NCBI RefSeq assembly: GCF_019264445.1
Contig: NZ_JAHVAB010000090.1
Coordinates: 1 to 64,000 of the forward strand
Direction: 5' to 3'
Length of the DNA stretch: 64,000 nucleotides
Origin: Hydrogenophaga sp.
GTDB taxonomy: Bacteria > Pseudomonadota > Gammaproteobacteria > Burkholderiales > Burkholderiaceae_C
Shown piece after piece: positions 1-64,000 of the stretch (its first letter is position 1; each line of letters starts with the position of its first letter). Below the pieces are notes generated by a model that ran no database searches, was not told the DNA's origin, and worked only from the letters and a program-made list of their open reading frames with translations. The position numbers were made by a program, and so were the translations under genes.

Positions 1-55
1 GCGCTGGGAGACCTGTGAGAAACTGCAACAAACTCCCGACTCCCTCCCCATCGGC

Positions 56-1888
56 ATGAACGCAAGCCAGCCCGTGACCGCTTCACCCACACTGGAAGCA
101 GAGAAAGCGCCCCCGACCACCCCCCCGTTGCCACAGCAACGGCACAAGGTCGTGCTGGTGATCGATCTGGTCGAGTCGGTGCGGCTCATGGCGGCCAATG
201 AGGCGGCTGTGGTGAACCAGTGGCGCGGCTTCCTGCACCACGCCACCACGCAGGTGCTGCCTTCGTGCCATGGCCGCCTGGTCAAGAGCCTGGGCGACGG
301 GCTGCTGGCCGAGTTTGACCGGCCCACCGACGGCGTGCGCGCAGCGCTCGCGATGCACCAGTACTTTGGCCCACTCAACCAGAGCCTGCCGCCCGCCCAA
401 CAACTGCACCTGCGCGCAGGCCTGAACGCCACGAACCTCTACGTCGACGAAAACGATGTGTACGGCCACGGCGTGAACCTCGCTGCACGCGTGTCGGACC
501 TCGCTGCACCTGGCGAAACGCTCGTCACCACCAGCATCTTCGACGGCATCGTCGTCGGCGTAGACGCCGAAGTGGAAGACCGCGGCGAGAGCTACCTCAA
601 GCACTGGCCCGAGCCGGTGCGCACCTGGCAGGTGTACCCGGTGTCTGCCGCTTCGGCGGCGGTGCGCCCGCGCGTGCCTGAAGGCGCAGCCACCGACTTC
701 CGCCCTTCGATTGCGGTCGTACCCTTCGAAACCCGAAGCCACGCGGCCGAGCAGTTCGTCATCGGCGAGCTGATCGCTGACGGCGTGATCGCACAGCTCG
801 CCCGCAGCCAGAACCTGCGCGTGATCTCGCGCATGTCCACCACCGCATTCCGGGGCCGCCAGAGCAGCGCCGGTGAAATCGGCCAATGCCTGGATGCGAC
901 CTTCGTGCTGGGCGGCAGCTATGTCACGTATGGCGAAAAGGTCGTCATCATGGCCGAGCTCTCGGACCGCAAGCGCGGCGAGGTGATCTGGGCCGAGCGC
1001 CTGTCTGGCGACACGCGCGACCTGCTGGAAATCCAGAGCGGCCTGATCGATGCGCTGTGTTCGGCGTGCGCCAAGGCGCTGCTCAACGACGTGGTGCAGC
1101 GCACCCTGGTGCTGCCCGTGCCCCAGCTCGACAGCAATGCGCTGATGCTGGGCGGCATCACCCTCATGCACCGCTCCACGCCGCGCGACCTGCAGCGCAG
1201 CCACCAGCTGCTCGAAGCCGTGGTGGAACGCCACAAACGTGTGGCCACGCCTTGGGCGTGGCTGGCCAAGTGGCACATCATGCAAGTGGTGCAAGGCCTG
1301 TCTGGCGAACCGGCGCGCGATTTTCAGCGTGCGATTGACACCGCAGACCGCGCGCTCGACCTGGAACCCAGCAGCTCGCTGGCCATGGCCATCAAGGGCC
1401 ATGCGCTGTGCCACCTGGGCGAGGACGTGGACGCCTCACACCGCCTGCTCCAGGAAGCCACGCAGAGCAACCCCAACGATCCGATGGCCTGGCTGTACAA
1501 CAGCGTGTGGTCGACGATGTGGGGCACGCCGGAAGACTCCATGACGGAGGCGGAGAACGCCTTGCACCTCTCTCCGCTGGACCCGCAGAAATACTATTTC
1601 GAGATGATGCTGGCGACCAGCTGCGCAGCGCTCGAGCAATGGGATCGCGCCATCGTGCTCTGCCGCGCTTCGCTGATGAAGAACCGGTACCACCTGCCCA
1701 CCATTCGGACTTTGCTGATCGCTCAACACGAACTAGGCCTGGAGAAAGAGGCAAAAGAGACTTTCACGCTCTTGACGCAACTGCAACCGCATTTGACGGT
1801 ACAGCAGTACTTGGCCGCCGGAGGCGAGAGCCCGCTAAGGCAACGTGTCGCGAAAGCGCTGACCAGTTTGGGTCTTCGAATTCACTAA
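56..1888 (+). CDS. Class III adenylyl cyclase with TolB-like and TPR regions
   Basis: 610 aa, cytoplasmic, no signal peptide or membrane segment. Residues about 30-195 are a class III nucleotide cyclase domain: metal-binding Asp37 (VIDLVES) and Asp81 (LGDGLLAEF), and transition-state Asn141 and Arg145 (VNLAAR). Lys77 and Asp134 sit where adenine-selecting residues are found in adenylyl cyclases, so ATP to cAMP is the likely reaction. Residues about 217-345 resemble the TolB/FlgO-like domain often found after such cyclases (SIAVVPFE start). The rest, to the C-terminus, is TPR-like helical repeat, suggesting a protein partner. The stop is 21 bases before the PAP2 gene, in the same direction. 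What triggers it cannot be read from sequence. Domain identity is firm; substrate is inferred. Confidence 0.88.
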   Translation: MNASQPVTASPTLEAEKAPPTTPPLPQQRHKVVLVIDLVESVRLMAANEAAVVNQWRGFLHHATTQVLPSCHGRLVKSLGDGLLAEFDRPTDGVRAALAMHQYFGPLNQSLPPAQQLHLRAGLNATNLYVDENDVYGHGVNLAARVSDLAAPGETLVTTSIFDGIVVGVDAEVEDRGESYLKHWPEPVRTWQVYPVSAASAAVRPRVPEGAATDFRPSIAVVPFETRSHAAEQFVIGELIADGVIAQLARSQNLRVISRMSTTAFRGRQSSAGEIGQCLDATFVLGGSYVTYGEKVVIMAELSDRKRGEVIWAERLSGDTRDLLEIQSGLIDALCSACAKALLNDVVQRTLVLPVPQLDSNALMLGGITLMHRSTPRDLQRSHQLLEAVVERHKRVATPWAWLAKWHIMQVVQGLSGEPARDFQRAIDTADRALDLEPSSSLAMAIKGHALCHLGEDVDASHRLLQEATQSNPNDPMAWLYNSVWSTMWGTPEDSMTEAENALHLSPLDPQKYYFEMMLATSCAALEQWDRAIVLCRASLMKNRYHLPTIRTLLIAQHELGLEKEAKETFTLLTQLQPHLTVQQYLAAGGESPLRQRVAKALTSLGLRIH

Positions 1889-1909
1889 TCAACCAACCAG
1901 GGGAACCCT

Positions 1910-2977
1910 ATGAGCGGCGGCATCAGTGGCGGGATAAGTGGGGGCATCAGTGGAGGAATAAGCGGTGGTATCAGTGGTGGAATCGTCTCCGCCGACGCCC
2001 TCATCCTCAGCCGTGCCGCCATCGTGGGCCCGTTCAACGGCGCGGTGCTCCACGTCAACGAACCCACATTCGACCACCCGCCCAACCTCGCGCTCTGGGC
2101 CGATGGGCCGCGCCTGGAAGCATGCTTCACACAGCTCGTTGAAGGCCTGCTCTTCAAGACGCGCAGCGGTCCCAAAGACGCCACGCTGGAATTCGCCAAC
2201 CTGCAGGCCAGCAACATCCAGCGCAAGCCGCTCGTGCGCATGCGTGCGCCGACCAAGGCGCAGTTCAAGAAGCAGCTCGACCTTGTGGCCGCCTATGCCG
2301 ATCTGCGCGCCGACCGCGCGGTGGAAATCGTGGACCAGCGCACCCCGCCCATCGCATTTTGGTCTTCCGTGGTCGGGCTCACGGCGCACCGCCACAAGAA
2401 GACGCTGCAGCTGATCGACCTCGTGTTTTCGCTGTGCATCTTCGTGGAGATGCGCTTCAAGCACATCTTCGCCAGCATCCGCCCGGTGGCCATCTCGCCG
2501 CAGATCCAGCCCATGATCGAAACGCCGGGGCACGGCAGTTGGCCCAGTGGGCACGCGACCGAGGCCTTTGCCGTGGCCACCTTGCTTCAGGCCCTGCTGG
2601 ATACCGTACCCAGTACGGGTTCAACGCCCAACGGCGTGCTCAGCCGGGAGCAACTGCAACGCCTGGCCGCGCGCATCGCGACCAACCGCGTGGTGGCCGG
2701 CGTGCACTACCCCGTGGACAGTGCCGCAGGCCGCCTGCTCGGGACGGCGCTGGCCGAGTTCCTGGTGGCGCGCGCCACCGGCACGCGCGTGCACGAGCGT
2801 GGCTTTGATGGCCGACTGTTTGAGGGGCCCAACGGCGAGCCGCTGGACTTCAGCCTGCACCAGTCGATGGACCACACCAGCGGCCACGCCTACACGCGCG
2901 CTGCCGCGTCCACCGCCGTGGGCAACGCGCCGCTGCTGAACTGGCTCTGGGAGGAAGCGCTCAAGGAGTGGGCATGA
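1910..2977 (+). CDS. PAP2 / vanadium-haloperoxidase-type phosphatase with SGGI-repeat N-terminus
   Basis: 355 aa. All three PAP2/haloperoxidase motifs are present: Lys184...Arg191-Pro192 (KX6RP), Pro212-Ser-Gly-His215 (PSGH), and Arg260...His266...Asp270 (RX5HX3D). These build the phosphate or vanadate pocket, with His266 the likely nucleophile or vanadate ligand. No clear membrane helices, which fits soluble haloperoxidase-like members better than membrane lipid phosphatases. Residues 2-24 are an uninterrupted SGGI repeat, unusual for the family. The stop overlaps the next start as ATGA, so translation with the subtilisin gene is probably coupled. The enzyme could be an acid phosphatase or a haloperoxidase; sequence alone does not decide. 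Confidence 0.85.
   Translation: MSGGISGGISGGISGGISGGISGGIVSADALILSRAAIVGPFNGAVLHVNEPTFDHPPNLALWADGPRLEACFTQLVEGLLFKTRSGPKDATLEFANLQASNIQRKPLVRMRAPTKAQFKKQLDLVAAYADLRADRAVEIVDQRTPPIAFWSSVVGLTAHRHKKTLQLIDLVFSLCIFVEMRFKHIFASIRPVAISPQIQPMIETPGHGSWPSGHATEAFAVATLLQALLDTVPSTGSTPNGVLSREQLQRLAARIATNRVVAGVHYPVDSAAGRLLGTALAEFLVARATGTRVHERGFDGRLFEGPNGEPLDFSLHQSMDHTSGHAYTRAAASTAVGNAPLLNWLWEEALKEWA
1913..1981 (+). repeat. In-frame 12-base repeat coding SGGI units
   Basis: About six tandem 12-base units, each coding Ser-Gly-Gly-Ile, form the first 23 codons after the start of the PAP2 gene. Third-codon positions vary between units (ggc/ggg/gga/ggt), so the repeated peptide, more than the DNA, appears conserved. 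Confidence 0.85.
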
Positions 2978-4905
2978 GCGGCGCATGGCAGCCGCTGCCC
3001 ACCGGTGAGTTCACCGGCATCGACTGGAGCGCGCCCGGCGCCATCGACGGCGAAGACCCCTACCTCGCTTGGGCCGAGGCCGATCATTTCGCCGGCTACC
3101 ACCTGGGGCGGGGCAAGAAGCCACCCAAGTGGTTGCCGATCGTGATCGAGCTGAGCGCCCATGCCGACGTGCCCGCGCTGGTGGCGGCTTCGTCCACCGC
3201 GTGGCTGCAGATTCCGCGTGTGTACCTCAACATGCCGGGCTTGCGCTTTTGCAGCGCGCGCGTGAAGCGGCGCTTCTTCGACCAATGGCGCCAAAACGCT
3301 CACCTGCGTGGGCTGATCCAGCGCTTCGAGCTGGGCTTGCCTGTGGGCCACCACACGCACCCGCTGGTGGACCCGTGCACCCCTGGCAGCCAGCCCGCCC
3401 CTGCGCCGGGGCTGCTCACTGGCAAGGTGCTGGGCCTGATCGACGGTGGCCTGGCGTTCGCCAACGACCAGTTTCTCGACACGCAAGGCCGCACGCGGGT
3501 GAAGCACTTCTGGCGGCAGGACGACACCGTCAATGGCAACTGGCCCGGCAACCAGCCGCGCCACCGCGTGCCGCTGGACCCCACCCGCGCAGGGCCCACA
3601 CCGTGCGACATGGGTTACGGTCACGAACTCTCGGGTGCCGCCATCGACGCGGCCATGGCGGCCCACACGCACCACGGCCAGCTGGACGAAGCGGCGCTCT
3701 ACCAACACCTGCAGCTCTGGGACCTGAGCCGGCCGGTGAACCACGGCACGCACGTGATGAGCCTGGCCTGCGGCAAGGGCAACCGGCTGCACCCCATGGA
3801 CGACGAGGCCAGCCGCTGCGATCTCGTGGCGGTGCAGCTCGATTGGTCCAACGTGCTCGACACCTCGGGCGGCGCGATGAACGTGAGCGTGCTAGACGGC
3901 CTCATGTACATCCTCGCGCGCTGCGCGCCAACGGCGCAGGTGGTGGTGAACATCAGCTGGGGCACGCTGGCCGGCCCGCACGACGGCACCTCGGTGCTGG
4001 AGGCCGCCATGGACCAGCTCATCGAGCTGCTCGGTGGCCGCCTGCAAGTGGCGGTGCCCGCCGGCAATGCCTACCAGAGCCGCACCCACGCCAACGCCAG
4101 CTTGCCGCCCGGCGAATCGGTGACGCTGCACTGGCGCGTGCAGCCCGACGACCGCACGGAAAGCTATCTGGAAATCTGGCTGCCCGAGGGCGCAGAACAC
4201 GTGCAGATCAGCGTGACACCGCCGGGCCAGGCCCAGCCCCTGCCACCCATGCGCATGGGCCATGCCGGCTTGTGGACCGAGGCCAACAACACGCCCCGCT
4301 GCGGCCTGATCTACCCCCGCACCTCGGCGCTGGGCAGCCACGGCACCTGCGCGCTGCTGGCGCTCGCACCCACCTTCAGCCGCAAGGCCACCGTGACGAC
4401 CGCGCCCTTTGGCGCGTGGAAAGTGACGCTCGCCAACACCGGCACCACCGCCACGCTGTTCGACGCCTACATCGAGCGCGACGACGTGGCCATCGGCCAG
4501 AACACCGGGGCACGGCAGTCGTACCTGGAAGACGTGTTCTACGACACCAGCGGCAACCTGGGCTCCTTCGTGGACCATGCCGACAACCCGACGCCCATTC
4601 GGCGCAGCGGCACGTTCAACAGCCTGTCCACCGGCCAGCGCACCGTGAGCGTGGGCGGCGTGCGCCATGCACCGTCTGCCGGCGGGCTCTTTGCGCTGTA
4701 TTCCCCGCGCAAGCCCGACCCCGACGCCAGCCGGCCACAACGCCCCGGAGTGAAAAACGTGCCCGACACACTGCAACCCTGCGACGACAACCCGGCGCTG
4801 TGGGGGGTGCTCGGTGCGGGCAGCCTCAGCGGCAGCGTGGTGCGCCTGGCGGGCACGAGTTCATCGGCCCCTTTGCAGGCGCGGGCCCTGCTCGACCACC
4901 TCTGA
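2974..4905 (+). CDS. Subtilisin-like (S8) serine peptidase
   Basis: 643 aa from the ATG at 2974. I prefer this over the GTG two codons upstream because AAGGAG lies five bases before it and the ATG overlaps the previous stop (ATGA). The S8 residues are in order: Asp157 (LIDGG), His257 (NHGTH), oxyanion Asn365 (PAGN), and nucleophile Ser629 (GTSSSAP). The Ser lies only 14 residues from the C-terminus, so there is no C-terminal extension. There is no signal peptide or obvious prodomain, but a long N-terminal region (1-145) and a roughly 260-residue stretch between Asn and Ser, probably beta-rich. It is predicted to act inside the cell, with the co-translated PAP2 enzyme as likely partner. Substrate unknown. 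Confidence 0.87.
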   Translation: MSGAWQPLPTGEFTGIDWSAPGAIDGEDPYLAWAEADHFAGYHLGRGKKPPKWLPIVIELSAHADVPALVAASSTAWLQIPRVYLNMPGLRFCSARVKRRFFDQWRQNAHLRGLIQRFELGLPVGHHTHPLVDPCTPGSQPAPAPGLLTGKVLGLIDGGLAFANDQFLDTQGRTRVKHFWRQDDTVNGNWPGNQPRHRVPLDPTRAGPTPCDMGYGHELSGAAIDAAMAAHTHHGQLDEAALYQHLQLWDLSRPVNHGTHVMSLACGKGNRLHPMDDEASRCDLVAVQLDWSNVLDTSGGAMNVSVLDGLMYILARCAPTAQVVVNISWGTLAGPHDGTSVLEAAMDQLIELLGGRLQVAVPAGNAYQSRTHANASLPPGESVTLHWRVQPDDRTESYLEIWLPEGAEHVQISVTPPGQAQPLPPMRMGHAGLWTEANNTPRCGLIYPRTSALGSHGTCALLALAPTFSRKATVTTAPFGAWKVTLANTGTTATLFDAYIERDDVAIGQNTGARQSYLEDVFYDTSGNLGSFVDHADNPTPIRRSGTFNSLSTGQRTVSVGGVRHAPSAGGLFALYSPRKPDPDASRPQRPGVKNVPDTLQPCDDNPALWGVLGAGSLSGSVVRLAGTSSSAPLQARALLDHL

Positions 4906-4918
4906 AACTGGCGGGCGC

Positions 4919-5569
4919 CTACCAGCGCGCGGGCAGCGGCTTGCGCAACACGATCCAGCGCTCGCGCACCGCAATGTAGCCGCCCGTTTCCAGGTCTTTC
5001 AGCAGGCGGCTGACCATCTCGCGCGAGCAGGCCAGGTGCTGCGCCATCTGCTGGTGGGTGAGGCGCTCCTTCAAGGGGCGCTCGCCCTGCTCGTTCGGGC
5101 TGCGGGCCAGCTCGTTGAGCAGACGCACCAGGCGGCCGTACACGTCGATCAAGGCCACGCTGCGCGCGCTGTCGGTGGCCAGGCGTGCGCGCCGGATCAG
5201 GCGGGCCATGAGCTCCAGGGCGAATTCGGGGTGGGCGGCGATGTAGTCCAGCAGCGTGGCCCGCGTGACCACCGCACAGGTGCTGGCCTCTGCCGCCTCG
5301 ACGTTGGCCGAGCGCGGGCCGCCGTCCAGCGACATTTCGCCCACGTACTCCAGCGGGCCATACATGCCCAGCGTGAGCTCACGGCCCTGGTTGTCGGAAA
5401 CGAATGCGCGCAAGCGCCCCTGCAGGACGATGTAGAGCGTGTCGCCTGTCTCGCCTTCCTGGATCAGCAACGCACCGCGCCGGTACTTGCGCGCCATGCC
5501 CAGATCGGCAAGCGCTTCAATGTGGTGGGTGTTCGGGGGGGTGGCAAAGGGAACGGCGGTTGCAGGCAT
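4919..5569 (-). CDS. Crp/Fnr-family transcriptional regulator
   Basis: 216 aa. N-terminal cyclic-nucleotide-binding domain (about 15-135) and C-terminal winged helix (about 160-210, with LTHQQMAQHLACSREMVSRLL as the HTH). The phosphate-binding cassette keeps Gly77-Glu78 and Arg86-Ser87, equivalent to the CRP residues that hold cAMP ribose and phosphate, so cAMP binding is plausible. There are no N-terminal cysteines for an FNR-type cluster. It lies tail to tail with the subtilisin gene, 13 bases apart, and six bases downstream of the LuxR-type gene stop, probably co-transcribed with that gene. An adenylyl cyclase 3 kb away could supply its ligand (inference). Confidence 0.88.
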   Translation of the reverse strand: MPATAVPFATPPNTHHIEALADLGMARKYRRGALLIQEGETGDTLYIVLQGRLRAFVSDNQGRELTLGMYGPLEYVGEMSLDGGPRSANVEAAEASTCAVVTRATLLDYIAAHPEFALELMARLIRRARLATDSARSVALIDVYGRLVRLLNELARSPNEQGERPLKERLTHQQMAQHLACSREMVSRLLKDLETGGYIAVRERWIVLRKPLPARW

Positions 5570-5575
5570 CCATGC

Positions 5576-6268
5576 TCACGGGTGGGAAAACTCCGTGGCA
5601 TTGTGGGGCATGGGCGTGATGATGCGCAAGGCAGGGACCACCGGCGGCAGCGTGTTGACCCGGTGCAGCAGGTCGCGGATGCTGGGCGAGCCGGCTTTTT
5701 CGCGCAGCGTCTTCACCTGGCTGCGAATGGTGGACTCGGCCACGCCGTGCTCCTTGGCGATTTCGGCGATCTGCCAACCCCGGCACAGGCCCATGAGCAC
5801 CGACTCCTCGCTCGGGCTCAAGCCCAGCGTGCGCGCAAACATGCGCACCGCGAGGTTGTCGCTCGGGCTCTGGCGCGAGAGCAGCACCAGCACCGATGGC
5901 GCATCGGGCTCCAGCGGATGGCTCAGCGGCATGAAGGCCAGCGACAGCTCCTTGTCGCCCACGTTCAGCATCACCAGCTTGCGCTGGCCGCGAAACGACG
6001 ATTCCATGGCGTGCTGGATCTGCGAAGTGAATTCCGCGCTGCTGCCGAGCAGGCTGTTGCCGTACGACATGATCAAGCGGCCCTGGGCGAGCTCGTGGCG
6101 CGCGAGGTGGTTGGCGTGCAGGATGTGGCCCTGCGGATCGATGATCAGCATGCCGTAGTCGATCTCGTCGAACACCCGCATGAGCTGCTGGTGCGACAGG
6201 ACCGCGCGCGTGCTGCTGCCGGTCGCGTCCGAGCCGCCGTTCCACGACGTATCTGATGTCTGCCACAT
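5576..6268 (-). CDS. PAS-like / LuxR-type HTH transcriptional regulator
   Basis: 230 aa from the ATG at 6268, chosen because an AGGGG ribosome site lies about ten bases upstream; the frame stays open further upstream but runs antiphase through the ThDP enzyme gene. Residues about 27-115 look like a PAS sensor (FDEIDYGMLIIDPQGHILHAN start). Residues about 148-205 are a LuxR/GerE helix-turn-helix (LGLSPSEESVLMGLCRGWQIAEIA). There is no receiver domain, so it is not a classic response regulator. It lies 86 bases downstream of the ThDP enzyme gene on the same strand and just upstream of the Crp-type gene. The sensed signal is unknown. Confidence 0.82.
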   Translation of the reverse strand: MWQTSDTSWNGGSDATGSSTRAVLSHQQLMRVFDEIDYGMLIIDPQGHILHANHLARHELAQGRLIMSYGNSLLGSSAEFTSQIQHAMESSFRGQRKLVMLNVGDKELSLAFMPLSHPLEPDAPSVLVLLSRQSPSDNLAVRMFARTLGLSPSEESVLMGLCRGWQIAEIAKEHGVAESTIRSQVKTLREKAGSPSIRDLLHRVNTLPPVVPALRIITPMPHNATEFSHP

Positions 6269-6354
6269 GACCAACCCCTGTAAATGGATGGCCCAGTCTA
6301 GGCAGCCCCCGCACCGCGCAGGTGTGTGCAGGTGCCGGGAACTTTGTGACGCAG

Positions 6355-8058
6355 TTACCTTGCGCCGCCCTGCGCCGCCTGCCGGATGGCCGTGAGCGTG
6401 CCGCGGGTGGTGATCACATCCACGTCCAGCATCACCTCGATCAGGCTGCCACCCGGTGCGGCCAGGGCGCGTTGCAGCGCGGGCTCGAACTCGGCCGTGT
6501 GCGTGATGCGCTCGGCCTGGTAGCCATAGGCGCGGGCCAGCGCGCAGAAGTCGGGGTTGCTCAGGCCTGAGCCGCTCACATGCGCGGGGTACTCGCGCTC
6601 CTGGTGCATGCGGATGGTGCCGAAGCTGCCGTTGTTGAGCAGCAGCACGATGCTTTTGGCGCCATGCTGCACCGCCGTGGCGAGCTCCTGCCCGTTCATG
6701 AGGAAGTCGCCGTCGCCGGCAATGGTGAAGGCTGTGCGACCCGTGAGGATGGCCGCACCGATGCCCGCAGGCACGCCGTAGCCCATGGCGCCATTGGTGG
6801 GGGCCAGCTGCGTCTTGAAGCCCTTGGCCAGGCCCGGGTAGCGGTAGAAGCGGTGCAGCCAGCTGGCGAAGTTGCCAGCACCGTTGGTGAGCACGGCATC
6901 GGCCGGCAGGTGCGCCTGCAGCGTGTGGATGAGCGCGGGCATGTCGATGGTGCCGGGCAGCACCACGCCGCCATTGGCCACATCGATGTTGGCGAGGTAG
7001 TCGGCGTGGCAGGCCTGTGCCCACGCTTGCCACGGCACCGATGGCGGCGCGGTGAGCACCTCCAGGCTGCGGGCGGCGGCGTTCAGCGTGGCGTGGATGG
7101 CGAGCGTGGGCTGGTAGACCCGGCCCAGCTCCTCGCCGCTGGCGTGGATGTGCACCAGCTTCTGACGGGGCAGCGGCGCCTCGATCAAGGTGTAGCCGCC
7201 GGTGGTGGCCTCGCCCAGGCGTGGGCCGATGGCGATCAGCAGGTCGCTTTCGCGCACGCGCCGCGCCAGCGCCGGGTTGATGCCCAGCCCCACGTCGCCC
7301 GCGCACAGCGGGTGGTGGTTGTCAAAAGTGTCCTGGAAGCGAAAGGCGTTGGCCACCGGCAGCTGCCAGTTTTCGGCGAAGCGCTGCAGCGCGGCGGCCG
7401 ACTGCGGTGTCCAGCCGCCACCGCCGGCGATCACCAGCGGGCGCTCGCTGGCCAGCAGCAGGGTGCGCAGCTCGCGCAAGGCACCCGGGTCGCTCCAGGC
7501 CTGCACCGGCTCCACGCGCGGCAGGGGTTCGGCGTCCACGCTCTGCGTGAGCATGTCTTCGGGCAGCACCAGCACCACCGGGCCGGGCCGTCCGTTCATG
7601 GCGGTGGCAAACGCGCGCGCCACGTATTCGGGAATGCGGCGTGCGTCGTCAATGCGCTCCACGCGCTTGGCCATGCCCTTGGTGGACGGGCCGAAGAACG
7701 CGGCGTAGTCCACCTCCTGAAAGGCCTCGCGGTCGCGCGCGTCGCTCGCCACGTCGCCCACAAAAAGCACCATGGGTGTGGAATCCTGGAACGCGGTGTG
7801 CAGGCCGATGGACGCGTTGGTGGCACCGGGCCCGCGCGTCACGAAGCACACGCCCGGCCGCCCGGTGAGCTTGCCCTGCGCCTCGGCCATGAAGGCCGCG
7901 CCGCCTTCCTGCCGGTTGGTGATGAATCGAATGCGATCGGCGTGGGCATGAAAGCCGTCGAGCACCGCGAGGTAACTTTCCCCGGGCACGCCAAAGGCGT
8001 GCGTCACACCCTGGACAATCAGACATTCCACAAGCAGGTGGCCAGCGATGCGGGTCAT
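6355..8058 (-). CDS. ThDP-dependent 2-oxoacid enzyme (acetolactate synthase-like)
   Basis: 567 aa. Three-domain ThDP enzyme of the acetolactate synthase / benzoylformate decarboxylase superfamily. Catalytic Glu51 (NRQEGGAAF) activates ThDP. The C-terminal ThDP/Mg motif runs from Gly448-Asp-Gly450 to Asn475-Asn476. It could decarboxylate or carboligate a 2-oxoacid, as these enzymes do. Biosynthetic acetolactate synthase is less likely because there is no ilvN subunit gene next to it and the context is catabolic. It is divergent from the tetR gene across only 35 bases, which are almost entirely the proposed operator, so it is probably repressed by that TetR. No Shine-Dalgarno is visible; the mRNA may be nearly leaderless. 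Confidence 0.85.
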   Translation of the reverse strand: MTRIAGHLLVECLIVQGVTHAFGVPGESYLAVLDGFHAHADRIRFITNRQEGGAAFMAEAQGKLTGRPGVCFVTRGPGATNASIGLHTAFQDSTPMVLFVGDVASDARDREAFQEVDYAAFFGPSTKGMAKRVERIDDARRIPEYVARAFATAMNGRPGPVVLVLPEDMLTQSVDAEPLPRVEPVQAWSDPGALRELRTLLLASERPLVIAGGGGWTPQSAAALQRFAENWQLPVANAFRFQDTFDNHHPLCAGDVGLGINPALARRVRESDLLIAIGPRLGEATTGGYTLIEAPLPRQKLVHIHASGEELGRVYQPTLAIHATLNAAARSLEVLTAPPSVPWQAWAQACHADYLANIDVANGGVVLPGTIDMPALIHTLQAHLPADAVLTNGAGNFASWLHRFYRYPGLAKGFKTQLAPTNGAMGYGVPAGIGAAILTGRTAFTIAGDGDFLMNGQELATAVQHGAKSIVLLLNNGSFGTIRMHQEREYPAHVSGSGLSNPDFCALARAYGYQAERITHTAEFEPALQRALAAPGGSLIEVMLDVDVITTRGTLTAIRQAAQGGAR

Positions 8059-8087
8059 TTGACTTTATTAACCAATTAGAGAATTAT
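8059..8087 (+). promoter_or_regulatory. Candidate tetR promoter (TTGACT / AATTAT)
   Basis: A -35-like TTGACT at 8059-8064 and a -10-like AATTAT at 8082-8087 are separated by 17 bases. Transcription would begin at about the tetR ATG (8094), giving a leaderless message. The operator dyad fills the spacer and -10. Confidence 0.45.
8067..8084. promoter_or_regulatory. TetR operator copy 1 (divergent ThDP enzyme / tetR)
   Basis: ATTAAC-caatta-GAGAAT, an imperfect dyad with six-base arms and a six-base centre. It matches the dyads at 8785-8802 and 14204-14221 in arms, spacing and flanking TATT...AATTA bases. It lies between the two divergent start codons, 8 bases from one and 9 from the other, so one bound dimer could block both genes. 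Confidence 0.6.
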
Positions 8088-8093
8088 TGCGGC

Positions 8094-8744
8094 ATGAGCA
8101 CCCCACCCACACCCGTGACGGAAGAGCGCCTGAGAGACGCCGACCGCTCGCAGAATACCATTCTGATCGCGGCGCGAGACGAGTTTGCGGAGCATGGTCT
8201 GGGGGGTGCGCGCATGGACCGCATCGCTGAACGCGCGGGCCTGAACAAGCGCCTGATCTACTACTACTTCGAGGACAAGGAGCGGCTGTTTCAGGCCGTG
8301 CTGGAGCAGGCCTACCGCGACATCCGCGAGGAAGAGCAGCAGCTCAACCTGCTGCACCTCAAGCCCGAAACCGCGCTGCGCCGCCTGGTGGAGTTCACCT
8401 GGAACTACTACCTGGAGCACCCGGAATTTCTCACCCTGCTCAACAGCGCCAACCTGCACCGCGCGCGCCACCTGGAGCAGTCCGAGCGGGCCCGCCAGCT
8501 GAACTCGCCGCTGATCGCCACGCTGGGCGAAATCATTGAACGCGGCCGGGCAGACGGAAGCTTTCGCGGGGGTGTCGATCCGCTGCAGCTCTATGTGTCG
8601 ATCGCCGGGCTGTCGTACTTCTACCTCTCCAACAACCACACGCTCTCGGCCATCTTCGGGCGCGACCTCATGACGCCCAAGGCGCGCAGCGAACGCCTGT
8701 CCCACATGTGCGAGGTGATCCTAGGGTATGTCCTGATGAGCTGA
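8094..8744 (+). CDS. TetR-family transcriptional regulator
   Basis: 216 aa. N-terminal TetR helix-turn-helix at about residues 20-65 (ARMDRIAERAGLNKRLIYYYF is the HTH and following helix), followed by an all-helical ligand and dimer domain. No Shine-Dalgarno precedes the ATG, and a promoter placed so that +1 falls on the start codon suggests a leaderless transcript. The gene sits between the divergent ThDP enzyme gene and the Bug-TctBA unit. A shared dyad at its own promoter and two others points to autoregulation and control of the whole island. The effector is probably the transported acid or a metabolite of it (inference). Confidence 0.9.
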   Translation: MSTPPTPVTEERLRDADRSQNTILIAARDEFAEHGLGGARMDRIAERAGLNKRLIYYYFEDKERLFQAVLEQAYRDIREEEQQLNLLHLKPETALRRLVEFTWNYYLEHPEFLTLLNSANLHRARHLEQSERARQLNSPLIATLGEIIERGRADGSFRGGVDPLQLYVSIAGLSYFYLSNNHTLSAIFGRDLMTPKARSERLSHMCEVILGYVLMS

Positions 8745-8757
8745 AGTGGCTGGCGGC

Positions 8758-8786
8758 TTGACGGGCCGGGGTGTGGTTTCTACTAT
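8758..8786 (+). promoter_or_regulatory. Candidate promoter of the Bug-TctBA-isomerase-enolase unit
   Basis: TTGACG at 8758-8763 and TACTAT at 8781-8786 have a 17-base spacer. The operator at 8785-8802 overlaps the -10 and start point, as expected for repression by blocking polymerase. Confidence 0.6.
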
Positions 8787-8802
8787 TAACTGCTCGGTGA
8801 AT
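8785..8802. promoter_or_regulatory. TetR operator copy 2 (upstream of first Bug gene)
   Basis: ATTAAC-tgctcg-GTGAAT. Twenty of 24 bases in the extended element are identical to the copy at 14204-14221, including the shared GGTGAATTAAA right flank. It lies 19 bases upstream of the first Bug start codon. Confidence 0.65.
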
Positions 8803-8821
8803 TAAACCCTGGAGACCACGC

Positions 8822-9829
8822 ATGAAAACCGCCCTGCCCCTTCGCCATCTGTTCATCACCTCCCTGCTGACCCTGGCCACGGCCAGCGCCATGGCCCAGT
8901 GGAAGCCCGACCGCCCGATCACGCTGATCGTGCCGTGGGCACCGGGCGGCTCCACCGACCAGGTCTCGCGCGTCACGGCGGCCGAGCTTGAAAAGCACCT
9001 GGGCCAGAAGATCGTGGTGATGAACCAGCCAGGCGCCTCGGGCTCGGTGGGCACCAAGAACGCCATGGCCGCGCCCGCCGACGGCTACACCTGGACCGCT
9101 GGCGGCGCCAAAGACCTCGGCACCTACAAGGTGCTGGGCATGCTCGACACCTCGGCCAACGACTGGAACCTGTACCTGAATGTGGCGCACATCGCGGTGG
9201 TGGGCGTGAACGCCGACGCGCCGTACAAGAACATGACCGAACTGCTCGCCGCCATGAAGGCCAAGCCCGGCGCGGTGTCGGTGGCCACGGCCGGCGTGAA
9301 CTCCAGCGGCCACTCGGCCATTGAAGCCATCGCCCGTGTGGCCGGTGTGACCTACAAGCACGTGACGTACGACGGCGGTGCACCCGCCGCCGTGGCCGCC
9401 GCCTCTGGCGAAACGGAAGTGACCACGCAGCTGGCCGCCGAGCAGACCGACATGATCCGCGCCAAGAAGATCCGCCCGCTGGCGGTGGTGGGCGACAAGT
9501 CGATCGAGATCGAAGGCTACGGCACCATTCCGCCGCTGTCGCAGTTCATCCCTGGCTTCAAGGACCCGATCAACTACTTCGGCATCTTCGTGCCCAAGGG
9601 TGCGCCCGCCGAAGTGAAGCAGACGCTGGACAAGATCTGGGCCACCGAAATGGTCAAGAGCGAAGCGCTGCGCAAGTACGCGCAGTCGCGCGGCGCGATG
9701 TTCGCACCCATGGCGGGTGACGAGGCGCAGAAGGCCGTGTTCCCGGCCATCCAGTCGTACGCCTGGACGCAGCAAGCCGCCGGCAAGGCCAAGGTGTCGC
9801 CCGACACCGTGGGCATTCCCAAGCCCTGA
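8822..9829 (+). CDS. Tripartite tricarboxylate transporter substrate-binding protein (Bug family)
   Basis: 335 aa with a Sec signal peptide (cleavage likely after Ala25, AMA|QW). The mature protein begins with the Bug pattern: VPWAPGGSTD in the first ligand loop, then a GASG turn and APADGYT. It is a periplasmic receptor for a carboxylate, delivering it to TctAB. GGAG lies seven bases before the ATG. It is the first gene of a five-gene unit and has the proposed TetR operator in its promoter. It is distant in sequence from the second Bug protein at 14257, so the two may bind different ligands or isomers. Confidence 0.92.
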   Translation: MKTALPLRHLFITSLLTLATASAMAQWKPDRPITLIVPWAPGGSTDQVSRVTAAELEKHLGQKIVVMNQPGASGSVGTKNAMAAPADGYTWTAGGAKDLGTYKVLGMLDTSANDWNLYLNVAHIAVVGVNADAPYKNMTELLAAMKAKPGAVSVATAGVNSSGHSAIEAIARVAGVTYKHVTYDGGAPAAVAAASGETEVTTQLAAEQTDMIRAKKIRPLAVVGDKSIEIEGYGTIPPLSQFIPGFKDPINYFGIFVPKGAPAEVKQTLDKIWATEMVKSEALRKYAQSRGAMFAPMAGDEAQKAVFPAIQSYAWTQQAAGKAKVSPDTVGIPKP

Positions 9830-9850
9830 GCACACCGCGCGGAACATCAC

Positions 9851-10345
9851 ATGACCGAGGGTGGAAAAACCGCCCGCTCCGACCTCTGGGGCGGAGCGGG
9901 TTGGGTCTTGTTCGGCCTGCTGATCGTGGCGGGCTCTGTGCGCATGGACCGCTTTGAGGCCATGGGCGCGCAGCTCTACACCATGCCGGGCTTCGTGCCC
10001 GGCATCATCGGCGCCGTGGTGGCGCTGCTGGGGCTGGTGCTGATGCTGCGCGGCGGCCTGCGCCACACCAAGGAAGCGGGTGCGGCCAGTGAACCCGCCG
10101 AACCGCTGCTGAACCGGCGCATCGTCATCACGATGCTGCTGTCGGTGTTCTACGCGGGCCTGCTGATCGGCCGCGCCCCGTTCTGGCTGGTGACGGCGCT
10201 GTTTGTTGCGGCCTTCGTCGCCACCTTTGCCCCGGCCGAGCAGACCCTGCCCCGCCGCCTCGCCGTGGCGGTCATCGCAGGCGTGCTCACCTCGGCCGTC
10301 GTCACCGTGGTGTTTCAGCAGGTCTTTCTCGTTCGCCTTCCCTAG
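9851..10345 (+). CDS. tctB: Tripartite tricarboxylate transporter small membrane subunit TctB
   Basis: 164 aa integral inner-membrane protein with four hydrophobic segments (about 12-30, 42-64, 90-110, 118-155), the usual size and layout of TctB. It forms the small permease subunit with TctA and is driven by an ion gradient, as known for the family. It starts 21 bases after the Bug gene and stops seven bases before tctA. The ribosome site is weak, suggesting expression depends on the upstream gene. Confidence 0.88.
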   Translation: MTEGGKTARSDLWGGAGWVLFGLLIVAGSVRMDRFEAMGAQLYTMPGFVPGIIGAVVALLGLVLMLRGGLRHTKEAGAASEPAEPLLNRRIVITMLLSVFYAGLLIGRAPFWLVTALFVAAFVATFAPAEQTLPRRLAVAVIAGVLTSAVVTVVFQQVFLVRLP

Positions 10346-10352
10346 GACCCCC

Positions 10353-11846
10353 ATGTTTGACGGACTGATCATGTTCGGGCAGTCGATCGCGCGCTTCAGC
10401 AGCGTGGAGACGATTGCCTATGCCCTGCTGGCTTCGCTGGTGGGTGTGGTGATGGGCGCCCTGCCGGGCTTGACCGCCACCATGTCGCTGGCGCTGATGA
10501 CCACGCTCACGCTCAAGCTGCCGCCCAGCCAGGCGCTGCTGATCCTCATCTGCACCTACGTGGGCTCGATCTACGGCGGCTCGCGCTCGGCCATCCTGCT
10601 CAACATTCCGGGCACCCCGGCGTCGGCCGCCTCGTGCCTGGACGGCTATGCGCTGGCGCGCCAGGGCATGGCCGGCCGCGCCATGGGCATCGCCACCACG
10701 GGCTCGGTCATGGGCACGCTGATCGGCATGTTCTTCCTCGCCACGTTCACGCCTGTGCTGGGTGGGCTGGCGCTGAAGTTTGGTGCGTACGAGTTCTTCT
10801 GGCTCGCGCTCTTCGGCGTCATCATCGCCGGCACCCTCACGGGCGACGACCCGCTCAAGGGCTGGATCGCGGGCATCGCGGGCCTGTTCATCGCCACCAT
10901 CGGGCAGGAGCCGCAATACGGCTACGAGCGCTTTGCCTTTGGCGTGCGCGACCTGGCCGGCGGCATCCAGCTGGTGCCGGCGCTCGTGGGCGCGTTCGGT
11001 TTTGCCGAGCTGCTCACCGCCATGCGGCAACGCCAGCTGCCGGTGAAGATCAGCGCATTCGACACGGTGATCCCCAAGGTGCGCGACGTGTTCCAGTACT
11101 GGCGCACCATCTTGCGCTCGGGCCTGATCGGCACTGGCGTGGGCATTGTGCCGGGCGTGGGGGAAGACGTGGCGGCGTGGTCGTCGTACGCAGCAGCCAA
11201 GCGCGCGAGCAAGGAAAAAGAGAAGTTCGGCAAGGGCTCGGTGGAAGGCCTCATGGCCGCCGAAACCGGCGACAACGCCTGCGTGCCCGGCGCGGTCATC
11301 CCGGTGCTCACGCTGGCCATTCCGGGCTCGGCGCCGGCTGCGGTGCTGATGGCCGCGATGATCATCCACGGCGTCAAGCCCGGGCCGCTGATCATGGTGG
11401 AGAACCCCGAGTTCGTGTACGACGTGGTGACCATGATGCTGTTTGCCACGGTGGGCATCCTCATCTTCGGCCTGGTGCTCACCAAGGCGCTGGTGCAGGT
11501 GCTGCGCGTGCCCCAGCACCTCATCACGCCCATCGTTTTCGTGCTCTGCACCGTGGGCAGCTTTGCGATTGCCGGGCGCCTGTTCGACGTGTACGTGATG
11601 CTCGCCTTCGGCCTCATCGGCTTTGGCCTGCGGCACTACGGCTACCCCATGGCGCCGCTGGTGCTGGGCATCGTGCTCGGCGACCTGCTGGAGAAGAACC
11701 TGCGCCGCGCGCTGATCCTCTCCGACGGCAACCTCTCGCCCTTCTTCACCCGGCCCATCGCCGGTACCGTGGCGGCGCTCATCTTCGCCACCATCGGCTG
11801 GAAGCTCTGGGCACTCTATGGCCGCAAGCCCAAGGCCCCCACATGA
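10353..11846 (+). CDS. tctA: Tripartite tricarboxylate transporter large permease TctA
   Basis: 497 aa from the ATG at 10353, the family's normal length; the open frame upstream overlaps tctB and is not needed. Many hydrophobic helices. The first half carries the TctA signature region GALPGLTATMS...YGGSRSAILLNIPGTP, and the second half repeats it as GIVPGVGEDVAAW, reflecting internal duplication. It carries the substrate across the inner membrane with TctB after capture by a Bug protein. The stop overlaps the isomerase start (ATGA), so downstream translation is coupled. It is the only TctA in the island and must serve one or both Bug proteins. Confidence 0.93.
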   Translation: MFDGLIMFGQSIARFSSVETIAYALLASLVGVVMGALPGLTATMSLALMTTLTLKLPPSQALLILICTYVGSIYGGSRSAILLNIPGTPASAASCLDGYALARQGMAGRAMGIATTGSVMGTLIGMFFLATFTPVLGGLALKFGAYEFFWLALFGVIIAGTLTGDDPLKGWIAGIAGLFIATIGQEPQYGYERFAFGVRDLAGGIQLVPALVGAFGFAELLTAMRQRQLPVKISAFDTVIPKVRDVFQYWRTILRSGLIGTGVGIVPGVGEDVAAWSSYAAAKRASKEKEKFGKGSVEGLMAAETGDNACVPGAVIPVLTLAIPGSAPAAVLMAAMIIHGVKPGPLIMVENPEFVYDVVTMMLFATVGILIFGLVLTKALVQVLRVPQHLITPIVFVLCTVGSFAIAGRLFDVYVMLAFGLIGFGLRHYGYPMAPLVLGIVLGDLLEKNLRRALILSDGNLSPFFTRPIAGTVAALIFATIGWKLWALYGRKPKAPT

Positions 11847-12673
11847 AGCTGGCGCTGTGCAACGAGGTGCTGCAGCCCATGACGCTGGACGCGCAGTGCC
11901 AGGCCGCCGCGCGCATGGGCTACGACGCACTGGAAATCGCGCCCTTCACCCTGACCGACACACCCGAGGCGCTGGATGCCGCCGCCGCACGCCAGGTGCG
12001 CGGCACCGCGCACAGCCACGGACTGGCGGTCTCCAGCCTGCACTGGCTGCTGGTCAAGCCCGATGGCCTGTCGCTCGTGACGCACGACGCCGCGCTGCGC
12101 CAGCGCACGCTGGACCTGCTGCGCCGCCTGATCGACTTCACCGCCGCCTGCGGTGCGCGCGTGCTGGTGCACGGCTCGCCCCGCCAGCGCTCGCCCTCGG
12201 CGGGCCAGACGGTGGAGGACGCCCATGCGCGCTTCGAATCCGCCATGGCCGAGCTGGCGCCGCATGCCCAGGCCGCAGGCGTCGTCTATTGCATCGAACC
12301 GCTGGGGCGGTTTGAAACGAATGTGGTGAACACCGTGGCCGAAGCAGCGGCGATGGTCGACCGCATCGGCTCCCCTGCCCTGCGCACCATGCTGGATGTG
12401 AGCGCTGCGTCGCACAGCGAGACCGAGCCCGTGCACGAGGTGCTGCGCCGCTTCCTGGCCAGCGGCCACATCGCCCACGTGCAGGTGAACGACAAGAACC
12501 GCCGCGGCCCCGGCCAGGGCGACACCGACCAGCGCCCCGTGCTGCAAGTGCTCAAGGACGCCGGCTACAGCGGCTGGGTGGCCGTGGAACCGTTTGAATA
12601 CCTGCCCGATGGCCCGGGCTGCGCCCGCGCCTCGGCACAACACGTCAGAGATCTCTGGAGAACCCTTTCATGA
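11843..12673 (+). CDS. Sugar phosphate isomerase/epimerase family protein (TIM barrel)
   Basis: 276 aa xylose-isomerase-like TIM barrel (AP endonuclease 2 superfamily). Predicted metal ligands are Glu152 (CIEPLG), Asp185 (TMLDVS), His212 (AHVQVND) and Glu249 (AVEPFE), in the order seen in IolE, hydroxypyruvate isomerase and tagatose epimerase relatives. It probably isomerises or epimerises a hydroxy-keto intermediate. It starts within the tctA stop (ATGA) and ends within the enolase-family start (ATGA), so it is tightly coupled. A second, distant paralogue lies at 17829. The exact substrate cannot be named. Confidence 0.82.
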   Translation: MKLALCNEVLQPMTLDAQCQAAARMGYDALEIAPFTLTDTPEALDAAAARQVRGTAHSHGLAVSSLHWLLVKPDGLSLVTHDAALRQRTLDLLRRLIDFTAACGARVLVHGSPRQRSPSAGQTVEDAHARFESAMAELAPHAQAAGVVYCIEPLGRFETNVVNTVAEAAAMVDRIGSPALRTMLDVSAASHSETEPVHEVLRRFLASGHIAHVQVNDKNRRGPGQGDTDQRPVLQVLKDAGYSGWVAVEPFEYLPDGPGCARASAQHVRDLWRTLS

Positions 12674-14025
12674 CCGGTGTGACCCTGCGCGTCCACGAAG
12701 TGCAGCTGTACCAGCGCCACGTCACGCTGCGCCTGCCGTTTCGCTTTGGCGCCGCCACCGTCACGCAATGCCCCCAGGCCTTTGTGCGCGTGGTGGCCGT
12801 GGCCAACGGCCAGCGCGTGCAAGGCGCCAGCGCCGAGCTGATGGTGCCCAAGTGGTTCGACAAATCGCCTGCGCTCACCCACGAGCAAAACTTCGAGCAA
12901 CTGCGCGAGTCGCTGCGCAACGCGCGCGAAGCCGTGCTCGCTGCCGGCGTGGCGCTCAGCCCGCACGCGCTGTCGCAAGAGGCGGGTGAAGCCGCGATGG
13001 TCGTGTCCGTGGGGCGCGGCCTGCCTCGGCTGGCCGCGCAGTTCGGCACCGCGCTGCTCGACAAGGCCGTGGCCGACGCCGCACTGCGCGCCGCGGGCCT
13101 GCCCTGGGTGGAAGGGCTGCGCGCGGGCGTGCTGGGCGACCCATGGGGCCCGCGGCTGTCTCTGCAGCGCCCCGCGCAGGTGGTGCTGCGCCACACCGTG
13201 GGCCTGGCCGACCGCCTCACCGACGCCGACCCCGGCACCGACCCGCAAGACGGCCTGCCCGCCACGCTGGAGGCCGCCATCCGCCGCCACGGCCTGCACC
13301 ACTTCAAGCTCAAGCTGTGCGGCCAGATCGAGGCCGACGTGGAGCGGCTCACGCGCATCGTCGAGGTGCTGCAGCGCCTGGGCGGCGACTACCGCGTCAC
13401 GCTCGATGGCAACGAAACCTTCACCGACGCCACCAGCCTGGGGCGCTTCTGGCACACCCTGCGCACCACGCCCGCGCTGGCCGAGCTGCTGCGCCGCACC
13501 CTGCTGCTGGAGCAACCGCTGGCGCGCGCCGTGGCGCTGCGCGAGTCCATCGCCTCGCTGGGCATCGGTGTGCCGGTGATCCTGGACGAGTCGGACGACC
13601 ACACCGAAGCGCTCGACGAGGGCCTGGCCCTGGGCTACCACGGCATCTCCAGCAAGGCCTGCAAAGGCATCTACCGCTCGCTGCGCAACGCCCACCGCAT
13701 CGCGCAAGACCCGCGCCTGCTGCTCTCGGGCGAAGACCTCACCTGCCAGGCCGGCCTGGCGGTGCAGCAAGACACCTTGCTCGCCGCCAGCCTGGGCGTG
13801 ACCCACATCGAGCGCAACGGGCACCACTATGTGGACGGCTTTGGCACCGCGCCTGAAGAAGAGGCGCAGGCCTTCGCGGCGGCGCACCCCGGCCTGTACG
13901 AAAACAGCACCGGCCGCCCCCACCTCGCGGTCCACCAGGGGCAGCTCGACCTGACCTCTTTGCACGTGCCGGGCTTCGCGTCGGCGGCGGCACCGGTGTG
14001 GCGCAGCCTGCAGGCCATCGCCTGA
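12670..14025 (+). CDS. Enolase-superfamily enzyme, muconate lactonizing-type residues
   Basis: 451 aa. N-terminal capping domain followed by a modified TIM barrel. Predicted active-site residues: Lys213-x-Lys215 (FKLKLC) on strand 2; metal ligands Asp246 (with Asn248, LDGNETF), Glu281 (LLEQPL) and Asp306/Glu307 (LDES); and Lys329/Lys332 on strand 6 (SSKACK). KxK plus an opposing Lys is the muconate-lactonizing/dipeptide-epimerase arrangement rather than the acid-sugar dehydratase His type. It would abstract a proton next to a carboxylate, giving epimerisation, dehydration or cycloisomerisation. It is longer than typical members (350-400 aa). Last gene of the first TetR-controlled unit; a 231-base gap follows. 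Confidence 0.8.
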   Translation: MTGVTLRVHEVQLYQRHVTLRLPFRFGAATVTQCPQAFVRVVAVANGQRVQGASAELMVPKWFDKSPALTHEQNFEQLRESLRNAREAVLAAGVALSPHALSQEAGEAAMVVSVGRGLPRLAAQFGTALLDKAVADAALRAAGLPWVEGLRAGVLGDPWGPRLSLQRPAQVVLRHTVGLADRLTDADPGTDPQDGLPATLEAAIRRHGLHHFKLKLCGQIEADVERLTRIVEVLQRLGGDYRVTLDGNETFTDATSLGRFWHTLRTTPALAELLRRTLLLEQPLARAVALRESIASLGIGVPVILDESDDHTEALDEGLALGYHGISSKACKGIYRSLRNAHRIAQDPRLLLSGEDLTCQAGLAVQQDTLLAASLGVTHIERNGHHYVDGFGTAPEEEAQAFAAAHPGLYENSTGRPHLAVHQGQLDLTSLHVPGFASAAAPVWRSLQAIA

Positions 14026-14166
14026 GAGTTCACCAAACAGTTAACAAAATGGCTTGGGCACCACGGCTACACCGCGCTGATCGGTAGCCGGAAGTCGCTC
14101 CAATCCTCCCGATTCGCCAGGCCTTCCCCCTTGATAACGTCCGCATTAAGAAATTCCTCCCCGGGC

Positions 14167-14196
14167 TTGCAACCCAGTCCTCATCGCCCCTATAAT
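14167..14196 (+). promoter_or_regulatory. Candidate promoter of second Bug-Gfo/Idh-DUF993 unit
   Basis: A perfect TATAAT -10 at 14191-14196 and a TTGCAA -35-like box at 14167-14172, 18 bases apart. The predicted start, near 14203, abuts the operator dyad at 14204-14221. The rest of the 14026-14256 gap shows nothing else I can name. Confidence 0.65.
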
Positions 14197-14203
14197 TTCT
14201 GCT

Positions 14204-14221
14204 ATTCACTGAATGGTGAAT
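14204..14221. promoter_or_regulatory. TetR operator copy 3 (upstream of second Bug gene)
   Basis: ATTCAC-tgaatg-GTGAAT, a perfect dyad of six-base arms; the best of the three copies. It sits at the predicted transcription start, 35 bases before the Bug start codon. Confidence 0.7.
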
Positions 14222-14256
14222 TAAAACCACAACCAGCCGCTTCACTGGAGACACAC

Positions 14257-15228
14257 ATGAAACTCATCCACGCCACCGCCCTGACCGTGCTCGCCCTCAG
14301 CGCCAGCCTGCCCGCCGTTGCCCAGCAGGGCTACCCGAACAAGGCCATCCGCGTGATCGTGCCGTTCGCCGCCGGCAGCACCACCGACATCATTGCCCGC
14401 GCCATCACCGACAAGATGAGCCAGAGCATGGGCCAGCCCATCGTGGTGGACAACCGCGGCGGCGCGAGCGGCACCATCGGCCAGGCGGCGGTGGCCACGG
14501 CAGCACCCGATGGCTACACCATCATGATTCACTCGTCCTCGCACACGGTGAGCCCTTCCACCTTCGCCAAGCTGTCGTTCGACACCGTGGGTGACTTCGC
14601 CGGCGTCACGCCGATCTCTTCCACGCCCAACGTGCTGGTGATCGCGCCGAGCAAGAACATCAAGACGCTGCAGCAGCTGGTATCCACCGCCAAGGCCAAC
14701 CCGGGCAAGATGAACTTCGCCTCTGCCGGCCAGGGCAGCGCCACGCACCTCAACGCCGAGAAGTTCAAGATGGCCGCGCAGATCGACGCGGTGAACATCC
14801 CCTTCAAAGGCTCTGCCGAGGCGGTGACCGAAGTGCTCGCCGGGCGCGTGGACTACTACTTCTCGCCCATCGCCCCGGTGATCGGCCAGATCAAGGAAGG
14901 CCAGCTGCTCGCGCTGGCCGTGGGCTCGCCGCGCCGCGCGAGTGCCCTGCCCGATGTGCCCACCACCGCCGAAGCCGGCGTGCCGGGCTCCGAGTTCAAT
15001 TTCTGGATCGGGATGATGGCCCCGGCCAAGACGCCGCGCGACGTCGTCAACCGCCTGCACGACGAGGTGGTGAAGGCCCTGGCCACCCCGGAAGTGAAGG
15101 AACGTTTCCTGAAGCTGGGCGCCGACGCCTGGACGCTCAAGCCCGAGCAGTTCGACGCCTACATCAAGGAAGAAATCAAGAGCAACGCCACGCTGGTGAA
15201 GGCCGCCGGCCTGCAAGTGGCCAACTGA
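14257..15228 (+). CDS. Tripartite tricarboxylate transporter substrate-binding protein (Bug family), second copy
   Basis: 323 aa from the ATG at 14257 (GGAG nine bases upstream; the open frame extends further but contains the promoter). The signal peptide likely ends at AVA|QQ near residue 22. Classic Bug sequence: IRVIVPFAAGSTTD loop, VVDNRGGASG, AAPDGYT, and ADVPTTAEAG-like SALPDVPTTAEAGVPG near residue 237. It is a periplasmic carboxylate receptor without its own TctAB, so it probably shares the permease encoded at 9851-11846. It heads the Gfo/Idh-DUF993-isomerase unit and carries the best copy of the proposed TetR operator. Confidence 0.92.
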   Translation: MKLIHATALTVLALSASLPAVAQQGYPNKAIRVIVPFAAGSTTDIIARAITDKMSQSMGQPIVVDNRGGASGTIGQAAVATAAPDGYTIMIHSSSHTVSPSTFAKLSFDTVGDFAGVTPISSTPNVLVIAPSKNIKTLQQLVSTAKANPGKMNFASAGQGSATHLNAEKFKMAAQIDAVNIPFKGSAEAVTEVLAGRVDYYFSPIAPVIGQIKEGQLLALAVGSPRRASALPDVPTTAEAGVPGSEFNFWIGMMAPAKTPRDVVNRLHDEVVKALATPEVKERFLKLGADAWTLKPEQFDAYIKEEIKSNATLVKAAGLQVAN

Positions 15229-15270
15229 GCCCGACGGGCATTACACGAAAGAAGAGAAGGAAACCGCACC

Positions 15271-16434
15271 ATGGCAGTTCAACAACTCGGGATCATCATG
15301 CACGGCGTCACCGGGCGCATGGGCATGAACCAGCACCTGATCCGCTCCATCTGCGCCATTCGCGCCCAGGGCGGCGTGACGCTGTCCAACGGCGACAAGG
15401 TGATGCCCGACCCCATCCTGGTCGGCCGCAACGCCGAGAAGATGGAAGCGCTGGCCAAGGCCCACGGCATCGCACGCTGGGGCACCGACCTCGACGCCGC
15501 GCTGGCCAACCAGAGCGACACCGTCTTCTTCGACGCCGGCACCACCCAGATGCGCCCCACCCTGCTGGCCAAGGCCATCCGCGCCGGCAAGCACGTGTAC
15601 TGCGAGAAGCCCATTGCCACCAACCTCAACGAGGCGGTGGAGATTGCGCGCCTGGCCGAGAGCTCGGGCCTGAAGCACGGCGCCGTGCAGGACAAGCTCT
15701 TCCTGCCCGGGCTGCGCAAGCTCGACATGCTGCGCCGCGCCGGCTTCTTCGGCCGCATGCTCAGCGTGCGCCTGGAGTTTGGCTACTGGGTGTTTGAAGG
15801 CGACCTGCAGCCCATCCAGCGCCCGAGCTGGAACTACCGCAAGGAAGACGGCGGCGGCATGATCCTGGACATGATGTGCCACTGGCGCTACGTGCTGGAC
15901 AACCTGTTCGGTGAAGTCAAGTCGGTCTCGTGTATCGGCACCACGCACATCCCCACACGCTGGGACGAAGCCGGCAAGCCCTACGAGTGCACGGCCGACG
16001 ACGCCGCCTACGCCACCGCCGAACTCACCGGCCACAACGGCGAACACGTGATCGCGCAGCTCAACATGAGCTGGGCCACCCGCGTGAACCGCGACGACCT
16101 CGTGACCTTCCACGTCGACGGCACGCACGGCTCGGCCGTGGCCACGCTCACCGGCTGCAAGGCGCAGAGCCGCGTGAACACGCCGCGCCCGGTGTGGAAC
16201 CCGGATGTGAAGAACACGATGAACTTCTCCGAGCAGTGGCAGGACGTGCCGGACACGCAGGTGTACGACAACGGCTTCAAGATCCAGTGGGAACACTTCA
16301 TCCGCCACGTGGTGGAAAACGAGCCCTACAAGTGGACGCTGCCCGAAGGCGCCAAGGGCGTGCAGCTGGTGGAAGCCGCGCTGGAGAGCTGGGAACAGCG
16401 CCGTTGGGTCGACGTGCCCGAACTAAAGATGTAA
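15271..16434 (+). CDS. Gfo/Idh/MocA-family oxidoreductase
   Basis: 387 aa. N-terminal Rossmann fold with a glycine-rich nucleotide loop (HGVTGRMG, 11-18) and the family's Glu112-Lys113-Pro114 motif (CEKP), whose Lys contacts substrate. The C-terminal alpha/beta domain follows, with a candidate catalytic His in the DMMCHWRYVLD region (about residue 207). It would oxidise or reduce a hydroxyl/carbonyl of a polyol, sugar or sugar acid with NAD(P). AAGGAA lies about seven bases before the start. It begins 42 bases after the second Bug gene and is probably in its operon. Substrate unknown. Confidence 0.88.
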   Translation: MAVQQLGIIMHGVTGRMGMNQHLIRSICAIRAQGGVTLSNGDKVMPDPILVGRNAEKMEALAKAHGIARWGTDLDAALANQSDTVFFDAGTTQMRPTLLAKAIRAGKHVYCEKPIATNLNEAVEIARLAESSGLKHGAVQDKLFLPGLRKLDMLRRAGFFGRMLSVRLEFGYWVFEGDLQPIQRPSWNYRKEDGGGMILDMMCHWRYVLDNLFGEVKSVSCIGTTHIPTRWDEAGKPYECTADDAAYATAELTGHNGEHVIAQLNMSWATRVNRDDLVTFHVDGTHGSAVATLTGCKAQSRVNTPRPVWNPDVKNTMNFSEQWQDVPDTQVYDNGFKIQWEHFIRHVVENEPYKWTLPEGAKGVQLVEAALESWEQRRWVDVPELKM

Positions 16435-16510
16435 CCCCCGCCGCGCTTCGCGCGACCCCCTTACAGGGGGCGACACCAGCCGTCCGGCAAAGCCGGCCCG
16501 GCGGTGTCTC
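16435..16510. repeat. Mosaic intergenic palindrome, copy 1
   Basis: Three consecutive dyads: CGCG-ctt-CGCG; CCCCC-ttaca-GGGGG (16456-16470); and a long stem of GACACC (16472-16477) with GGTGTC (16503-16508) enclosing CCGGC/GCCGG. The same layout with different paired bases occurs at 59610-59680. It fills the gap between the Gfo/Idh and DUF993 genes. Confidence 0.7.
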
Positions 16511-16549
16511 TGGACTCAGTCACTTCGCGCGTTGCGCTGGAGCTTCTAC

Positions 16550-17734
16550 ATGACTCTCTCTCTCACCCTCCCCAACGCCTCGGGCAAGCTCGAGGCCTAC
16601 ACCCTGCGCGGCACGGCCCCGGCCAAGCCCGCCAAGGGCGTGAAGTTCAATCGCATCGCCTACTCGGCTGCCCACGTGGTGGCCAACCCGCTGGCCGCCA
16701 TCGACCCCTGGCTGCAATGCGCCGTCGACTGGGACGCCACCATCGCCTACCGCCAGCACCTGTGGTCGCTGGGCATGGGCGTGGCCGAGGCCATGGACAC
16801 CGCGCAGCGCGGCATGGGCATGGACTGGCCCACGTCGCTCGAACTCATCCGCCGCTCCATCGACGCCGCGCAAGACGTGCCCGGCGCGCTCGTGGCCTCC
16901 GGCTGCGGCACCGATCATCTGGTGCTGGAAGACGTCAAGTCTGTCGACGACGTGATCGCCGGCTACGAAATGCAGATGGCCGCCATTGAAAAGCTCGGCG
17001 GCAAGCTGATCGTCATGGCCAGCCGGGCGCTGGCCCGCGTGGCCCGCAGCCCGGCCGACTACGAGCGCGTGTACGACCGCATCCTGAGCCAGGCCAAACA
17101 GCCCGTGGTGCTGCACTGGCTGGGCGACATGTTCGACCCCGCCCTCAAGGGCTACTGGGGCAGCGACGATGCCGACAAGGCCATGGACACCGCACTGGCC
17201 GTGATCGCCGCGCACCCGAGCAAGGTGGACGGCATCAAGATCTCCCTGCTCGACAAGGACAAGGAGATCGCGATGCGCCGGCGCCTGCCGCCGGGCGTGC
17301 GCATGTACACCGGCGACGACTTCAACTACGCCGAGCTGATCGCCGGCGACGGCGTGGGCAGCGAGATCACGCACCGCCAGAGCGACGCGCTGCTGGGCAT
17401 CTTCGATGCCATCGCACCGGCGGCCAGCGCGGCGCTGGGCGAGCTGGCGCAAGGCAACGTCGAGAAGTTCCACGAGATCCTCGGTCCCACGGTCCCGCTC
17501 TCGCGCCACATCTTCGCGGCGCCCACGCGCTTTTACAAAACCGGCGTGGTGTTCATGGCCTGGCTCAACGGCCACCAGACGCACTTCACGCTGGTGGGCG
17601 GGCAGCAGAGCACCCGTTCGCTGCCGCACCTGGCCGAGCTGTTCCGCCTGGCCGACGCCGCGAACCTGCTGGAGCAACCCGACCTGGCCGTGCAGCGCAT
17701 GAGGACGCTGGCTGCCGTGCACGGGGTGGCCTGA
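16550..17734 (+). CDS. DUF993 / dihydrodipicolinate synthase-like aldolase-family protein
   Basis: 394 aa from the ATG at 16550, with GGAG seven bases upstream. It resembles DUF993 proteins, which are distant relatives of class I TIM-barrel aldolases (DHDPS/NAL). Lys230 in the VDGIKIS segment sits where the Schiff-base Lys (GIKE/D) is found, so pyruvate- or aldehyde-forming cleavage is possible, but this has not been shown for the family as far as I know. Notable features are RMYTGDDFNY (about 253-262) and a YKTGVVFMAWLNG-like C-terminal segment. It lies between the Gfo/Idh and isomerase genes, and these three are likely co-expressed. Confidence 0.75.
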   Translation: MTLSLTLPNASGKLEAYTLRGTAPAKPAKGVKFNRIAYSAAHVVANPLAAIDPWLQCAVDWDATIAYRQHLWSLGMGVAEAMDTAQRGMGMDWPTSLELIRRSIDAAQDVPGALVASGCGTDHLVLEDVKSVDDVIAGYEMQMAAIEKLGGKLIVMASRALARVARSPADYERVYDRILSQAKQPVVLHWLGDMFDPALKGYWGSDDADKAMDTALAVIAAHPSKVDGIKISLLDKDKEIAMRRRLPPGVRMYTGDDFNYAELIAGDGVGSEITHRQSDALLGIFDAIAPAASAALGELAQGNVEKFHEILGPTVPLSRHIFAAPTRFYKTGVVFMAWLNGHQTHFTLVGGQQSTRSLPHLAELFRLADAANLLEQPDLAVQRMRTLAAVHGVA

Positions 17735-17828
17735 CAGCCCGTCGGGCTGAGCTTGTCGAAGCCCATCCCAACACCGCACGCGAGCCCTTCGACAAGCTCA
17801 GGGCGAACGGTTTCTCTGGACAGCATCC
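17735..17828. repeat. Intergenic inverted repeat (GAGCTTGTCGAAG family)
   Basis: GAGCTTGTCGAAG (17749-17761) and CTTCGACAAGCTC (17788-17800) are inverted copies about 26 bases apart, followed by AGGGCGAACGG. CCCTTCGACAAGCTCAGGG-type sequences are a common dispersed intergenic repeat in proteobacteria. The stem could also attenuate transcription before the isomerase gene. Confidence 0.65.
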
Positions 17829-18707
17829 ATGCGCGACTTCTCGCAAGACCACCACTGGCTCTCCATCAACACCGCCACCGTGCGCAAGAGCCGGGGCGCC
17901 GACCTCCCGCTCACCGACATCCTCGATGCTTGCGCGCGCCATGGCATCGGCGCGGTGTCGCCCTGGCGCGACCAGGTGGCAGCCGTCGGGCTCAAGACCG
18001 TGTCGGCGCAAGTCAAGTCGCTCGGCCTGAAGCTCTCCGGCTATTGCCGTGGCGGCATGTTCCCGGCGGTGGACGCCGCCGGCCTGCAGGCTGCGCGCGA
18101 CGACAACCGCCGCGCGGTCGACGAGGCCTGTGAACTCAACGCCCCGTGCCTGGTGCTGGTGGTGGGCGCCCTGCCCGGTGCACTGGCCGGCAAGGCCGCG
18201 CACAAAGACATGGGCCGCTCGCGCCAGCAGGTGCACGACGGCATTGCCGAACTGCTCGAATACGCCCGCACCTGCGGCATGCCGCTGGCCATCGAGCCGC
18301 TGCACCCCATGTACGCCGCTGACCGCGCGTGCATCAACACCATGGAGCAGGCGCTCGATGTGTGCGATGCACTGGACCCCGCCAGGAGCGGCGCGCTCGG
18401 CGTGGCGGTGGACGTGTACCACGTGTGGTGGGACCCGAAGCTGCAAGCGCAGATCGAGCGCGCCGGGCGCTCGCGCCTGCTGGCCTTTCATGTGTGCGAC
18501 TGGCTCACGCCCACCACCGACCTGCTCAACGACCGGGGGATGATGGGCGATGGCGTGATCGATATTCCGCGCATCCGCGGCTGGGTCGAAGCCCAAGGCT
18601 TCTCGGGCTTCAGCGAGGTGGAGATCTTTTCCACCGGACACTGGTGGCAGCGGCCGCACGACGAGGTGCTCAAGACCTGCATCGAGCGGCACCGCAGCGC
18701 AGTGTGA
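17829..18707 (+). CDS. Sugar phosphate isomerase/epimerase family protein (TIM barrel), second copy
   Basis: 292 aa xylose-isomerase-like TIM barrel. Candidate metal ligands are Glu156 (AIEPLH), Asp195 (AVDVYHVWW), His221 (AFHVCDW) and Glu265 (SEVEIFS). The VDVYHVWWD segment is typical of a subgroup often found beside Gfo/Idh/MocA dehydrogenases. It probably acts on the product of the neighbouring dehydrogenase or the DUF993 enzyme. It is the last gene of the second TetR-controlled unit, with 94 bases of repeat-bearing DNA before it. Substrate unknown. Confidence 0.82.
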   Translation: MRDFSQDHHWLSINTATVRKSRGADLPLTDILDACARHGIGAVSPWRDQVAAVGLKTVSAQVKSLGLKLSGYCRGGMFPAVDAAGLQAARDDNRRAVDEACELNAPCLVLVVGALPGALAGKAAHKDMGRSRQQVHDGIAELLEYARTCGMPLAIEPLHPMYAADRACINTMEQALDVCDALDPARSGALGVAVDVYHVWWDPKLQAQIERAGRSRLLAFHVCDWLTPTTDLLNDRGMMGDGVIDIPRIRGWVEAQGFSGFSEVEIFSTGHWWQRPHDEVLKTCIERHRSAV

Positions 18708-18731
18708 GGCGCCGCAACCGCTGCGCCGTGC

Positions 18732-18998
18732 TCAGCGCAGCGGCACTTCGGTGCTGGCGGTCAGCACCGCCGCGCCCCGCTCGGGCTGGGCACGTTTCTC
18801 GTCGGCGAGGATGAGCGAGCCGGTGGTGCGCTGCTGAATGCGGCGCTGTTCACCCCGCTCCGTGATGCCGTTGAGCACGGCAATGAACCATATGAGCAGC
18901 AGGCCGGCGGCAGCAAACAACACCCACACCAAGGCCCCGGAAGCCGAGTCCATCCACTCGGGGGTTGCGCTGCGGACCTTGTAGGCAGACCGGTTCAT
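18732..18998 (-). CDS. Small single-pass membrane protein, unknown function
   Basis: 88 aa. One strong transmembrane segment at about residues 22-43 (GALVWVLFAAAGLLLIWF), with a polar, Arg/Glu-rich C-terminal tail. AGGAG lies six bases before the ATG, supporting expression. I do not recognise a family. It is convergent with the isomerase gene and downstream, on the same strand, of the DUF1631 gene, about 130 bases away; the gap holds nothing I can name. Confidence 0.65.
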   Translation of the reverse strand: MNRSAYKVRSATPEWMDSASGALVWVLFAAAGLLLIWFIAVLNGITERGEQRRIQQRTTGSLILADEKRAQPERGAAVLTASTEVPLR

Positions 18999-19128
18999 GG
19001 GGAGCTCCTCGATGCGTTGTGGGTATGGAACGCATCATGGTGGCGGTCGATGGCCGGCCTTGTCGGCGGGCGGCGGCAAGCGTTGTAGGAATGCGCCGAC
19101 ACGGTCGGCGCGGTGGCGCCTGTGCCGC

Positions 19129-21651
19129 TCAGGCGGCGGCGGATTCGCGGCGCAGCGGCGACTGCTCGGCCACCATGGCCTCCAGCGCTTTCTGCACCAC
19201 CCCTTGGGCATTGACCGGGCGCAGCAGGCGGCTGGCGATCAACCGTTCGCAACTGCGCTTGGTCATGGAGTGCGGGCGTCCGCCCCGGCTCACGAACATG
19301 AACAGCGTGCCCTTGCTGCTGGCCCAGATGAGCTGGGCGCGCAGCCACTCCCGGTGCGAATACAGGTCGACCCAGTCGCCCTCGCGAAGCCCCGCCAGCG
19401 TGGCCGCCGCGTTGATGTCGTCGATCTCGACCTCTTCGGCCAGGGCAGCCGCGTGGGAATCGTCGGCAGCAGCCCGAGCCACCAGCTCGGTGTCTTCCAG
19501 GTCGCCGTAGTCGGTGGGCATGGTGTCTTCAAAACCCGCCGCTTCCAGCTCGCGCTTGCCCAGCCAGGGTTGGGCGCGCGGCCTGGGCTTGCGCTGCTCG
19601 GGCGTGGCCGGCAGGGTTTCGTCCAGGTCCATCGACATGGAGGACGGCACGTCGTCCAGCGGCATCGAGCCCGAATGCTCCATCTGCGGCGAGCCGGAGA
19701 GGCTGGCATCGGCGCGGATGCGCGCGCGGCGCAGGCCCAGCACCGGTGCGTGCAGGCGCATGAGCGCGTCAAAGAAGGGTTTGGTTTCCTCGCGGGTCTT
19801 GCCCAGCATGTCCAGGCCGGCGTGCAGCGTGGCCAGCATGCCGGGGACCATGGCGAAGAGTTCTTTTGGCCGCTTGAGCGTGACTTCCTTCTTCACGCTC
19901 CACAGCAGGTTGGACACCACCTTGCGGTAGCCACCCGGATCGGCCTCGCCTTCCGGGCCACCGAGCCTGGCGGAGGCAATCACCAGCGCCCACGGCCCGT
20001 AGAGAAAGTCGAGGATCACACCCGGCGCGTTGTCCACATCAGGGCGCTGGCTGAGCTCCCAGGCGATCTGGTCCGCCATGGCCTGCCGCTCTTCGGCATA
20101 GCGGATGGACTGCAGGCTGTTGTCCTGCAGCGCGAGTTCTTTCTGGTCCTGCGCTTCCCAGCCCTGGCGCAGCTCGGTGAGCACATCGGCAAACGGTTGG
20201 GGATCGCGCGTGGCGGTGGCGTTGAGCTCGTTGAAAGCCCGCTGCACCGGCTGGAAGAAACTGTCGAACTCTTCCGAGAACTCGTCGTTGAACTTGAAGC
20301 TGCGCTGCGCGACGCTCTCGATCAGGCGGCGCGCCGGATGCTCGTCTTCGTTGAAGAAGCGCGGGTTGGCCATGGCCAGGCGCAGCAGCGCGGGCTCCAG
20401 CGCCACCACCGCTTCGCGCACCGGGCCCAGCAGCAGCGGGTCGCTCGCCACCTGGCTCACCAGCGTGCGCACCAGGTCCAGGCCCACGGCCTGGCTCACG
20501 CGCTGCGCCTTCTGCTTGAGGTGCATCAGCACGCGCGAGCGCTCGTGCGCTGCCGCGTAAGTGCCCCAGGCCTTGTGGCTGAGCTGGCTGGAGATGCCCA
20601 CCTCGCGCGCGGGCCGGTCCACCACCGGCAGGTCGCGGTACTGGGTCTGCTGCTCCAGGATCATGGACTCGTCGAGCACCGGGATGGCGGCAAACGCCTC
20701 GATGGCGGCGAGCTCCTCGCTCACCTGCTCGTAGTAGTCCGGGGTCAGGTGGCGGTCAAAGTGCTTGCCGCCCTGGTTGAGGAATTCATGAAACACCTGG
20801 TGGTCCACGCCAGACTGCATGCGCGCGAGCGTCTGCATGGGCGGCAACTGGTCGGCGCTGGACCAGGTGGACGCATGAAAGCCGCTGTTCCCGTGCTCAC
20901 CCACGTCCTGCCATTGGCTGCTGCGCGACACGCCCAGCGCGGCCGCGCGCGAAGAGAGCCCCAGCCCGCCAGAGCGCGTGGACAGGGCACCCGAGCGCGT
21001 GGACGAGCCTTCCTCGACCAGCCGCACCCGGTAGCCGGCCTCCTGCACATTGGCGCGCTGCAGCATCAGCGCCACGCGTTCGTAGAGTTTTTGCAGCTCG
21101 CGCGCCAGCGCGTCGCCCATGTGGCGCAGCCACAGCGCGCGCACCTCGGGCTCGGACTCGGCCGACGCCATGAGCTCGCGCAGCGCGCGCACGAACACCG
21201 AAGGGCGCATGGGGTTGCGCTCGGCCTGCACGGTCTGCAAACCGATCACCGAGCTGATCAGCGCGTCCAGCACGGTGAGCTGTTGTTCCAGCACCGGCAT
21301 GAGGCTGTGCACGAGGCGCGCGGATTCGAGCGATTCATTGACCGCGTCGTCCTCCACCAGCGACAGGAGAGACGACTCCGACAGCAGCGCCGGCCGCGAG
21401 GTGTTGGCCTCGGGCGAGGCCATGAGCGCGTCGCGCAGGTGCTGGGGGAAAGTCTGGCCCCACTGGATCTTGTTCTGCAGCAGGCCCCACCAGGCCAGCG
21501 CCAGGCGGTCGCGCTGCGCCACTTCCCGCGACGCCTTCTCGGCCGCCTGCAGGCTGGCGATGGCCGAGTCGGCGCAGCGCGCCAGCATCTCGGGGGCGCC
21601 AGACAGCGCTTCCTGGAAGCACTGTTGCAACAAACGGGAGGGCGCCATCAT
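19129..21651 (-). CDS. DUF1631 family protein
   Basis: 840 aa, cytoplasmic, largely helical with acidic, low-complexity stretches around residues 640-730. The overall pattern matches DUF1631 proteins of Burkholderiales and gamma-proteobacteria: N-terminal helical region, long middle, and a C-terminal segment at about 765-835 (GDWVDLYSHREWLRAQLIW...FMFVSRGGRPHSMT). That C-terminal segment resembles the PilZ-like tail of these proteins, so a link to cyclic-di-GMP or motility is possible but unproven. Two ATGs in a row (21651, 21648); no clear Shine-Dalgarno. The gene appears monocistronic. Function is not established. Confidence 0.8.
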   Translation of the reverse strand: MMAPSRLLQQCFQEALSGAPEMLARCADSAIASLQAAEKASREVAQRDRLALAWWGLLQNKIQWGQTFPQHLRDALMASPEANTSRPALLSESSLLSLVEDDAVNESLESARLVHSLMPVLEQQLTVLDALISSVIGLQTVQAERNPMRPSVFVRALRELMASAESEPEVRALWLRHMGDALARELQKLYERVALMLQRANVQEAGYRVRLVEEGSSTRSGALSTRSGGLGLSSRAAALGVSRSSQWQDVGEHGNSGFHASTWSSADQLPPMQTLARMQSGVDHQVFHEFLNQGGKHFDRHLTPDYYEQVSEELAAIEAFAAIPVLDESMILEQQTQYRDLPVVDRPAREVGISSQLSHKAWGTYAAAHERSRVLMHLKQKAQRVSQAVGLDLVRTLVSQVASDPLLLGPVREAVVALEPALLRLAMANPRFFNEDEHPARRLIESVAQRSFKFNDEFSEEFDSFFQPVQRAFNELNATATRDPQPFADVLTELRQGWEAQDQKELALQDNSLQSIRYAEERQAMADQIAWELSQRPDVDNAPGVILDFLYGPWALVIASARLGGPEGEADPGGYRKVVSNLLWSVKKEVTLKRPKELFAMVPGMLATLHAGLDMLGKTREETKPFFDALMRLHAPVLGLRRARIRADASLSGSPQMEHSGSMPLDDVPSSMSMDLDETLPATPEQRKPRPRAQPWLGKRELEAAGFEDTMPTDYGDLEDTELVARAAADDSHAAALAEEVEIDDINAAATLAGLREGDWVDLYSHREWLRAQLIWASSKGTLFMFVSRGGRPHSMTKRSCERLIASRLLRPVNAQGVVQKALEAMVAEQSPLRRESAAA

Positions 21652-21827
21652 GGGCGGTGAGCGGAAATCGGTAAACGGGCGGGGGTATCGATCAAGCCGC
21701 TTTTATACCCGTTGGCGAAGCCCCCCGCCTGATGCACGTCAAATATTCGGCAGCCGGGCACAACACGTGCTCCGGCGGCTGGGACAGCGCTGGCCGTGCG
21801 GTGCCGCGCCGGGACTTTTCGGCCGGC

Positions 21828-23081
21828 TCAGGCCGCTGCCAGCGGCGTGCGCCGCACCCGGCGCACGTTGAAGGCGCTGGCAATGAGCACCGCCTGCACC
21901 ACGGCCAGACCGATGAGCACGCCCCGGAACTGGCCATGGTCCATCAGCACCCCAAAGATGAGCGGCGAGATGGCCTGCCCGATGTCCAGCCCCGAATACA
22001 CCACGCCGTAGACGCGCCCGGTGGCGTTGTCCGGGGTGGACTTCTTCACCAGCAGGTCGCGCGACGGCCCGGCAATGCCGGCCGAAAAGCCCATGGCGCC
22101 AAACAGCACCGGCACCGCAGCGGCCGGCACATGGCCAAACGCCAGCAGCAGTGCCACACAGGCCGCCAGGCCAAAACCCACGCCCACCACGCGCTCGCAG
22201 CGCGCCGGGTCCGAGGCCAGAAAGCCGCCCAGCACCATGCCGCCCGCGGAGCACACCATGTAAATGGTGAGGCAGACCGCCACCAGCGCGATGGGCACCG
22301 CGTGCAGCTGGCGCGCGGCTTCCGGCGCAAACGCCTGCACCACGCTCAGCGACATGGCATAGAAGAAAAAGAAGCCAAAGCACATCCACACGGCGGGAAT
22401 GCGCAGGAAGGCCATCGGGTCTTCCGCGGCGGCCTGGCCATGTCCCTGCGCGGGGCCTTGCACCGGCTTGGGCGCTGCAGGCAGGCTCAGGCGCTCCCGG
22501 TTGAACCACAGCACCGCCAGCACCGCAAACGCCAGCACGCCCGCGCTGGCCAGCGCTGCACGCCACGAAAACGCCAGCGCAATCGGCACCATCATGGCGG
22601 GCGCCAGCGCCCAGCCCAGGCTGCCGGTGATGCCGTGCACGCTGTAGGCGTGGCCCAGGCGCGGCGCGCTCACCTTGCGGTTGAGCAGCGTGTAGTCCAC
22701 CGGGTGGAACACACCGTTGCCGGTGCCCGCGATCACGGCGAAGAAAGCCATCATCCAGTAGCTGGTGCTGGCCGCAAAACCGAACGCCGCCACGCCCAGC
22801 ATCGCCAGCCCGGCAAACAGCACCGGGCGCGGCCCGAGCCGGTCCACCAGAAACCCCGAGGCCGTCTGCACCGCGCAGGAGGTGACGAAAAACACCGTCA
22901 TGAGAAAGCCCAGCTCGGCGTAGCTCGCGTTGAACGCGTCCTTGAGCCAAGGGAACAGCGGCGCCAGCAGCAGCTGGCTGAAGTGGCTCACCATGTGAGC
23001 CAGGCCCACCAGCCCGATAAGGCTGGCGTCCTGCCGGAACGCCACGGCTGGCAAGGTTTGGGTGGTGCTGGATGACGACAT
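21828..23081 (-). CDS. Major facilitator superfamily transporter
   Basis: 417 aa with about twelve hydrophobic segments. An MFS-type loop motif between TM2 and TM3 (GFLVDRLGPRPVLFAG, near residues 76-91) supports the assignment. The MVSHFSQLLLAPLFPWLKD N-terminus is typical of a Burkholderiales subgroup annotated only as MFS. Direction and substrate cannot be read. It is divergent from an AraC-type regulator across 77 bases, a common arrangement for a regulated exporter or importer. The 176-base gap downstream, to the DUF1631 start, shows no clear terminator. Confidence 0.88.
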   Translation of the reverse strand: MSSSSTTQTLPAVAFRQDASLIGLVGLAHMVSHFSQLLLAPLFPWLKDAFNASYAELGFLMTVFFVTSCAVQTASGFLVDRLGPRPVLFAGLAMLGVAAFGFAASTSYWMMAFFAVIAGTGNGVFHPVDYTLLNRKVSAPRLGHAYSVHGITGSLGWALAPAMMVPIALAFSWRAALASAGVLAFAVLAVLWFNRERLSLPAAPKPVQGPAQGHGQAAAEDPMAFLRIPAVWMCFGFFFFYAMSLSVVQAFAPEAARQLHAVPIALVAVCLTIYMVCSAGGMVLGGFLASDPARCERVVGVGFGLAACVALLLAFGHVPAAAVPVLFGAMGFSAGIAGPSRDLLVKKSTPDNATGRVYGVVYSGLDIGQAISPLIFGVLMDHGQFRGVLIGLAVVQAVLIASAFNVRRVRRTPLAAA

Positions 23082-23158
23082 GGCGCGATCGTAGGCGCAA
23101 GGCCTTCTGCCGAATTGCGATGATCTGTCAGAATTCAGCGGAAATCCGCCAAAGCAAC

Positions 23159-24007
23159 ATGGCCACCCGCCACGCCACCATGCAACGCCGTGCCAGCCCG
23201 ATTCCCCTGGGGGACACCGACCCCTTCACACCCGATGCCGCACGCCCGGTGCGCGTGCGGGCACGCTCCCTGAGCGCCGACGCGCATTTCGACCCGCACC
23301 GCCACCCCTGGGGCCAGCTCGCCTACTGCACCACCGGCATCCTGCAGGCGATGGCCGCACCCGACGAGCCCAACCTGCAAGCCGTCACCTACATCGTGCC
23401 GCCCTCGCGCGCGGTGTGGTTCCCGCCCGGCATGCGCCATGCCGTCACGGTGCGCGAGGCGGCTGAATTCCGCACGCTGTATGTGCACGCCGATGCGGTG
23501 CCCGCGGGGTGGACGTCGTGCCGGATGATCGTGGTCTCGCCCTTGCTGCGCGAACTCATCCAGGCCATGGACGCAGCCACACGCCGGGCGGCCGAACCCT
23601 CGCGCGACCAGCTGCTGATCCAGCTCGTGCTCGACGAACTGGCCCACGCCGACACGCACTCGCTGGGCGTGCCGCTGCCACGCGACAAACGCCTGCGCGC
23701 ACTGTGCGAGGCGGTGCTCAACGCGCCGGGCGAGCGCGCCACGCTGGCGCAATGGGCGGCCGACACCGGCGCCAGCGAGCGCACGGTGGCCAGGCTTTTC
23801 CGTGAAGAGCTGGGCACCACCTACCAGCAATGGCGGCAGCAGGCGGTGCTGGCGCACGCCCTGCCCTTGCTGGCGCGCGGCATGCCCATCAGCCAGGTGG
23901 CCGCCGCCACCGGCTACGCCAGCGACAGCGCCTTCAGCGCGATGTTCAAGGCAGCCATGGGCCACCCGCCCACCCGCTGGGGCCTGCAAGGCGACGGCCA
24001 GCGCTGA
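23159..24007 (+). CDS. AraC-family transcriptional regulator
   Basis: 282 aa from the ATG at 23159; the frame is open 29 codons further but that part overlaps the divergent promoter region. N-terminal cupin (HFDPHRHPWGQLAY, about 43-56, gives the His-rich ligand or metal strand). C-terminal AraC double HTH at about 185-275 (LAQWAADTGASERTVARLF and ISQVAAATGYASDSAFSAMF). It most likely controls the divergent MFS gene and itself. An ATG seven codons later (23180) is an alternative start. Confidence 0.87.
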   Translation: MATRHATMQRRASPIPLGDTDPFTPDAARPVRVRARSLSADAHFDPHRHPWGQLAYCTTGILQAMAAPDEPNLQAVTYIVPPSRAVWFPPGMRHAVTVREAAEFRTLYVHADAVPAGWTSCRMIVVSPLLRELIQAMDAATRRAAEPSRDQLLIQLVLDELAHADTHSLGVPLPRDKRLRALCEAVLNAPGERATLAQWAADTGASERTVARLFREELGTTYQQWRQQAVLAHALPLLARGMPISQVAAATGYASDSAFSAMFKAAMGHPPTRWGLQGDGQR

Positions 24008-24030
24008 ACGGCGCGATCTGGTTCAAACCG

Positions 24031-24046
24031 CTGTCATATCTGACAG
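24031..24046. promoter_or_regulatory. Perfect short inverted repeat CTGTCA-tatc-TGACAG
   Basis: Six-base arms around a four-base loop, 58 bases before the start of the small gene at 24104. It could be an operator or a small hairpin. CTGTCA also occurs once in the MFS/araC gap, near 23125. Confidence 0.35.
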
Positions 24047-24103
24047 GCAGCATCGCCAGGGTGCGGTCCAGAATCGTCCGCAGGTTTTCAGGGACGAAAA
24101 ACA

Positions 24104-24355
24104 ATGAACAGCATCCGGCGCTACGCCAAGACCACCCGCGCCTGGGACGCCCTGGCGCGGCCCGACATCCTGGGTCGAAAGGCCCACACCTTGCTGCTGA
24201 TGGCCAATGGCCGGCGCAGCGAAAATGAGCTCGGCCGTCTGCTCGGCGAAGACGTGTCGGGCGTGCTGCAGTGGCTGCTGCAGCAGGGTTACCTGCAGTG
24301 CACCCAGCCCGCCCACACCGTGGAAACCGACGACGACATCGTGGCCGGCGCCTGA
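24104..24355 (+). CDS. Small winged-helix-like protein, unknown function
   Basis: 83 aa. The middle (about 27-65: HTLLLMANGRRSENELGRLL then VLQWLLQQGYL) looks like a small winged helix, similar to the C-terminal parts of some Burkholderiales response-regulator-like proteins, but no family is certain. GGGACG lies about 12 bases before the ATG, a weak ribosome site. It follows the araC gene by 96 bases and converges with the aldehyde dehydrogenase gene. Function unknown. Confidence 0.6.
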   Translation: MNSIRRYAKTTRAWDALARPDILGRKAHTLLLMANGRRSENELGRLLGEDVSGVLQWLLQQGYLQCTQPAHTVETDDDIVAGA

Positions 24356-24379
24356 GCCGCGCCCAAGCGGCGCGACCGC

Positions 24380-25801
24380 TCAGAGCCAGCGTTTGAGCAA
24401 GCCCATCACCCGCTGGAACCTGGCGCCATAAGGCGGATAGAACAGCTGGCCCATGGCCCAGCGCGACTGCACCAGCACCGGCTTTTGCTGCGTGAAGCGC
24501 AGGAAACCCGCCTCGCCGTGGTACGAGCCCCAACCGCTCTCGCCCACGCCACCAAAGGGCAAGCCCTCGTGGGCCACGTGCATCAAGGTGTCGTTGACCG
24601 TGACGCCGCCACTGACCGTGCGCGCCAGCAGGCGGTCGCACGCGGCCCGGTCGCTGCCGAACCAGTACAGCGCGAGTGGGCGCGGGCGCTGGTTGATGAA
24701 CGCCACGGCGCCATCGAGCGTGTCGTACGGCAACACGGGCAGGATGGGGCCGAAGATTTCTTCGTCCATCAGGCGCGAACCCGGCGCGGGATCGAACACC
24801 AGCGAAGGACGCATTTGCCTCGTGCTGCCCGCCTCGCCCTCCGGCGGTGCCACATCCACCACGCGGGCGCCGCCCGCCCGCGCCTCATCCAGCAAGGCAG
24901 CCAGCCGGGCGAGGTGCCGTTCGCTCACGATGGCCGCGTAATCGGGGTTGCCGGACACGGTGGGAAAAAGGCGCGCCACGGCCTGGGCGTAGGCCCGCTC
25001 GAACGCCGCCTCGCGCCCGCGTGGCAGCAGCACATAGTCGGGTGCGATGCAGGTCTGCCCGGCGTTGAGCAGCTTGCCGTGGGCGATCTTGACCGCTGCA
25101 TCGTTCAGGTCGCAAGACGCGTCGACCACGCACGGCGACTTGCCGCCCAGCTCAAGCGTGGTGGGCGTGAGGTTGGCAGCAGCAGCGGCTGCCACCTGCC
25201 GGCCCACCGACGTGGAGCCGGTGAAGAACAGGTGGTCGAATGGCAGCTTCGAAAACTCCTGGGCCACGTCCGGCCCGCCCAGGGCCACACAGAATTCGTC
25301 GGCCGAAAACACCTCATGCACGAGCCGGGCCATGAGGGCCGAGGTGTGGGGTGTGAGCTCGCTGGGTTTGAGCATCACGCGATTGCCCGCGGCCAGCGCG
25401 GCGGCAGCGGGGCCGAAGGTCAGCTGCAGCGGGTAGTTCCATGGACCGATGACGCCCACCACGCCCAGCGGCTGGCGCTGGATGTGCCCACTCGCAGGCA
25501 GCAGGTACAGCGGCGTGGCCACGCGTTGCGGCTTCATCCAGCGCGGCAGCTTGTCGTGCAGCTGCGCCATGCCGGCGCGCAGCACAAACAAGTCGGCCGC
25601 CTCGGTCAGCTGGGGCGAACGCACACCAAAGTCGGCCTGCACCGCTTCGGCCAGTGCTGCGGCGTGGGCATCGATGAGCGCACGCAGACGCCCCAGCCGG
25701 TCGCGCCGCAGCGCCAGGGGCACCTCCACCTGCGCGCGGCTGGCGTTGTGCTGGGCGTCAAACAGCGCCCTGAGGGGAAGGGTGGGGGGTATCTGCGTCA
25801 T
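24380..25801 (-). CDS. Coniferyl-aldehyde-dehydrogenase-type aldehyde dehydrogenase
   Basis: 473 aa from the ATG at 25801; the frame is open 24 codons upstream but those residues do not match the family. NAD(P)-dependent aldehyde dehydrogenase: Asn122 (GPWNYP), catalytic base Glu218 (LELGGKSP), nucleophile Cys251 (NAGQTCIAPDY). The QTCIAPDY sequence and C-terminal membrane-proximal helix are characteristic of the coniferyl aldehyde/CalB and fatty-aldehyde class. It would oxidise an aromatic or long-chain aldehyde to the acid. It stands alone; convergent with the small gene at 24104. Confidence 0.88.
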   Translation of the reverse strand: MTQIPPTLPLRALFDAQHNASRAQVEVPLALRRDRLGRLRALIDAHAAALAEAVQADFGVRSPQLTEAADLFVLRAGMAQLHDKLPRWMKPQRVATPLYLLPASGHIQRQPLGVVGVIGPWNYPLQLTFGPAAAALAAGNRVMLKPSELTPHTSALMARLVHEVFSADEFCVALGGPDVAQEFSKLPFDHLFFTGSTSVGRQVAAAAAANLTPTTLELGGKSPCVVDASCDLNDAAVKIAHGKLLNAGQTCIAPDYVLLPRGREAAFERAYAQAVARLFPTVSGNPDYAAIVSERHLARLAALLDEARAGGARVVDVAPPEGEAGSTRQMRPSLVFDPAPGSRLMDEEIFGPILPVLPYDTLDGAVAFINQRPRPLALYWFGSDRAACDRLLARTVSGGVTVNDTLMHVAHEGLPFGGVGESGWGSYHGEAGFLRFTQQKPVLVQSRWAMGQLFYPPYGARFQRVMGLLKRWL

Positions 25802-25876
25802 CGGTTCATGATAGGCCGCGAGCCCCCGCACCGGTAGGTCTGCGCCCCCATCCGCGACGGACGGAGGCGCCACCGC

Positions 25877-28495
<2,619 letters not shown>

Positions 28496-28530
28496 GTCGG
28501 GGCTCTCCGTGTATTCAGAACTGCACCGCA

Positions 28531-28557
28531 GTTGGGTGTGTTCGCCCCATTTTCAAG
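28531..28557 (-). promoter_or_regulatory. Candidate sigma-32 heat-shock promoter for clpB
   Basis: On the minus strand, CTTGAAA (28557-28551) exactly matches the sigma-32 -35 box. Twelve bases later CACCCAAC (28538-28531) partly matches the C-rich -10. The predicted start lies about 30 bases before the clpB ATG. Confidence 0.55.
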
Positions 28558-28604
28558 CCGCAGGCGCACCGGCGCACGCCTGGCCGCGCCGCCCTTGATG
28601 CAGA

Positions 28605-29387
28605 TCAAGCCCCGGTGGATCGCAGCTTGCGCCAGTACGCGTAGGTCCAGGCGGTGGTGAAACCCAGGCGCGCATAGAGCGAAAGCGCCGGCGCGTTGCT
28701 CGCGTCCACCTGCAGGAAGACGCGGTCAATGCCGCGCTGCTGCGCCTGCAGCGCCATGGTGCACAGCAGGCTTCCAGCGAGCCCGCGTCCCCGGTGGGCG
28801 GCCGCCGTGCGCATGCCATGCACGCCCAGCCAGCCATGGCCGAACGAGGCCGCGCCACACGCCAGCGTCTGGCCGTTCTCGCGGACGCTGGCAAACAGGG
28901 TGTCGTGCGCTCGGCCCAGCGAGCGGGCGCGGCTCGCTCCATCCACCGGGTCCAGGCCTTCGCCCAGAAACATGGCCATCCACGCCGCGTCCGGGGCCGG
29001 TTCGAGTTCGCCAGCTGGCGATGCCGGGCCTGCGAGCACATCGGCCACCCGCGCGGTCTGGGTCAGCGTGGGTTGAACGCGCGAGAAGCCCAGGCGTTGC
29101 AGCGCGCGGTGCATGCCATAGAAGGCCGGAAGCTCAGGCAACCGAAACACCGGCGCGAACCCGCGCGCGCTGTAGCGCTTGGCGATGCTGGCGGCCAGGG
29201 CCGGATCCGGCGTGTCGTGCGACAAGGGCACCGCGCTGTGCGCCCGGCCCACCGTGCCGCTGTCCATGGGGAGGAGCCAGCCGGGCATCACCTCCAGCGC
29301 CTCGGGCGCAACGGCCTGCAGCGTGGCGCGCTCCAGGCTTTCGATGTCGGCGGCTCGCCAGCGCCGGCGGGGCAAGGCCTCAGCCAT
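28605..29387 (-). CDS. GNAT-family N-acetyltransferase
   Basis: 260 aa from the ATG at 29387, preferred over an ATG 12 codons upstream because it gives an eight-base rather than 44-base overlap with moaE. The C-terminal GNAT fold is clear: acetyl-CoA loop HRGRGLAGSLLCTMALQ (about 190-206) and VDASNAPALSLYARLGF (about 216-232). The N-terminal half is probably a second, degenerate GNAT repeat. Substrate unknown; it may be carried in the moa operon only by position. Confidence 0.8.
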   Translation of the reverse strand: MAEALPRRRWRAADIESLERATLQAVAPEALEVMPGWLLPMDSGTVGRAHSAVPLSHDTPDPALAASIAKRYSARGFAPVFRLPELPAFYGMHRALQRLGFSRVQPTLTQTARVADVLAGPASPAGELEPAPDAAWMAMFLGEGLDPVDGASRARSLGRAHDTLFASVRENGQTLACGAASFGHGWLGVHGMRTAAAHRGRGLAGSLLCTMALQAQQRGIDRVFLQVDASNAPALSLYARLGFTTAWTYAYWRKLRSTGA

Positions 29388-29853
29388 TTTTGGCTTCAAT
29401 GCCCCAGCGGGCGAGCGCTGCATCGTCGCTCACGCGGGCATCCACCCAGCGTGCGCCCTCGGGCGTCTGCTCTTTCTTCCAGAAAGGCGCCTGGGTCTTG
29501 AGGTAATCCATCAGGAACTCGCACGCCTTGAAGCTCTCGCCCCGGTGCGCGGAGGTCACAGCCACGAGCACGATCTGGTCCAGCGGCTGCAGCAGGCCGA
29601 CGCGGTGGATCACGCGCGCGCCATAGAGGTCAAAGCGCTCGAAAGCCTGGTCGATCATGGCTTCGATGGACTTCTCGGTCATGCCCGGGTAGTGCTCCAG
29701 CTCCAGGGTGCTCACGTCCTGGCCGTCGTTGCGGTCGCGCACGGTGCCCACAAAGCTGCACACCGCGCCCACGCGACGGTCCTGCTCGCGCAGCTGCGCC
29801 ACCTCGGTGGACAGATCGAAGTCCTCGGTCTGGATGCGGACCCGTGCAGTCAC
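29380..29853 (-). CDS. moaE: Molybdopterin synthase catalytic subunit MoaE
   Basis: 157 aa, normal size. The large subunit of molybdopterin synthase takes sulfur from the MoaD thiocarboxylate to convert cyclic pyranopterin monophosphate to molybdopterin. Signature stretches VCSFVGTVRDRNDG (30-43), LELEHYPGMTEKSI and the C-terminal SAHRGESFKACEFLMDYLKT with active-site Lys residues are present. It follows moaD with one intervening base and overlaps the GNAT gene. Confidence 0.96.
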   Translation of the reverse strand: MTARVRIQTEDFDLSTEVAQLREQDRRVGAVCSFVGTVRDRNDGQDVSTLELEHYPGMTEKSIEAMIDQAFERFDLYGARVIHRVGLLQPLDQIVLVAVTSAHRGESFKACEFLMDYLKTQAPFWKKEQTPEGARWVDARVSDDAALARWGIEAKNG

Positions 29854-29854
29854 C

Positions 29855-30106
29855 TCAGCCTCCCGTGACCGGTGGGAAGAAACCGACTTCGGCGCCCTCG
29901 CTCAACGCCGCCGTCTCGTCGCTCATGGTCTGGTTGAGTGCCACGCGCACCGCGCGGCCCGGGGCCAGCGCTTGCGCATACGCCCCACCGCGCGCTGCCA
30001 GCTCGGCGCGCAGGGCTGCGAGCGTGGCCGCCTGGGTATCCATCGACTCGCTGCCGGTGCCCAGGGCCTCGCGGATGGAGGCGAAATAGCGCAGGTGAAC
30101 TTTCAT
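29855..30106 (-). CDS. moaD: Molybdopterin synthase sulfur carrier subunit MoaD
   Basis: 83 aa ubiquitin-like protein from the ATG at 30106, ending in Gly-Gly (PPVTGG), the C-terminus that is adenylated by MoeB and thiocarboxylated. MKVHLRYFASIREALG is the typical start. The ATG overlaps the moeA stop (ATGA), and a GGAGG-like site lies just upstream, inside moeA. Confidence 0.95.
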   Translation of the reverse strand: MKVHLRYFASIREALGTGSESMDTQAATLAALRAELAARGGAYAQALAPGRAVRVALNQTMSDETAALSEGAEVGFFPPVTGG

Positions 30107-31383
30107 GCGAGGAGGTCCGCAAACGATATGTAGGAGACGAGGTCGCCCTGGGCGATGGTGGTGCCGGCCGGGTTGTCGACCAGCCCGTCGCCCCAGACGG
30201 CGGAAGTGAGCACGCCCGAGCTCTGGTTGGGGAACAGGTCGAGCCCGCCGGCCGCGTTGCGGCGAACGCGCAGGAACTCGCGGCGCTTGTCGGCCCGCGC
30301 CACGGTGAAGTGCGCGGGCAGCGAGGTGGCAGGCGGCAGGGCCTGCAGGCGGCTCGCCGGCACGCCCTGCAACTTCAGCAGGAAGGGCCGCACCAGCAGC
30401 AAGAACGTGACGAAGCTCGACACGGGATTGCCCGGCAGGCCAATGAAGTGGCACGCTGCCCCGGGTGTGTCGCGGCGCACGGTGCCATAGGCGAACGGTT
30501 TGCCCGGTTTCATGCCGATCTGCCAGAGATCGAGGCTGCCCAGCGCCTGCACGGAGGGCTTGATGTGGTCTTCTTCACCCACCGACACGCCGCCGCTGGT
30601 GAGGATCAGGTCGTGGTGGTCGGCGGCGGTCTTCAGGGCAGCGAGCGTCGCCTCGCGCCGGTCGGGCACGATGCCCAGGTCGCTCACCTCGCAGCCCATG
30701 CGTTGCAACAAGGCGCGCAGAAAGAACCGGTTCGAGTTGTAGATGGCGCCTGGCTTCATGGCCTCGGGCGGTACGTCGCCGGGCATCACCAGTTCGTCGC
30801 CAGTGGAAAAAAGCGCCACGCGCGGGCGCGCCAGCACGCTGAGATGGGACAGGCCAAGGCTCGCCGCCAGGCCCAGGCTCGCGGGCGACAGTCGCTCGCC
30901 CCGCGCCAGCACCACCGCGCCGCGCGTGACGTCTTCGCCCGCGCGCCGCACCCACTGGCCGACCTCGGGCACGGCCTGGATGTGCACGGCGTGGATGTCG
31001 CCACCGACCTCCACCGTGTCTTCCTGCATCACCACGGCATCGGCACCCGCCGGCATGGGCGCACCCGTGAAGATGCGCGCGCAGGTACCGGGTTCCAGCG
31101 CATGGCCGGCATGGCCGGCGGCGATGCGCTGGCTCACGCGCAGCACGGTGCCCGCCTCGGTCACGTCGGCCACGCGCAGTGCGTAGCCGTCCATGGACGA
31201 GTTGTCATTGGGCGGCACCTGCAGGGCCGAGGTCAGGTCTTGCGCCAGCACGCGCCGGTCGGCATCGAACGTGGCCACGGTCTCCGTGGCGCTCAACGCC
31301 TGCACGCGATTCAACAGGTCGTGCATGGCATCGACCAGTGACATCAACGGGGCACGCGCGGCAGCGGGTTTGGGTGCATTCAT
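30103..31383 (-). CDS. moeA: Molybdopterin molybdenumtransferase MoeA
   Basis: 426 aa. Inserts molybdate into adenylylated molybdopterin. Motifs seen: PPNDNSSMDGYALR near residue 55, IFTGAPMPAGADAVVMQED near 107, FSTGDELVMPG, and TSGGVSVGEEDHIKP near 260. All domains are present at normal length. Its start overlaps the mobB stop, and its stop overlaps the moaD start, each by four bases. Confidence 0.96.
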   Translation of the reverse strand: MNAPKPAAARAPLMSLVDAMHDLLNRVQALSATETVATFDADRRVLAQDLTSALQVPPNDNSSMDGYALRVADVTEAGTVLRVSQRIAAGHAGHALEPGTCARIFTGAPMPAGADAVVMQEDTVEVGGDIHAVHIQAVPEVGQWVRRAGEDVTRGAVVLARGERLSPASLGLAASLGLSHLSVLARPRVALFSTGDELVMPGDVPPEAMKPGAIYNSNRFFLRALLQRMGCEVSDLGIVPDRREATLAALKTAADHHDLILTSGGVSVGEEDHIKPSVQALGSLDLWQIGMKPGKPFAYGTVRRDTPGAACHFIGLPGNPVSSFVTFLLLVRPFLLKLQGVPASRLQALPPATSLPAHFTVARADKRREFLRVRRNAAGGLDLFPNQSSGVLTSAVWGDGLVDNPAGTTIAQGDLVSYISFADLLA

Positions 31384-31922
31384 GGCGGGAGGGAGGCCGG
31401 GTCGGCCCGGTAGGCGAAGCGGTCTGCATTGTCGAGCAACCAGAGCGCCACATCATCCGGGCGGTTCAAATCCAGCACCGGGCGTGGGGTGGGTTCGGGC
31501 AAGGCCTGCGGGCTGTCGGTGGCCACGGCAAGGATGTGGGCGTCGGCCGGGTAGCGCACCGGTTTGCCGCTGGCCTCGCGCCACACCTCCACCTTGAAGA
31601 GATCGCTATCCTTGAAACCTTCCACCAGCACCCAGTCCACAGACGGGTGCAACTCGGCGATGAGGCTGTGCACGGAATGCGTCACGCGCTCCTGCAGCTC
31701 GCGCATGATCACCAGCCGCCGCGGCGAGGCAGCCAACACCTCGAACGCACCGGCTTCGCGGTGGCGCCAGGTGTCCTTGCCGGGGTGGTCAATGTCGAAA
31801 TTGTGGTGGGCGTGCTTGACCACCGAGACGCGCTGTCCACGCAGCTGAAGCGCAGGGATCAGTTGTTCGACCAGCGTGGTCTTGCCGGATCCGGAGTAGC
31901 CTGCGAATCCGACGACCTTCAT
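31380..31922 (-). CDS. mobB: Molybdopterin-guanine dinucleotide biosynthesis protein MobB
   Basis: 180 aa P-loop GTPase with Walker A GYSGSGKTT (8-16) and the family's VSVVKHAHHNFDIDHPGKDTW-type stretch (about residues 33-53). It assists MobA in forming the guanine dinucleotide cofactor. It overlaps thrC by four bases upstream and moeA downstream. No mobA gene is in this window. Confidence 0.93.
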   Translation of the reverse strand: MKVVGFAGYSGSGKTTLVEQLIPALQLRGQRVSVVKHAHHNFDIDHPGKDTWRHREAGAFEVLAASPRRLVIMRELQERVTHSVHSLIAELHPSVDWVLVEGFKDSDLFKVEVWREASGKPVRYPADAHILAVATDSPQALPEPTPRPVLDLNRPDDVALWLLDNADRFAYRADPASLPP

Positions 31923-33388
31923 GCGCCGGTCGTGCAGTGGTCGACGATGAAAGCCTGCACGGCCGGCGTGCTGGCAGGCATCACCTTCACGCGTTTGGGC
32001 AGGTCTTCGATGCCGATGAACTGCACCGGACGGTCGGGCTGCTGCCCCAACGCCTCCACAATGGTTTCGGCAAACTTGATGGGCAGCGCGGTTTCCAGCA
32101 CGACCATGGGGGTTGCGTCCTCGCGGTGTTCGAGCGCCACCTTCACGCCGTCGGCCGTGTGGGTGTCGATCATCAGCCGATAGCGCTGGTACACGCTGCG
32201 GATGGTGTCGAGGCGGTTGGCGTGTGTGCTCTTGCCGCTTCGAAATCCATAGCGCGATGCCGCTTGGGCAAACGCCGGGTCAGCGCTCAAGTCGAACCGC
32301 CCTTCGGCCGCGAGGGCGGGCCCAAACAGGCGCTTCACGCGCTCACCGTCGCGCTCCAGCAGGTCGAACACAAAACGCTCGAAGTTGCTGGCCTTGGAGA
32401 TATCCATCGACGGACTGGACGTCTCATGGGTGTCTGCGCTGCCGCGCACGCGGTACACGCCGGTGCGGAAGAACTCGTCCAGCACGTCGTTCTCGTTGGT
32501 GGCGACCACCAGCGTGCGGATGGGCAAGCCCATCTGGCGCGCGACATGTCCAGCGCACACGTTGCCAAAGTTGCCGCTGGGCACCGTGAAGGACACCTGC
32601 TGCGTGTTCTGTTGCGTGGCCTGAAAGTAGCCCGCGAAGTAGTACACCACCTGCGCCAACAGCCGCGCCCAGTTGATCGAGTTGACGGTCCCGATCTTGT
32701 GAGCACGTTTGAATTCGAGGTCGTTGCTGACCGCCTTGACGATGTCCTGGCAGTCGTCGAACACCCCTTCAACCGCGATGTTGTGGATGTTCTCGTCCAT
32801 CAGGCTGAACATCTGCGCCTGCTGGAAAGGGCTCATGCGGCCGTGGGGGCTGAGCATGAAAACACGGACCCCCTTCTTGCCACGCATGGCGTATTCCGCT
32901 GCGCTGCCGGTGTCGCCGGAAGTCGCCCCCAGGATGTTGAGCTCTTCGCCGCGTCGCGCCAGTTCGTACTCGAAGAGGTTGCCCAACAGCTGCATCGCCA
33001 TGTCCTTGAAGGCCAGCGTGGGGCCATTGGACAGCGCCTCAAGGTAAAAACCCGCTTGCGGACCCTGCGCTGAAGGCGCCTCCAGCGTCTTCAACGGCAC
33101 GATCTGCGGCGTGCCGAACACCGCTTCGGTGTATGTCTTCTCACACAGCGCGCGCAGGTCGGCGGCGGGAATGTCGTCGATGTAAAGCGAGAGCACCTCG
33201 AACGCCAGCGACGCATAACCACCCGCGCGACCGCCATCGAACGCCTCGCGCAAGCGCTGCAGCGTGGACGCATCGACCGCGGGGTACCGCTCCGGCAGGT
33301 ACAGGCCACCGTCGGGCGCGAGCCCTTCCAGAAGGATTTCGCAGAAGCGCTTGCGGTCTGCGTGACCGCGGGTCGAGATGTAGCGCAT
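31919..33388 (-). CDS. thrC: Threonine synthase
   Basis: 489 aa PLP enzyme making threonine from O-phosphohomoserine. Lys128 in GPTLAFKDM forms the Schiff base; GATSGDTGSAAEYA binds the PLP phosphate. Length and N-terminus (MRYISTRG) match the long bacterial class. It starts at the last base of the hom stop (TGATG arrangement), so translation of the two threonine enzymes is coupled. Downstream it overlaps mobB by four bases. Confidence 0.96.
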   Translation of the reverse strand: MRYISTRGHADRKRFCEILLEGLAPDGGLYLPERYPAVDASTLQRLREAFDGGRAGGYASLAFEVLSLYIDDIPAADLRALCEKTYTEAVFGTPQIVPLKTLEAPSAQGPQAGFYLEALSNGPTLAFKDMAMQLLGNLFEYELARRGEELNILGATSGDTGSAAEYAMRGKKGVRVFMLSPHGRMSPFQQAQMFSLMDENIHNIAVEGVFDDCQDIVKAVSNDLEFKRAHKIGTVNSINWARLLAQVVYYFAGYFQATQQNTQQVSFTVPSGNFGNVCAGHVARQMGLPIRTLVVATNENDVLDEFFRTGVYRVRGSADTHETSSPSMDISKASNFERFVFDLLERDGERVKRLFGPALAAEGRFDLSADPAFAQAASRYGFRSGKSTHANRLDTIRSVYQRYRLMIDTHTADGVKVALEHREDATPMVVLETALPIKFAETIVEALGQQPDRPVQFIGIEDLPKRVKVMPASTPAVQAFIVDHCTTGA

Positions 33389-34710
33389 CAGTTCAGCTCT
33401 TCCTTGCGGATGCGCACGATCGGCGCAAGCACCGTCGGCAGCTTCTGCAACTGCGACAGGGCGTCGGTCATCGTGCCCTCACGCGTGTCGTGCGTGAGGA
33501 TGATCAGGTCGGTGGACGTGCCGCCTTCGCCGCTCACCTCATCCGCTTCGCGCTGCAGCACCGCGTCGATGCTGATGCCCGCGCCCGCCAGCAGGCCCGT
33601 CACCTGGGCCAGCACACCCGCTTCGTCGGCCACGCGCAAGCGAAGGTAGTAGCTCGTCACGACCTCGCTCATGGGCAGCACCAGCAGATCGCTCATGGCG
33701 TCCGGCTGGAACGCCAGATGGGGCACGCGCTGGTGCGGGTCGGCCGTATGCAGGCGGGTGATGTCCACGAGATCGGCGATCACCGCGCTGGCGGTGGGCT
33801 CACTGCCGGCGCCCTTGCCGTAGTAGAGCGTCGCGCCCACCGCATCGCCCTGCACCACTACCGCATTCATCGCGCCTTCCACATTGGCAATCAAACGCTT
33901 GGCCGGCACCAGGCTCGGGTGCACACGCAACTCGATCCCCTTGGCCGTGCGTTTGGTGATGCCCAGCAACTTGATGCGGTAGCCGAGCTGCTCGGCGTAC
34001 TTGATATCGGTTGCACCCAGCTGGGTGATGCCTTCGACATACGCCTTTTCGAACTGCACGGGAATGCCGAACGCGATCGCGCTCATGAGCGTGACCTTGT
34101 GAGCGGCATCCACGCCTTCAATGTCGAAGGTCGGATCGGCCTCGGCATAGCCCAGGCGCTGCGCTTCCTTGAGCACCACATCGAAGTCCAGCCCCTTGTC
34201 GCGCATCTCGGACAGGATGAAGTTCGTCGTGCCGTTGATGATGCCGGCAATCCATTGAATGCTGTTGGCGGTCAAGCCCTCGCGCAGCGCCTTGATGATG
34301 GGGATGCCGCCGGCCACAGCCGCCTCGAACGCCACCATCACTCCTTTGGCGGAGGCCGCTGCAAAGATCTCCGTGCCATGAACCGCCAGCAGGGCCTTGT
34401 TGGCGGTCACCACATGCTTGCCGGCCGCAATGGCTTCCAGCACCAACGCCTTGGCAATGCCATAGCCGCCAATGAGTTCGATCACGATGTCGATCTCGGG
34501 GTTGGCAATCACCGCACGCGCATCGTTCACCACCGTCACGCCCGACCCCACGATGGACTGCGCACGCGCGGTGTCCAGATCCGCCACCATGGTGATTTCA
34601 ATGCCACGGCCAGCCCGCCTGCGGATCTCTTCCTGATTGCGCTTGAGCACGTTGAACGTGCCACTGCCCACGGTACCTATGCCCAGAAGGCCAACTTGGA
34701 TCGGTTTCAT
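33388..34710 (-). CDS. hom: Homoserine dehydrogenase
   Basis: 440 aa. NAD(P)-binding GLLGIGTVGSGTF (8-20), catalytic domain with the GIINGTTNFIL signature (about 184-194), and a C-terminal ACT domain (about 355-430, YYLRLRVADEAGVLAQVTGLL) for feedback by threonine. It converts aspartate semialdehyde to homoserine. It begins 26 bases after alaA and abuts thrC. Confidence 0.97.
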   Translation of the reverse strand: MKPIQVGLLGIGTVGSGTFNVLKRNQEEIRRRAGRGIEITMVADLDTARAQSIVGSGVTVVNDARAVIANPEIDIVIELIGGYGIAKALVLEAIAAGKHVVTANKALLAVHGTEIFAAASAKGVMVAFEAAVAGGIPIIKALREGLTANSIQWIAGIINGTTNFILSEMRDKGLDFDVVLKEAQRLGYAEADPTFDIEGVDAAHKVTLMSAIAFGIPVQFEKAYVEGITQLGATDIKYAEQLGYRIKLLGITKRTAKGIELRVHPSLVPAKRLIANVEGAMNAVVVQGDAVGATLYYGKGAGSEPTASAVIADLVDITRLHTADPHQRVPHLAFQPDAMSDLLVLPMSEVVTSYYLRLRVADEAGVLAQVTGLLAGAGISIDAVLQREADEVSGEGGTSTDLIILTHDTREGTMTDALSQLQKLPTVLAPIVRIRKEELN

Positions 34711-34736
34711 ATCGGTGATCTTGGAAAACAGGAATT

Positions 34737-35963
34737 TCAGACGGCGTGCCGTTTTCGGCGGCTCTCAAGGAATCTCGCAATGCGCTCGATGGCCTCGCGC
34801 AAGTCGTCTTCATGCGGCAGAAACACAATGCGGAAATGCTGGTGGTCGGGATAGTTGAAACCCGATCCCTGTACCAGCATGACGCGCGTCTCGCGCAGCA
34901 CTTCCATGAAGAATTGACGGTCATCCGCAATCGGATACACGACGGGATCGAGTTTGGGAAACATGTAGAGCGCAGCCTGCGGCTTCACGCAGGTCACGCC
35001 CGGAATGGCCGTGATCAGCTCATAGGCCAGATCACGCTGGCGGCGCAGGCGCCCGCCTTCCTTCACGAGGTCGTTGATGCTCTGATAGCCACCCAGCGCC
35101 GTCTGGATCGCCCACTGCCCCGGGACATTCGAGCCCAGCTTGAGATTGGCGAGCATGTTCAGGCCTTCGATGAAGTCCTTGGCCACATGCTTCGGGCCCG
35201 ACACGATCATCCAGCCGGCCCGGTACCCGCACGAACGGTACGCCTTTGACAACGAGTTGAAGGTAAGCGTGAGCACGTCGGTGGACAGGCTTGCCATCGC
35301 GGTGTGCTGCACACCGTCGTACAGCACCTTGTCATACACCTCGTCCGCCAGCAACACCAGCCCGAACTCGCGAGCGAGTTCGACGATGCCTTTGAGCAAC
35401 TCATCGCTGTACAGCACGCCAGTCGGGTTGTTGGGGTTGATCACCACAATGCCCTTGGTGCGAGGCGTGATCCTGGCGCGCATGTCCGCCAGATCGGGTT
35501 GCCAACCATTGGTCTCATCGCAGCGGTAGTGCACCGGCGTACCACCCGACAGGCTGGTGGCAGCCGTCCACAAGGGGTAGTCGGGCGAGGGCACCAGCAG
35601 CTCATCGCCGTTGTCGAGCAAGGCATTGGCGGCCATGACGATGAGTTCGCTGGCCCCGTTACCCAGGTAGATGTCTTCCAGCGTCACACCCACCACACCT
35701 TGTTGCTGCGTGTAGTGCATCACCGCCTTGCGTGCGCCGAAGATGCCCTTGCTGTCCGAGTAACCTGCTGAGTTCGGCAGGTTGCGGATCATGTCCTGCT
35801 GAATTTCTTCTGGTGCGTCAAAACCAAACGGCGCCAGGTTGCCGATGTTCAGTCGAATGATCTTCTGACCTTCGTCTTCCATCTGCTTGGCCGCGTCCAC
35901 GATCGGACCGCGCACGTCATACAGCACATTGGCCAACTTGGCGGATTTCTGGATGGTTTTCAA
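34737..35963 (-). CDS. alaA: AlaA-type pyridoxal-phosphate aminotransferase
   Basis: 408 aa fold-type I aminotransferase. PLP Lys240 in NSLSKAYRSCG, substrate-binding Asn-Pro-Asn-Asn-Pro-Thr-Gly (INPNNPTG, 175-182), Asp207-Glu208-Val209-Tyr210. The N-terminus MKTIQKSAKLANVLYDVRGP is that of AlaA, the glutamate-pyruvate transaminase that supplies alanine. It is the first gene of the minus-strand alaA-hom-thrC-mobB-moeA-moaD-moaE run. Confidence 0.92.
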   Translation of the reverse strand: MKTIQKSAKLANVLYDVRGPIVDAAKQMEDEGQKIIRLNIGNLAPFGFDAPEEIQQDMIRNLPNSAGYSDSKGIFGARKAVMHYTQQQGVVGVTLEDIYLGNGASELIVMAANALLDNGDELLVPSPDYPLWTAATSLSGGTPVHYRCDETNGWQPDLADMRARITPRTKGIVVINPNNPTGVLYSDELLKGIVELAREFGLVLLADEVYDKVLYDGVQHTAMASLSTDVLTLTFNSLSKAYRSCGYRAGWMIVSGPKHVAKDFIEGLNMLANLKLGSNVPGQWAIQTALGGYQSINDLVKEGGRLRRQRDLAYELITAIPGVTCVKPQAALYMFPKLDPVVYPIADDRQFFMEVLRETRVMLVQGSGFNYPDHQHFRIVFLPHEDDLREAIERIARFLESRRKRHAV

Positions 35964-36099
35964 GGTGTCTCCCGCACACGGCGGTCAAGTCCGGCAAGGC
36001 CCCACCACGGAGAACCGGAGGGTAATATTCGGCCTCGCCAACAGGGAAAACCTGCAATTTGACCACAGTTCCCACGCACGACCGGGCATCTGCCTCCTC

Positions 36100-36480
36100 A
36101 TGAAACTGCACGCCGACAAGCCGGACACACACACCATCACCTCCTACGGCGAGGGCTGGATCGCCGTGAACGGTCAACGGCATGAAGGCAGCCTGCTGCT
36201 GACCTCGGATGGCCAGTTGATTCCATGGGGCTGCTCGCGCTTTGAGGAGCTGCAGGCCGACCACTTTGATCGTCTCGCCAGCCTCATGCCAGAGCCCCCC
36301 GAGCTGGTCGTTTTTGGCAGCGGCGCGCGGCTGCGTTTTGTCCCGCCCAGTTTGCTGAAGGACCTGATGGGTCGGCGGATTGGCGTCGAAAGCATGGACA
36401 CGGCAGCCGCCTGCCGCACCTACAACATTTTGGTCAGCGAGGGTCGCCGGGTCATTGCGGCGCTGCTGATCGAGTCCTGA
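36100..36480 (+). CDS. Mth938-like (DUF498) domain protein
   Basis: 126 aa from the ATG at 36100; the frame is open further upstream into the divergent alaA promoter region, so the later start is taken. Small alpha/beta Mth938-like fold, recognisable from GCSRFEELQADHF, ELVVFGSGARLRF, GIGVESMDTAAACRTYN-type stretches and LVSEGRRVIAALLIE. Proteins of this family are found next to many housekeeping genes; a biochemical role is not settled. Weak ribosome site. Divergent from alaA across 136 bases; a TAATAT -10-like box lies near 36020. Confidence 0.82.
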   Translation: MKLHADKPDTHTITSYGEGWIAVNGQRHEGSLLLTSDGQLIPWGCSRFEELQADHFDRLASLMPEPPELVVFGSGARLRFVPPSLLKDLMGRRIGVESMDTAAACRTYNILVSEGRRVIAALLIES

Positions 36481-36519
36481 CACGATCCTGCCCTTCCTCC
36501 GGCAAGACCGGACCTGATC

Positions 36520-36548
36520 GTGACGAAGCACGCCAATCAGGGTAAAAT
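36520..36548 (+). promoter_or_regulatory. Candidate promoter for the peroxiredoxin gene
   Basis: GTGACG at 36520-36525 and TAAAAT at 36543-36548, 17 bases apart, about 110 bases before the start codon. The leader between them and the ATG shows no clear structure. Confidence 0.45.
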
Positions 36549-36658
36549 ACCGGATTGGTTCCTGCCGCGCCCACCTCGCAATCAACTTGCCTGGCACACC
36601 GCGAAGCAGCCGGGAAGCCAACGCATCACCACCAACTTACGTCAGGGGTCCACGCAGT

Positions 36659-37135
36659 ATGGCAGTCGTTGTCAACAAACCCATTCCCGAATTCGAATCG
36701 CAGGCCACCGGCGGCGTGAAGGTCAGCAACCAGACGCACTTGGGTCAGACCATCGTGCTGTATTTTTACCCCAAGGACAACACCCCTGGCTGCACCACAG
36801 AAGCCATGCAGTTCCGGGACAAGTACAAGGATTTCGTGAAAGCCGGCGCACAGGTGTTCGGCGTGTCGCGAGACAACATGAAATCACACGATGATTTCAA
36901 GACCAAACTCGAGCTGCCCTTTGAGCTGATTGCAGACACCGAAGAAAAGATGTGCCACATGTTCGGTGTGGTGAAGAACAAGATCATGTACGGCAAGAAG
37001 GTCAAGGGCATTGAGCGCAGCACTTTCCTGATCGGCCCCGACGGTGTGCTCAAGCAGGAATGGCGCGGACTCAAAGTCCCCGGTCACGTGGAAGACGTGC
37101 TCAAGGCGGTCAAGGCTCTCAAGAAGGCCGCCTGA
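36659..37135 (+). CDS. bcp: BCP/PrxQ-type peroxiredoxin
   Basis: 158 aa from the ATG at 36659. Thioredoxin-fold peroxidase of the BCP/PrxQ group: peroxidatic Cys45 in PKDNTPGCTTEA. The resolving Cys usual five residues later is replaced by Met50; the only other cysteine is Cys99. It therefore may work as a 1-Cys enzyme or resolve through Cys99 or an external thiol. It reduces peroxides and organic hydroperoxides. Located 178 bases downstream of the Mth938-like gene with its own candidate promoter. Confidence 0.92.
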   Translation: MAVVVNKPIPEFESQATGGVKVSNQTHLGQTIVLYFYPKDNTPGCTTEAMQFRDKYKDFVKAGAQVFGVSRDNMKSHDDFKTKLELPFELIADTEEKMCHMFGVVKNKIMYGKKVKGIERSTFLIGPDGVLKQEWRGLKVPGHVEDVLKAVKALKKAA

Positions 37136-37269
37136 AATCGCGCGAACACGACGGGGTGTGGCGGTGCGCCATTGCAGAATTCCCGGGTCATCCGACTCGT
37201 GCATAATGAATTCATGACAACGGGAAGCTTTCCAGCCCCACCCTCTTTCGACAAGTTTCGCAGCCCACA

Positions 37270-37304
37270 AAGCCGCCCGGTCTTCCCGGCGGCTTTTTGT
37301 TTTC
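37270..37304 (+). terminator. Rho-independent terminator before phoH
   Basis: AAGCCGCC (37270-37277) pairs with GGCGGCTT (37288-37295), with two further inner pairs, followed by CTTTTTGTTTT. It lies 135 bases after the peroxiredoxin stop and 28 bases before the phoH start. A CATAAT -10-like box at 37202-37207 raises the possibility of a separate short transcript ending here. Confidence 0.75.
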
Positions 37305-37332
37305 CGGCCCCTCGCTGAACCACGATTCCCCC

Positions 37333-39090
37333 ATGCCACTGCCTCCAGCCCCCTCTAAACGAGCCGCCCTGCTAGCCCCCGACGCCTATTCTCTCCGTGC
37401 TGCTGACGAGCCTGCGGACACCACACCGCAGCGCGAACCTTCGGTACCGACGACACCACCGATCACCGCGGACGTCGCTCCTCCAGCGCGTGGCACCGGC
37501 AGGAAGCGAAAATCGCCAACGCAGCCCACGAACGACCGCCCTGCGGTGTCTCATGCGCCGCCAGCTTCTGTCGACAGCCCGGAACAAAACCTGCAGGCGC
37601 GTCGGCAGTCGACGGCCACGTCGAACGTCGAACGCACATCGGCGGTGTCCCCGGTGACCAGCAACCGGCGACGCCACAGTGGCAAGGCCACCCACGGCGG
37701 GCCCGCACGCCTGTTCGTGCTGGACACCAACGTGCTGCTGCACGATCCAATGAGCCTGTTCCGCTTCGAGGAACACGACATCTTCCTGCCGATGATCGTG
37801 CTCGAAGAACTCGACGGCCACAAGAAGGGCATGACGGAGGTGGCGCGCAACGGCCGCCAGACGAGCCGTACGCTTGACGCACTGGTCGCGCAACAGGGTG
37901 GCGACATGACCAAGGGCCTGAAGCTCTCGGCCACGGGGCACCAGTCGGCGCGCGGTCTCTTGTTCTTCCAGACCGAACCTCTCGACAACGCCCTGCCCTC
38001 GAGCCTGCCGCAAGGCAAGGCCGACAACCAGATTCTGGGCGTGGTGCACGCCTTGCGCGAACGCCATCCGCAGCGTGAAGTGATCCTGGTGTCCAAAGAC
38101 ATCAACATGCGGGTGAAGGCGCGCGCGCTGGGCCTGGCTGCGGAGGATTACCAGAACGACAAGACGCTGGACGACGGCGAGTTGCTGTACGCCGGAGCGC
38201 TGGCGCTGCCGCAGGACTTCTGGACGCGCCAGAGCAAGACCATCGAGAGCTGGCAAAGCGGCAGCCACACGTTCTATCGTGTCAGCGGTCCTTCGGTGGG
38301 TCAGTTCTACATCAACCAGTTTGTCTATTTCGAAGCGCCTGGCGAGCCGTCGCTGTACGCACGCGTGACCGAAATCCGCGACAAGACAGCCGTGCTCAAG
38401 ACGCTCAAGGACTACACGCACCTGAAAAACGCGGTGTGGGGGGTGACCAGCCGCAACCGCGAACAGAATTTCGCGCTCAACCTGCTGATGGATCCCGAGA
38501 TCGATTTCGTGACGCTGGCCGGCACGGCAGGCACAGGCAAGACGCTGATGGCGCTCGCCAGTGGCCTCACTCAGGTGCTCGATGACCGCCGCTACACCGA
38601 AATCATCATGACCCGCGCCACGGTGAGCGTGGGCGAGGACATTGGCTTCCTGCCTGGTACCGAAGAGGAAAAGATGGGCCCTTGGATGGGCGCACTGGAC
38701 GACAACCTGGAGTTCCTCGCCAAGGGCGATGGCGGTAACGCGGGCGAATGGGGCCGTGCGGCCACCAATGAACTCATTCGAAGTCGCATCAAGGTCAAGA
38801 GCATGAACTTCATGCGTGGCCGCACGTTCATGAACAAGTACGTGATCATCGATGAGGCTCAGAACCTGACGCCCAAGCAAATGAAAACGCTGATCACACG
38901 TGCAGGCCCCGGCACCAAGATCATCTGCATGGGCAACCTGGCTCAAATCGACACGCCCTATCTCACTGAAGGCTCATCGGGACTGACATTCGCGGTGGAC
39001 CGGTTCAAAGGTTGGCCCCATGGAGGACACATCACGCTGGCGCGTGGAGAACGGTCAAGGTTGGCGGACTTTGCCAGCGAGGTGCTCTGA
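37333..39090 (+). CDS. PIN-PhoH ATPase (PhoH2-type toxin-like RNase/helicase)
   Basis: 585 aa from the ATG at 37333. Residues 1-120 are a Pro/Ser/Thr/Arg-rich, disordered extension. A PIN nuclease domain starts at about 126 with Asp131 (VLDTNVLLHD) and carries the acidic metal-site residues. The C-terminal PhoH ATPase has Walker A GTAGTGKT at 397-404 and a Walker B VIIDEAQN near 503. This is the PIN-PhoH (PhoH2) arrangement known for RNA unwinding and cleavage, not the ybeZ type. No antitoxin-like small gene is evident upstream. Convergent with dnaB. Confidence 0.93.
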   Translation: MPLPPAPSKRAALLAPDAYSLRAADEPADTTPQREPSVPTTPPITADVAPPARGTGRKRKSPTQPTNDRPAVSHAPPASVDSPEQNLQARRQSTATSNVERTSAVSPVTSNRRRHSGKATHGGPARLFVLDTNVLLHDPMSLFRFEEHDIFLPMIVLEELDGHKKGMTEVARNGRQTSRTLDALVAQQGGDMTKGLKLSATGHQSARGLLFFQTEPLDNALPSSLPQGKADNQILGVVHALRERHPQREVILVSKDINMRVKARALGLAAEDYQNDKTLDDGELLYAGALALPQDFWTRQSKTIESWQSGSHTFYRVSGPSVGQFYINQFVYFEAPGEPSLYARVTEIRDKTAVLKTLKDYTHLKNAVWGVTSRNREQNFALNLLMDPEIDFVTLAGTAGTGKTLMALASGLTQVLDDRRYTEIIMTRATVSVGEDIGFLPGTEEEKMGPWMGALDDNLEFLAKGDGGNAGEWGRAATNELIRSRIKVKSMNFMRGRTFMNKYVIIDEAQNLTPKQMKTLITRAGPGTKIICMGNLAQIDTPYLTEGSSGLTFAVDRFKGWPHGGHITLARGERSRLADFASEVL

Positions 39091-39109
39091 GCGGACGCAG
39101 CGGCAAGCC

Positions 39110-39145
39110 CAAAAGAAAACCCGGCGAGTGCCGGGTTTTCTTTTG
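39110..39145. terminator. Bidirectional terminator between phoH and dnaB
   Basis: A perfect 16-base stem, CAAAAGAAAACCCGGC with its complement, around a GAGT loop. A-runs on one side and T-runs on the other suit termination of both converging genes. Confidence 0.9.
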
Positions 39146-39161
39146 GTGGGGCGCAAACGGA

Positions 39162-40598
39162 TCAGAAGTCCCCGCCGCCCGCCAGACTCTCAAATCGAGT
39201 GAGCATGTTCAGGAACGCAAGCTTGACCGTGCCTGTAGGCCCGTTACGCTGCTTGCCGATGATGATCTCTGCCACACCGGGCTCCTTGCAAGCGTCCTTG
39301 GTGTAGTACTCGTCGCGGTAAATGAACATGATGATGTCCGCATCCTGTTCGATGGCGCCCGATTCACGCAAGTCACTCATCATGGGTCGCTTGTCGGTGC
39401 GCGTCTCCACGCTTCGATTCAGCTGCGAAAGCGCAATCACCGGGCATTGCAACTCCTTGGCCAGCATCTTCAGGCCCCGCGAGATCTCACCCAGTTCGGA
39501 CGCACGGTTGTCACCATCACTGCCGCTGCCGCTCATGAGCTGCAGATAGTCGACAACGATCAGACCCAGCTTGCCGCACTGGCGGGCCAGGCGCCGCGCG
39601 TTGGCGCGCAGCACGCTGGGATTGAGGCCGGGCGTCTCATCGATGTGCAGCGACACATTGCGCAACTTCTCGATGGCCTCTGTCAAGCGCGGCCATTCGT
39701 CGTCGGTCAGCTTGCCGTTGCGCAGGTGGGATTGGTTGATGCGACCGATCGATCCAACGATACGCACCGCGAGCTGTGAAGCGCCCATTTCCATTGAGAA
39801 CACCGCAACGGGCAGGCCCTCGTTGAGTGCCACGTGCTCGGCGATGTTGATGGCAAATGCGGTCTTGCCCATGGATGGGCGTGCCGCAAGCACGACCAGA
39901 TCACCCGCCTGCAAACCAGAGGTCATGCGATCCAGATCGACAAAGCCGGTCGGCACACCCGTGATGTCGTTGGGGTTGTCGGCCATTTCCTGAACGCGGT
40001 CGAGCAGTTCAACGACCAGCGTATCCATGCCCTGAAACCCCTCCTTCATGCGCGAGCCCTCTTCCCCGATATGGAAGATCTTTTGCTCGGCCTCATCAAG
40101 GATCTTGTCAACCGACTTGCCCTGCGTGTTGAAGGCCGCCGTGGCGATTTCGTCGCTGGCCGCGACAAGCTTCCGCAGAATCGCTCGCTCCCGCACGATC
40201 TCGGCATATCGCCGGATATTCGCAGCGCTCGGCACATACTGCGCCAACGAGTTGAGATACGCCAACCCCCCCGCTTCCTCCGCCTTGCCAAGGTTCTGCA
40301 GGTGCTCGAACACCGTCACCACATCGGCGGGTTTGCTGGCATTGACCAGCGTGGCAATGGCGGAGTACGCCAGGCGGTGCTCGTAGCGGTAGAAATCGGA
40401 GTCGTTGACCAGGTCGGCCACACGGTCCCAGGCACCGTTGTCGAGCAGCAACCCACCCAGCACGCTGGACTCCGCCTCGATCGAATGAGGCGGCACGCGC
40501 AGCTGGGCAATCTGACGATCGGTACCACCGTCGATGTCGTCCAGACCGGCATCGAAAGAGGAGAAGGAACTCGTGAAAGCTGTGGACATGGGGTTCAT
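39162..40598 (-). CDS. dnaB: Replicative DNA helicase DnaB
   Basis: 478 aa hexameric helicase that unwinds the fork. N-terminal collar (about 30-135), linker, and RecA-like domain with Walker A ARPSMGKT (239-246), and DYLQLMSG for the Walker B/H3 region. The first roughly 30 residues are a Ser/Asp-rich extension. ATGs at 40598 and 40589 are both possible starts. It follows the ribosomal operon on the same strand but is separated by that operon's terminator. No intein is present. Confidence 0.97.
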   Translation of the reverse strand: MNPMSTAFTSSFSSFDAGLDDIDGGTDRQIAQLRVPPHSIEAESSVLGGLLLDNGAWDRVADLVNDSDFYRYEHRLAYSAIATLVNASKPADVVTVFEHLQNLGKAEEAGGLAYLNSLAQYVPSAANIRRYAEIVRERAILRKLVAASDEIATAAFNTQGKSVDKILDEAEQKIFHIGEEGSRMKEGFQGMDTLVVELLDRVQEMADNPNDITGVPTGFVDLDRMTSGLQAGDLVVLAARPSMGKTAFAINIAEHVALNEGLPVAVFSMEMGASQLAVRIVGSIGRINQSHLRNGKLTDDEWPRLTEAIEKLRNVSLHIDETPGLNPSVLRANARRLARQCGKLGLIVVDYLQLMSGSGSDGDNRASELGEISRGLKMLAKELQCPVIALSQLNRSVETRTDKRPMMSDLRESGAIEQDADIIMFIYRDEYYTKDACKEPGVAEIIIGKQRNGPTGTVKLAFLNMLTRFESLAGGGDF

Positions 40599-40712
40599 GG
40601 AAAGTGAGCAGGCATGGTACTCCCTGGGGTGTCAGGCGTCAGGGGACAACCCTGTGGACAACGCGTTGGCAACCCGTGAATTTCTGCTGCGAGCGAAAAC
40701 GGATCTCCAATG

Positions 40713-40744
40713 AAAAAAGCCGCAGCCCGACGGGCAGCGGCTTT
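40713..40744 (-). terminator. Terminator of the rpsF-priB-rpsR-rplI operon
   Basis: On the minus strand, AAAGCCGCTGCCC pairs with GGGCTGCGGCTTT apart from one internal mismatch, followed by six T. It ends the operon 33 bases after the rplI stop. Confidence 0.88.
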
Positions 40745-40776
40745 CACGCGAAGCGCTCAGGCGCCTGCGACGGAGA

Positions 40777-41229
40777 TCAGGCGGTTTCGCCGAGCACCGT
40801 GACGTTGACGTCGACCGTCACATCGGTGTGCAGGTTCACGCTGACGGTGTAGTCGCCAACGTTCTTCAGCGGCCCATTGGGCATGCGAACTTGTGACTTG
40901 GACACCGCGAAGCCTTGCTTCACGAGTTCTTCAGAGACGTCGTGGTTGGTCACGGAGCCAAAGAGGCGGCCGTCCACACCGGCCTTTTGAGACAGCTTGA
41001 CCGTCACGGCAGCGAGCTTCTCACCCAGGGCCTGGGCTTCTGCATGCTTGGCAGCAGCCACTTTTTCGAGTTCGGCGCGGCGTGCTTCGAATTCGGCAAT
41101 GGCGTTCTGGGTGGCGCGACGGGCACGGCCGGTCGGGATCAGGAAGTTACGGGCGTAGCCGTCCTTGACCTTGACCACATCGCCGAGGGCGCCGAGATTG
41201 ACAACTTTGTCGAGCAGGATGATTTGCAT
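40777..41229 (-). CDS. rplI: 50S ribosomal protein L9
   Basis: 150 aa from the ATG at 41229 (the frame is open further, into rpsR). [32 protein letters not shown] is the universal L9 start (first 20 residues [20 protein letters not shown]); a long central helix and C-terminal RNA-binding domain follow. Last gene of the S6-PriB-S18-L9 operon. Confidence 0.98.
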
Positions 41230-41242
41230 GTCAGGCTCTCTT

Positions 41243-41524
41243 TCAGACGCGATGCTGGTCGCTGTAAGGCAACATGCCAAGGAAGCGGGCACGCTTGATG
41301 GCGGTGTTGACCTGGCGCTGGTAGAAGGCACGCGTACCGGTCAGGCGCGCGGGAATGATCTTGCCGTTCTCGGCGATGAAGTCACGCAGGACGTCCACGT
41401 CCTTGTAGTCGACTTCTTCGACGTTGGCCACGGTGAAGCGGCAGAAGCGCTTGCGCTTGAAGAGCAGCGACTGGGTGTTGCGCTTGGGGCGCTTGTCTTT
41501 GTTGAAACGTTTGGGTGCAGCCAT
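41243..41524 (-). CDS. rpsR: 30S ribosomal protein S18
   Basis: 93 aa, small basic protein that binds the 16S central domain together with S6. Recognised by [20 protein letters not shown] and [13 protein letters not shown]. It starts 12 bases after priB and stops 13 bases before rplI. Confidence 0.98.
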
Positions 41525-41535
41525 GATGGGCCTTC

Positions 41536-41823
41536 CTATGTTTTGCTGAAATCTTGGATGTGGAACACCACGCCTTTGCCGTTGCGCGCATTTGTCATGA
41601 AACCGTGAAACTCACATGCTGAGTCGAGTCCCTGACGGGAAAGGATCTCGGCTTGTGCGCCAAAGGCAACCGCCCTCAGCTGCAATTTCACTTGTCTGGG
41701 TGTGTCCATTTCGACGACCTGTGATTCGTGCTCAAGCACGATGTTGATGGCCGGAATGCCTGCCGGTGTGTAGCGCAGGCTCTGAACCTGCACCACGACG
41801 GCGGACAATCGAAGAACGTTCAC
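41536..41823 (-). CDS. priB: Primosomal replication protein N (PriB)
   Basis: 95 aa OB-fold single-strand DNA-binding protein used in PriA-dependent replication restart. It uses a GTG start at 41823; the alignment [21 protein letters not shown] fits PriB exactly there, and the longer upstream frame runs into rpsF. No strong Shine-Dalgarno, so it may depend on rpsF translation 25 bases upstream. Position between rpsF and rpsR is standard in beta- and gamma-proteobacteria. Confidence 0.93.
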
Positions 41824-41848
41824 CCGATGACAATGCCGCGCCGCGGAC

Positions 41849-42238
41849 TTACGCGGCGGCCTGTTCCTGCGACTGGTGCGTCGAAGAAGGCTGCTGAAGC
41901 TTGCGGGCTTCTTCGCGCTCAACCGACTTCATCATGGCCGAAGGACCGGTATCGGCCTTCTTGCGCAGCACGGTGAGGTGGCGCAGCACGGCGTCGTTGA
42001 ACTTGAAGGCATGCTCCAGTTCGGCCATCACGGCCTGATCGGCTTCGATGTTGACGCACAGGTAGTGGGCCTTGGACAGCTTGTTGATCTGATAAGCCAT
42101 CTGACGACGGCCCCAGTCCTCAACACGGTGGATCTTGCCGCCGCCGGCGGTGATCATGCCCTTGTAACGCTCCAGCATGGCTGGAACCTGTTCGCTTTGA
42201 TCCGGATGGATCAGCAAGACGATTTCATAGTGACGCAT
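41849..42238 (-). CDS. rpsF: 30S ribosomal protein S6
   Basis: 129 aa; core ferredoxin-like domain ([18 protein letters not shown] start) and a C-terminal Gln/Ser-rich tail of about 25 residues. First gene of the operon; AAGGAG lies five bases before the ATG. Partner of S18 in the small-subunit platform. Confidence 0.98.
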
Positions 42239-42304
42239 GGACTCTCCTTGTGGATGAAAAAGCTACCCCCAGCGTCGGTTGGGGTGCAGCAAGGCAAGCC
42301 CGCG

Positions 42305-42333
42305 ATTCTAGCAAAAAACCCGGCCAGTCGCAA
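42305..42333 (-). promoter_or_regulatory. Candidate rpsF operon promoter inside the upstream terminator
   Basis: On the minus strand TTGCGA (42333-42328) and TAGAAT (42310-42305) are 17 bases apart. The -35 falls in the loop and the spacer in the stem and T-run of the terminator at 42311-42344. Confidence 0.55.
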
Positions 42334-42344
42334 AACTGGCCGGG
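42311..42344 (-). terminator. Terminator of the VC_2705-type symporter gene
   Basis: Perfect 10-base stem CCCGGCCAGT/ACTGGCCGGG around a six-base loop, followed on the minus strand by TTTTTTGC. Confidence 0.9.
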
Positions 42345-42400
42345 TCTGTCACGCCACCAGGGCGTGAGCACCTGGTTGCAAGGGTTTCAGGAGCAGGCGA

Positions 42401-44512
42401 TCAGGAGGCCCTGAGGCTCGGATAGCGCACGTGCTCGACCAGTTCCTGGATCTTGCGGCTGGGCGCCGGCGTGATCAGGCTCACCAGAATGATCACGGCA
42501 AAGCCGACCGGCACGCCAAAGACGCCCGCCGAGATGGGCTGAATACCCCACCAGAGTTCGACAGGCGACGTGATGCCGAACAGTCCGCGCATCCACGGCT
42601 GGGTGGTCACCATATAGTAGAAGGTGATACCCAGTCCGGCCACCATCCCCAGCGAGGCGGCCAACCCGGTGGCTCGCTTCCAGAAGATGCCCAGCACCAA
42701 GGCCGGGAAAAACGCAGCAGCTGCGAACGAGAACGCCGCCGACACGAGGAACAGGATGTCTGCCGGCTTCTGCGCCGCGACATACGCTGCGCCGAGTGCC
42801 ACCACCAGCAGCAGGACCTTGGAAATGGTCACGCGGCGGGCCGTGGAGGCGTTCGGGTCGATCATCTTGTAGTACAGGTCGTGCGACAGCGCGTTGGCAA
42901 TCGTGAGCAGCAGGCCGTCCGCCGTGGACAGTGCAGCTGCCAGACCACCTGCAGCCACCAGGCCTGAGATGACGTAGGGCAAACCGCCAATTTCCGGCGT
43001 GGCCAGCACGATGATGTCGCCGCCGATGGTCATCTCGTTGAGTTGCAGAATGCCGTCCTTGTTGATGTCGGTGATCGCCATCAGCGACGGATCCACCTTG
43101 TTCCAGGACGCCACCCAGGCGGGCAGCTGCTCAATCGGCGTACCAATGAGCACATGGAACACCTCGTACTTCACCAGCACGGCCAGTGCGGGCGCCGTGA
43201 AGTACAGCAGGAAGATGAAGAACAGCGACCATGTGACCGACTCGCGAGCCTCTCTCACGCTGGGCACCGTGTAGTAGCGCATCAGAATGTGAGGCAGGGC
43301 TGCGGTACCGACCATCAGGCAGAAGATCAGCGCCAGGAAGTTGCGGCGGGACGTGTCATACGCCTCCACCGCTTTCGCATCGCCCTTGGGGTCGCCAGCA
43401 AACTGCTGCGCGTGCGGCGGCATGCCGTTGAGCGGCCGCGACTTCGCGTCGGCACCGGCCTTGGCCGCCGTCCATGCGGTCTTGGCGGCTGCCGCGTCCT
43501 TGGGCAACGCCGCCAGAGCTTTTTCCGCGGCGGTGATCTCGGCAGCCGGCGCATTGGACGCGCGGAGCTGGGCCAGCTTGGCTTCGGCAGCCGCCTTGTC
43601 GGCGGTCAGCGCTGCGGCTGGGTCCTTCAGCTTCTCGGCCAGTGCGGCAGAACGCTGCTTGAAGACCTCACGAACCTCGAGTTCCTTCGGGTCGTTGGCG
43701 AGCAGTTTTTCCTTGGCTGTGACCTTCTCCAGCTGGAAGCCATAGATGGCTTGCGGCACAGGCACGCTGGTCTGTTTCACCGACAGCCACACCACCGGGA
43801 TCATGTAAGCCACGATCAGGATGATGTACTGCGCCACCTGCGTCCAGGTGACGGCGCGCATGCCGCCCAGGAATGAGCACACCAGAATGCCGCCGAGGCC
43901 CAGGAAAATCCCCAGCTCGAAAGCCACACCCGTCAGGCGCGATGTGATCAGGCCCACGCCATAGATCTGCGCCACAACGTAGGTGAACGAACACAGGATG
44001 GCGGCGAAGATGCCGATGAAACGCGGCAGGTTGCCGCCATAGCGTTCGCCAAGGAAGTCAGGAATGGTGAACTGACCGAACTTGCGCAGGTAGGGTGCCA
44101 GGAACAGCGCCACCAGACAGTAGCCACCAGTCCAGCCCATGATGAAGGCCAGGCCGCTGTAGCCCGTCAGGTAGAGGGTGCCGGCCATGCCGATGAACGA
44201 GGCGGCCGACATCCAGTCCGCACCCGTGGCCATGCCGTTGTAGACCGCCGGTACACGACGCCCTGCGACGTAGTACTCCGCCGCGTCGGTCGTGCGACTC
44301 ATGATGCCGATGCCGGCGTAGAGCCCGATGGTGGCGAGCAGGAAGATGAAGCCGATCCACTCGCGCGACAGCCCCATCTGCTCAAGGATCGCCAGAGCGA
44401 TCACGAAAATGAAGAAGCCGCCGGTGTACCACTTGTACACCTTGTTGAGCTGCTGCTTGAAGGCCTTGTTGCTGCCGGTACCGCCAGCGCCTGTTTCGAA
44501 CATGCCTGCCAT
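42401..44512 (-). CDS. Sodium:solute symporter, VC_2705 subfamily
   Basis: 703 aa from the ATG at 44512, supported by GAGGAG eight bases upstream. Member of the SSS family (about 13 helices), acetate/monocarboxylate branch: sodium-site and signature regions YYVAGRRVPAVYNGMATGADWMSAASFIG near residue 60-90 (first part AEYYVAGRRVPAVYNGMATG). A hydrophilic, Ala/Lys-rich insert of about 110 residues (roughly 260-375), predicted coiled coil, splits the membrane part; this is typical of the VC_2705 subfamily paired with a small DUF4212 subunit, encoded just upstream with a four-base gap. Substrate is likely a short carboxylate. Confidence 0.9.
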   Translation of the reverse strand: MAGMFETGAGGTGSNKAFKQQLNKVYKWYTGGFFIFVIALAILEQMGLSREWIGFIFLLATIGLYAGIGIMSRTTDAAEYYVAGRRVPAVYNGMATGADWMSAASFIGMAGTLYLTGYSGLAFIMGWTGGYCLVALFLAPYLRKFGQFTIPDFLGERYGGNLPRFIGIFAAILCSFTYVVAQIYGVGLITSRLTGVAFELGIFLGLGGILVCSFLGGMRAVTWTQVAQYIILIVAYMIPVVWLSVKQTSVPVPQAIYGFQLEKVTAKEKLLANDPKELEVREVFKQRSAALAEKLKDPAAALTADKAAAEAKLAQLRASNAPAAEITAAEKALAALPKDAAAAKTAWTAAKAGADAKSRPLNGMPPHAQQFAGDPKGDAKAVEAYDTSRRNFLALIFCLMVGTAALPHILMRYYTVPSVREARESVTWSLFFIFLLYFTAPALAVLVKYEVFHVLIGTPIEQLPAWVASWNKVDPSLMAITDINKDGILQLNEMTIGGDIIVLATPEIGGLPYVISGLVAAGGLAAALSTADGLLLTIANALSHDLYYKMIDPNASTARRVTISKVLLLVVALGAAYVAAQKPADILFLVSAAFSFAAAAFFPALVLGIFWKRATGLAASLGMVAGLGITFYYMVTTQPWMRGLFGITSPVELWWGIQPISAGVFGVPVGFAVIILVSLITPAPSRKIQELVEHVRYPSLRAS

Positions 44513-44516
44513 GGTG

Positions 44517-44777
44517 TTACTCCTCGGTCTCTTCAACACCGTGTTCGATGTCGAGTTTGTTCATGTACCAGGCGTAGTACCCAATGATCACGCAGTACAC
44601 CACCAAGGCGCCCTGGGCTCCCATCCAGAAGCTGAACGGCCAACCAAAAAAGTTGAAGCTCAGCTCGCGGGCGAAGTAGCTCACGACGAACGTCACCACG
44701 AACCAGATTGCGAGCAATATGGCCGTGATGTTCAGGTTTTTCCGCCAGTAGCGACGGTGCTTGTCAGTCAGTTGCAT
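44517..44777 (-). CDS. DUF4212 small symporter subunit
   Basis: 86 aa from the ATG at 44777, with GGAGGT seven bases upstream. Two transmembrane segments (about 17-38 and 50-72), pattern YWRKNLNITAILLAIWFVVT typical of the sodium/substrate symporter small subunit. It is translated four bases before the large symporter, implying a complex. The 148-base gap upstream, to the TPR gene's end, shows no clear promoter. Confidence 0.9.
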   Translation of the reverse strand: MQLTDKHRRYWRKNLNITAILLAIWFVVTFVVSYFARELSFNFFGWPFSFWMGAQGALVVYCVIIGYYAWYMNKLDIEHGVEETEE

Positions 44778-44925
44778 GCGATCGACCTCCATCAACAAGA
44801 CCCTCTCGGGCACGTCACGAACACCGCCTTTGTCCCCCAGGCAGCCTGCAACCGGTCCGCGTTTTTCGGTCAGCGTTTGGCAACGCCCACCACTTTTACG
44901 GTCGCACAGCGACAGCGTGGAAACC

Positions 44926-45498
44926 TCAGGCCTGGGGTTGAACCAGCCCGGTCTCTCGCTCCAGCTGTGCAGCCACTTTGGGCTCGAATCCGCGGAGGTG
45001 GCGAATGATCTTCGCGGCCTCTTCGGGCTCTTCCCGGTCGACATGAACCCGTGCCAGCTGATACCAGCCGTAGGGGCTCATGGGTTGCAGTTCTGTGTTC
45101 TTGCGCAGCGCGGCAATGGCTTCGTCGAAGCGGCGCTGGCGAATGAGACTCAGCGACAGGCCATACCAGGCACGGTCGAGCTTGGGATCGATGTCCAGCG
45201 CACGCCGAAAAGCGGCTTCGGCCTGATCGAGCTCACCCATTTCTTCACTGAGGTAACCGAGGTTGAACCACCCGGGTGCCGCCCCCGGCTGGGCTGCGAC
45301 CTGCCGCTGCAGTGCCTGCAAGGCACCCGCCTTGTCGCCCAGTTCCGCCAGCACGTGCGCCCGGGTGGCCAAGGCGTACACGTCTGCGGGGTTCACATTC
45401 AGCATGTCGTCGAGGCGCACCAAAGCGCGCTCGCGTTGCCCAAACACCAGCAACGCCCTCACCTGCCAACGGGCGAAGAGGTTGTCGAGTTGCGACAT
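44926..45498 (-). CDS. TPR-repeat protein
   Basis: 190 aa made of about four to five tetratricopeptide repeats (for example ADVYALATRAHVLAELGDKA, APGWFNLGYLSEEMGELDQA, DRAWYGLSLSLIRQRRFDEA). No signal peptide. It probably acts as a protein-interaction scaffold. Its ATG overlaps the stop of the small membrane gene upstream by one base (TGATG), so the two are co-translated and may form one unit. Function unknown. Confidence 0.8.
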   Translation of the reverse strand: MSQLDNLFARWQVRALLVFGQRERALVRLDDMLNVNPADVYALATRAHVLAELGDKAGALQALQRQVAAQPGAAPGWFNLGYLSEEMGELDQAEAAFRRALDIDPKLDRAWYGLSLSLIRQRRFDEAIAALRKNTELQPMSPYGWYQLARVHVDREEPEEAAKIIRHLRGFEPKVAAQLERETGLVQPQA

Positions 45499-45794
45499 CA
45501 CTGACACAGCGCCACTCCAATCTTCAAGCAATGGTTGACCTTCACCAGCGTCACGCCGACCCACACGAAACCCAGAATCAGAAACGCTACCAGCGGGAGG
45601 TGGCGTTCGAGCACGAGCTTGGGCGTCACAAAACGGGCCAGCTTCACAAACGGCGAGCCCACCTGCTGAAGAATTTTGTAGAAGATGTTTTCGCTCTTGC
45701 GCTGTCCCGCCAGCAACCCGAGCACCCATTGCCCAAAGAGCGCCAGCAAGGCGATTTCGGCGATGAGTTTCACGGTGGAGATGAGCAACAACAT
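45498..45794 (-). CDS. Small two-pass membrane protein, unknown function
   Basis: 98 aa from the ATG at 45794. Hydrophobic segments at about 3-25 and 66-88 flank a basic stretch (ENIFYKILQQVGSPFVKLAR). I do not recognise a named family, though similar small proteins sit before TPR genes in related genomes. Coupled to the TPR gene. No strong ribosome site. Confidence 0.68.
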   Translation of the reverse strand: MLLLISTVKLIAEIALLALFGQWVLGLLAGQRKSENIFYKILQQVGSPFVKLARFVTPKLVLERHLPLVAFLILGFVWVGVTLVKVNHCLKIGVALCQ

Positions 45795-45964
45795 GTGACA
45801 AGACCAGAAGTTGGGCCCATTCTGAAGTCTCAACTTACCGATTTCTTACAAAGATGCCTCTGTCCGCCCGGATGCAGGTCAAACCCTGTGAGGGATAACC
45901 CGCAAGGCGGTTGCCCGGGTCGCCAGAGCGCCGCGCTGTGACGCTTGCACAGCGTCGATGCAAT

Positions 45965-45992
45965 AAAAAAGCGGCAGGGTCGCCCCTGCCGC
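45965..45992 (-). terminator. Terminator of ppsA
   Basis: Nine-base stem GCGGCAGGG/CCCTGCCGC with a four-base loop, followed on the minus strand by six T. It lies 28 bases after the ppsA stop. Confidence 0.9.
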
Positions 45993-46019
45993 CATGGTGT
46001 TCCGTCGGTCGACGGTCGA

Positions 46020-48419
<2,400 letters not shown>

Positions 48420-48580
48420 GGGAAAGCTCCTAAGGTTGAAAAACCGGGGGGTCCGTGCACCAGCGGGTTGACCTGTTGTGCTGTTGTGGGTCTGACACCG
48501 TGCAGGGAAGCAGATTCGGGCGCGCCGGCGCAAGGATAATGGCGCCGTCGAAAAAAATTCCATTGTAAGGACGCGGCACC

Positions 48581-49402
48581 ATGCCCAATCGCACGGTTTT
48601 CTTCATCTCGGACGGCACCGGCATCACCGCCGAGACGTTTGGCAACGCCATCCTGAACCAGTTCGAGACCACCGTGCGCCGCGTCCGGCTGCCGTTCCTG
48701 GACAACGTGGACAAAGCCCATCAGGCGGTGCGGCAGATCAACCACACAGCCGACCTGGAGGGCAACCGCCCTCTGGTGTTCACCACCGTGGTCGACATGG
48801 ATGTGCTCTCCGTCTTTCGCACCCAGTGCAAAGGTGTGCTGCTGGACATGTTTGGCACCTTCATTGCCCCGCTGGAGCATGAGCTGGGCATCAAGTCCAA
48901 CCACCGCGTCGGGCGATTCTCAGATGCGTCCAAGAGCCAGGCCTACAACGACCGGATCGAGGCCATCAACTTCTCGCTGGCGCACGACGACGGGCAAAGC
49001 CACAAGGACCTCCAGGGCTCGGACGTGATCCTGGTCGGCGTGAGCCGCAGCGGCAAGACGCCCACGTCCCTGTACCTCGCCATGCAGTACGGACTGAAGG
49101 CCTCGAACTACCCCCTCATTCCCGAAGACTTTGATCGCCGCCAGCTGCCACCGGCCCTGGCGCCGCACCGCAAGAAGATCTTCGGTCTGACCATCGCGCC
49201 CGAACGCCTGAGCGAGATCCGCAACGAGCGACGTCCCAATTCGCGTTACGCGCAGCTGGACAACTGCCGCATGGAGGTGAGCGAAGCCGAAGCGATGATG
49301 CGCCGCGAGGGCATCCGCTGGCTCTCGACGACCACGAAGTCCATCGAGGAAATCGCCACCACGATCCTCCAGGAAATCCGCCCGGAGCGGCTCGAATACT
49401 GA
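48581..49402 (+). CDS. ppsR: PEP synthase regulatory kinase/pyrophosphorylase (PSRP)
   Basis: 273 aa DUF299 family protein. P-loop [11 protein letters not shown] (about 152-162) and start [19 protein letters not shown]. It inactivates PpsA by ADP-dependent phosphorylation of a Thr next to the catalytic His and reverses this with phosphate, as shown for E. coli PpsR. Divergent placement next to ppsA supports that role. AAGGA lies 11 bases before the ATG. Confidence 0.95.
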
Positions 49403-49552
49403 GCGCTGCCGGGGCGGCAACACACGCCCCCGCAGCACCCCAAACTTAACGCCGATTAAGTCTCGGGTCAGTTGGCCGTCAGCGCCAGGTCAGTGCGCGG
49501 TAAGTCCTTGCCGTCAAGCTCGATGTCACCCCCATCACATCGAGAGACAAGC

Positions 49553-49861
49553 ATGGAACAAGACCTGGTTCATCGAATTGCGGGCCACCCGCTCTACCAA
49601 CAACTCAAGGCCAAGCGCACGCGCTTTGGCTGGTGGCTCACGCTGGCCATGATGGTCGTCTACTACGGCTTCATCCTGCTGGTGGCGTTCGACAAGAGCT
49701 TCCTCGCGCAACGCGTGGGCAGCGGTGTGCTGACCCTCGGCATTCCGCTGGGCTTTGGCGTCATCGTCTTCACGATCGTCATCACGGCGATCTATGTGCG
49801 CCGGGCGAACAGCGAATTCGACGAGCTCTCGGCTGCCGTGGCCAAGGCGGTGCAGAAATGA
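49553..49861 (+). CDS. DUF485 family membrane protein (YjcH-like)
   Basis: 102 aa from the ATG at 49553. Two transmembrane segments (about 25-48 and 58-82); [19 protein letters not shown] is the DUF485 start. Proteins of this family are encoded directly before acetate permease ActP, as here, where stop and start overlap (ATGA). It probably assists or regulates the permease. The 150-base gap before it has no clear promoter call. Confidence 0.92.
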
Positions 49862-51585
49862 GCCGCCTGCCCACCTTCGTTCGGCGTGCGTTCACGCTGC
49901 TCGCGCTGTTCGGCGTCTCCGCTGCGGTCTGGGCCGCAGGTGCCGACCTGGGCCAGGCTGAAAAGCAGGCCACCAACTGGACGGCCATCGGCATGTTCGC
50001 CCTCTTCGTTCTGGGCACGCTCTACATCACCAAGTGGGCGGCCGCCAAAACCAAAAGCGCGTCCGACTTCTACACCGCTGGCGGCGGCATCACGGGCTTC
50101 CAGAACGGTCTGGCGATTGCGGGTGACTACATGTCGGCCGCCTCGTTCCTCGGCATTTCTGCGGCCGTGATGGCCTCGGGCTTTGACGGACTCATCTACT
50201 CCATCGGCTTTCTCGTGGGCTGGCCCGTCATCACCTTTTTGATGGCCGAGCGCCTGCGCAACCTCGGCAAGTTCACCTTCGCCGACGTCGCCGCCTTCCG
50301 CTTCCAGCAGGCACCGATCCGCATCTTTGCGGCCTCGGGCACGCTGGTCGTCGTGGCCTTCTACCTGATCGCGCAAATGGTCGGTGCGGGCCAGCTCATC
50401 AAGCTGCTGTTCGGTCTGGAGTACTGGATCGCGGTGGTGATCGTGGGCGCGCTGATGATGGTGTACGTGCTGTTCGGCGGCATGACCGCCACCACCTGGG
50501 TGCAGATCATCAAGGCGTGCCTGCTGCTGGGCGGCGCATCGTTCATGGCCTTCATGGTGCTGCTGCACTTCGGCTTCAGCCCGGAGGCCATGTTTGCCAG
50601 CGCCGTGCAGATCAAGACCGACCTGGCCCTGAAAGACGGCAAGGTGGCCGAAGCGGCTGCCACCATCGGGCAGTCGATCATGGGGCCGGGCAACTTTGTG
50701 AAAGACCCGATCTCGGCCATCAGCTTCGGCATGGCGCTCATGTTCGGCACCGCGGGCCTGCCCCACATCCTCATGCGCTTCTTCACCGTGCCCAGCGCCA
50801 AGGAAGCGCGCAAGTCGGTGATGTGGGCCACCGGCTGGATCGGCTATTTCTACCTGCTGACCTTCATCATCGGTTTCGGCGCCATCACCTTTGTGCTCAC
50901 CAACCCGCAGTTCCTGGACGCCAAGGGCGGCCTGCTGGGCGGCAACAACATGGCGGCGGTGCACCTGGCCAACGCAGTCGGTGGCAACGTGTTCCTTGGC
51001 TTCATCTCGGCCGTGGCGTTTGCGACCATCCTGGCGGTGGTGGCCGGCCTCACGCTGTCGGGCGCATCGGCGGTCTCGCACGACCTCTATGCCACCGTGC
51101 TCAAGAAAGGCAAGGCCGATTCCTTCACCGAACTGCGCGTGTCCAAGGTCACCACGGTCTGCCTGGGCATCGTGGCAGTGGTGCTGGGCATCGCGTTCGA
51201 GAAGCAGAACATCGCCTTCATGGTGTCACTGGCGTTTGCCATCGCGGCCTCGGCCAACTTCCCGGTGCTTTTCATGAGCGTGCTGTGGAAAGACTGCACC
51301 ACCAAAGGCGCGGTGATCGGCGGCTTCCTGGGCCTGGTGTCGTCGGTGGCGCTCACCGTCGTGTCGCCCTCGGTGTGGGAGGCCACGCTGGGCAACCCCA
51401 AGGGCTCCGCCCTCTTCCCCTACACGTCGCCCGCGCTGTTCTCCATGGCCATCGGATTCGTGGGCATCTGGCTGTTCTCCGTCCTGGACAAGAGCCAGCG
51501 CGCCCAGGTGGACCGCGCAGGTTTCCTGGCGCAGCAGGTGCGCTCGGAAACCGGCATCGGCGCCGCCGCCGCGTCGGGCCATTGA
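49858..51585 (+). CDS. actP: Cation/acetate symporter ActP
   Basis: 575 aa from the ATG at 49858. Cleavable signal-like N-terminus ([11 protein letters not shown]), then about 13 helices of the SSS family. [30 protein letters not shown] (first 20: [20 protein letters not shown]) is the ActP signature region. No hydrophilic insert, unlike the symporter at 42401. It takes up acetate and short carboxylates with sodium. Followed by a strong terminator. Confidence 0.95.
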
Positions 51586-51611
51586 AAAGGGCCGCGTCAA
51601 GCGGCCCTTTT
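51585..51611 (+). terminator. Terminator of actP
   Basis: AAAAGGGCCGC-gtcaa-GCGGCCCTTTT, a perfect 11-base stem ending in T-run; it starts at the last base of the actP stop. Confidence 0.9.
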
Positions 51612-51635
51612 GTCCTTCTGCCCAGGGGTGCGGGG

Positions 51636-53225
51636 TCAGGCCGGCACCGCTTCCGCTGGCGCTGCCACCGGCTGGCGAATGAGATGGTCAAACGCACTGA
51701 GTGCGGCCTTCGACCCCTCGCCCGCGGCGATCACGATCTGCTTGTAGGGCACCGTGGTGCAGTCACCTGCGGCGAACACGCCGGGCACATTGGTGTGGCC
51801 CTTGGCGTCCACCTCAATCTCGCCAAACCGGCTGAGCGCCACCGTGCCCTTGAGGAACTCGGTGTTGGGCACCAGACCGATCTGCACGAACACGCCTTCC
51901 AGCTCGATGTGCTTCACCTCGCCGCTCACGCGGTCCTTGTAGCTCAGGCCATTGACCTTGCCATTGGCGCCGGTGATCTCGGTCGTCTGCGCGTTCACGT
52001 GGATGTCCACGTTGGGCAGGCTCTTGAGTTTGCTCACCAGCACCGCATCGGCCTTGAGGGCGTCGGCGAACTCGATGAGCGTCACGTGCTGCACCACACC
52101 CGCGAGGTCGATGGCGGCCTCAACACCTGAGTTGCCACCACCAATCACGGACACGCGCTTGCCCTTGAACAGCGGGCCGTCGCAGTGCGGGCAGTAGGCC
52201 ACGCCCTTGTTGCGGTACTCGGCTTCGCCGGGCACGTTGACGTTGCGCCAGCGCGCGCCGGTGGACAGGATCACGCTGCGCGCGCTCAGCACCGCGCCGT
52301 TGGCCAACTGCACCTGCAGCAAGCCGTTGGGCTCGGCCGGCGGGATCAGCTTGTCGGCGCGCTGCAGGTTCATGATGTCCACGTCGTAGTGGCGCACCTG
52401 GGCTTCCAGCGCGGCGGCGAACTTGGGGCCGTCGGTCTCGAGCACGCTGATGTAGTTCTCGATCGCCATGGTGTCGTTGACCTGGCCACCAAAGCGTTCG
52501 GCGGCCACGCCCACACGGATGCCCTTGCGCGCTGCGTACACCGCGGCGGCAGCACCGGCTGGGCCACCACCCACGATGAGCACGTCAAACGGGTCCTTGG
52601 CATTGAGCTTGGCGGCTTCGCGCGCATCGGCGTTCACGTCCAGCTTGGCCACGATCTCTTCGAGCGTCATGCGGCCGGAGCCAAACACCTCGCCATTCAG
52701 AAACACGATGGGCACGGCCATGATGTCGCGCGCATTCACTTCGTCCTGGAATGCGCCGCCTTCGATGACCGTGGTCTTCACATTTGGATTCAGGATGGCC
52801 ATGAGGCTCAGCGCCTGCACCACGTCCGGGCAGTTGTGGCAGGTCAGGGACATGTAGACCTCGAAGTTGAAGTCACCGTCCAGTGCGCGGATCTGGTCCA
52901 TCACGTCCGGCTCGGCCTTGGGCGGGTGCCCACCGGTCCAGAGCAGCGCCAGCACCAGCGACGTGAATTCGTGGCCCAGTGGCAAGCCCGCAAAGCGCAG
53001 CGAGGTGTCGCTGCCCACGCGCTGCAGCGAGAACGACGGGCGGCGGGTGTCCTGGCCGTCGGTTTTCAGGGTGATCTTGTCGCTGCGCAACCCCTGGATG
53101 GTTTGCAGCAGCTCCAGCGTGTCCCGGGAGCTCTCAGAGTCGCTCAAGGAAGCAACGATCTCGAAGGGTTGTGTCACGCGCTCGAGGTAAGCGCCGAGTT
53201 GGGCCTTGAGGGTGTCGTCCAGCAT
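51636..53225 (-). CDS. ahpF: Alkyl hydroperoxide reductase subunit F
   Basis: 529 aa flavoprotein. N-terminal tandem thioredoxin-fold domain with redox pair Cys129/Cys132 (LTCHNCPD), FAD-binding [17 protein letters not shown] (215-231), and the thioredoxin-reductase-type pair Cys345/Cys348 (YCPHCDG). It moves electrons from NAD(P)H to AhpC. Located downstream of ahpC on the same strand with a 147-base gap holding a hairpin. Confidence 0.97.
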
Positions 53226-53296
53226 GGTGTGTTTCCTTTATCAAGCGACTTTGGGAACCGGCTTCCTCACGTGTTGAAAGGCGGCCAGAGGGCAGC

Positions 53297-53321
53297 CACG
53301 CAGGCTTTGTGAGCCTGCGTG
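53297..53321 (-). promoter_or_regulatory. Hairpin between ahpC and ahpF
   Basis: Perfect 10-base stem CACGCAGGCT/AGCCTGCGTG with a five-base loop and no following T-run. It sits 51 bases after the ahpC stop; likely an RNA-processing or partial-termination element that lowers ahpF relative to ahpC. Confidence 0.55.
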
Positions 53322-53372
53322 TTCTCGAAATACAAACGAATGAGGCAAAGCCTCATGTCGGTTCAAAGGCAA

Positions 53373-53936
53373 TCAGATCTTGCCGACCAGGTCCAGCGAG
53401 GGAGCAATGGTCTTGGCGCCTTCGTTCCACTTGGCGGGGCACACTTCGCCCGGGTGAGCGGCGGTGTACTGGGCAGCCTTGAGCTTGCGCAGGGTTTCCT
53501 TGACGTCGCGTGCGATCTCGTTGGAGTGCACTTCGGCGGTCTTGATCTGGCCTTCGGGGTTGATGATGAACGTGCCGCGCAGCGCCAGACCTTCTTCAGC
53601 AATGTGCACACCAAACGCGTTGGTCAGCGTGTGGGTGGGGTCGCCCACCAGCGGGAACTTGGCCTTGCCCACGGCGGGCGAGGTTTCGTGCCACACCTTG
53701 TGCGAGAAGTGCGTGTCGGTGGTGACGATGTACACCTCGGCGCCCAGCTTCTGGAACTCGGCGTAGTTGTCGGCAGCGTCTTCCACTTCGGTCGGGCAGT
53801 TGAAGGTGAAGGCGGCCGGCATGAAGATCAGGACCGACCACTTGCCCTTCAGCGACTCGTCGCTCACGTCGATGAACTTGCCGTTCAGGAAGGCGGTGGT
53901 CTTGAAAGGCTGGACCGTGGTGTTGATCAGGGACAT
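53373..53936 (-). CDS. ahpC: Alkyl hydroperoxide reductase subunit C (peroxiredoxin)
   Basis: 187 aa from the ATG at 53936, AAGGA six bases upstream. Typical 2-Cys peroxiredoxin: peroxidatic Cys47 (FTFNCPTE) and resolving Cys166 (GEVCPAKW). It reduces hydrogen peroxide and alkyl hydroperoxides and is recycled by AhpF. Its promoter region has an OxyR-like half site. Confidence 0.97.
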   Translation of the reverse strand: MSLINTTVQPFKTTAFLNGKFIDVSDESLKGKWSVLIFMPAAFTFNCPTEVEDAADNYAEFQKLGAEVYIVTTDTHFSHKVWHETSPAVGKAKFPLVGDPTHTLTNAFGVHIAEEGLALRGTFIINPEGQIKTAEVHSNEIARDVKETLRKLKAAQYTAAHPGEVCPAKWNEGAKTIAPSLDLVGKI

Positions 53937-54001
53937 GGTTTTCCTTGGGTTGGTTGAGTGAATGGCGGGAATGCACGCGTACGTGCATCGGAACGGCCTG
54001 A

Positions 54002-54019
54002 ATGATAGCAAATAACTAC
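54002..54019 (-). promoter_or_regulatory. Candidate ahpC promoter with OxyR-like half site
   Basis: On the minus strand TATCAT (54007-54002) is a good -10. GTAG-7 bases-CTAT at 54019-54005 fits one half of the OxyR ATAG-N7-CTAT pattern; the second half upstream is poor. The 53937-54253 gap otherwise holds the Fur-box-like element for the receptor gene. Confidence 0.35.
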
Positions 54020-54119
54020 CAAGGCAGAGAATTGATAGTGTTTATCCACCCCATAGATTTTCTTGCTGACCGGAACCATCAACATCCGTTCTCCATAAGA
54101 AAATTATGTGATTCTTAAC

Positions 54120-54147
54120 AGGAATCGTTTTCATTTGTAATAATGAA
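54120..54147 (+). promoter_or_regulatory. Fur-box-like element upstream of first TonB receptor
   Basis: AT-rich element with a TTCATT-tgtaat-AATGAA dyad at 54130-54147. Its first 25 bases share 20 with the element at 56522-56546 in front of the second receptor. Such shared palindromic AT-rich sites before iron receptors are most likely Fur sites. Confidence 0.55.
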
Positions 54148-54253
54148 CGCAGTAGCCAGCCCGCCAGCCCTGCGTTTCCGTCCTTTTGTGATGCGGTTCG
54201 AGTGGAAGCACGCCAGCCATTTCCATTCGTACATGCACACATAAGGATTTCCG

Positions 54254-56419
54254 ATGTTTCATGCGTCCCGCATGGCGGACAGCCGTCAGCCGATTTCGTT
54301 CCACCACGCCCTGCCCCAGCGCGCCACCGCAGTGGCTTGCGCCCTCTTCCTGCTGGCGCACGGCACGGCCCATGGTCAGGCGGCCACTGTCGCGCTGCCC
54401 GAGGTCGTGGTGTCAGCGTCCGGCTTTGAGCAGGACATCAAGAAGGCGCCGGCCAGCATCACAGTGGTGTCTCGCGAAGTGCTGGAAACCAAACGGGCCA
54501 CCAGCCTGGCCGAGGCCCTGGCCGATGTGGAGGGCGTGGACGTCGGCAACGACGTCGGCAAGACCGGGGGCATGAACATCAGCATTCGCGGCATGCCGTC
54601 GGACTACACGCTGGTGCTGGTGGACGGGCGCCGCCAGAACGCCGCCGGCAACGTGACGCCCAACGGCTTCGGCGAAACCTCCACCAGCTTTCTGCCGCCC
54701 ATCAGCGCCATCGAACGGATCGAGGTGATTCGCGGCCCCATGGCCACGCTCTATGGCTCAGACGCCATGGGCGGCGTGATCAACATCATCACGCGCAAGG
54801 TGGGCAAGGTGTGGGCCGGCGCCGTCAGCCTGAGTGGCACCTGGCAGGAGAACCGCGACCGCGGCGACAACGCCAGCGCCAACGTGTACCTGAGCGGCCC
54901 GATCCAGCAAGACCTGCTCGGTCTCACGCTGCGCGCCAGCACCTTCAAGCGCGCCGCATCCGAACTGGAACCCACCGGCAACGCGGGCAACACGACCATC
55001 AGCACACGCGGCCCGAGCCCGGTGAAGGCCGACATCGACACCATCGGCGCACGCCTCACGCTCACCCCCACGCGCGACCACGAGCTGTACCTGGACCTGG
55101 ACACCGCACGGCAGGTGTACGACAACTCGGCGGCGCAATTGGGCACGCTGGGCGTGCAGGGCTACACCGACCAACAGAAGTTCAACCGCGAGCAGACGGT
55201 GCTGGCCTACAACGCCAACCTGGGCATTGGCAGGCTGGAAACCAGCCTCACGCACAACGAAACCGAAACCATCGGCCGCACGATCCCCAACGGCACGCCG
55301 GGCCGGGTGCCTGGCAGCGCGCGCACGCTCACCGCCGAAAACCGCATCGTCGATGCCAAGCTGATCACCGCCGTGGGCGAGTCGCACCTGCTCACCGTGG
55401 GCGCGCAGCACTGGGACGCTGAAATGGTCGACGGTGTGGCGCCCGCGCCCTACACGCACACCCAGTGGGCGGTGTTCGGCGAAGACGAATGGCGGTTGCG
55501 GCCCGATCTGGCGCTCACGCTGGGCGCGCGCTACGACGACCACAGCCAGTTCGGCGCCCAGTTCAGCCCGCGCATCTACACGGTGTGGGAAGCCAACCCG
55601 AACTGGACCGTCAAGGGCGGCGTGAGCCGCGGCTTCAAGACGCCGCGCCTGGACCAACTGGCCGATGGCATCACCGGCTTCACGGGCCAGGGCACGCGCC
55701 CCACCATCGGCACGCCATCGCTGAAACCCGAGACCAGCACCTCGTATGAGTTCGGCACGCTGTTTGACGACCAGCGAGGCTTCACGCTCGGCGCCACGGT
55801 GTTCTTCAACCAGTTCAAGGACAAGATCGCCACCGGCACCGGGCTGCTGAACTGCAGCTTCGCGGCACAACCCAACCGCCCCGGCTGCGTGGACTATGGC
55901 AACTGGCCTGCGGTGGACACGTATGGGCAATCGGTCAACGTGGACGAGGCCGAGACGCGCGGCTTCGAGCTGTCCACCCGCGTGCCCGTGGCCCGGGGCG
56001 TTCACGCCACGGCCAACTACACCTTCACCCGCAGCGAGCAAAAGAGCGGTGTGAGCGCCGGGCAGCCGCTCTACAACACGCCGCGGCACATGCTCAACGC
56101 CAAGCTGGACTGGAAGGTCGACGACAAGCTCACCACCTGGGTGAGCGCCGAATACCGCAGCTCGCGCTGGCGCGACAACACCACCGCCGCCGGTGCGGCC
56201 GCGCGCGCAGCGCTGGGCGACTACAAGGCCACCACGCAGTTCCACCTGGGCGGCAGCTACCGCGTGAACAAATCGCTCACGCTCAGCGCCACCCTCTACA
56301 ACCTGTTTGACAAGGACTTTCTGGAATACGCGCAGTACGCCCCCAACGCCTACGCCGCGCTCTACAACAACATGCTCGAAGGCCGCCGGCTCTGGGTCAC
56401 GGCCAACCTGACCTTCTGA
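54254..56419 (+). CDS. TonB-dependent receptor (siderophore/colicin I receptor-like)
   Basis: 721 aa. Signal peptide ending near residue 43 (AHGQA), TonB box-like EVVVSAS (50-56), plug domain (about 65-175, with GGMNISIRGMPSDYTLVLVDG and RIEVIRGPMATLYGSDAMGG; each under 20 residues), and a 22-strand barrel ending in a C-terminal aromatic Phe (ANLTF). Closest in feel to CirA/FepA-type ferric-siderophore receptors. AAGGA six bases before the ATG. Preceded by a Fur-box-like element and followed by a hairpin at 56445-56472. Confidence 0.93.
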   Translation: MFHASRMADSRQPISFHHALPQRATAVACALFLLAHGTAHGQAATVALPEVVVSASGFEQDIKKAPASITVVSREVLETKRATSLAEALADVEGVDVGNDVGKTGGMNISIRGMPSDYTLVLVDGRRQNAAGNVTPNGFGETSTSFLPPISAIERIEVIRGPMATLYGSDAMGGVINIITRKVGKVWAGAVSLSGTWQENRDRGDNASANVYLSGPIQQDLLGLTLRASTFKRAASELEPTGNAGNTTISTRGPSPVKADIDTIGARLTLTPTRDHELYLDLDTARQVYDNSAAQLGTLGVQGYTDQQKFNREQTVLAYNANLGIGRLETSLTHNETETIGRTIPNGTPGRVPGSARTLTAENRIVDAKLITAVGESHLLTVGAQHWDAEMVDGVAPAPYTHTQWAVFGEDEWRLRPDLALTLGARYDDHSQFGAQFSPRIYTVWEANPNWTVKGGVSRGFKTPRLDQLADGITGFTGQGTRPTIGTPSLKPETSTSYEFGTLFDDQRGFTLGATVFFNQFKDKIATGTGLLNCSFAAQPNRPGCVDYGNWPAVDTYGQSVNVDEAETRGFELSTRVPVARGVHATANYTFTRSEQKSGVSAGQPLYNTPRHMLNAKLDWKVDDKLTTWVSAEYRSSRWRDNTTAAGAAARAALGDYKATTQFHLGGSYRVNKSLTLSATLYNLFDKDFLEYAQYAPNAYAALYNNMLEGRRLWVTANLTF

Positions 56420-56444
56420 CCTTTTTCGCCAGGCATTGAAGACC

Positions 56445-56472
56445 AGCGCCAGGGCCTCACGGTCCTGGCGTT
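56445..56472 (+). terminator. Hairpin after first TonB receptor
   Basis: AGCGCCAGG/CCTGGCGTT stem with a ten-base loop, 25 bases after the stop; only a weak T-rich tail. Probable terminator. Confidence 0.5.
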
Positions 56473-56521
56473 GTGCTTTCTGGGTGACGCACGCGCACAA
56501 CAAAGTGGAACAAATGTGAAT

Positions 56522-56546
56522 AGGAATGATTTTTATTTGAGATAAT
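56522..56546 (+). promoter_or_regulatory. Fur-box-like element upstream of Fiu-like receptor
   Basis: AGGAATGATTTTTATTTGAG followed by ATAAT; 20 of 25 bases match the element at 54120-54144. It is about 110 bases before the receptor start. Confidence 0.55.
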
Positions 56547-56655
56547 TCGTTTCGAAGCCAGCCAAAGCCTTTCCACCCGACACGCGCCCTGCCGGCCGTG
56601 CGGGCGCGATGCGAGCACGCCAGCCAACACACCATCGCACCCGCAAGGACTTTTC

Positions 56656-58842
56656 ATGGCCTCCATTCGCAGCCGCAAACACAGCACGCCCGTTCACCTC
56701 CTCGCCCTTCTCGCCGCCTCGGTGCCTGCCGCCGGCATGGCACAGCAGACCACCACCCTGCCCACCGTGACCGTCAAGGAAGCGGCCGATGTGCCCTACA
56801 AGGCCGACACATCGGCCAACGACAAGATGACCGCACCGCTGGTGGACACGCCCAAGACGATCCAGATCATCAAGAAGGAGGTGCTGGAAGAGCAAGGCGC
56901 CGTCACGCTGATGGAGGCCCTGCGCAACACGCCCGGCATCACCATGCAGATGGGCGAAAACGGCAACACCTCGGCCGGCGACACCTTCCAGCTGCGCGGC
57001 TTCTCGCTGCAGCAGTCCACTTTTGTGGATGGCATCCGCGACCTCGGCGCGGTCACGCGCGACACCTTCAACCTGGAGCAGGTGGAAATCGTCAAGGGCG
57101 CGGCGGGTGCTGAAACCGGCCGCGGCGCGGCGTCGGGCTTCATCAACCTGATCTCCAAGCAGGCGCACCTGGGCGACGAGAACAGCGCGTCGGGCACCAT
57201 CGGCACGGCCAGCCGCAAGCGCGCCACCGTTGACCTGAACAAGCAGCTCAGCGACACCTCGGCCTTCCGCCTCAATGCCATGGCGCAAGACAGCGGTGTG
57301 GACGGGCGCGACTATGTGAAGAACAAGGGCTATGGCGTGGGCCTGTCGTATGCGGCCGGCCTGAACACGCCCACCCGCGTGTTCCTCTACAGCCAGCACC
57401 TGCGCCAGAACAATGTGCCCGACGGCGGCATTCCCGGCATTGGCTACGAGGGCTACACCTCGGTCACGGGCCCGAAGGTGCGCCGTGAAAACTTCTACGG
57501 CAGCGTGAACGACCGCGAGAAGGTGGACGCCGACATGTTCACAGTGAAGGTCGAACACGACCTGGGCGAAGGCACCACGGTGCGCAACATCACGCGCTAC
57601 GGCAAGACGCACATGGACCGCACGCTCACCGGCGTGAACACGGGCACCACCGGCATCACCACCACCGGCGCGCTGTCGGCCTGGACCGTGAACCGCTCGC
57701 GCCAGCGCGTGGACCAGGACAACACCATCCTGGCCAACCAGACCAACGTGAGCACGCGGTTCAGCGCAGGCGGTATGCAGCATTCGCTGGCCGCAGGTGT
57801 GGAGCTGCTGCACGAAAAGCAGAACAGCTTTGACCACGGCACGGCCGTGGCGGCCAGCACCCCGGCGGCCAACCTCTACAACCCCGATCCGTTCCAGAGC
57901 ATGTACGTGTTCGGCCCGCGCACGGGCGGCATCACGAGCGGCACCACCAACACCATCAGCGCGTACGTGTTCGACGATGCCAAGCTCAACGAGCGCTGGT
58001 CCATCAACGGCGGCCTGCGCGCCGACGTCTACAAGCTCAGCACGGACAACGTGACCGCCGCCGGTGTGCGCACCGCGCTGGAAGACACGCGCAGCCTGAT
58101 GAGCGCGAGCATCGGCAGCGTGTACAAGCCGGCCGAGAACGGCAGCATCTACGCGTCCATCGCGACCTCGGCCACGCCACCGGGCGCCAACAACTTCCAG
58201 TTGAGCGCCACCGCCGGCAACCAGGCCAACGCCGCGCTGGACCCGCAGCAGACGAACACCGTCGAGCTGGGCACCAAGTGGGAGTTGATGGACAAGCGCC
58301 TGAACGTGGCGGCCGCGGTGTTTCGCACCACCAACGACAAGCAGGTGACGGTAGACCCGATCACCAACGCGTCGGTGCAGGAGGGCAAGACGCAGGTGCA
58401 AGGTATCGAGCTGTCGGTGGTGGGGCAGATCACCCGGCTGTGGCAGATCACCGCGGGCCTGGCCAAGACCAGCACCAAGCAGATCAACCAGCAAACCGCC
58501 ACCGCAACCACCACCGGCGTGCGCTGGTCGCCCGACCTCACCGCCACCGTGTGGACCTCGTACCAGCTGGACAAGCTCACGCTCGGCTTCGGCACGCGCT
58601 ACACCTCGGAAGCCAAGCGCTTCGTCAACGCCGCCGGCGCGCAGGGCAACCTGCCCAACGTGCCTGCGTACTGGGTGGCCGATGCGATGGTGGGCTACCA
58701 GCTCACCGACAAGGTCAACCTGCGCCTGAACGTCTACAACCTGTTCGACAAGGAATACCTCATGACGGTGAACAACGGCGGTGGCCGCCTGGCCCTGGGC
58801 GCGCCCCGCTCTGCCGCGCTCACCGCGAACGTGAAGTTCTGA
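56656..58842 (+). CDS. fiu: Catecholate siderophore receptor (Fiu-like)
   Basis: 728 aa. Signal peptide (AGMA|QQ near residue 29), TonB box TVTVKE (37-42), plug domain with the siderophore-receptor pattern [18 protein letters not shown] and [19 protein letters not shown], and a barrel with terminal Phe (ANVKF). The VKE...PYKAD N-terminus and the PiuC-type gene directly after it match Fiu/PiuA monomeric catecholate receptors. AAGGA upstream of the ATG. Fur-box-like element in front. Confidence 0.92.
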
Positions 58843-58871
58843 TCCCGCCCAACGGGCGCAACGCTCGCGCT

Positions 58872-58900
58872 GCAAAGGCCCGCCCACCGCGGGCCTTTGC
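58872..58900 (+). terminator. Hairpin between fiu and piuC
   Basis: Perfect 12-base stem GCAAAGGCCCGC/GCGGGCCTTTGC with a five-base loop and no T-run. It lies 30 bases after the fiu stop and could attenuate or stabilise the message rather than end it. Confidence 0.55.
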
Positions 58901-58921
58901 CCGTTTCAGGAACCCCAGGCC

Positions 58922-59602
58922 ATGCTGCTGCACATTCCCCAGGTACTGACCGCCACCGAAGTGGCCCACATTCGCGACACGCTCGACACCCAGGGCTGGG
59001 TGGATGGCCTGCGCACCACCGGGCCGCAGGCGGCCCACGTCAAACGCAACCTGCAGCTCGACACCGCGTCACCCGCGTTCGCGCCGCTGTCGCAGCGCAT
59101 CGCGGCGGCGCTGCAGCGCCACCCGCTGTTTGCCTCGGCGGTGTTGCCCGCCCACCTGCTGCCGCCCATGTTCAACCGCTACGAAGGCGGTGGGCAGTAC
59201 GGCAACCACATCGACAACGCGATCCAGACCGACCGCTTCACGGGCCAGCAGGTGCGCACCGATGTGTCCGTCACCGTGTTCCTGAGCGGGCCCGACGAGT
59301 ACGACGGCGGCGAGCTGATCGTGGAAGACAGCTTCGGCACGCACGAGGTCAAGCTCGATGCGGGCGACGCGATCATTTACCCCTCCACCAGCCTGCACCG
59401 CGTGGAGCCGGTGACGAGTGGCGCGCGCGTGGCGTCGTTCCTGTGGGCGCAGAGCCTGGTGCGCGATGCGTGGCGGCGCTCGATGCTCTTCGAGCTGGAC
59501 ATGACCCTCCTCAAGCTGCGCCACCAGCTGGGCGACAGCGCCGAGGTGGTGGCCTTGACGGGCCACTACCACAAGCTCCTGCAGCAGTGGGTGGCACTTT
59601 GA
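58922..59602 (+). CDS. piuC: Fe(II)/2-oxoglutarate-dependent PiuC-type hydroxylase
   Basis: 226 aa PKHD-type dioxygenase. Iron ligands His96, Asp98 (GNHIDNA) and His159 (SLHRVEP), 2-oxoglutarate Arg169 (GARVAS). Family members (PiuC, YbiX) are encoded next to catecholate receptors and are iron-regulated; the substrate is not established. Downstream of fiu by 79 bases, same strand, likely same transcript. Confidence 0.93.
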
Positions 59603-59690
59603 CCCCCCCCGCGCCGCGCTGCGCGCGTCACCCCCCAGGGGGCAATGCCTGCGGCCTGGCGGAGCCAGTTCCGCGGCATTCTGGGTGGGC
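59603..59690. repeat. Mosaic intergenic palindrome, copy 2
   Basis: Same architecture as 16435-16510: CGCGC-rich dyad, CCCCC-A-GGGGG (59632-59642), and AATGCC (59644-59649) with GGCATT (59675-59680) enclosing CTGGC/GCCAG. Distances between elements are identical to copy 1 while paired bases differ in a compensated way. Confidence 0.75.
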
Positions 59691-59714
59691 ACTTCTTCAG
59701 GCTGAGGTTTGCGC

Positions 59715-61124
59715 TCAGTACACGTCGCGGCGGTAGCGGCCGGCTTGTGCGAGCTGCTGCAGCGTCGCTTCGCCCAGGATCTGCTGCAGCGTGTCGTCCA
59801 CCGCGCCCGCCATGCCCTCCAGGCTGCCGCACACGTAGAGGGCTGCGCCCTGCGCCACCCAGGCGCGCACGTCGTCGGCCGATTCGGCCAGCGCGTGCTG
59901 CACGTAGCGGCGCTGCTGCTGGTCGCGTGAAAACACCCAGTCGACACGGCTGAGCCAGCCCTGCACCGCCAGCGCGTCGATTTCGGCGCGGTGGTGCGCG
60001 TCGGCGTGCGCGTGGCGTTCGCCGAACAGCAGCCACATGGGCGCCACGCTGGACGGGCGCGGCACCGTGGCCGCGTCATTGAGGTGGCCCGCAGCCGCCA
60101 GGCGGCCGTGGATGTGCCCGCGCAGACCCGCCAGCCCCGTGCCGTTGCCGATCAGGATCAGCGCCCGGCTGGCGTTGTCCCCGATCTGAAAGCCGCTGTG
60201 CGCGCGCACGCGCAGCATCACGGTGGCGCCCAGCGGCGCGGCCTGCAGCAGCCAGTGCGAGGCCAGGCCCGGGCTGCCGTCGGCGCGGCGGGCCTGGCGC
60301 ACCAGGAGGTGCACGGCACCGTCTTGCGGCACGGAGGCGATGGAATAGTCGCGCGGCGCGCCGGGTGCCGTGGGCACTTCCACCTGCACCAGATCGCCGG
60401 CCTGCCACGCAGGCAACGGCGCGTGCTCGGGCACCAACTCAAGGTGGTGCACCGCCTCACCTTCGCTGCCGGGGTTGAGGTGCTCGCGGGCCTGCAGGCG
60501 CCAGGGTTGCAGGGCGGGCGCCTCCCAGTCGGGCAGGTCGTTGGTGCCGGCCAGGTGCGCGAGGTGCTGGCGCCAGCGCTGCAGCGCTTCGGGATCGCTC
60601 TTGTCCACGTCGATGCGGTCAAACAGGGGCTGCGCGCCGGCGGCGTTGAACCACTGGTCCAGCGCGCGGCCAAAGCCGCAGAACTGCGCGTAGGTGCTGT
60701 CGCCCAGCGCGAGCAGGCCCACGTGCAGGTGGTCAAGCCGCGCGCCCACCTGGCCCATGACATGCCTTGCAAACGCCACGGCGCTGTCGGGCGGGTCGCC
60801 CTCGCCGTAGGTGCTGGCAATGCACAGCAGGCGGTCGGCCTGCTGCAGGTCGGCCAGACGCAGCTGGCTGAGCGGCGCCAGGCGCACCGGCACGCCAGCG
60901 GTGTGCAGGGCCTGCGCGGTTTGCAGCGCGAGTTCTTCGGCTTGCCCGGTCTGGCTGGCGTAGGCCACCCACCACGCGGGCGCTCCCGGGGTGGCGGGCA
61001 ACAGCGCGTCCACCCGACGCTGCGCGGCGCGCTGGCGGCGCCGGTGCTGCCAGGCGATGGCGCCACACAGAAGCGCGTAGCACAGCACGGTGGCCAGCGC
61101 CTGCCACATTTTTTCACTGCTCAT
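59715..61124 (-). CDS. Membrane-anchored flavodoxin/FAD reductase (CPR/CysJ-like)
   Basis: 469 aa from the ATG at 61124, which overlaps the apbE stop by four bases. One N-terminal transmembrane helix (about 6-26) followed by a basic stretch, then flavodoxin-like FMN domain (YASQTGQAEELA, 55-66; CIASTYGEGDPP), FAD domain (RDYSIAS, mid-protein), and NADPH domain (ALILIGNGTGLAGLRGHIHG). The order is that of cytochrome P450 reductase and CysJ, tethered to the membrane with its domains in the cytoplasm. It probably passes NADPH electrons to the PepSY-type membrane protein of this cluster. Confidence 0.9.
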   Translation of the reverse strand: MSSEKMWQALATVLCYALLCGAIAWQHRRRQRAAQRRVDALLPATPGAPAWWVAYASQTGQAEELALQTAQALHTAGVPVRLAPLSQLRLADLQQADRLLCIASTYGEGDPPDSAVAFARHVMGQVGARLDHLHVGLLALGDSTYAQFCGFGRALDQWFNAAGAQPLFDRIDVDKSDPEALQRWRQHLAHLAGTNDLPDWEAPALQPWRLQAREHLNPGSEGEAVHHLELVPEHAPLPAWQAGDLVQVEVPTAPGAPRDYSIASVPQDGAVHLLVRQARRADGSPGLASHWLLQAAPLGATVMLRVRAHSGFQIGDNASRALILIGNGTGLAGLRGHIHGRLAAAGHLNDAATVPRPSSVAPMWLLFGERHAHADAHHRAEIDALAVQGWLSRVDWVFSRDQQQRRYVQHALAESADDVRAWVAQGAALYVCGSLEGMAGAVDDTLQQILGEATLQQLAQAGRYRRDVY

Positions 61125-62152
61125 TCGGCGAGGGCCTCCATGGCGGGGGACAGGGTTTCGGTGAATCGTCCATCGGCCTCGCGCTGCACAAACAGCGCCG
61201 CCACGCCGTGGGCGCGGGCCAGTGCCAGGCCGTCTTGCACACCGAGCACGGTGAGCGCGGTGGACCAGGCATCGGCCCACAGGCATTCGGTGTGCACCAC
61301 GCTCACCGATGCCAGACCATGCGACACGGGCTGGCCGTGGCGCGGGTCCAGCGTGTGCGGCAGGCGCTGGCCGCCGTGGGTGTACACGCGGCGGTAGTCG
61401 CCCGAGGTGGCCACGCACAGCCCATGCAGGGCCACACGGGTGGTGGGCAGCGGCGCCTGTCCTGCGCAGGTCGGTGGGGTTTCCAGATCGACCCACCAGG
61501 GTTGTCCGTCGGGGCGCAGGCCCTGGCCGCGCAGCTCGCCTCCCACCTCCACCAAGGTGTGGCCGATGCCGATGGCCGCGAGGCGGCGCGAAACGAGGTC
61601 CACCGCGTGGCCCTTGGCAATGGCGGAAAAGTCCAGCAGCAGGCCGCCGGGTTGCTGCGCCTCGCGCTTCGTGCGGTCCCAGCGCAGGCGGCGCCAGTCT
61701 TGCCGGGCCAGCGCAAGCTGCACGGCCTCGCTGTCCGGGGGCGCAAAACCGGGGTCGGTGTAGCGCGGGCTCGGGCCAAAGCCCCATGCGTTCACCAGTG
61801 CACCGGCCGCCGGGTTGAACGCGCCGCCCGACACCTGCGCCAGCCAGAGCGCGGCGTCCAGCACATCGGCCATGGCCTCGGGCAGCACATGCCGGCTGCC
61901 GGCGCCAGCGCGGTTGAAGCGGTCGAGGTCGGAGCCGGGCAACCAGGTGCTCATTTGTGCGACCACGAGGTCGAGCACACCCTGCACGGCCACGCGCACG
62001 GCCTCGGCCTGCTGGCTTTGCGGTCCGTTGCCCTGCCCCACCCAGCGCACCTGCCAGGTGGTGCCCATGGTCTGGCCATCCAGCTGCTGCACCCGTGCCC
62101 CGAGCAGGGGCATGGCGCCGTCCATCTGCAAGGGCACGAGCACGCGGTTCAT
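61121..62152 (-). CDS. apbE: FAD:protein FMN transferase ApbE
   Basis: 343 aa from the ATG at 62152. Motifs: MGTTWQVRW (about 29-37), GGLLLDFSAIAKGHAVD, and TSGDYRRVYTHGGQRLPHTLDP, the FAD/Mg site. It moves FMN from FAD to a Thr of a target protein in the periplasm. No convincing signal peptide is seen at this start, and the bases before it are pyrimidine-rich with no Shine-Dalgarno; the true start may be further upstream or translation may be coupled. The DUF2271 protein two genes upstream has the target motif. Confidence 0.92.
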   Translation of the reverse strand: MNRVLVPLQMDGAMPLLGARVQQLDGQTMGTTWQVRWVGQGNGPQSQQAEAVRVAVQGVLDLVVAQMSTWLPGSDLDRFNRAGAGSRHVLPEAMADVLDAALWLAQVSGGAFNPAAGALVNAWGFGPSPRYTDPGFAPPDSEAVQLALARQDWRRLRWDRTKREAQQPGGLLLDFSAIAKGHAVDLVSRRLAAIGIGHTLVEVGGELRGQGLRPDGQPWWVDLETPPTCAGQAPLPTTRVALHGLCVATSGDYRRVYTHGGQRLPHTLDPRHGQPVSHGLASVSVVHTECLWADAWSTALTVLGVQDGLALARAHGVAALFVQREADGRFTETLSPAMEALAE

Positions 62153-62170
62153 GAGGAGGAAGGTAGGAAC

Positions 62171-62207
62171 AAAAAAACCACCCCGGAGCCCTGCAGGGAT
62201 CCGGGGC
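62171..62207 (-). terminator. Terminator between DUF4198 gene and apbE
   Basis: On the minus strand CCCCGGATCCCT/AGGGCTCCGGGG forms a stem with minor mismatch, then GTGGTTTTTTTG. It lies 22 bases after the DUF4198 stop and 19 before apbE, so apbE and the reductase depend on read-through or another promoter. Confidence 0.75.
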
Positions 62208-62228
62208 ATGCCGGCACGCGCCGGGCGT

Positions 62229-63134
62229 TCAGCGGGGCAGCACTTCCAGCGTGAGGCTGTAGCCCGAGCGGCGCACCGGCTCGGCCAGCGTGCCAGCCGG
62301 GCCGGCAGGAGCGGCCACACCCGGGCCACCGGCACCCGGACCTCCAGGGCCGCCAGGGCCGCCAGGGCCACCCATGCCGGCGGCGCGCGGCGGCGCGATG
62401 TTCACCCAGTACATGCCGGCGGCGGGCCACTTCACCTGGATCTCGCCTTTGTCATCGGTCGTCAGGCGGATTTCGCCCAGCTCGCTGCGGTAGCGCAGCC
62501 CGGCCAGGATCACGGCGGCGGAATAGCCGGCCGCCGGTTTGCCGTTGTCCAGAAAGCGGAAGGTGGCGGTGTCGCCCTCGACCAGGTCGTTGGGGTGCGT
62601 CACGGGCACCAGTTCGATGCCGCGGCCCGTGGGCTTGAGGGCTTCGGTGGTGGGTTTGCCCGAGGTCACAAACGTTTCCACCCGGTTCTGCGACTGGCTC
62701 ACGCGGAGGTCTTCGGCGTTGGCCGGGATCTCCTTGGCCAGCGACTCGGCCGTGCCGCGCAGCCGCTTGGTTTCGGTGCCCACCTTGAAGCTCGCGGTGA
62801 GGCCGTCATTGACCAACGCAATGCGGTAGGTGCCTTGCTGCGAGAGCTTGACGTCGAACACGCTGCGGTAGCGGCCCTTGGCCTGGTTCTCGGCTTGCAC
62901 GGGCTGGCCATCGGGGCCGATCACCAGGAGGTTGTCCAGGCCGGCGGCGTTGTGCTCGTAATAAAAAATGTCGTTGGAAATGGCCGCATCGACCGACACC
63001 CACGGCTGCTGGCCCGAGTAGATGGTGCCCGAGGGCAGCAGCCAGGCGCGGTGCGCCTGCGCAGCGAAGGGCAAGGTGAGCGCCAGCGTGGCGGCAACGG
63101 TGAGCGCGCGGGCGCGAACGGACGTGATGTTCAT
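62229..63134 (-). CDS. DUF4198 domain periplasmic protein
   Basis: 301 aa from the ATG at 63134, GGAGAC six bases upstream. Sec signal peptide with cleavage after Ala27 (AQA|HRAW), so the mature protein starts with His, possibly a metal ligand. The body is DUF4198 (about 28-260; WLLPSGTIYSGQQPWVSVDA region), beta-rich and seen with metal-uptake genes. Residues about 263-285 are a Gly/Pro-rich linker (GGPGGPGGPGGPG) before a short C-terminal strand. Likely a periplasmic partner in iron handling. Confidence 0.86.
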   Translation of the reverse strand: MNITSVRARALTVAATLALTLPFAAQAHRAWLLPSGTIYSGQQPWVSVDAAISNDIFYYEHNAAGLDNLLVIGPDGQPVQAENQAKGRYRSVFDVKLSQQGTYRIALVNDGLTASFKVGTETKRLRGTAESLAKEIPANAEDLRVSQSQNRVETFVTSGKPTTEALKPTGRGIELVPVTHPNDLVEGDTATFRFLDNGKPAAGYSAAVILAGLRYRSELGEIRLTTDDKGEIQVKWPAAGMYWVNIAPPRAAGMGGPGGPGGPGGPGAGGPGVAAPAGPAGTLAEPVRRSGYSLTLEVLPR

Positions 63135-63153
63135 GAAAGTCTCCAGTCGGGAA

Positions 63154-63666
63154 TCAGGGTTTGACGGTGACGCTGACCGCGCCGAGCTCGTGTTCGCCAC
63201 GGGCCTGTGTGGTGGTGGCTGCCTTGGGCGGCCACACAAAGGGCACCTTCACCTGCTCACGCCCGCCCACTTCGCGCGCGGCTTCGAGCACGAGCTGGTA
63301 TTCGCCCGGGGCCAGCTTGGCGAGGGCGGTGGCGTCGGCGAACTGCACCGTGTGCTCGCCGGGCGCGCGCGTGGCGCCGCTGATGCCGTCCACCGGCATG
63401 GTGAGCTCGCGCCCGCTCTTGCGCCACCAGGCACGCATGTCCTTGAGCCACTTCGTGCCCTCGTTGTTGCGCATCTTGATGTCGTACCAGACGGCCAGGT
63501 TGCCCGCGAAGGACTGGTCGGGCTTCTCGATCCAGATGGCCACGTAGGGGCGGTGGTACTCCGCCACCGCGAGGCGGGGAATCTCGACCTTGAGGGCCAT
63601 GTCGGCGGCCAGCGCGGGCCAGGCCAGCCCGGCCGCCGACAAGGCGGTGACGTATCGAATCAACAT
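63154..63666 (-). CDS. DUF2271 periplasmic protein with predicted covalent FMN site
   Basis: 170 aa. Sec signal peptide (about 1-21, ALAA|DM). DUF2271 fold with YVAIWIEKPD and FAGNLAVWYD. Residues 93-99 are DGISGAT, matching the DGx(S/T)GA(S/T) motif where ApbE attaches FMN, so Thr99 is the predicted flavinylated residue. It would be a periplasmic one-flavin electron carrier. Encoded 22 bases after the PepSY-type gene and 19 before DUF4198. Confidence 0.88.
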   Translation of the reverse strand: MLIRYVTALSAAGLAWPALAADMALKVEIPRLAVAEYHRPYVAIWIEKPDQSFAGNLAVWYDIKMRNNEGTKWLKDMRAWWRKSGRELTMPVDGISGATRAPGEHTVQFADATALAKLAPGEYQLVLEAAREVGGREQVKVPFVWPPKAATTTQARGEHELGAVSVTVKP

Positions 63667-63688
63667 GGGAACGCAGCTCCTTCAGCAG

Positions 63689-64000
63689 TCAATGGACGAA
63701 CAGGATCACCAGCAGCAGGGGCGCGACCAGACCCATGCCCACCATGGGCCAGGTCGTGGGGCGGTTGGCCGCGTGGAACTTGAGGATGAACAGCCCCGTG
63801 ATGCAGAACACCAGGCAGGCCACGGAAAAAATGTCGAGGAACCACTTCCAGGCCAAGCCGGTGTGGCGGCCCTTGTGCAGGTCGTTGAGGTACGACACCC
63901 AGCCCCGGTCGGTGCGCTCGTATTCCACGCTGCCCGTCTCACGCTCGATGCGCAGCCAGGCGTCGCCGCCCGGACGCGGCAGCGACAGGTACACCTCTTC
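63689..64000 (-). CDS. PepSY-associated membrane protein, partial (N-terminus beyond window)
   Basis: The last 103 codons are visible; the frame is open at the window edge. C-terminal PepSY-TM pattern: [19 protein letters not shown] with the conserved His residues, followed by transmembrane segments (about 52-72 and 82-100 of the visible part). The His of HKGRHTG and like residues in full-length proteins are thought to bind heme for transmembrane electron transfer. It leads the minus-strand DUF2271-DUF4198-apbE-reductase run. Confidence 0.85.

Follow-up and report, generated by a model that had tools for sequence, protein, structure and literature searches.

The window, a stretch of 64,000 nt from Hydrogenophaga sp. 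(contig NZ_JAHVAB010000090.1, positions 1 to 64,000), carries a tetR gene with a divergent gene for a ThDP-dependent enzyme on one side and two units of transport and catabolic genes on the other. The genes, predicted promoters and candidate operators (given without strand) are as follows.

5576..6268, minus strand: LuxR-like regulator that follows thdP after 86 nt; its GerE match falls below the Pfam cut-off
6355..8058, minus strand: thdP, ThDP-dependent enzyme of the acetolactate synthase kind (NF006052 subfamily); proposed divergent target of operator 1
8059..8087, plus strand: predicted tetR promoter, TTGACT-17-AATTAT (sigma70 scan)
8067..8084: candidate operator 1, ATTAACCAATTAGAGAAT; between divergent thdP and tetR, in the tetR promoter spacer and overlapping the -10
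8094..8744, plus strand: tetR, 216 aa, TetR_N (PF00440) and TetR_C_29 (PF17938); proposed cognate repressor
8758..8786, plus strand: predicted bug1 promoter, TTGACG-17-TACTAT (sigma70 scan)
8785..8802: candidate operator 2, ATTAACTGCTCGGTGAAT; overlaps the bug1 operon's -10 and its predicted start point
8822..9829, plus strand: bug1, TctC-type solute receptor
9851..10345, plus strand: tctB
10356..11846, plus strand: tctA
11843..12673, plus strand: xylose-isomerase-like TIM barrel (AP_endonuc_2)
12670..14025, plus strand: enolase-superfamily-like protein (MR_MLE_C)
14028..14045: candidate operator 4 (weaker), GTTCACCAAACAGTTAAC; two mismatches, 176 bp upstream of operator 3
14167..14196, plus strand: predicted bug2 promoter, TTGCAA-18-TATAAT (sigma70 scan)
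14204..14221: candidate operator 3, ATTCACTGAATGGTGAAT; where transcription of the bug2 operon is predicted to start
14257..15228, plus strand: bug2, second TctC-type solute receptor
15271..16434, plus strand: Gfo/Idh/MocA oxidoreductase
16547..17734, plus strand: DUF993 protein
17829..18707, plus strand: second xylose-isomerase-like TIM barrel, with which the bug2 unit ends

The tripartite tricarboxylate transporter (TTT) is complete, with TctA, TctB and a TctC-type receptor (PF01970, PF07331, and PF03401, respectively). Because TTT uptake is combined here with isomerases, an enolase, a Gfo/Idh/MocA dehydrogenase, and a ThDP enzyme, a sugar acid or a cyclitol-like carboxylate can be guessed as the substrate. 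The closest solved relatives of the proteins of the catabolic cluster mostly have general names only, and no solved relative by sequence was found for the enolase-superfamily-like protein. The product of tetR has a TetR_N helix-turn-helix above the cut-off (PF00440, E 3.3e-15) and a C-terminal ligand/dimer domain of the TetR kind (PF17938, E 3.4e-47). Its closest solved chain by sequence, 3npi, is named only "TetR family regulatory protein". The ScbR and RutR types of NCBIfam are its best similarities there, yet with 55.3 of 150 bits and 44.6 of 368 bits, respectively, both are far below the cut-off, and therefore the protein is neither ScbR nor RutR.

Three exact copies of ATT(A/C)AC-N6-G(T/A)GAAT, with 0 mismatches to ATTMACN6GWGAAT, lie at 8067-8084, 8785-8802, and 14204-14221, where the original prediction had placed three dyads. 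It had also given copies 2 and 3 as identical at 20 of 24 bases, which is true in one register (19 in four other registers tried). In the outer 6+6 bases, self-complementarity is 8/12, 10/12, and 12/12 in copies 1, 2, and 3, respectively. When two mismatches are allowed, the window contains 16 matches (both strands counted, near-palindromic sites twice) against a shuffle mean of 3.4, and none of 100 shuffles reached 16. Genome-wide search was done by patterns, and matrices were applied to the window and the loci. A 26-bp matrix trained on 22 sites from seven other same-genus genomes placed the four operators at the top of the window (38.7, 36.9, 35.9, and 24.5), followed by a site scoring 13.0; the best score of 12 simulated windows was 11.7. 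When training was restricted to the 14 sites that flank tetR in the same seven genomes, an 18-bp matrix also ranked the four highest (30.0, 28.6, 28.1, and 16.5), with 8.9 for the next site.

A simple sigma70 scan of 7900-14400 found three sites, with 0.4 expected, and operators 1-3 coincide with just these three, in agreement with the earlier claim that each dyad lies on a promoter. No sigma70 promoter was found for thdP. The putative palindromic operator at the regulator's own promoter, as in the TetR family, is operator 1. In the aligned intergenic DNA, the conserved blocks are the -35, the -10, the operator, and the ribosome-binding sequence. Some TetR-family members activate, and at least one of these promoters could be activated in this way. 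Positions over the -10, over the start point, or between -35 and -10 are, however, typical of repression. Operator 1 occupies the spacer of the tetR promoter and reaches into its -10, operator 2 overlaps the bug1 -10, and operator 3 starts at about the bug2 start point, which makes activation very unlikely.

The element accompanies tetR across relatives. It flanks the orthologue in 7/7 same-genus genomes with an orthologue of at least 87% (the same-genus TetR search gave 33 matches, with loci obtained for 30). In all 29 loci from other genera of the family the element lies no more than 1.5 kb from the tetR homologue, with 58 sites at score 15 or higher, two per locus. Six column-shuffled palindromic control matrices found 0 or 1 site there; they were used instead of an earlier crude control, a complemented and not reversed matrix at threshold 11, which had matched 9/29 loci. 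The best 80 named loci, which include the seven training genomes and in which 11 of the 29 other-genus loci recur, contain 159 sites at score 13 or higher, at least one in each locus and none inside tetR, while three shuffled controls gave 2, 0, and 3 sites. Sites are on both sides in 78 of these loci, and the remaining two end at contig ends. The consensus of the 159 sites is the 18-bp dyad RTTMACYNNNNRGTKAAY, and in 76 of the best 80 named loci the recognition helix carries the identical stretch NKRLIYYY. In all 73 non-training loci among them a site is still present at score 20; together with 18 others they form 91 distinct further loci, and each has a site at most 1.5 kb away from its tetR homologue. 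Among less similar TetRs (56-67%), 3 of 20 loci have no site at score 13 or higher within 1.5 kb. Among TetR relatives of at most 47% identity, 6 of 17 loci have a loose match of one or two mismatches, and five of these six share a different, less symmetric motif, ATTAACNNGTTCGTNCAT. With the strict pattern (up to one mismatch), the eight same-genus genomes with the orthologue, the own genome among them, have 38 sites, and the 28 without it have 19. One genome of another family, without the orthologue, has 13 similar sites, with five for the reversed control.

Chance likeness of AT-rich promoter DNA is of negligible probability. The element is AT-rich and located in promoters of a GC-rich genome, and loose matching is noisy (93 matches vs. 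42 with the reversed control); however, the shuffles, the absence of the reversed strict pattern from the own genome, the column-shuffled matrices, and the conservation speak against chance, and for operators 1-3 they contradict it.

The nearest recognised gene upstream of tetR is a divergent thdP in 52 of the best 80 named loci; one relative (L066) retains operator 1 with no thdP detected. At five of the seven orthologous loci of the genus, thdP has a LuxR-like and a Crp-type gene beside it; the sixth locus stops close to thdP, and in the seventh no thdP was seen. The presence of such genes allows for the sites to belong to another regulator, e.g., the neighbouring LuxR-like or Crp-type protein. 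This is exceedingly improbable, as the sites stay with tetR in 80/80 best named loci, including 28 without a recognised thdP in the upstream stretch, and they also flank a paralogous tetR on contig C8 of the own genome, where no LuxR-like or Crp-type relative was detected within 20 kb.

Occurrence at many unrelated promoters had been named in the original prediction as evidence against it. The own genome does not show this. It has seven strict sites with up to one mismatch: three at the locus, two by the C8 tetR, and two inside ORFs. A broad regulon in this genome was rejected, the remaining strict matches being those inside ORFs (C41:80728 and C80:135747). A looser pattern added two zero-mismatch matches, C30:10998 inside an aminotransferase-like ORF and C50:33832 in the intergenic DNA that separates a LysR-type gene from a divergent ferredoxin-oxidoreductase-like gene (gene names taken from the translations). 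Two relatives (G003 and G011) have a site in front of a TRAP-transporter gene; at the own genome's 84% identical gene there is none.

The C8 TetR is 58% identical to the TetR encoded at 8094, and its sites C8:3859 and C8:4659 score 28.7 and 26.8, respectively, with the 18-bp matrix, against 28.1-30.0 for operators 1-3. As the scores are equally high, the operator code may be shared, the TetR of the locus need not act alone, and the sequence by itself cannot assign each site to one protein. It is tentatively possible that both proteins bind, and that the locus is cross-regulated with the amidohydrolase-Bug locus on C8. Outside mechanically called ORFs, strict sites of the own genome occur only at these two loci, and at the C8-type locus of G011 (L067) tetR is likewise flanked by sites on both sides. 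On the other hand, the recognition helices differ (LNKRLIYYYF vs. VDKKLVYYYF in C8), the ATTAAC half common at loci of the 8094 type is missing from C8-type sites (n=5 only), and L202, an other-genus locus with C8-matching neighbours, is among the three loci without a site at score 13 or higher.

Operator 4, which is absent from the sites originally listed, is the fourth-ranked site of the window by matrix and starts three bases past the stop codon of the enolase-like gene. No promoter of its own was recognised. Its 18-bp score of 16.5 is close to the best background matches in other loci (16.7, 15.9, and 15.8), and the argument for it is its conserved position: a counterpart was found in 4/4 relatives in which bug2 has a promoter region to itself. 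Both operator 3 and operator 4 are kept where bug2 has its own upstream region (4/4 relatives), and both are missing where bug2 is absent or abuts the preceding gene (3/3 relatives). In the five genomes seen to have operator 4 it stands 107-201 bp upstream of operator 3 (176, 117, 174, 201, and 107, start to start). This spacing varies without helical phase, and therefore simple looping via operators 3 and 4 is not favoured. Rather unlikely is a wider scheme in which one code serves two paralogous TetR repressors with different ligands, the two Bug-linked loci are cross-wired, and operator 4 makes the bug2 promoter a two-site switch, possibly looped or roadblocked.

The dyads at the promoters of the cluster are very probably binding sites of its own TetR. 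Sequence and comparison support the view that the operators exist and are conserved, that they are linked to this TetR, and that they overlap elements of the predicted promoters; the assignment of the operators to it, with a regulon of about 11 further genes, is well supported. According to the original prediction, the TetR represses itself and 11 other genes. The link to the protein holds on comparative grounds; actual binding, release by a pathway metabolite, and repression as the sign of control we infer, the last because the operators sit over the -10 and the start. The number of 11 is fair if the LuxR-like gene, possibly on the same transcript as thdP, is co-transcribed with it; the Crp-type gene behind it would give 12.

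With high probability, the TetR binds all four dyads, represses the thdP/tetR, bug1, and bug2 units, and is the means by which a substrate or early metabolite induces them together. A dimer of the 8094-8744 product would bind the 18-bp dyad at four places. When occupied, operator 1 would block the promoter of tetR itself as well as thdP, which is read the other way; the bug1-tctB-tctA-isomerase-enolase operon would be blocked from operator 2, and the bug2-oxidoreductase-DUF993-isomerase operon from operators 3 and 4. Binding of the imported substrate, or of one of its early metabolites, to the C-terminal domain (PF17938) would release the repressor and induce all units.

The operator is precise and testable for a TetR subgroup that, at E up to 1e-70, has homologues in 79 of the 399 genomes sampled from the family; this count takes in paralogue types and the own genome. 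Such operators help to delimit pathway membership and are a practical handle for finding the substrate of the cluster.

No description of this regulon was found in the literature searched, mostly at the level of abstracts, nor was a characterised TetR_C_29 member; the domain name gave no paper. The arrangement is that of a TetR_C_29 (PF17938) local repressor: TetR_N with PF17938, and a palindrome of about 18 bp that recurs at its divergent promoter and at nearby operons for transport and catabolism. Regulogs outlined for Proteobacteria by phylogenetic footprinting have conserved palindromes, mostly of 15-25 nt, upstream of regulator targets (PMC5343134), and both the method and the kind of result are alike to those for the operators described here. 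The TetR groups FabR, FadP, LiuQ, PsrA, and RutR named there differ in that they control other pathways. The system is an ordinary local TetR regulon, a common kind of bacterial gene control, conserved in relatives.

The sites at 8067-8084, 8785-8802 and 14204-14221 (operators 1-3) lie exactly where the original prediction placed them, with no mismatch to ATTMACN6GWGAAT, and copies 2 and 3, aligned in one register, share 20 of 24 bases. Each was said to lie on a promoter, and a consensus scan of 7900-14400 indeed gave three sigma70-like promoters (0.4 expected) with one operator apiece. A fourth site, operator 4, was found in addition. The features are:

6355-8058, minus strand: thdP, divergent from tetR
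8059-8087: predicted tetR promoter, operator 1 inside the -35/-10 interval
8094-8744, plus strand: tetR
8758-8786: predicted bug1 promoter, -10 overlapped by operator 2; bug1 starts at 8822
14028-14045: operator 4, directly 3' of the stop codon of the enolase-like gene
14167-14196: predicted bug2 promoter, operator 3 approximately at the start point; bug2 starts at 14257

Six bases lie between the end of the predicted tetR -10 (AATTAT, 8082-8087) and the start codon at 8094, and the tetR mRNA is therefore probably leaderless. The ATG of thdP is eight bases from operator 1, and this gene may be leaderless likewise.

The TetR protein combines a TetR_N with a TetR_C_29 domain. The divergent thdP encodes an acetolactate synthase-type ThDP enzyme; behind it come a LuxR-like gene (its GerE match is weak, under Pfam's cut-off) and a Crp-type gene. 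The downstream units are bug1-tctB-tctA-isomerase-enolase-like and, after the enolase-like gene, bug2-Gfo/Idh/MocA-DUF993-isomerase. The bug2 unit probably forms a single transcript, as a scan of 14200-19200 gave no sigma70-like site. The predicted count of 11 other controlled genes is fair on condition that the LuxR-like gene shares the thdP transcript; the gap between the two is 86 nt, with no sigma70-like site. The nearest solved relatives of the trio at 15271-18707 bear general names only: 3oqb 'oxidoreductase' for the Gfo/Idh/MocA protein, 4dnh 'uncharacterized protein' for DUF993, and 3ju2 'uncharacterized protein SMc04130', 3qc0 'sugar isomerase' and 7vpf 'xylose isomerase' for the second isomerase.

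The strict pattern ATTMACYNNNNRGTKAAT, with at most one mismatch, has seven matches in the own genome and none in the reversed control. Three are in the window, two flank a paralogous TetR on contig C8, and two are inside ORFs. A looser pattern (one mismatch, both strands) gave 93 matches vs 42 in the reversed control; relaxing the match thus adds noise for the most part. A 26-bp matrix trained on 22 sites from seven other same-genus genomes ranked operators 1-4 at the top of the 64 kb window (38.7, 36.9, 35.9 and 24.5), with the next match at 13.0. The maximum was 11.7 in twelve first-order simulated windows and 15.9 in other own-genome stretches (131,860 bases, C8 sites excepted). An 18-bp matrix trained on just the 14 tetR-flanking sites of the seven genomes scored the four at 30.0, 28.6, 28.1 and 16.5 (next 8.9); operators 3 and 4 are thus predicted, not fitted. 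Operator 4 is not secure on its 18-bp score alone: in the seven training loci (135,505 bases) a single background match exceeded 12, scoring 14.9, but single background matches in loci L067, L068 and L070 scored 16.7, 15.9 and 15.8.

Orthologues of tetR (87-94% identity) are present in 7 of 35 other same-genus genomes searched, all seven with sites on both sides of the gene. In the aligned intergenic DNA, three blocks stand out as conserved: the -35, the operator together with the -10, and the region of ribosome binding. The eight orthologue-bearing genomes, own included, contain 38 strict sites, vs 19 in the 28 without orthologue; the reversed control gave 11 over all 36. Operators 3 and 4 were both found in all four relatives in which bug2 has an intergenic region of its own before it (L060, L061, L065, L066), and both are absent from the other three: L063 and L064 lack bug2, and in L062 it follows the preceding gene directly. 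The seven relatives are a natural experiment, in which the bug2 operator travels with the bug2 promoter. Two relatives have a similar dyad upstream of a TRAP-transporter gene (L071:3967, L072:4002); it is not present at the matching own-genome gene (L078).

Homologues of tetR (E up to 1e-70) occur in 79 of 399 genomes of the family. The 29 other-genus loci listed have 58 sites scoring at least 15, two per locus, one either side of tetR (the second site of L102 lies 1.4 kb off); six column-shuffled controls gave 0 or 1. Among named genomes, the best 80 of 294 relatives all have a site, and 78 have sites on both sides, the two one-sided loci being interrupted by contig ends. These 80 contain 159 sites at score at least 13, none within tetR, compared with 2, 0 and 3 in three shuffled controls. 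The 80 include the seven training genomes and share 11 loci with the 29 of other genera; after subtraction, 91 distinct further loci remain, all 91 with a site. In the same 80, the nearest recognised gene 3' of tetR is bug1, bug2 or Gfo/Idh/MocA in 78, and the nearest before it is a divergent thdP in 52. At 20 loci with less similar TetRs (56-67%), at least one site scores at least 13 in 17 and 20 in 14; none reached 13 in three. In 24 genomes of other families, strict counts (0 to 13) and controls (0 to 12) cover like ranges, so the pattern alone is uninformative there. Locus L069, which comes from a different family of the order and encodes a 58% TetR, carries the variant sites TTTAACCNNNNAGTTACA at 9620 and 11571; one of the two lies immediately upstream of tetR and the other about 1.2 kb downstream, a sequence pattern that suggests operator drift along with the protein. 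A different, less symmetric motif, ATTAACNNGTTCGTNCAT, adjoins tetR in L046, L047, L049, L050 and L057 (TetRs only about 40-44% identical) and may be a sister subgroup's operator.

The assignment of the operators to the window TetR needs one correction: a second TetR could share them. The C8 TetR (C8:3939-4616), 58% identical to it with a slightly different recognition helix, is flanked by sites at 3859 and 4659 with 18-bp scores of 28.7 and 26.8, level with operators 1-3 of the window. This locus (1806-4676) also carries an amidohydrolase, a Bug receptor and, at 3911, a third, weak site. Sites are likewise present at the C8-type locus of genome G011; the single such locus seen in another genus has none scoring at least 13.

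We infer binding of the TetR to the operators, repression as the sign of control, and an inducer. On the simplest reading, a TetR dimer would repress the divergent unit and the two downstream units simultaneously, and the imported substrate or its product would lift repression. Operator 4 may assist operator 3, or it may roadblock read-through out of the bug1 operon; strict looping is not favoured, as the spacing between the two varies (107-201 bp). No description of this regulon was found in the literature searched. Local autoregulated TetR repressors with a single operator at several promoters are textbook.
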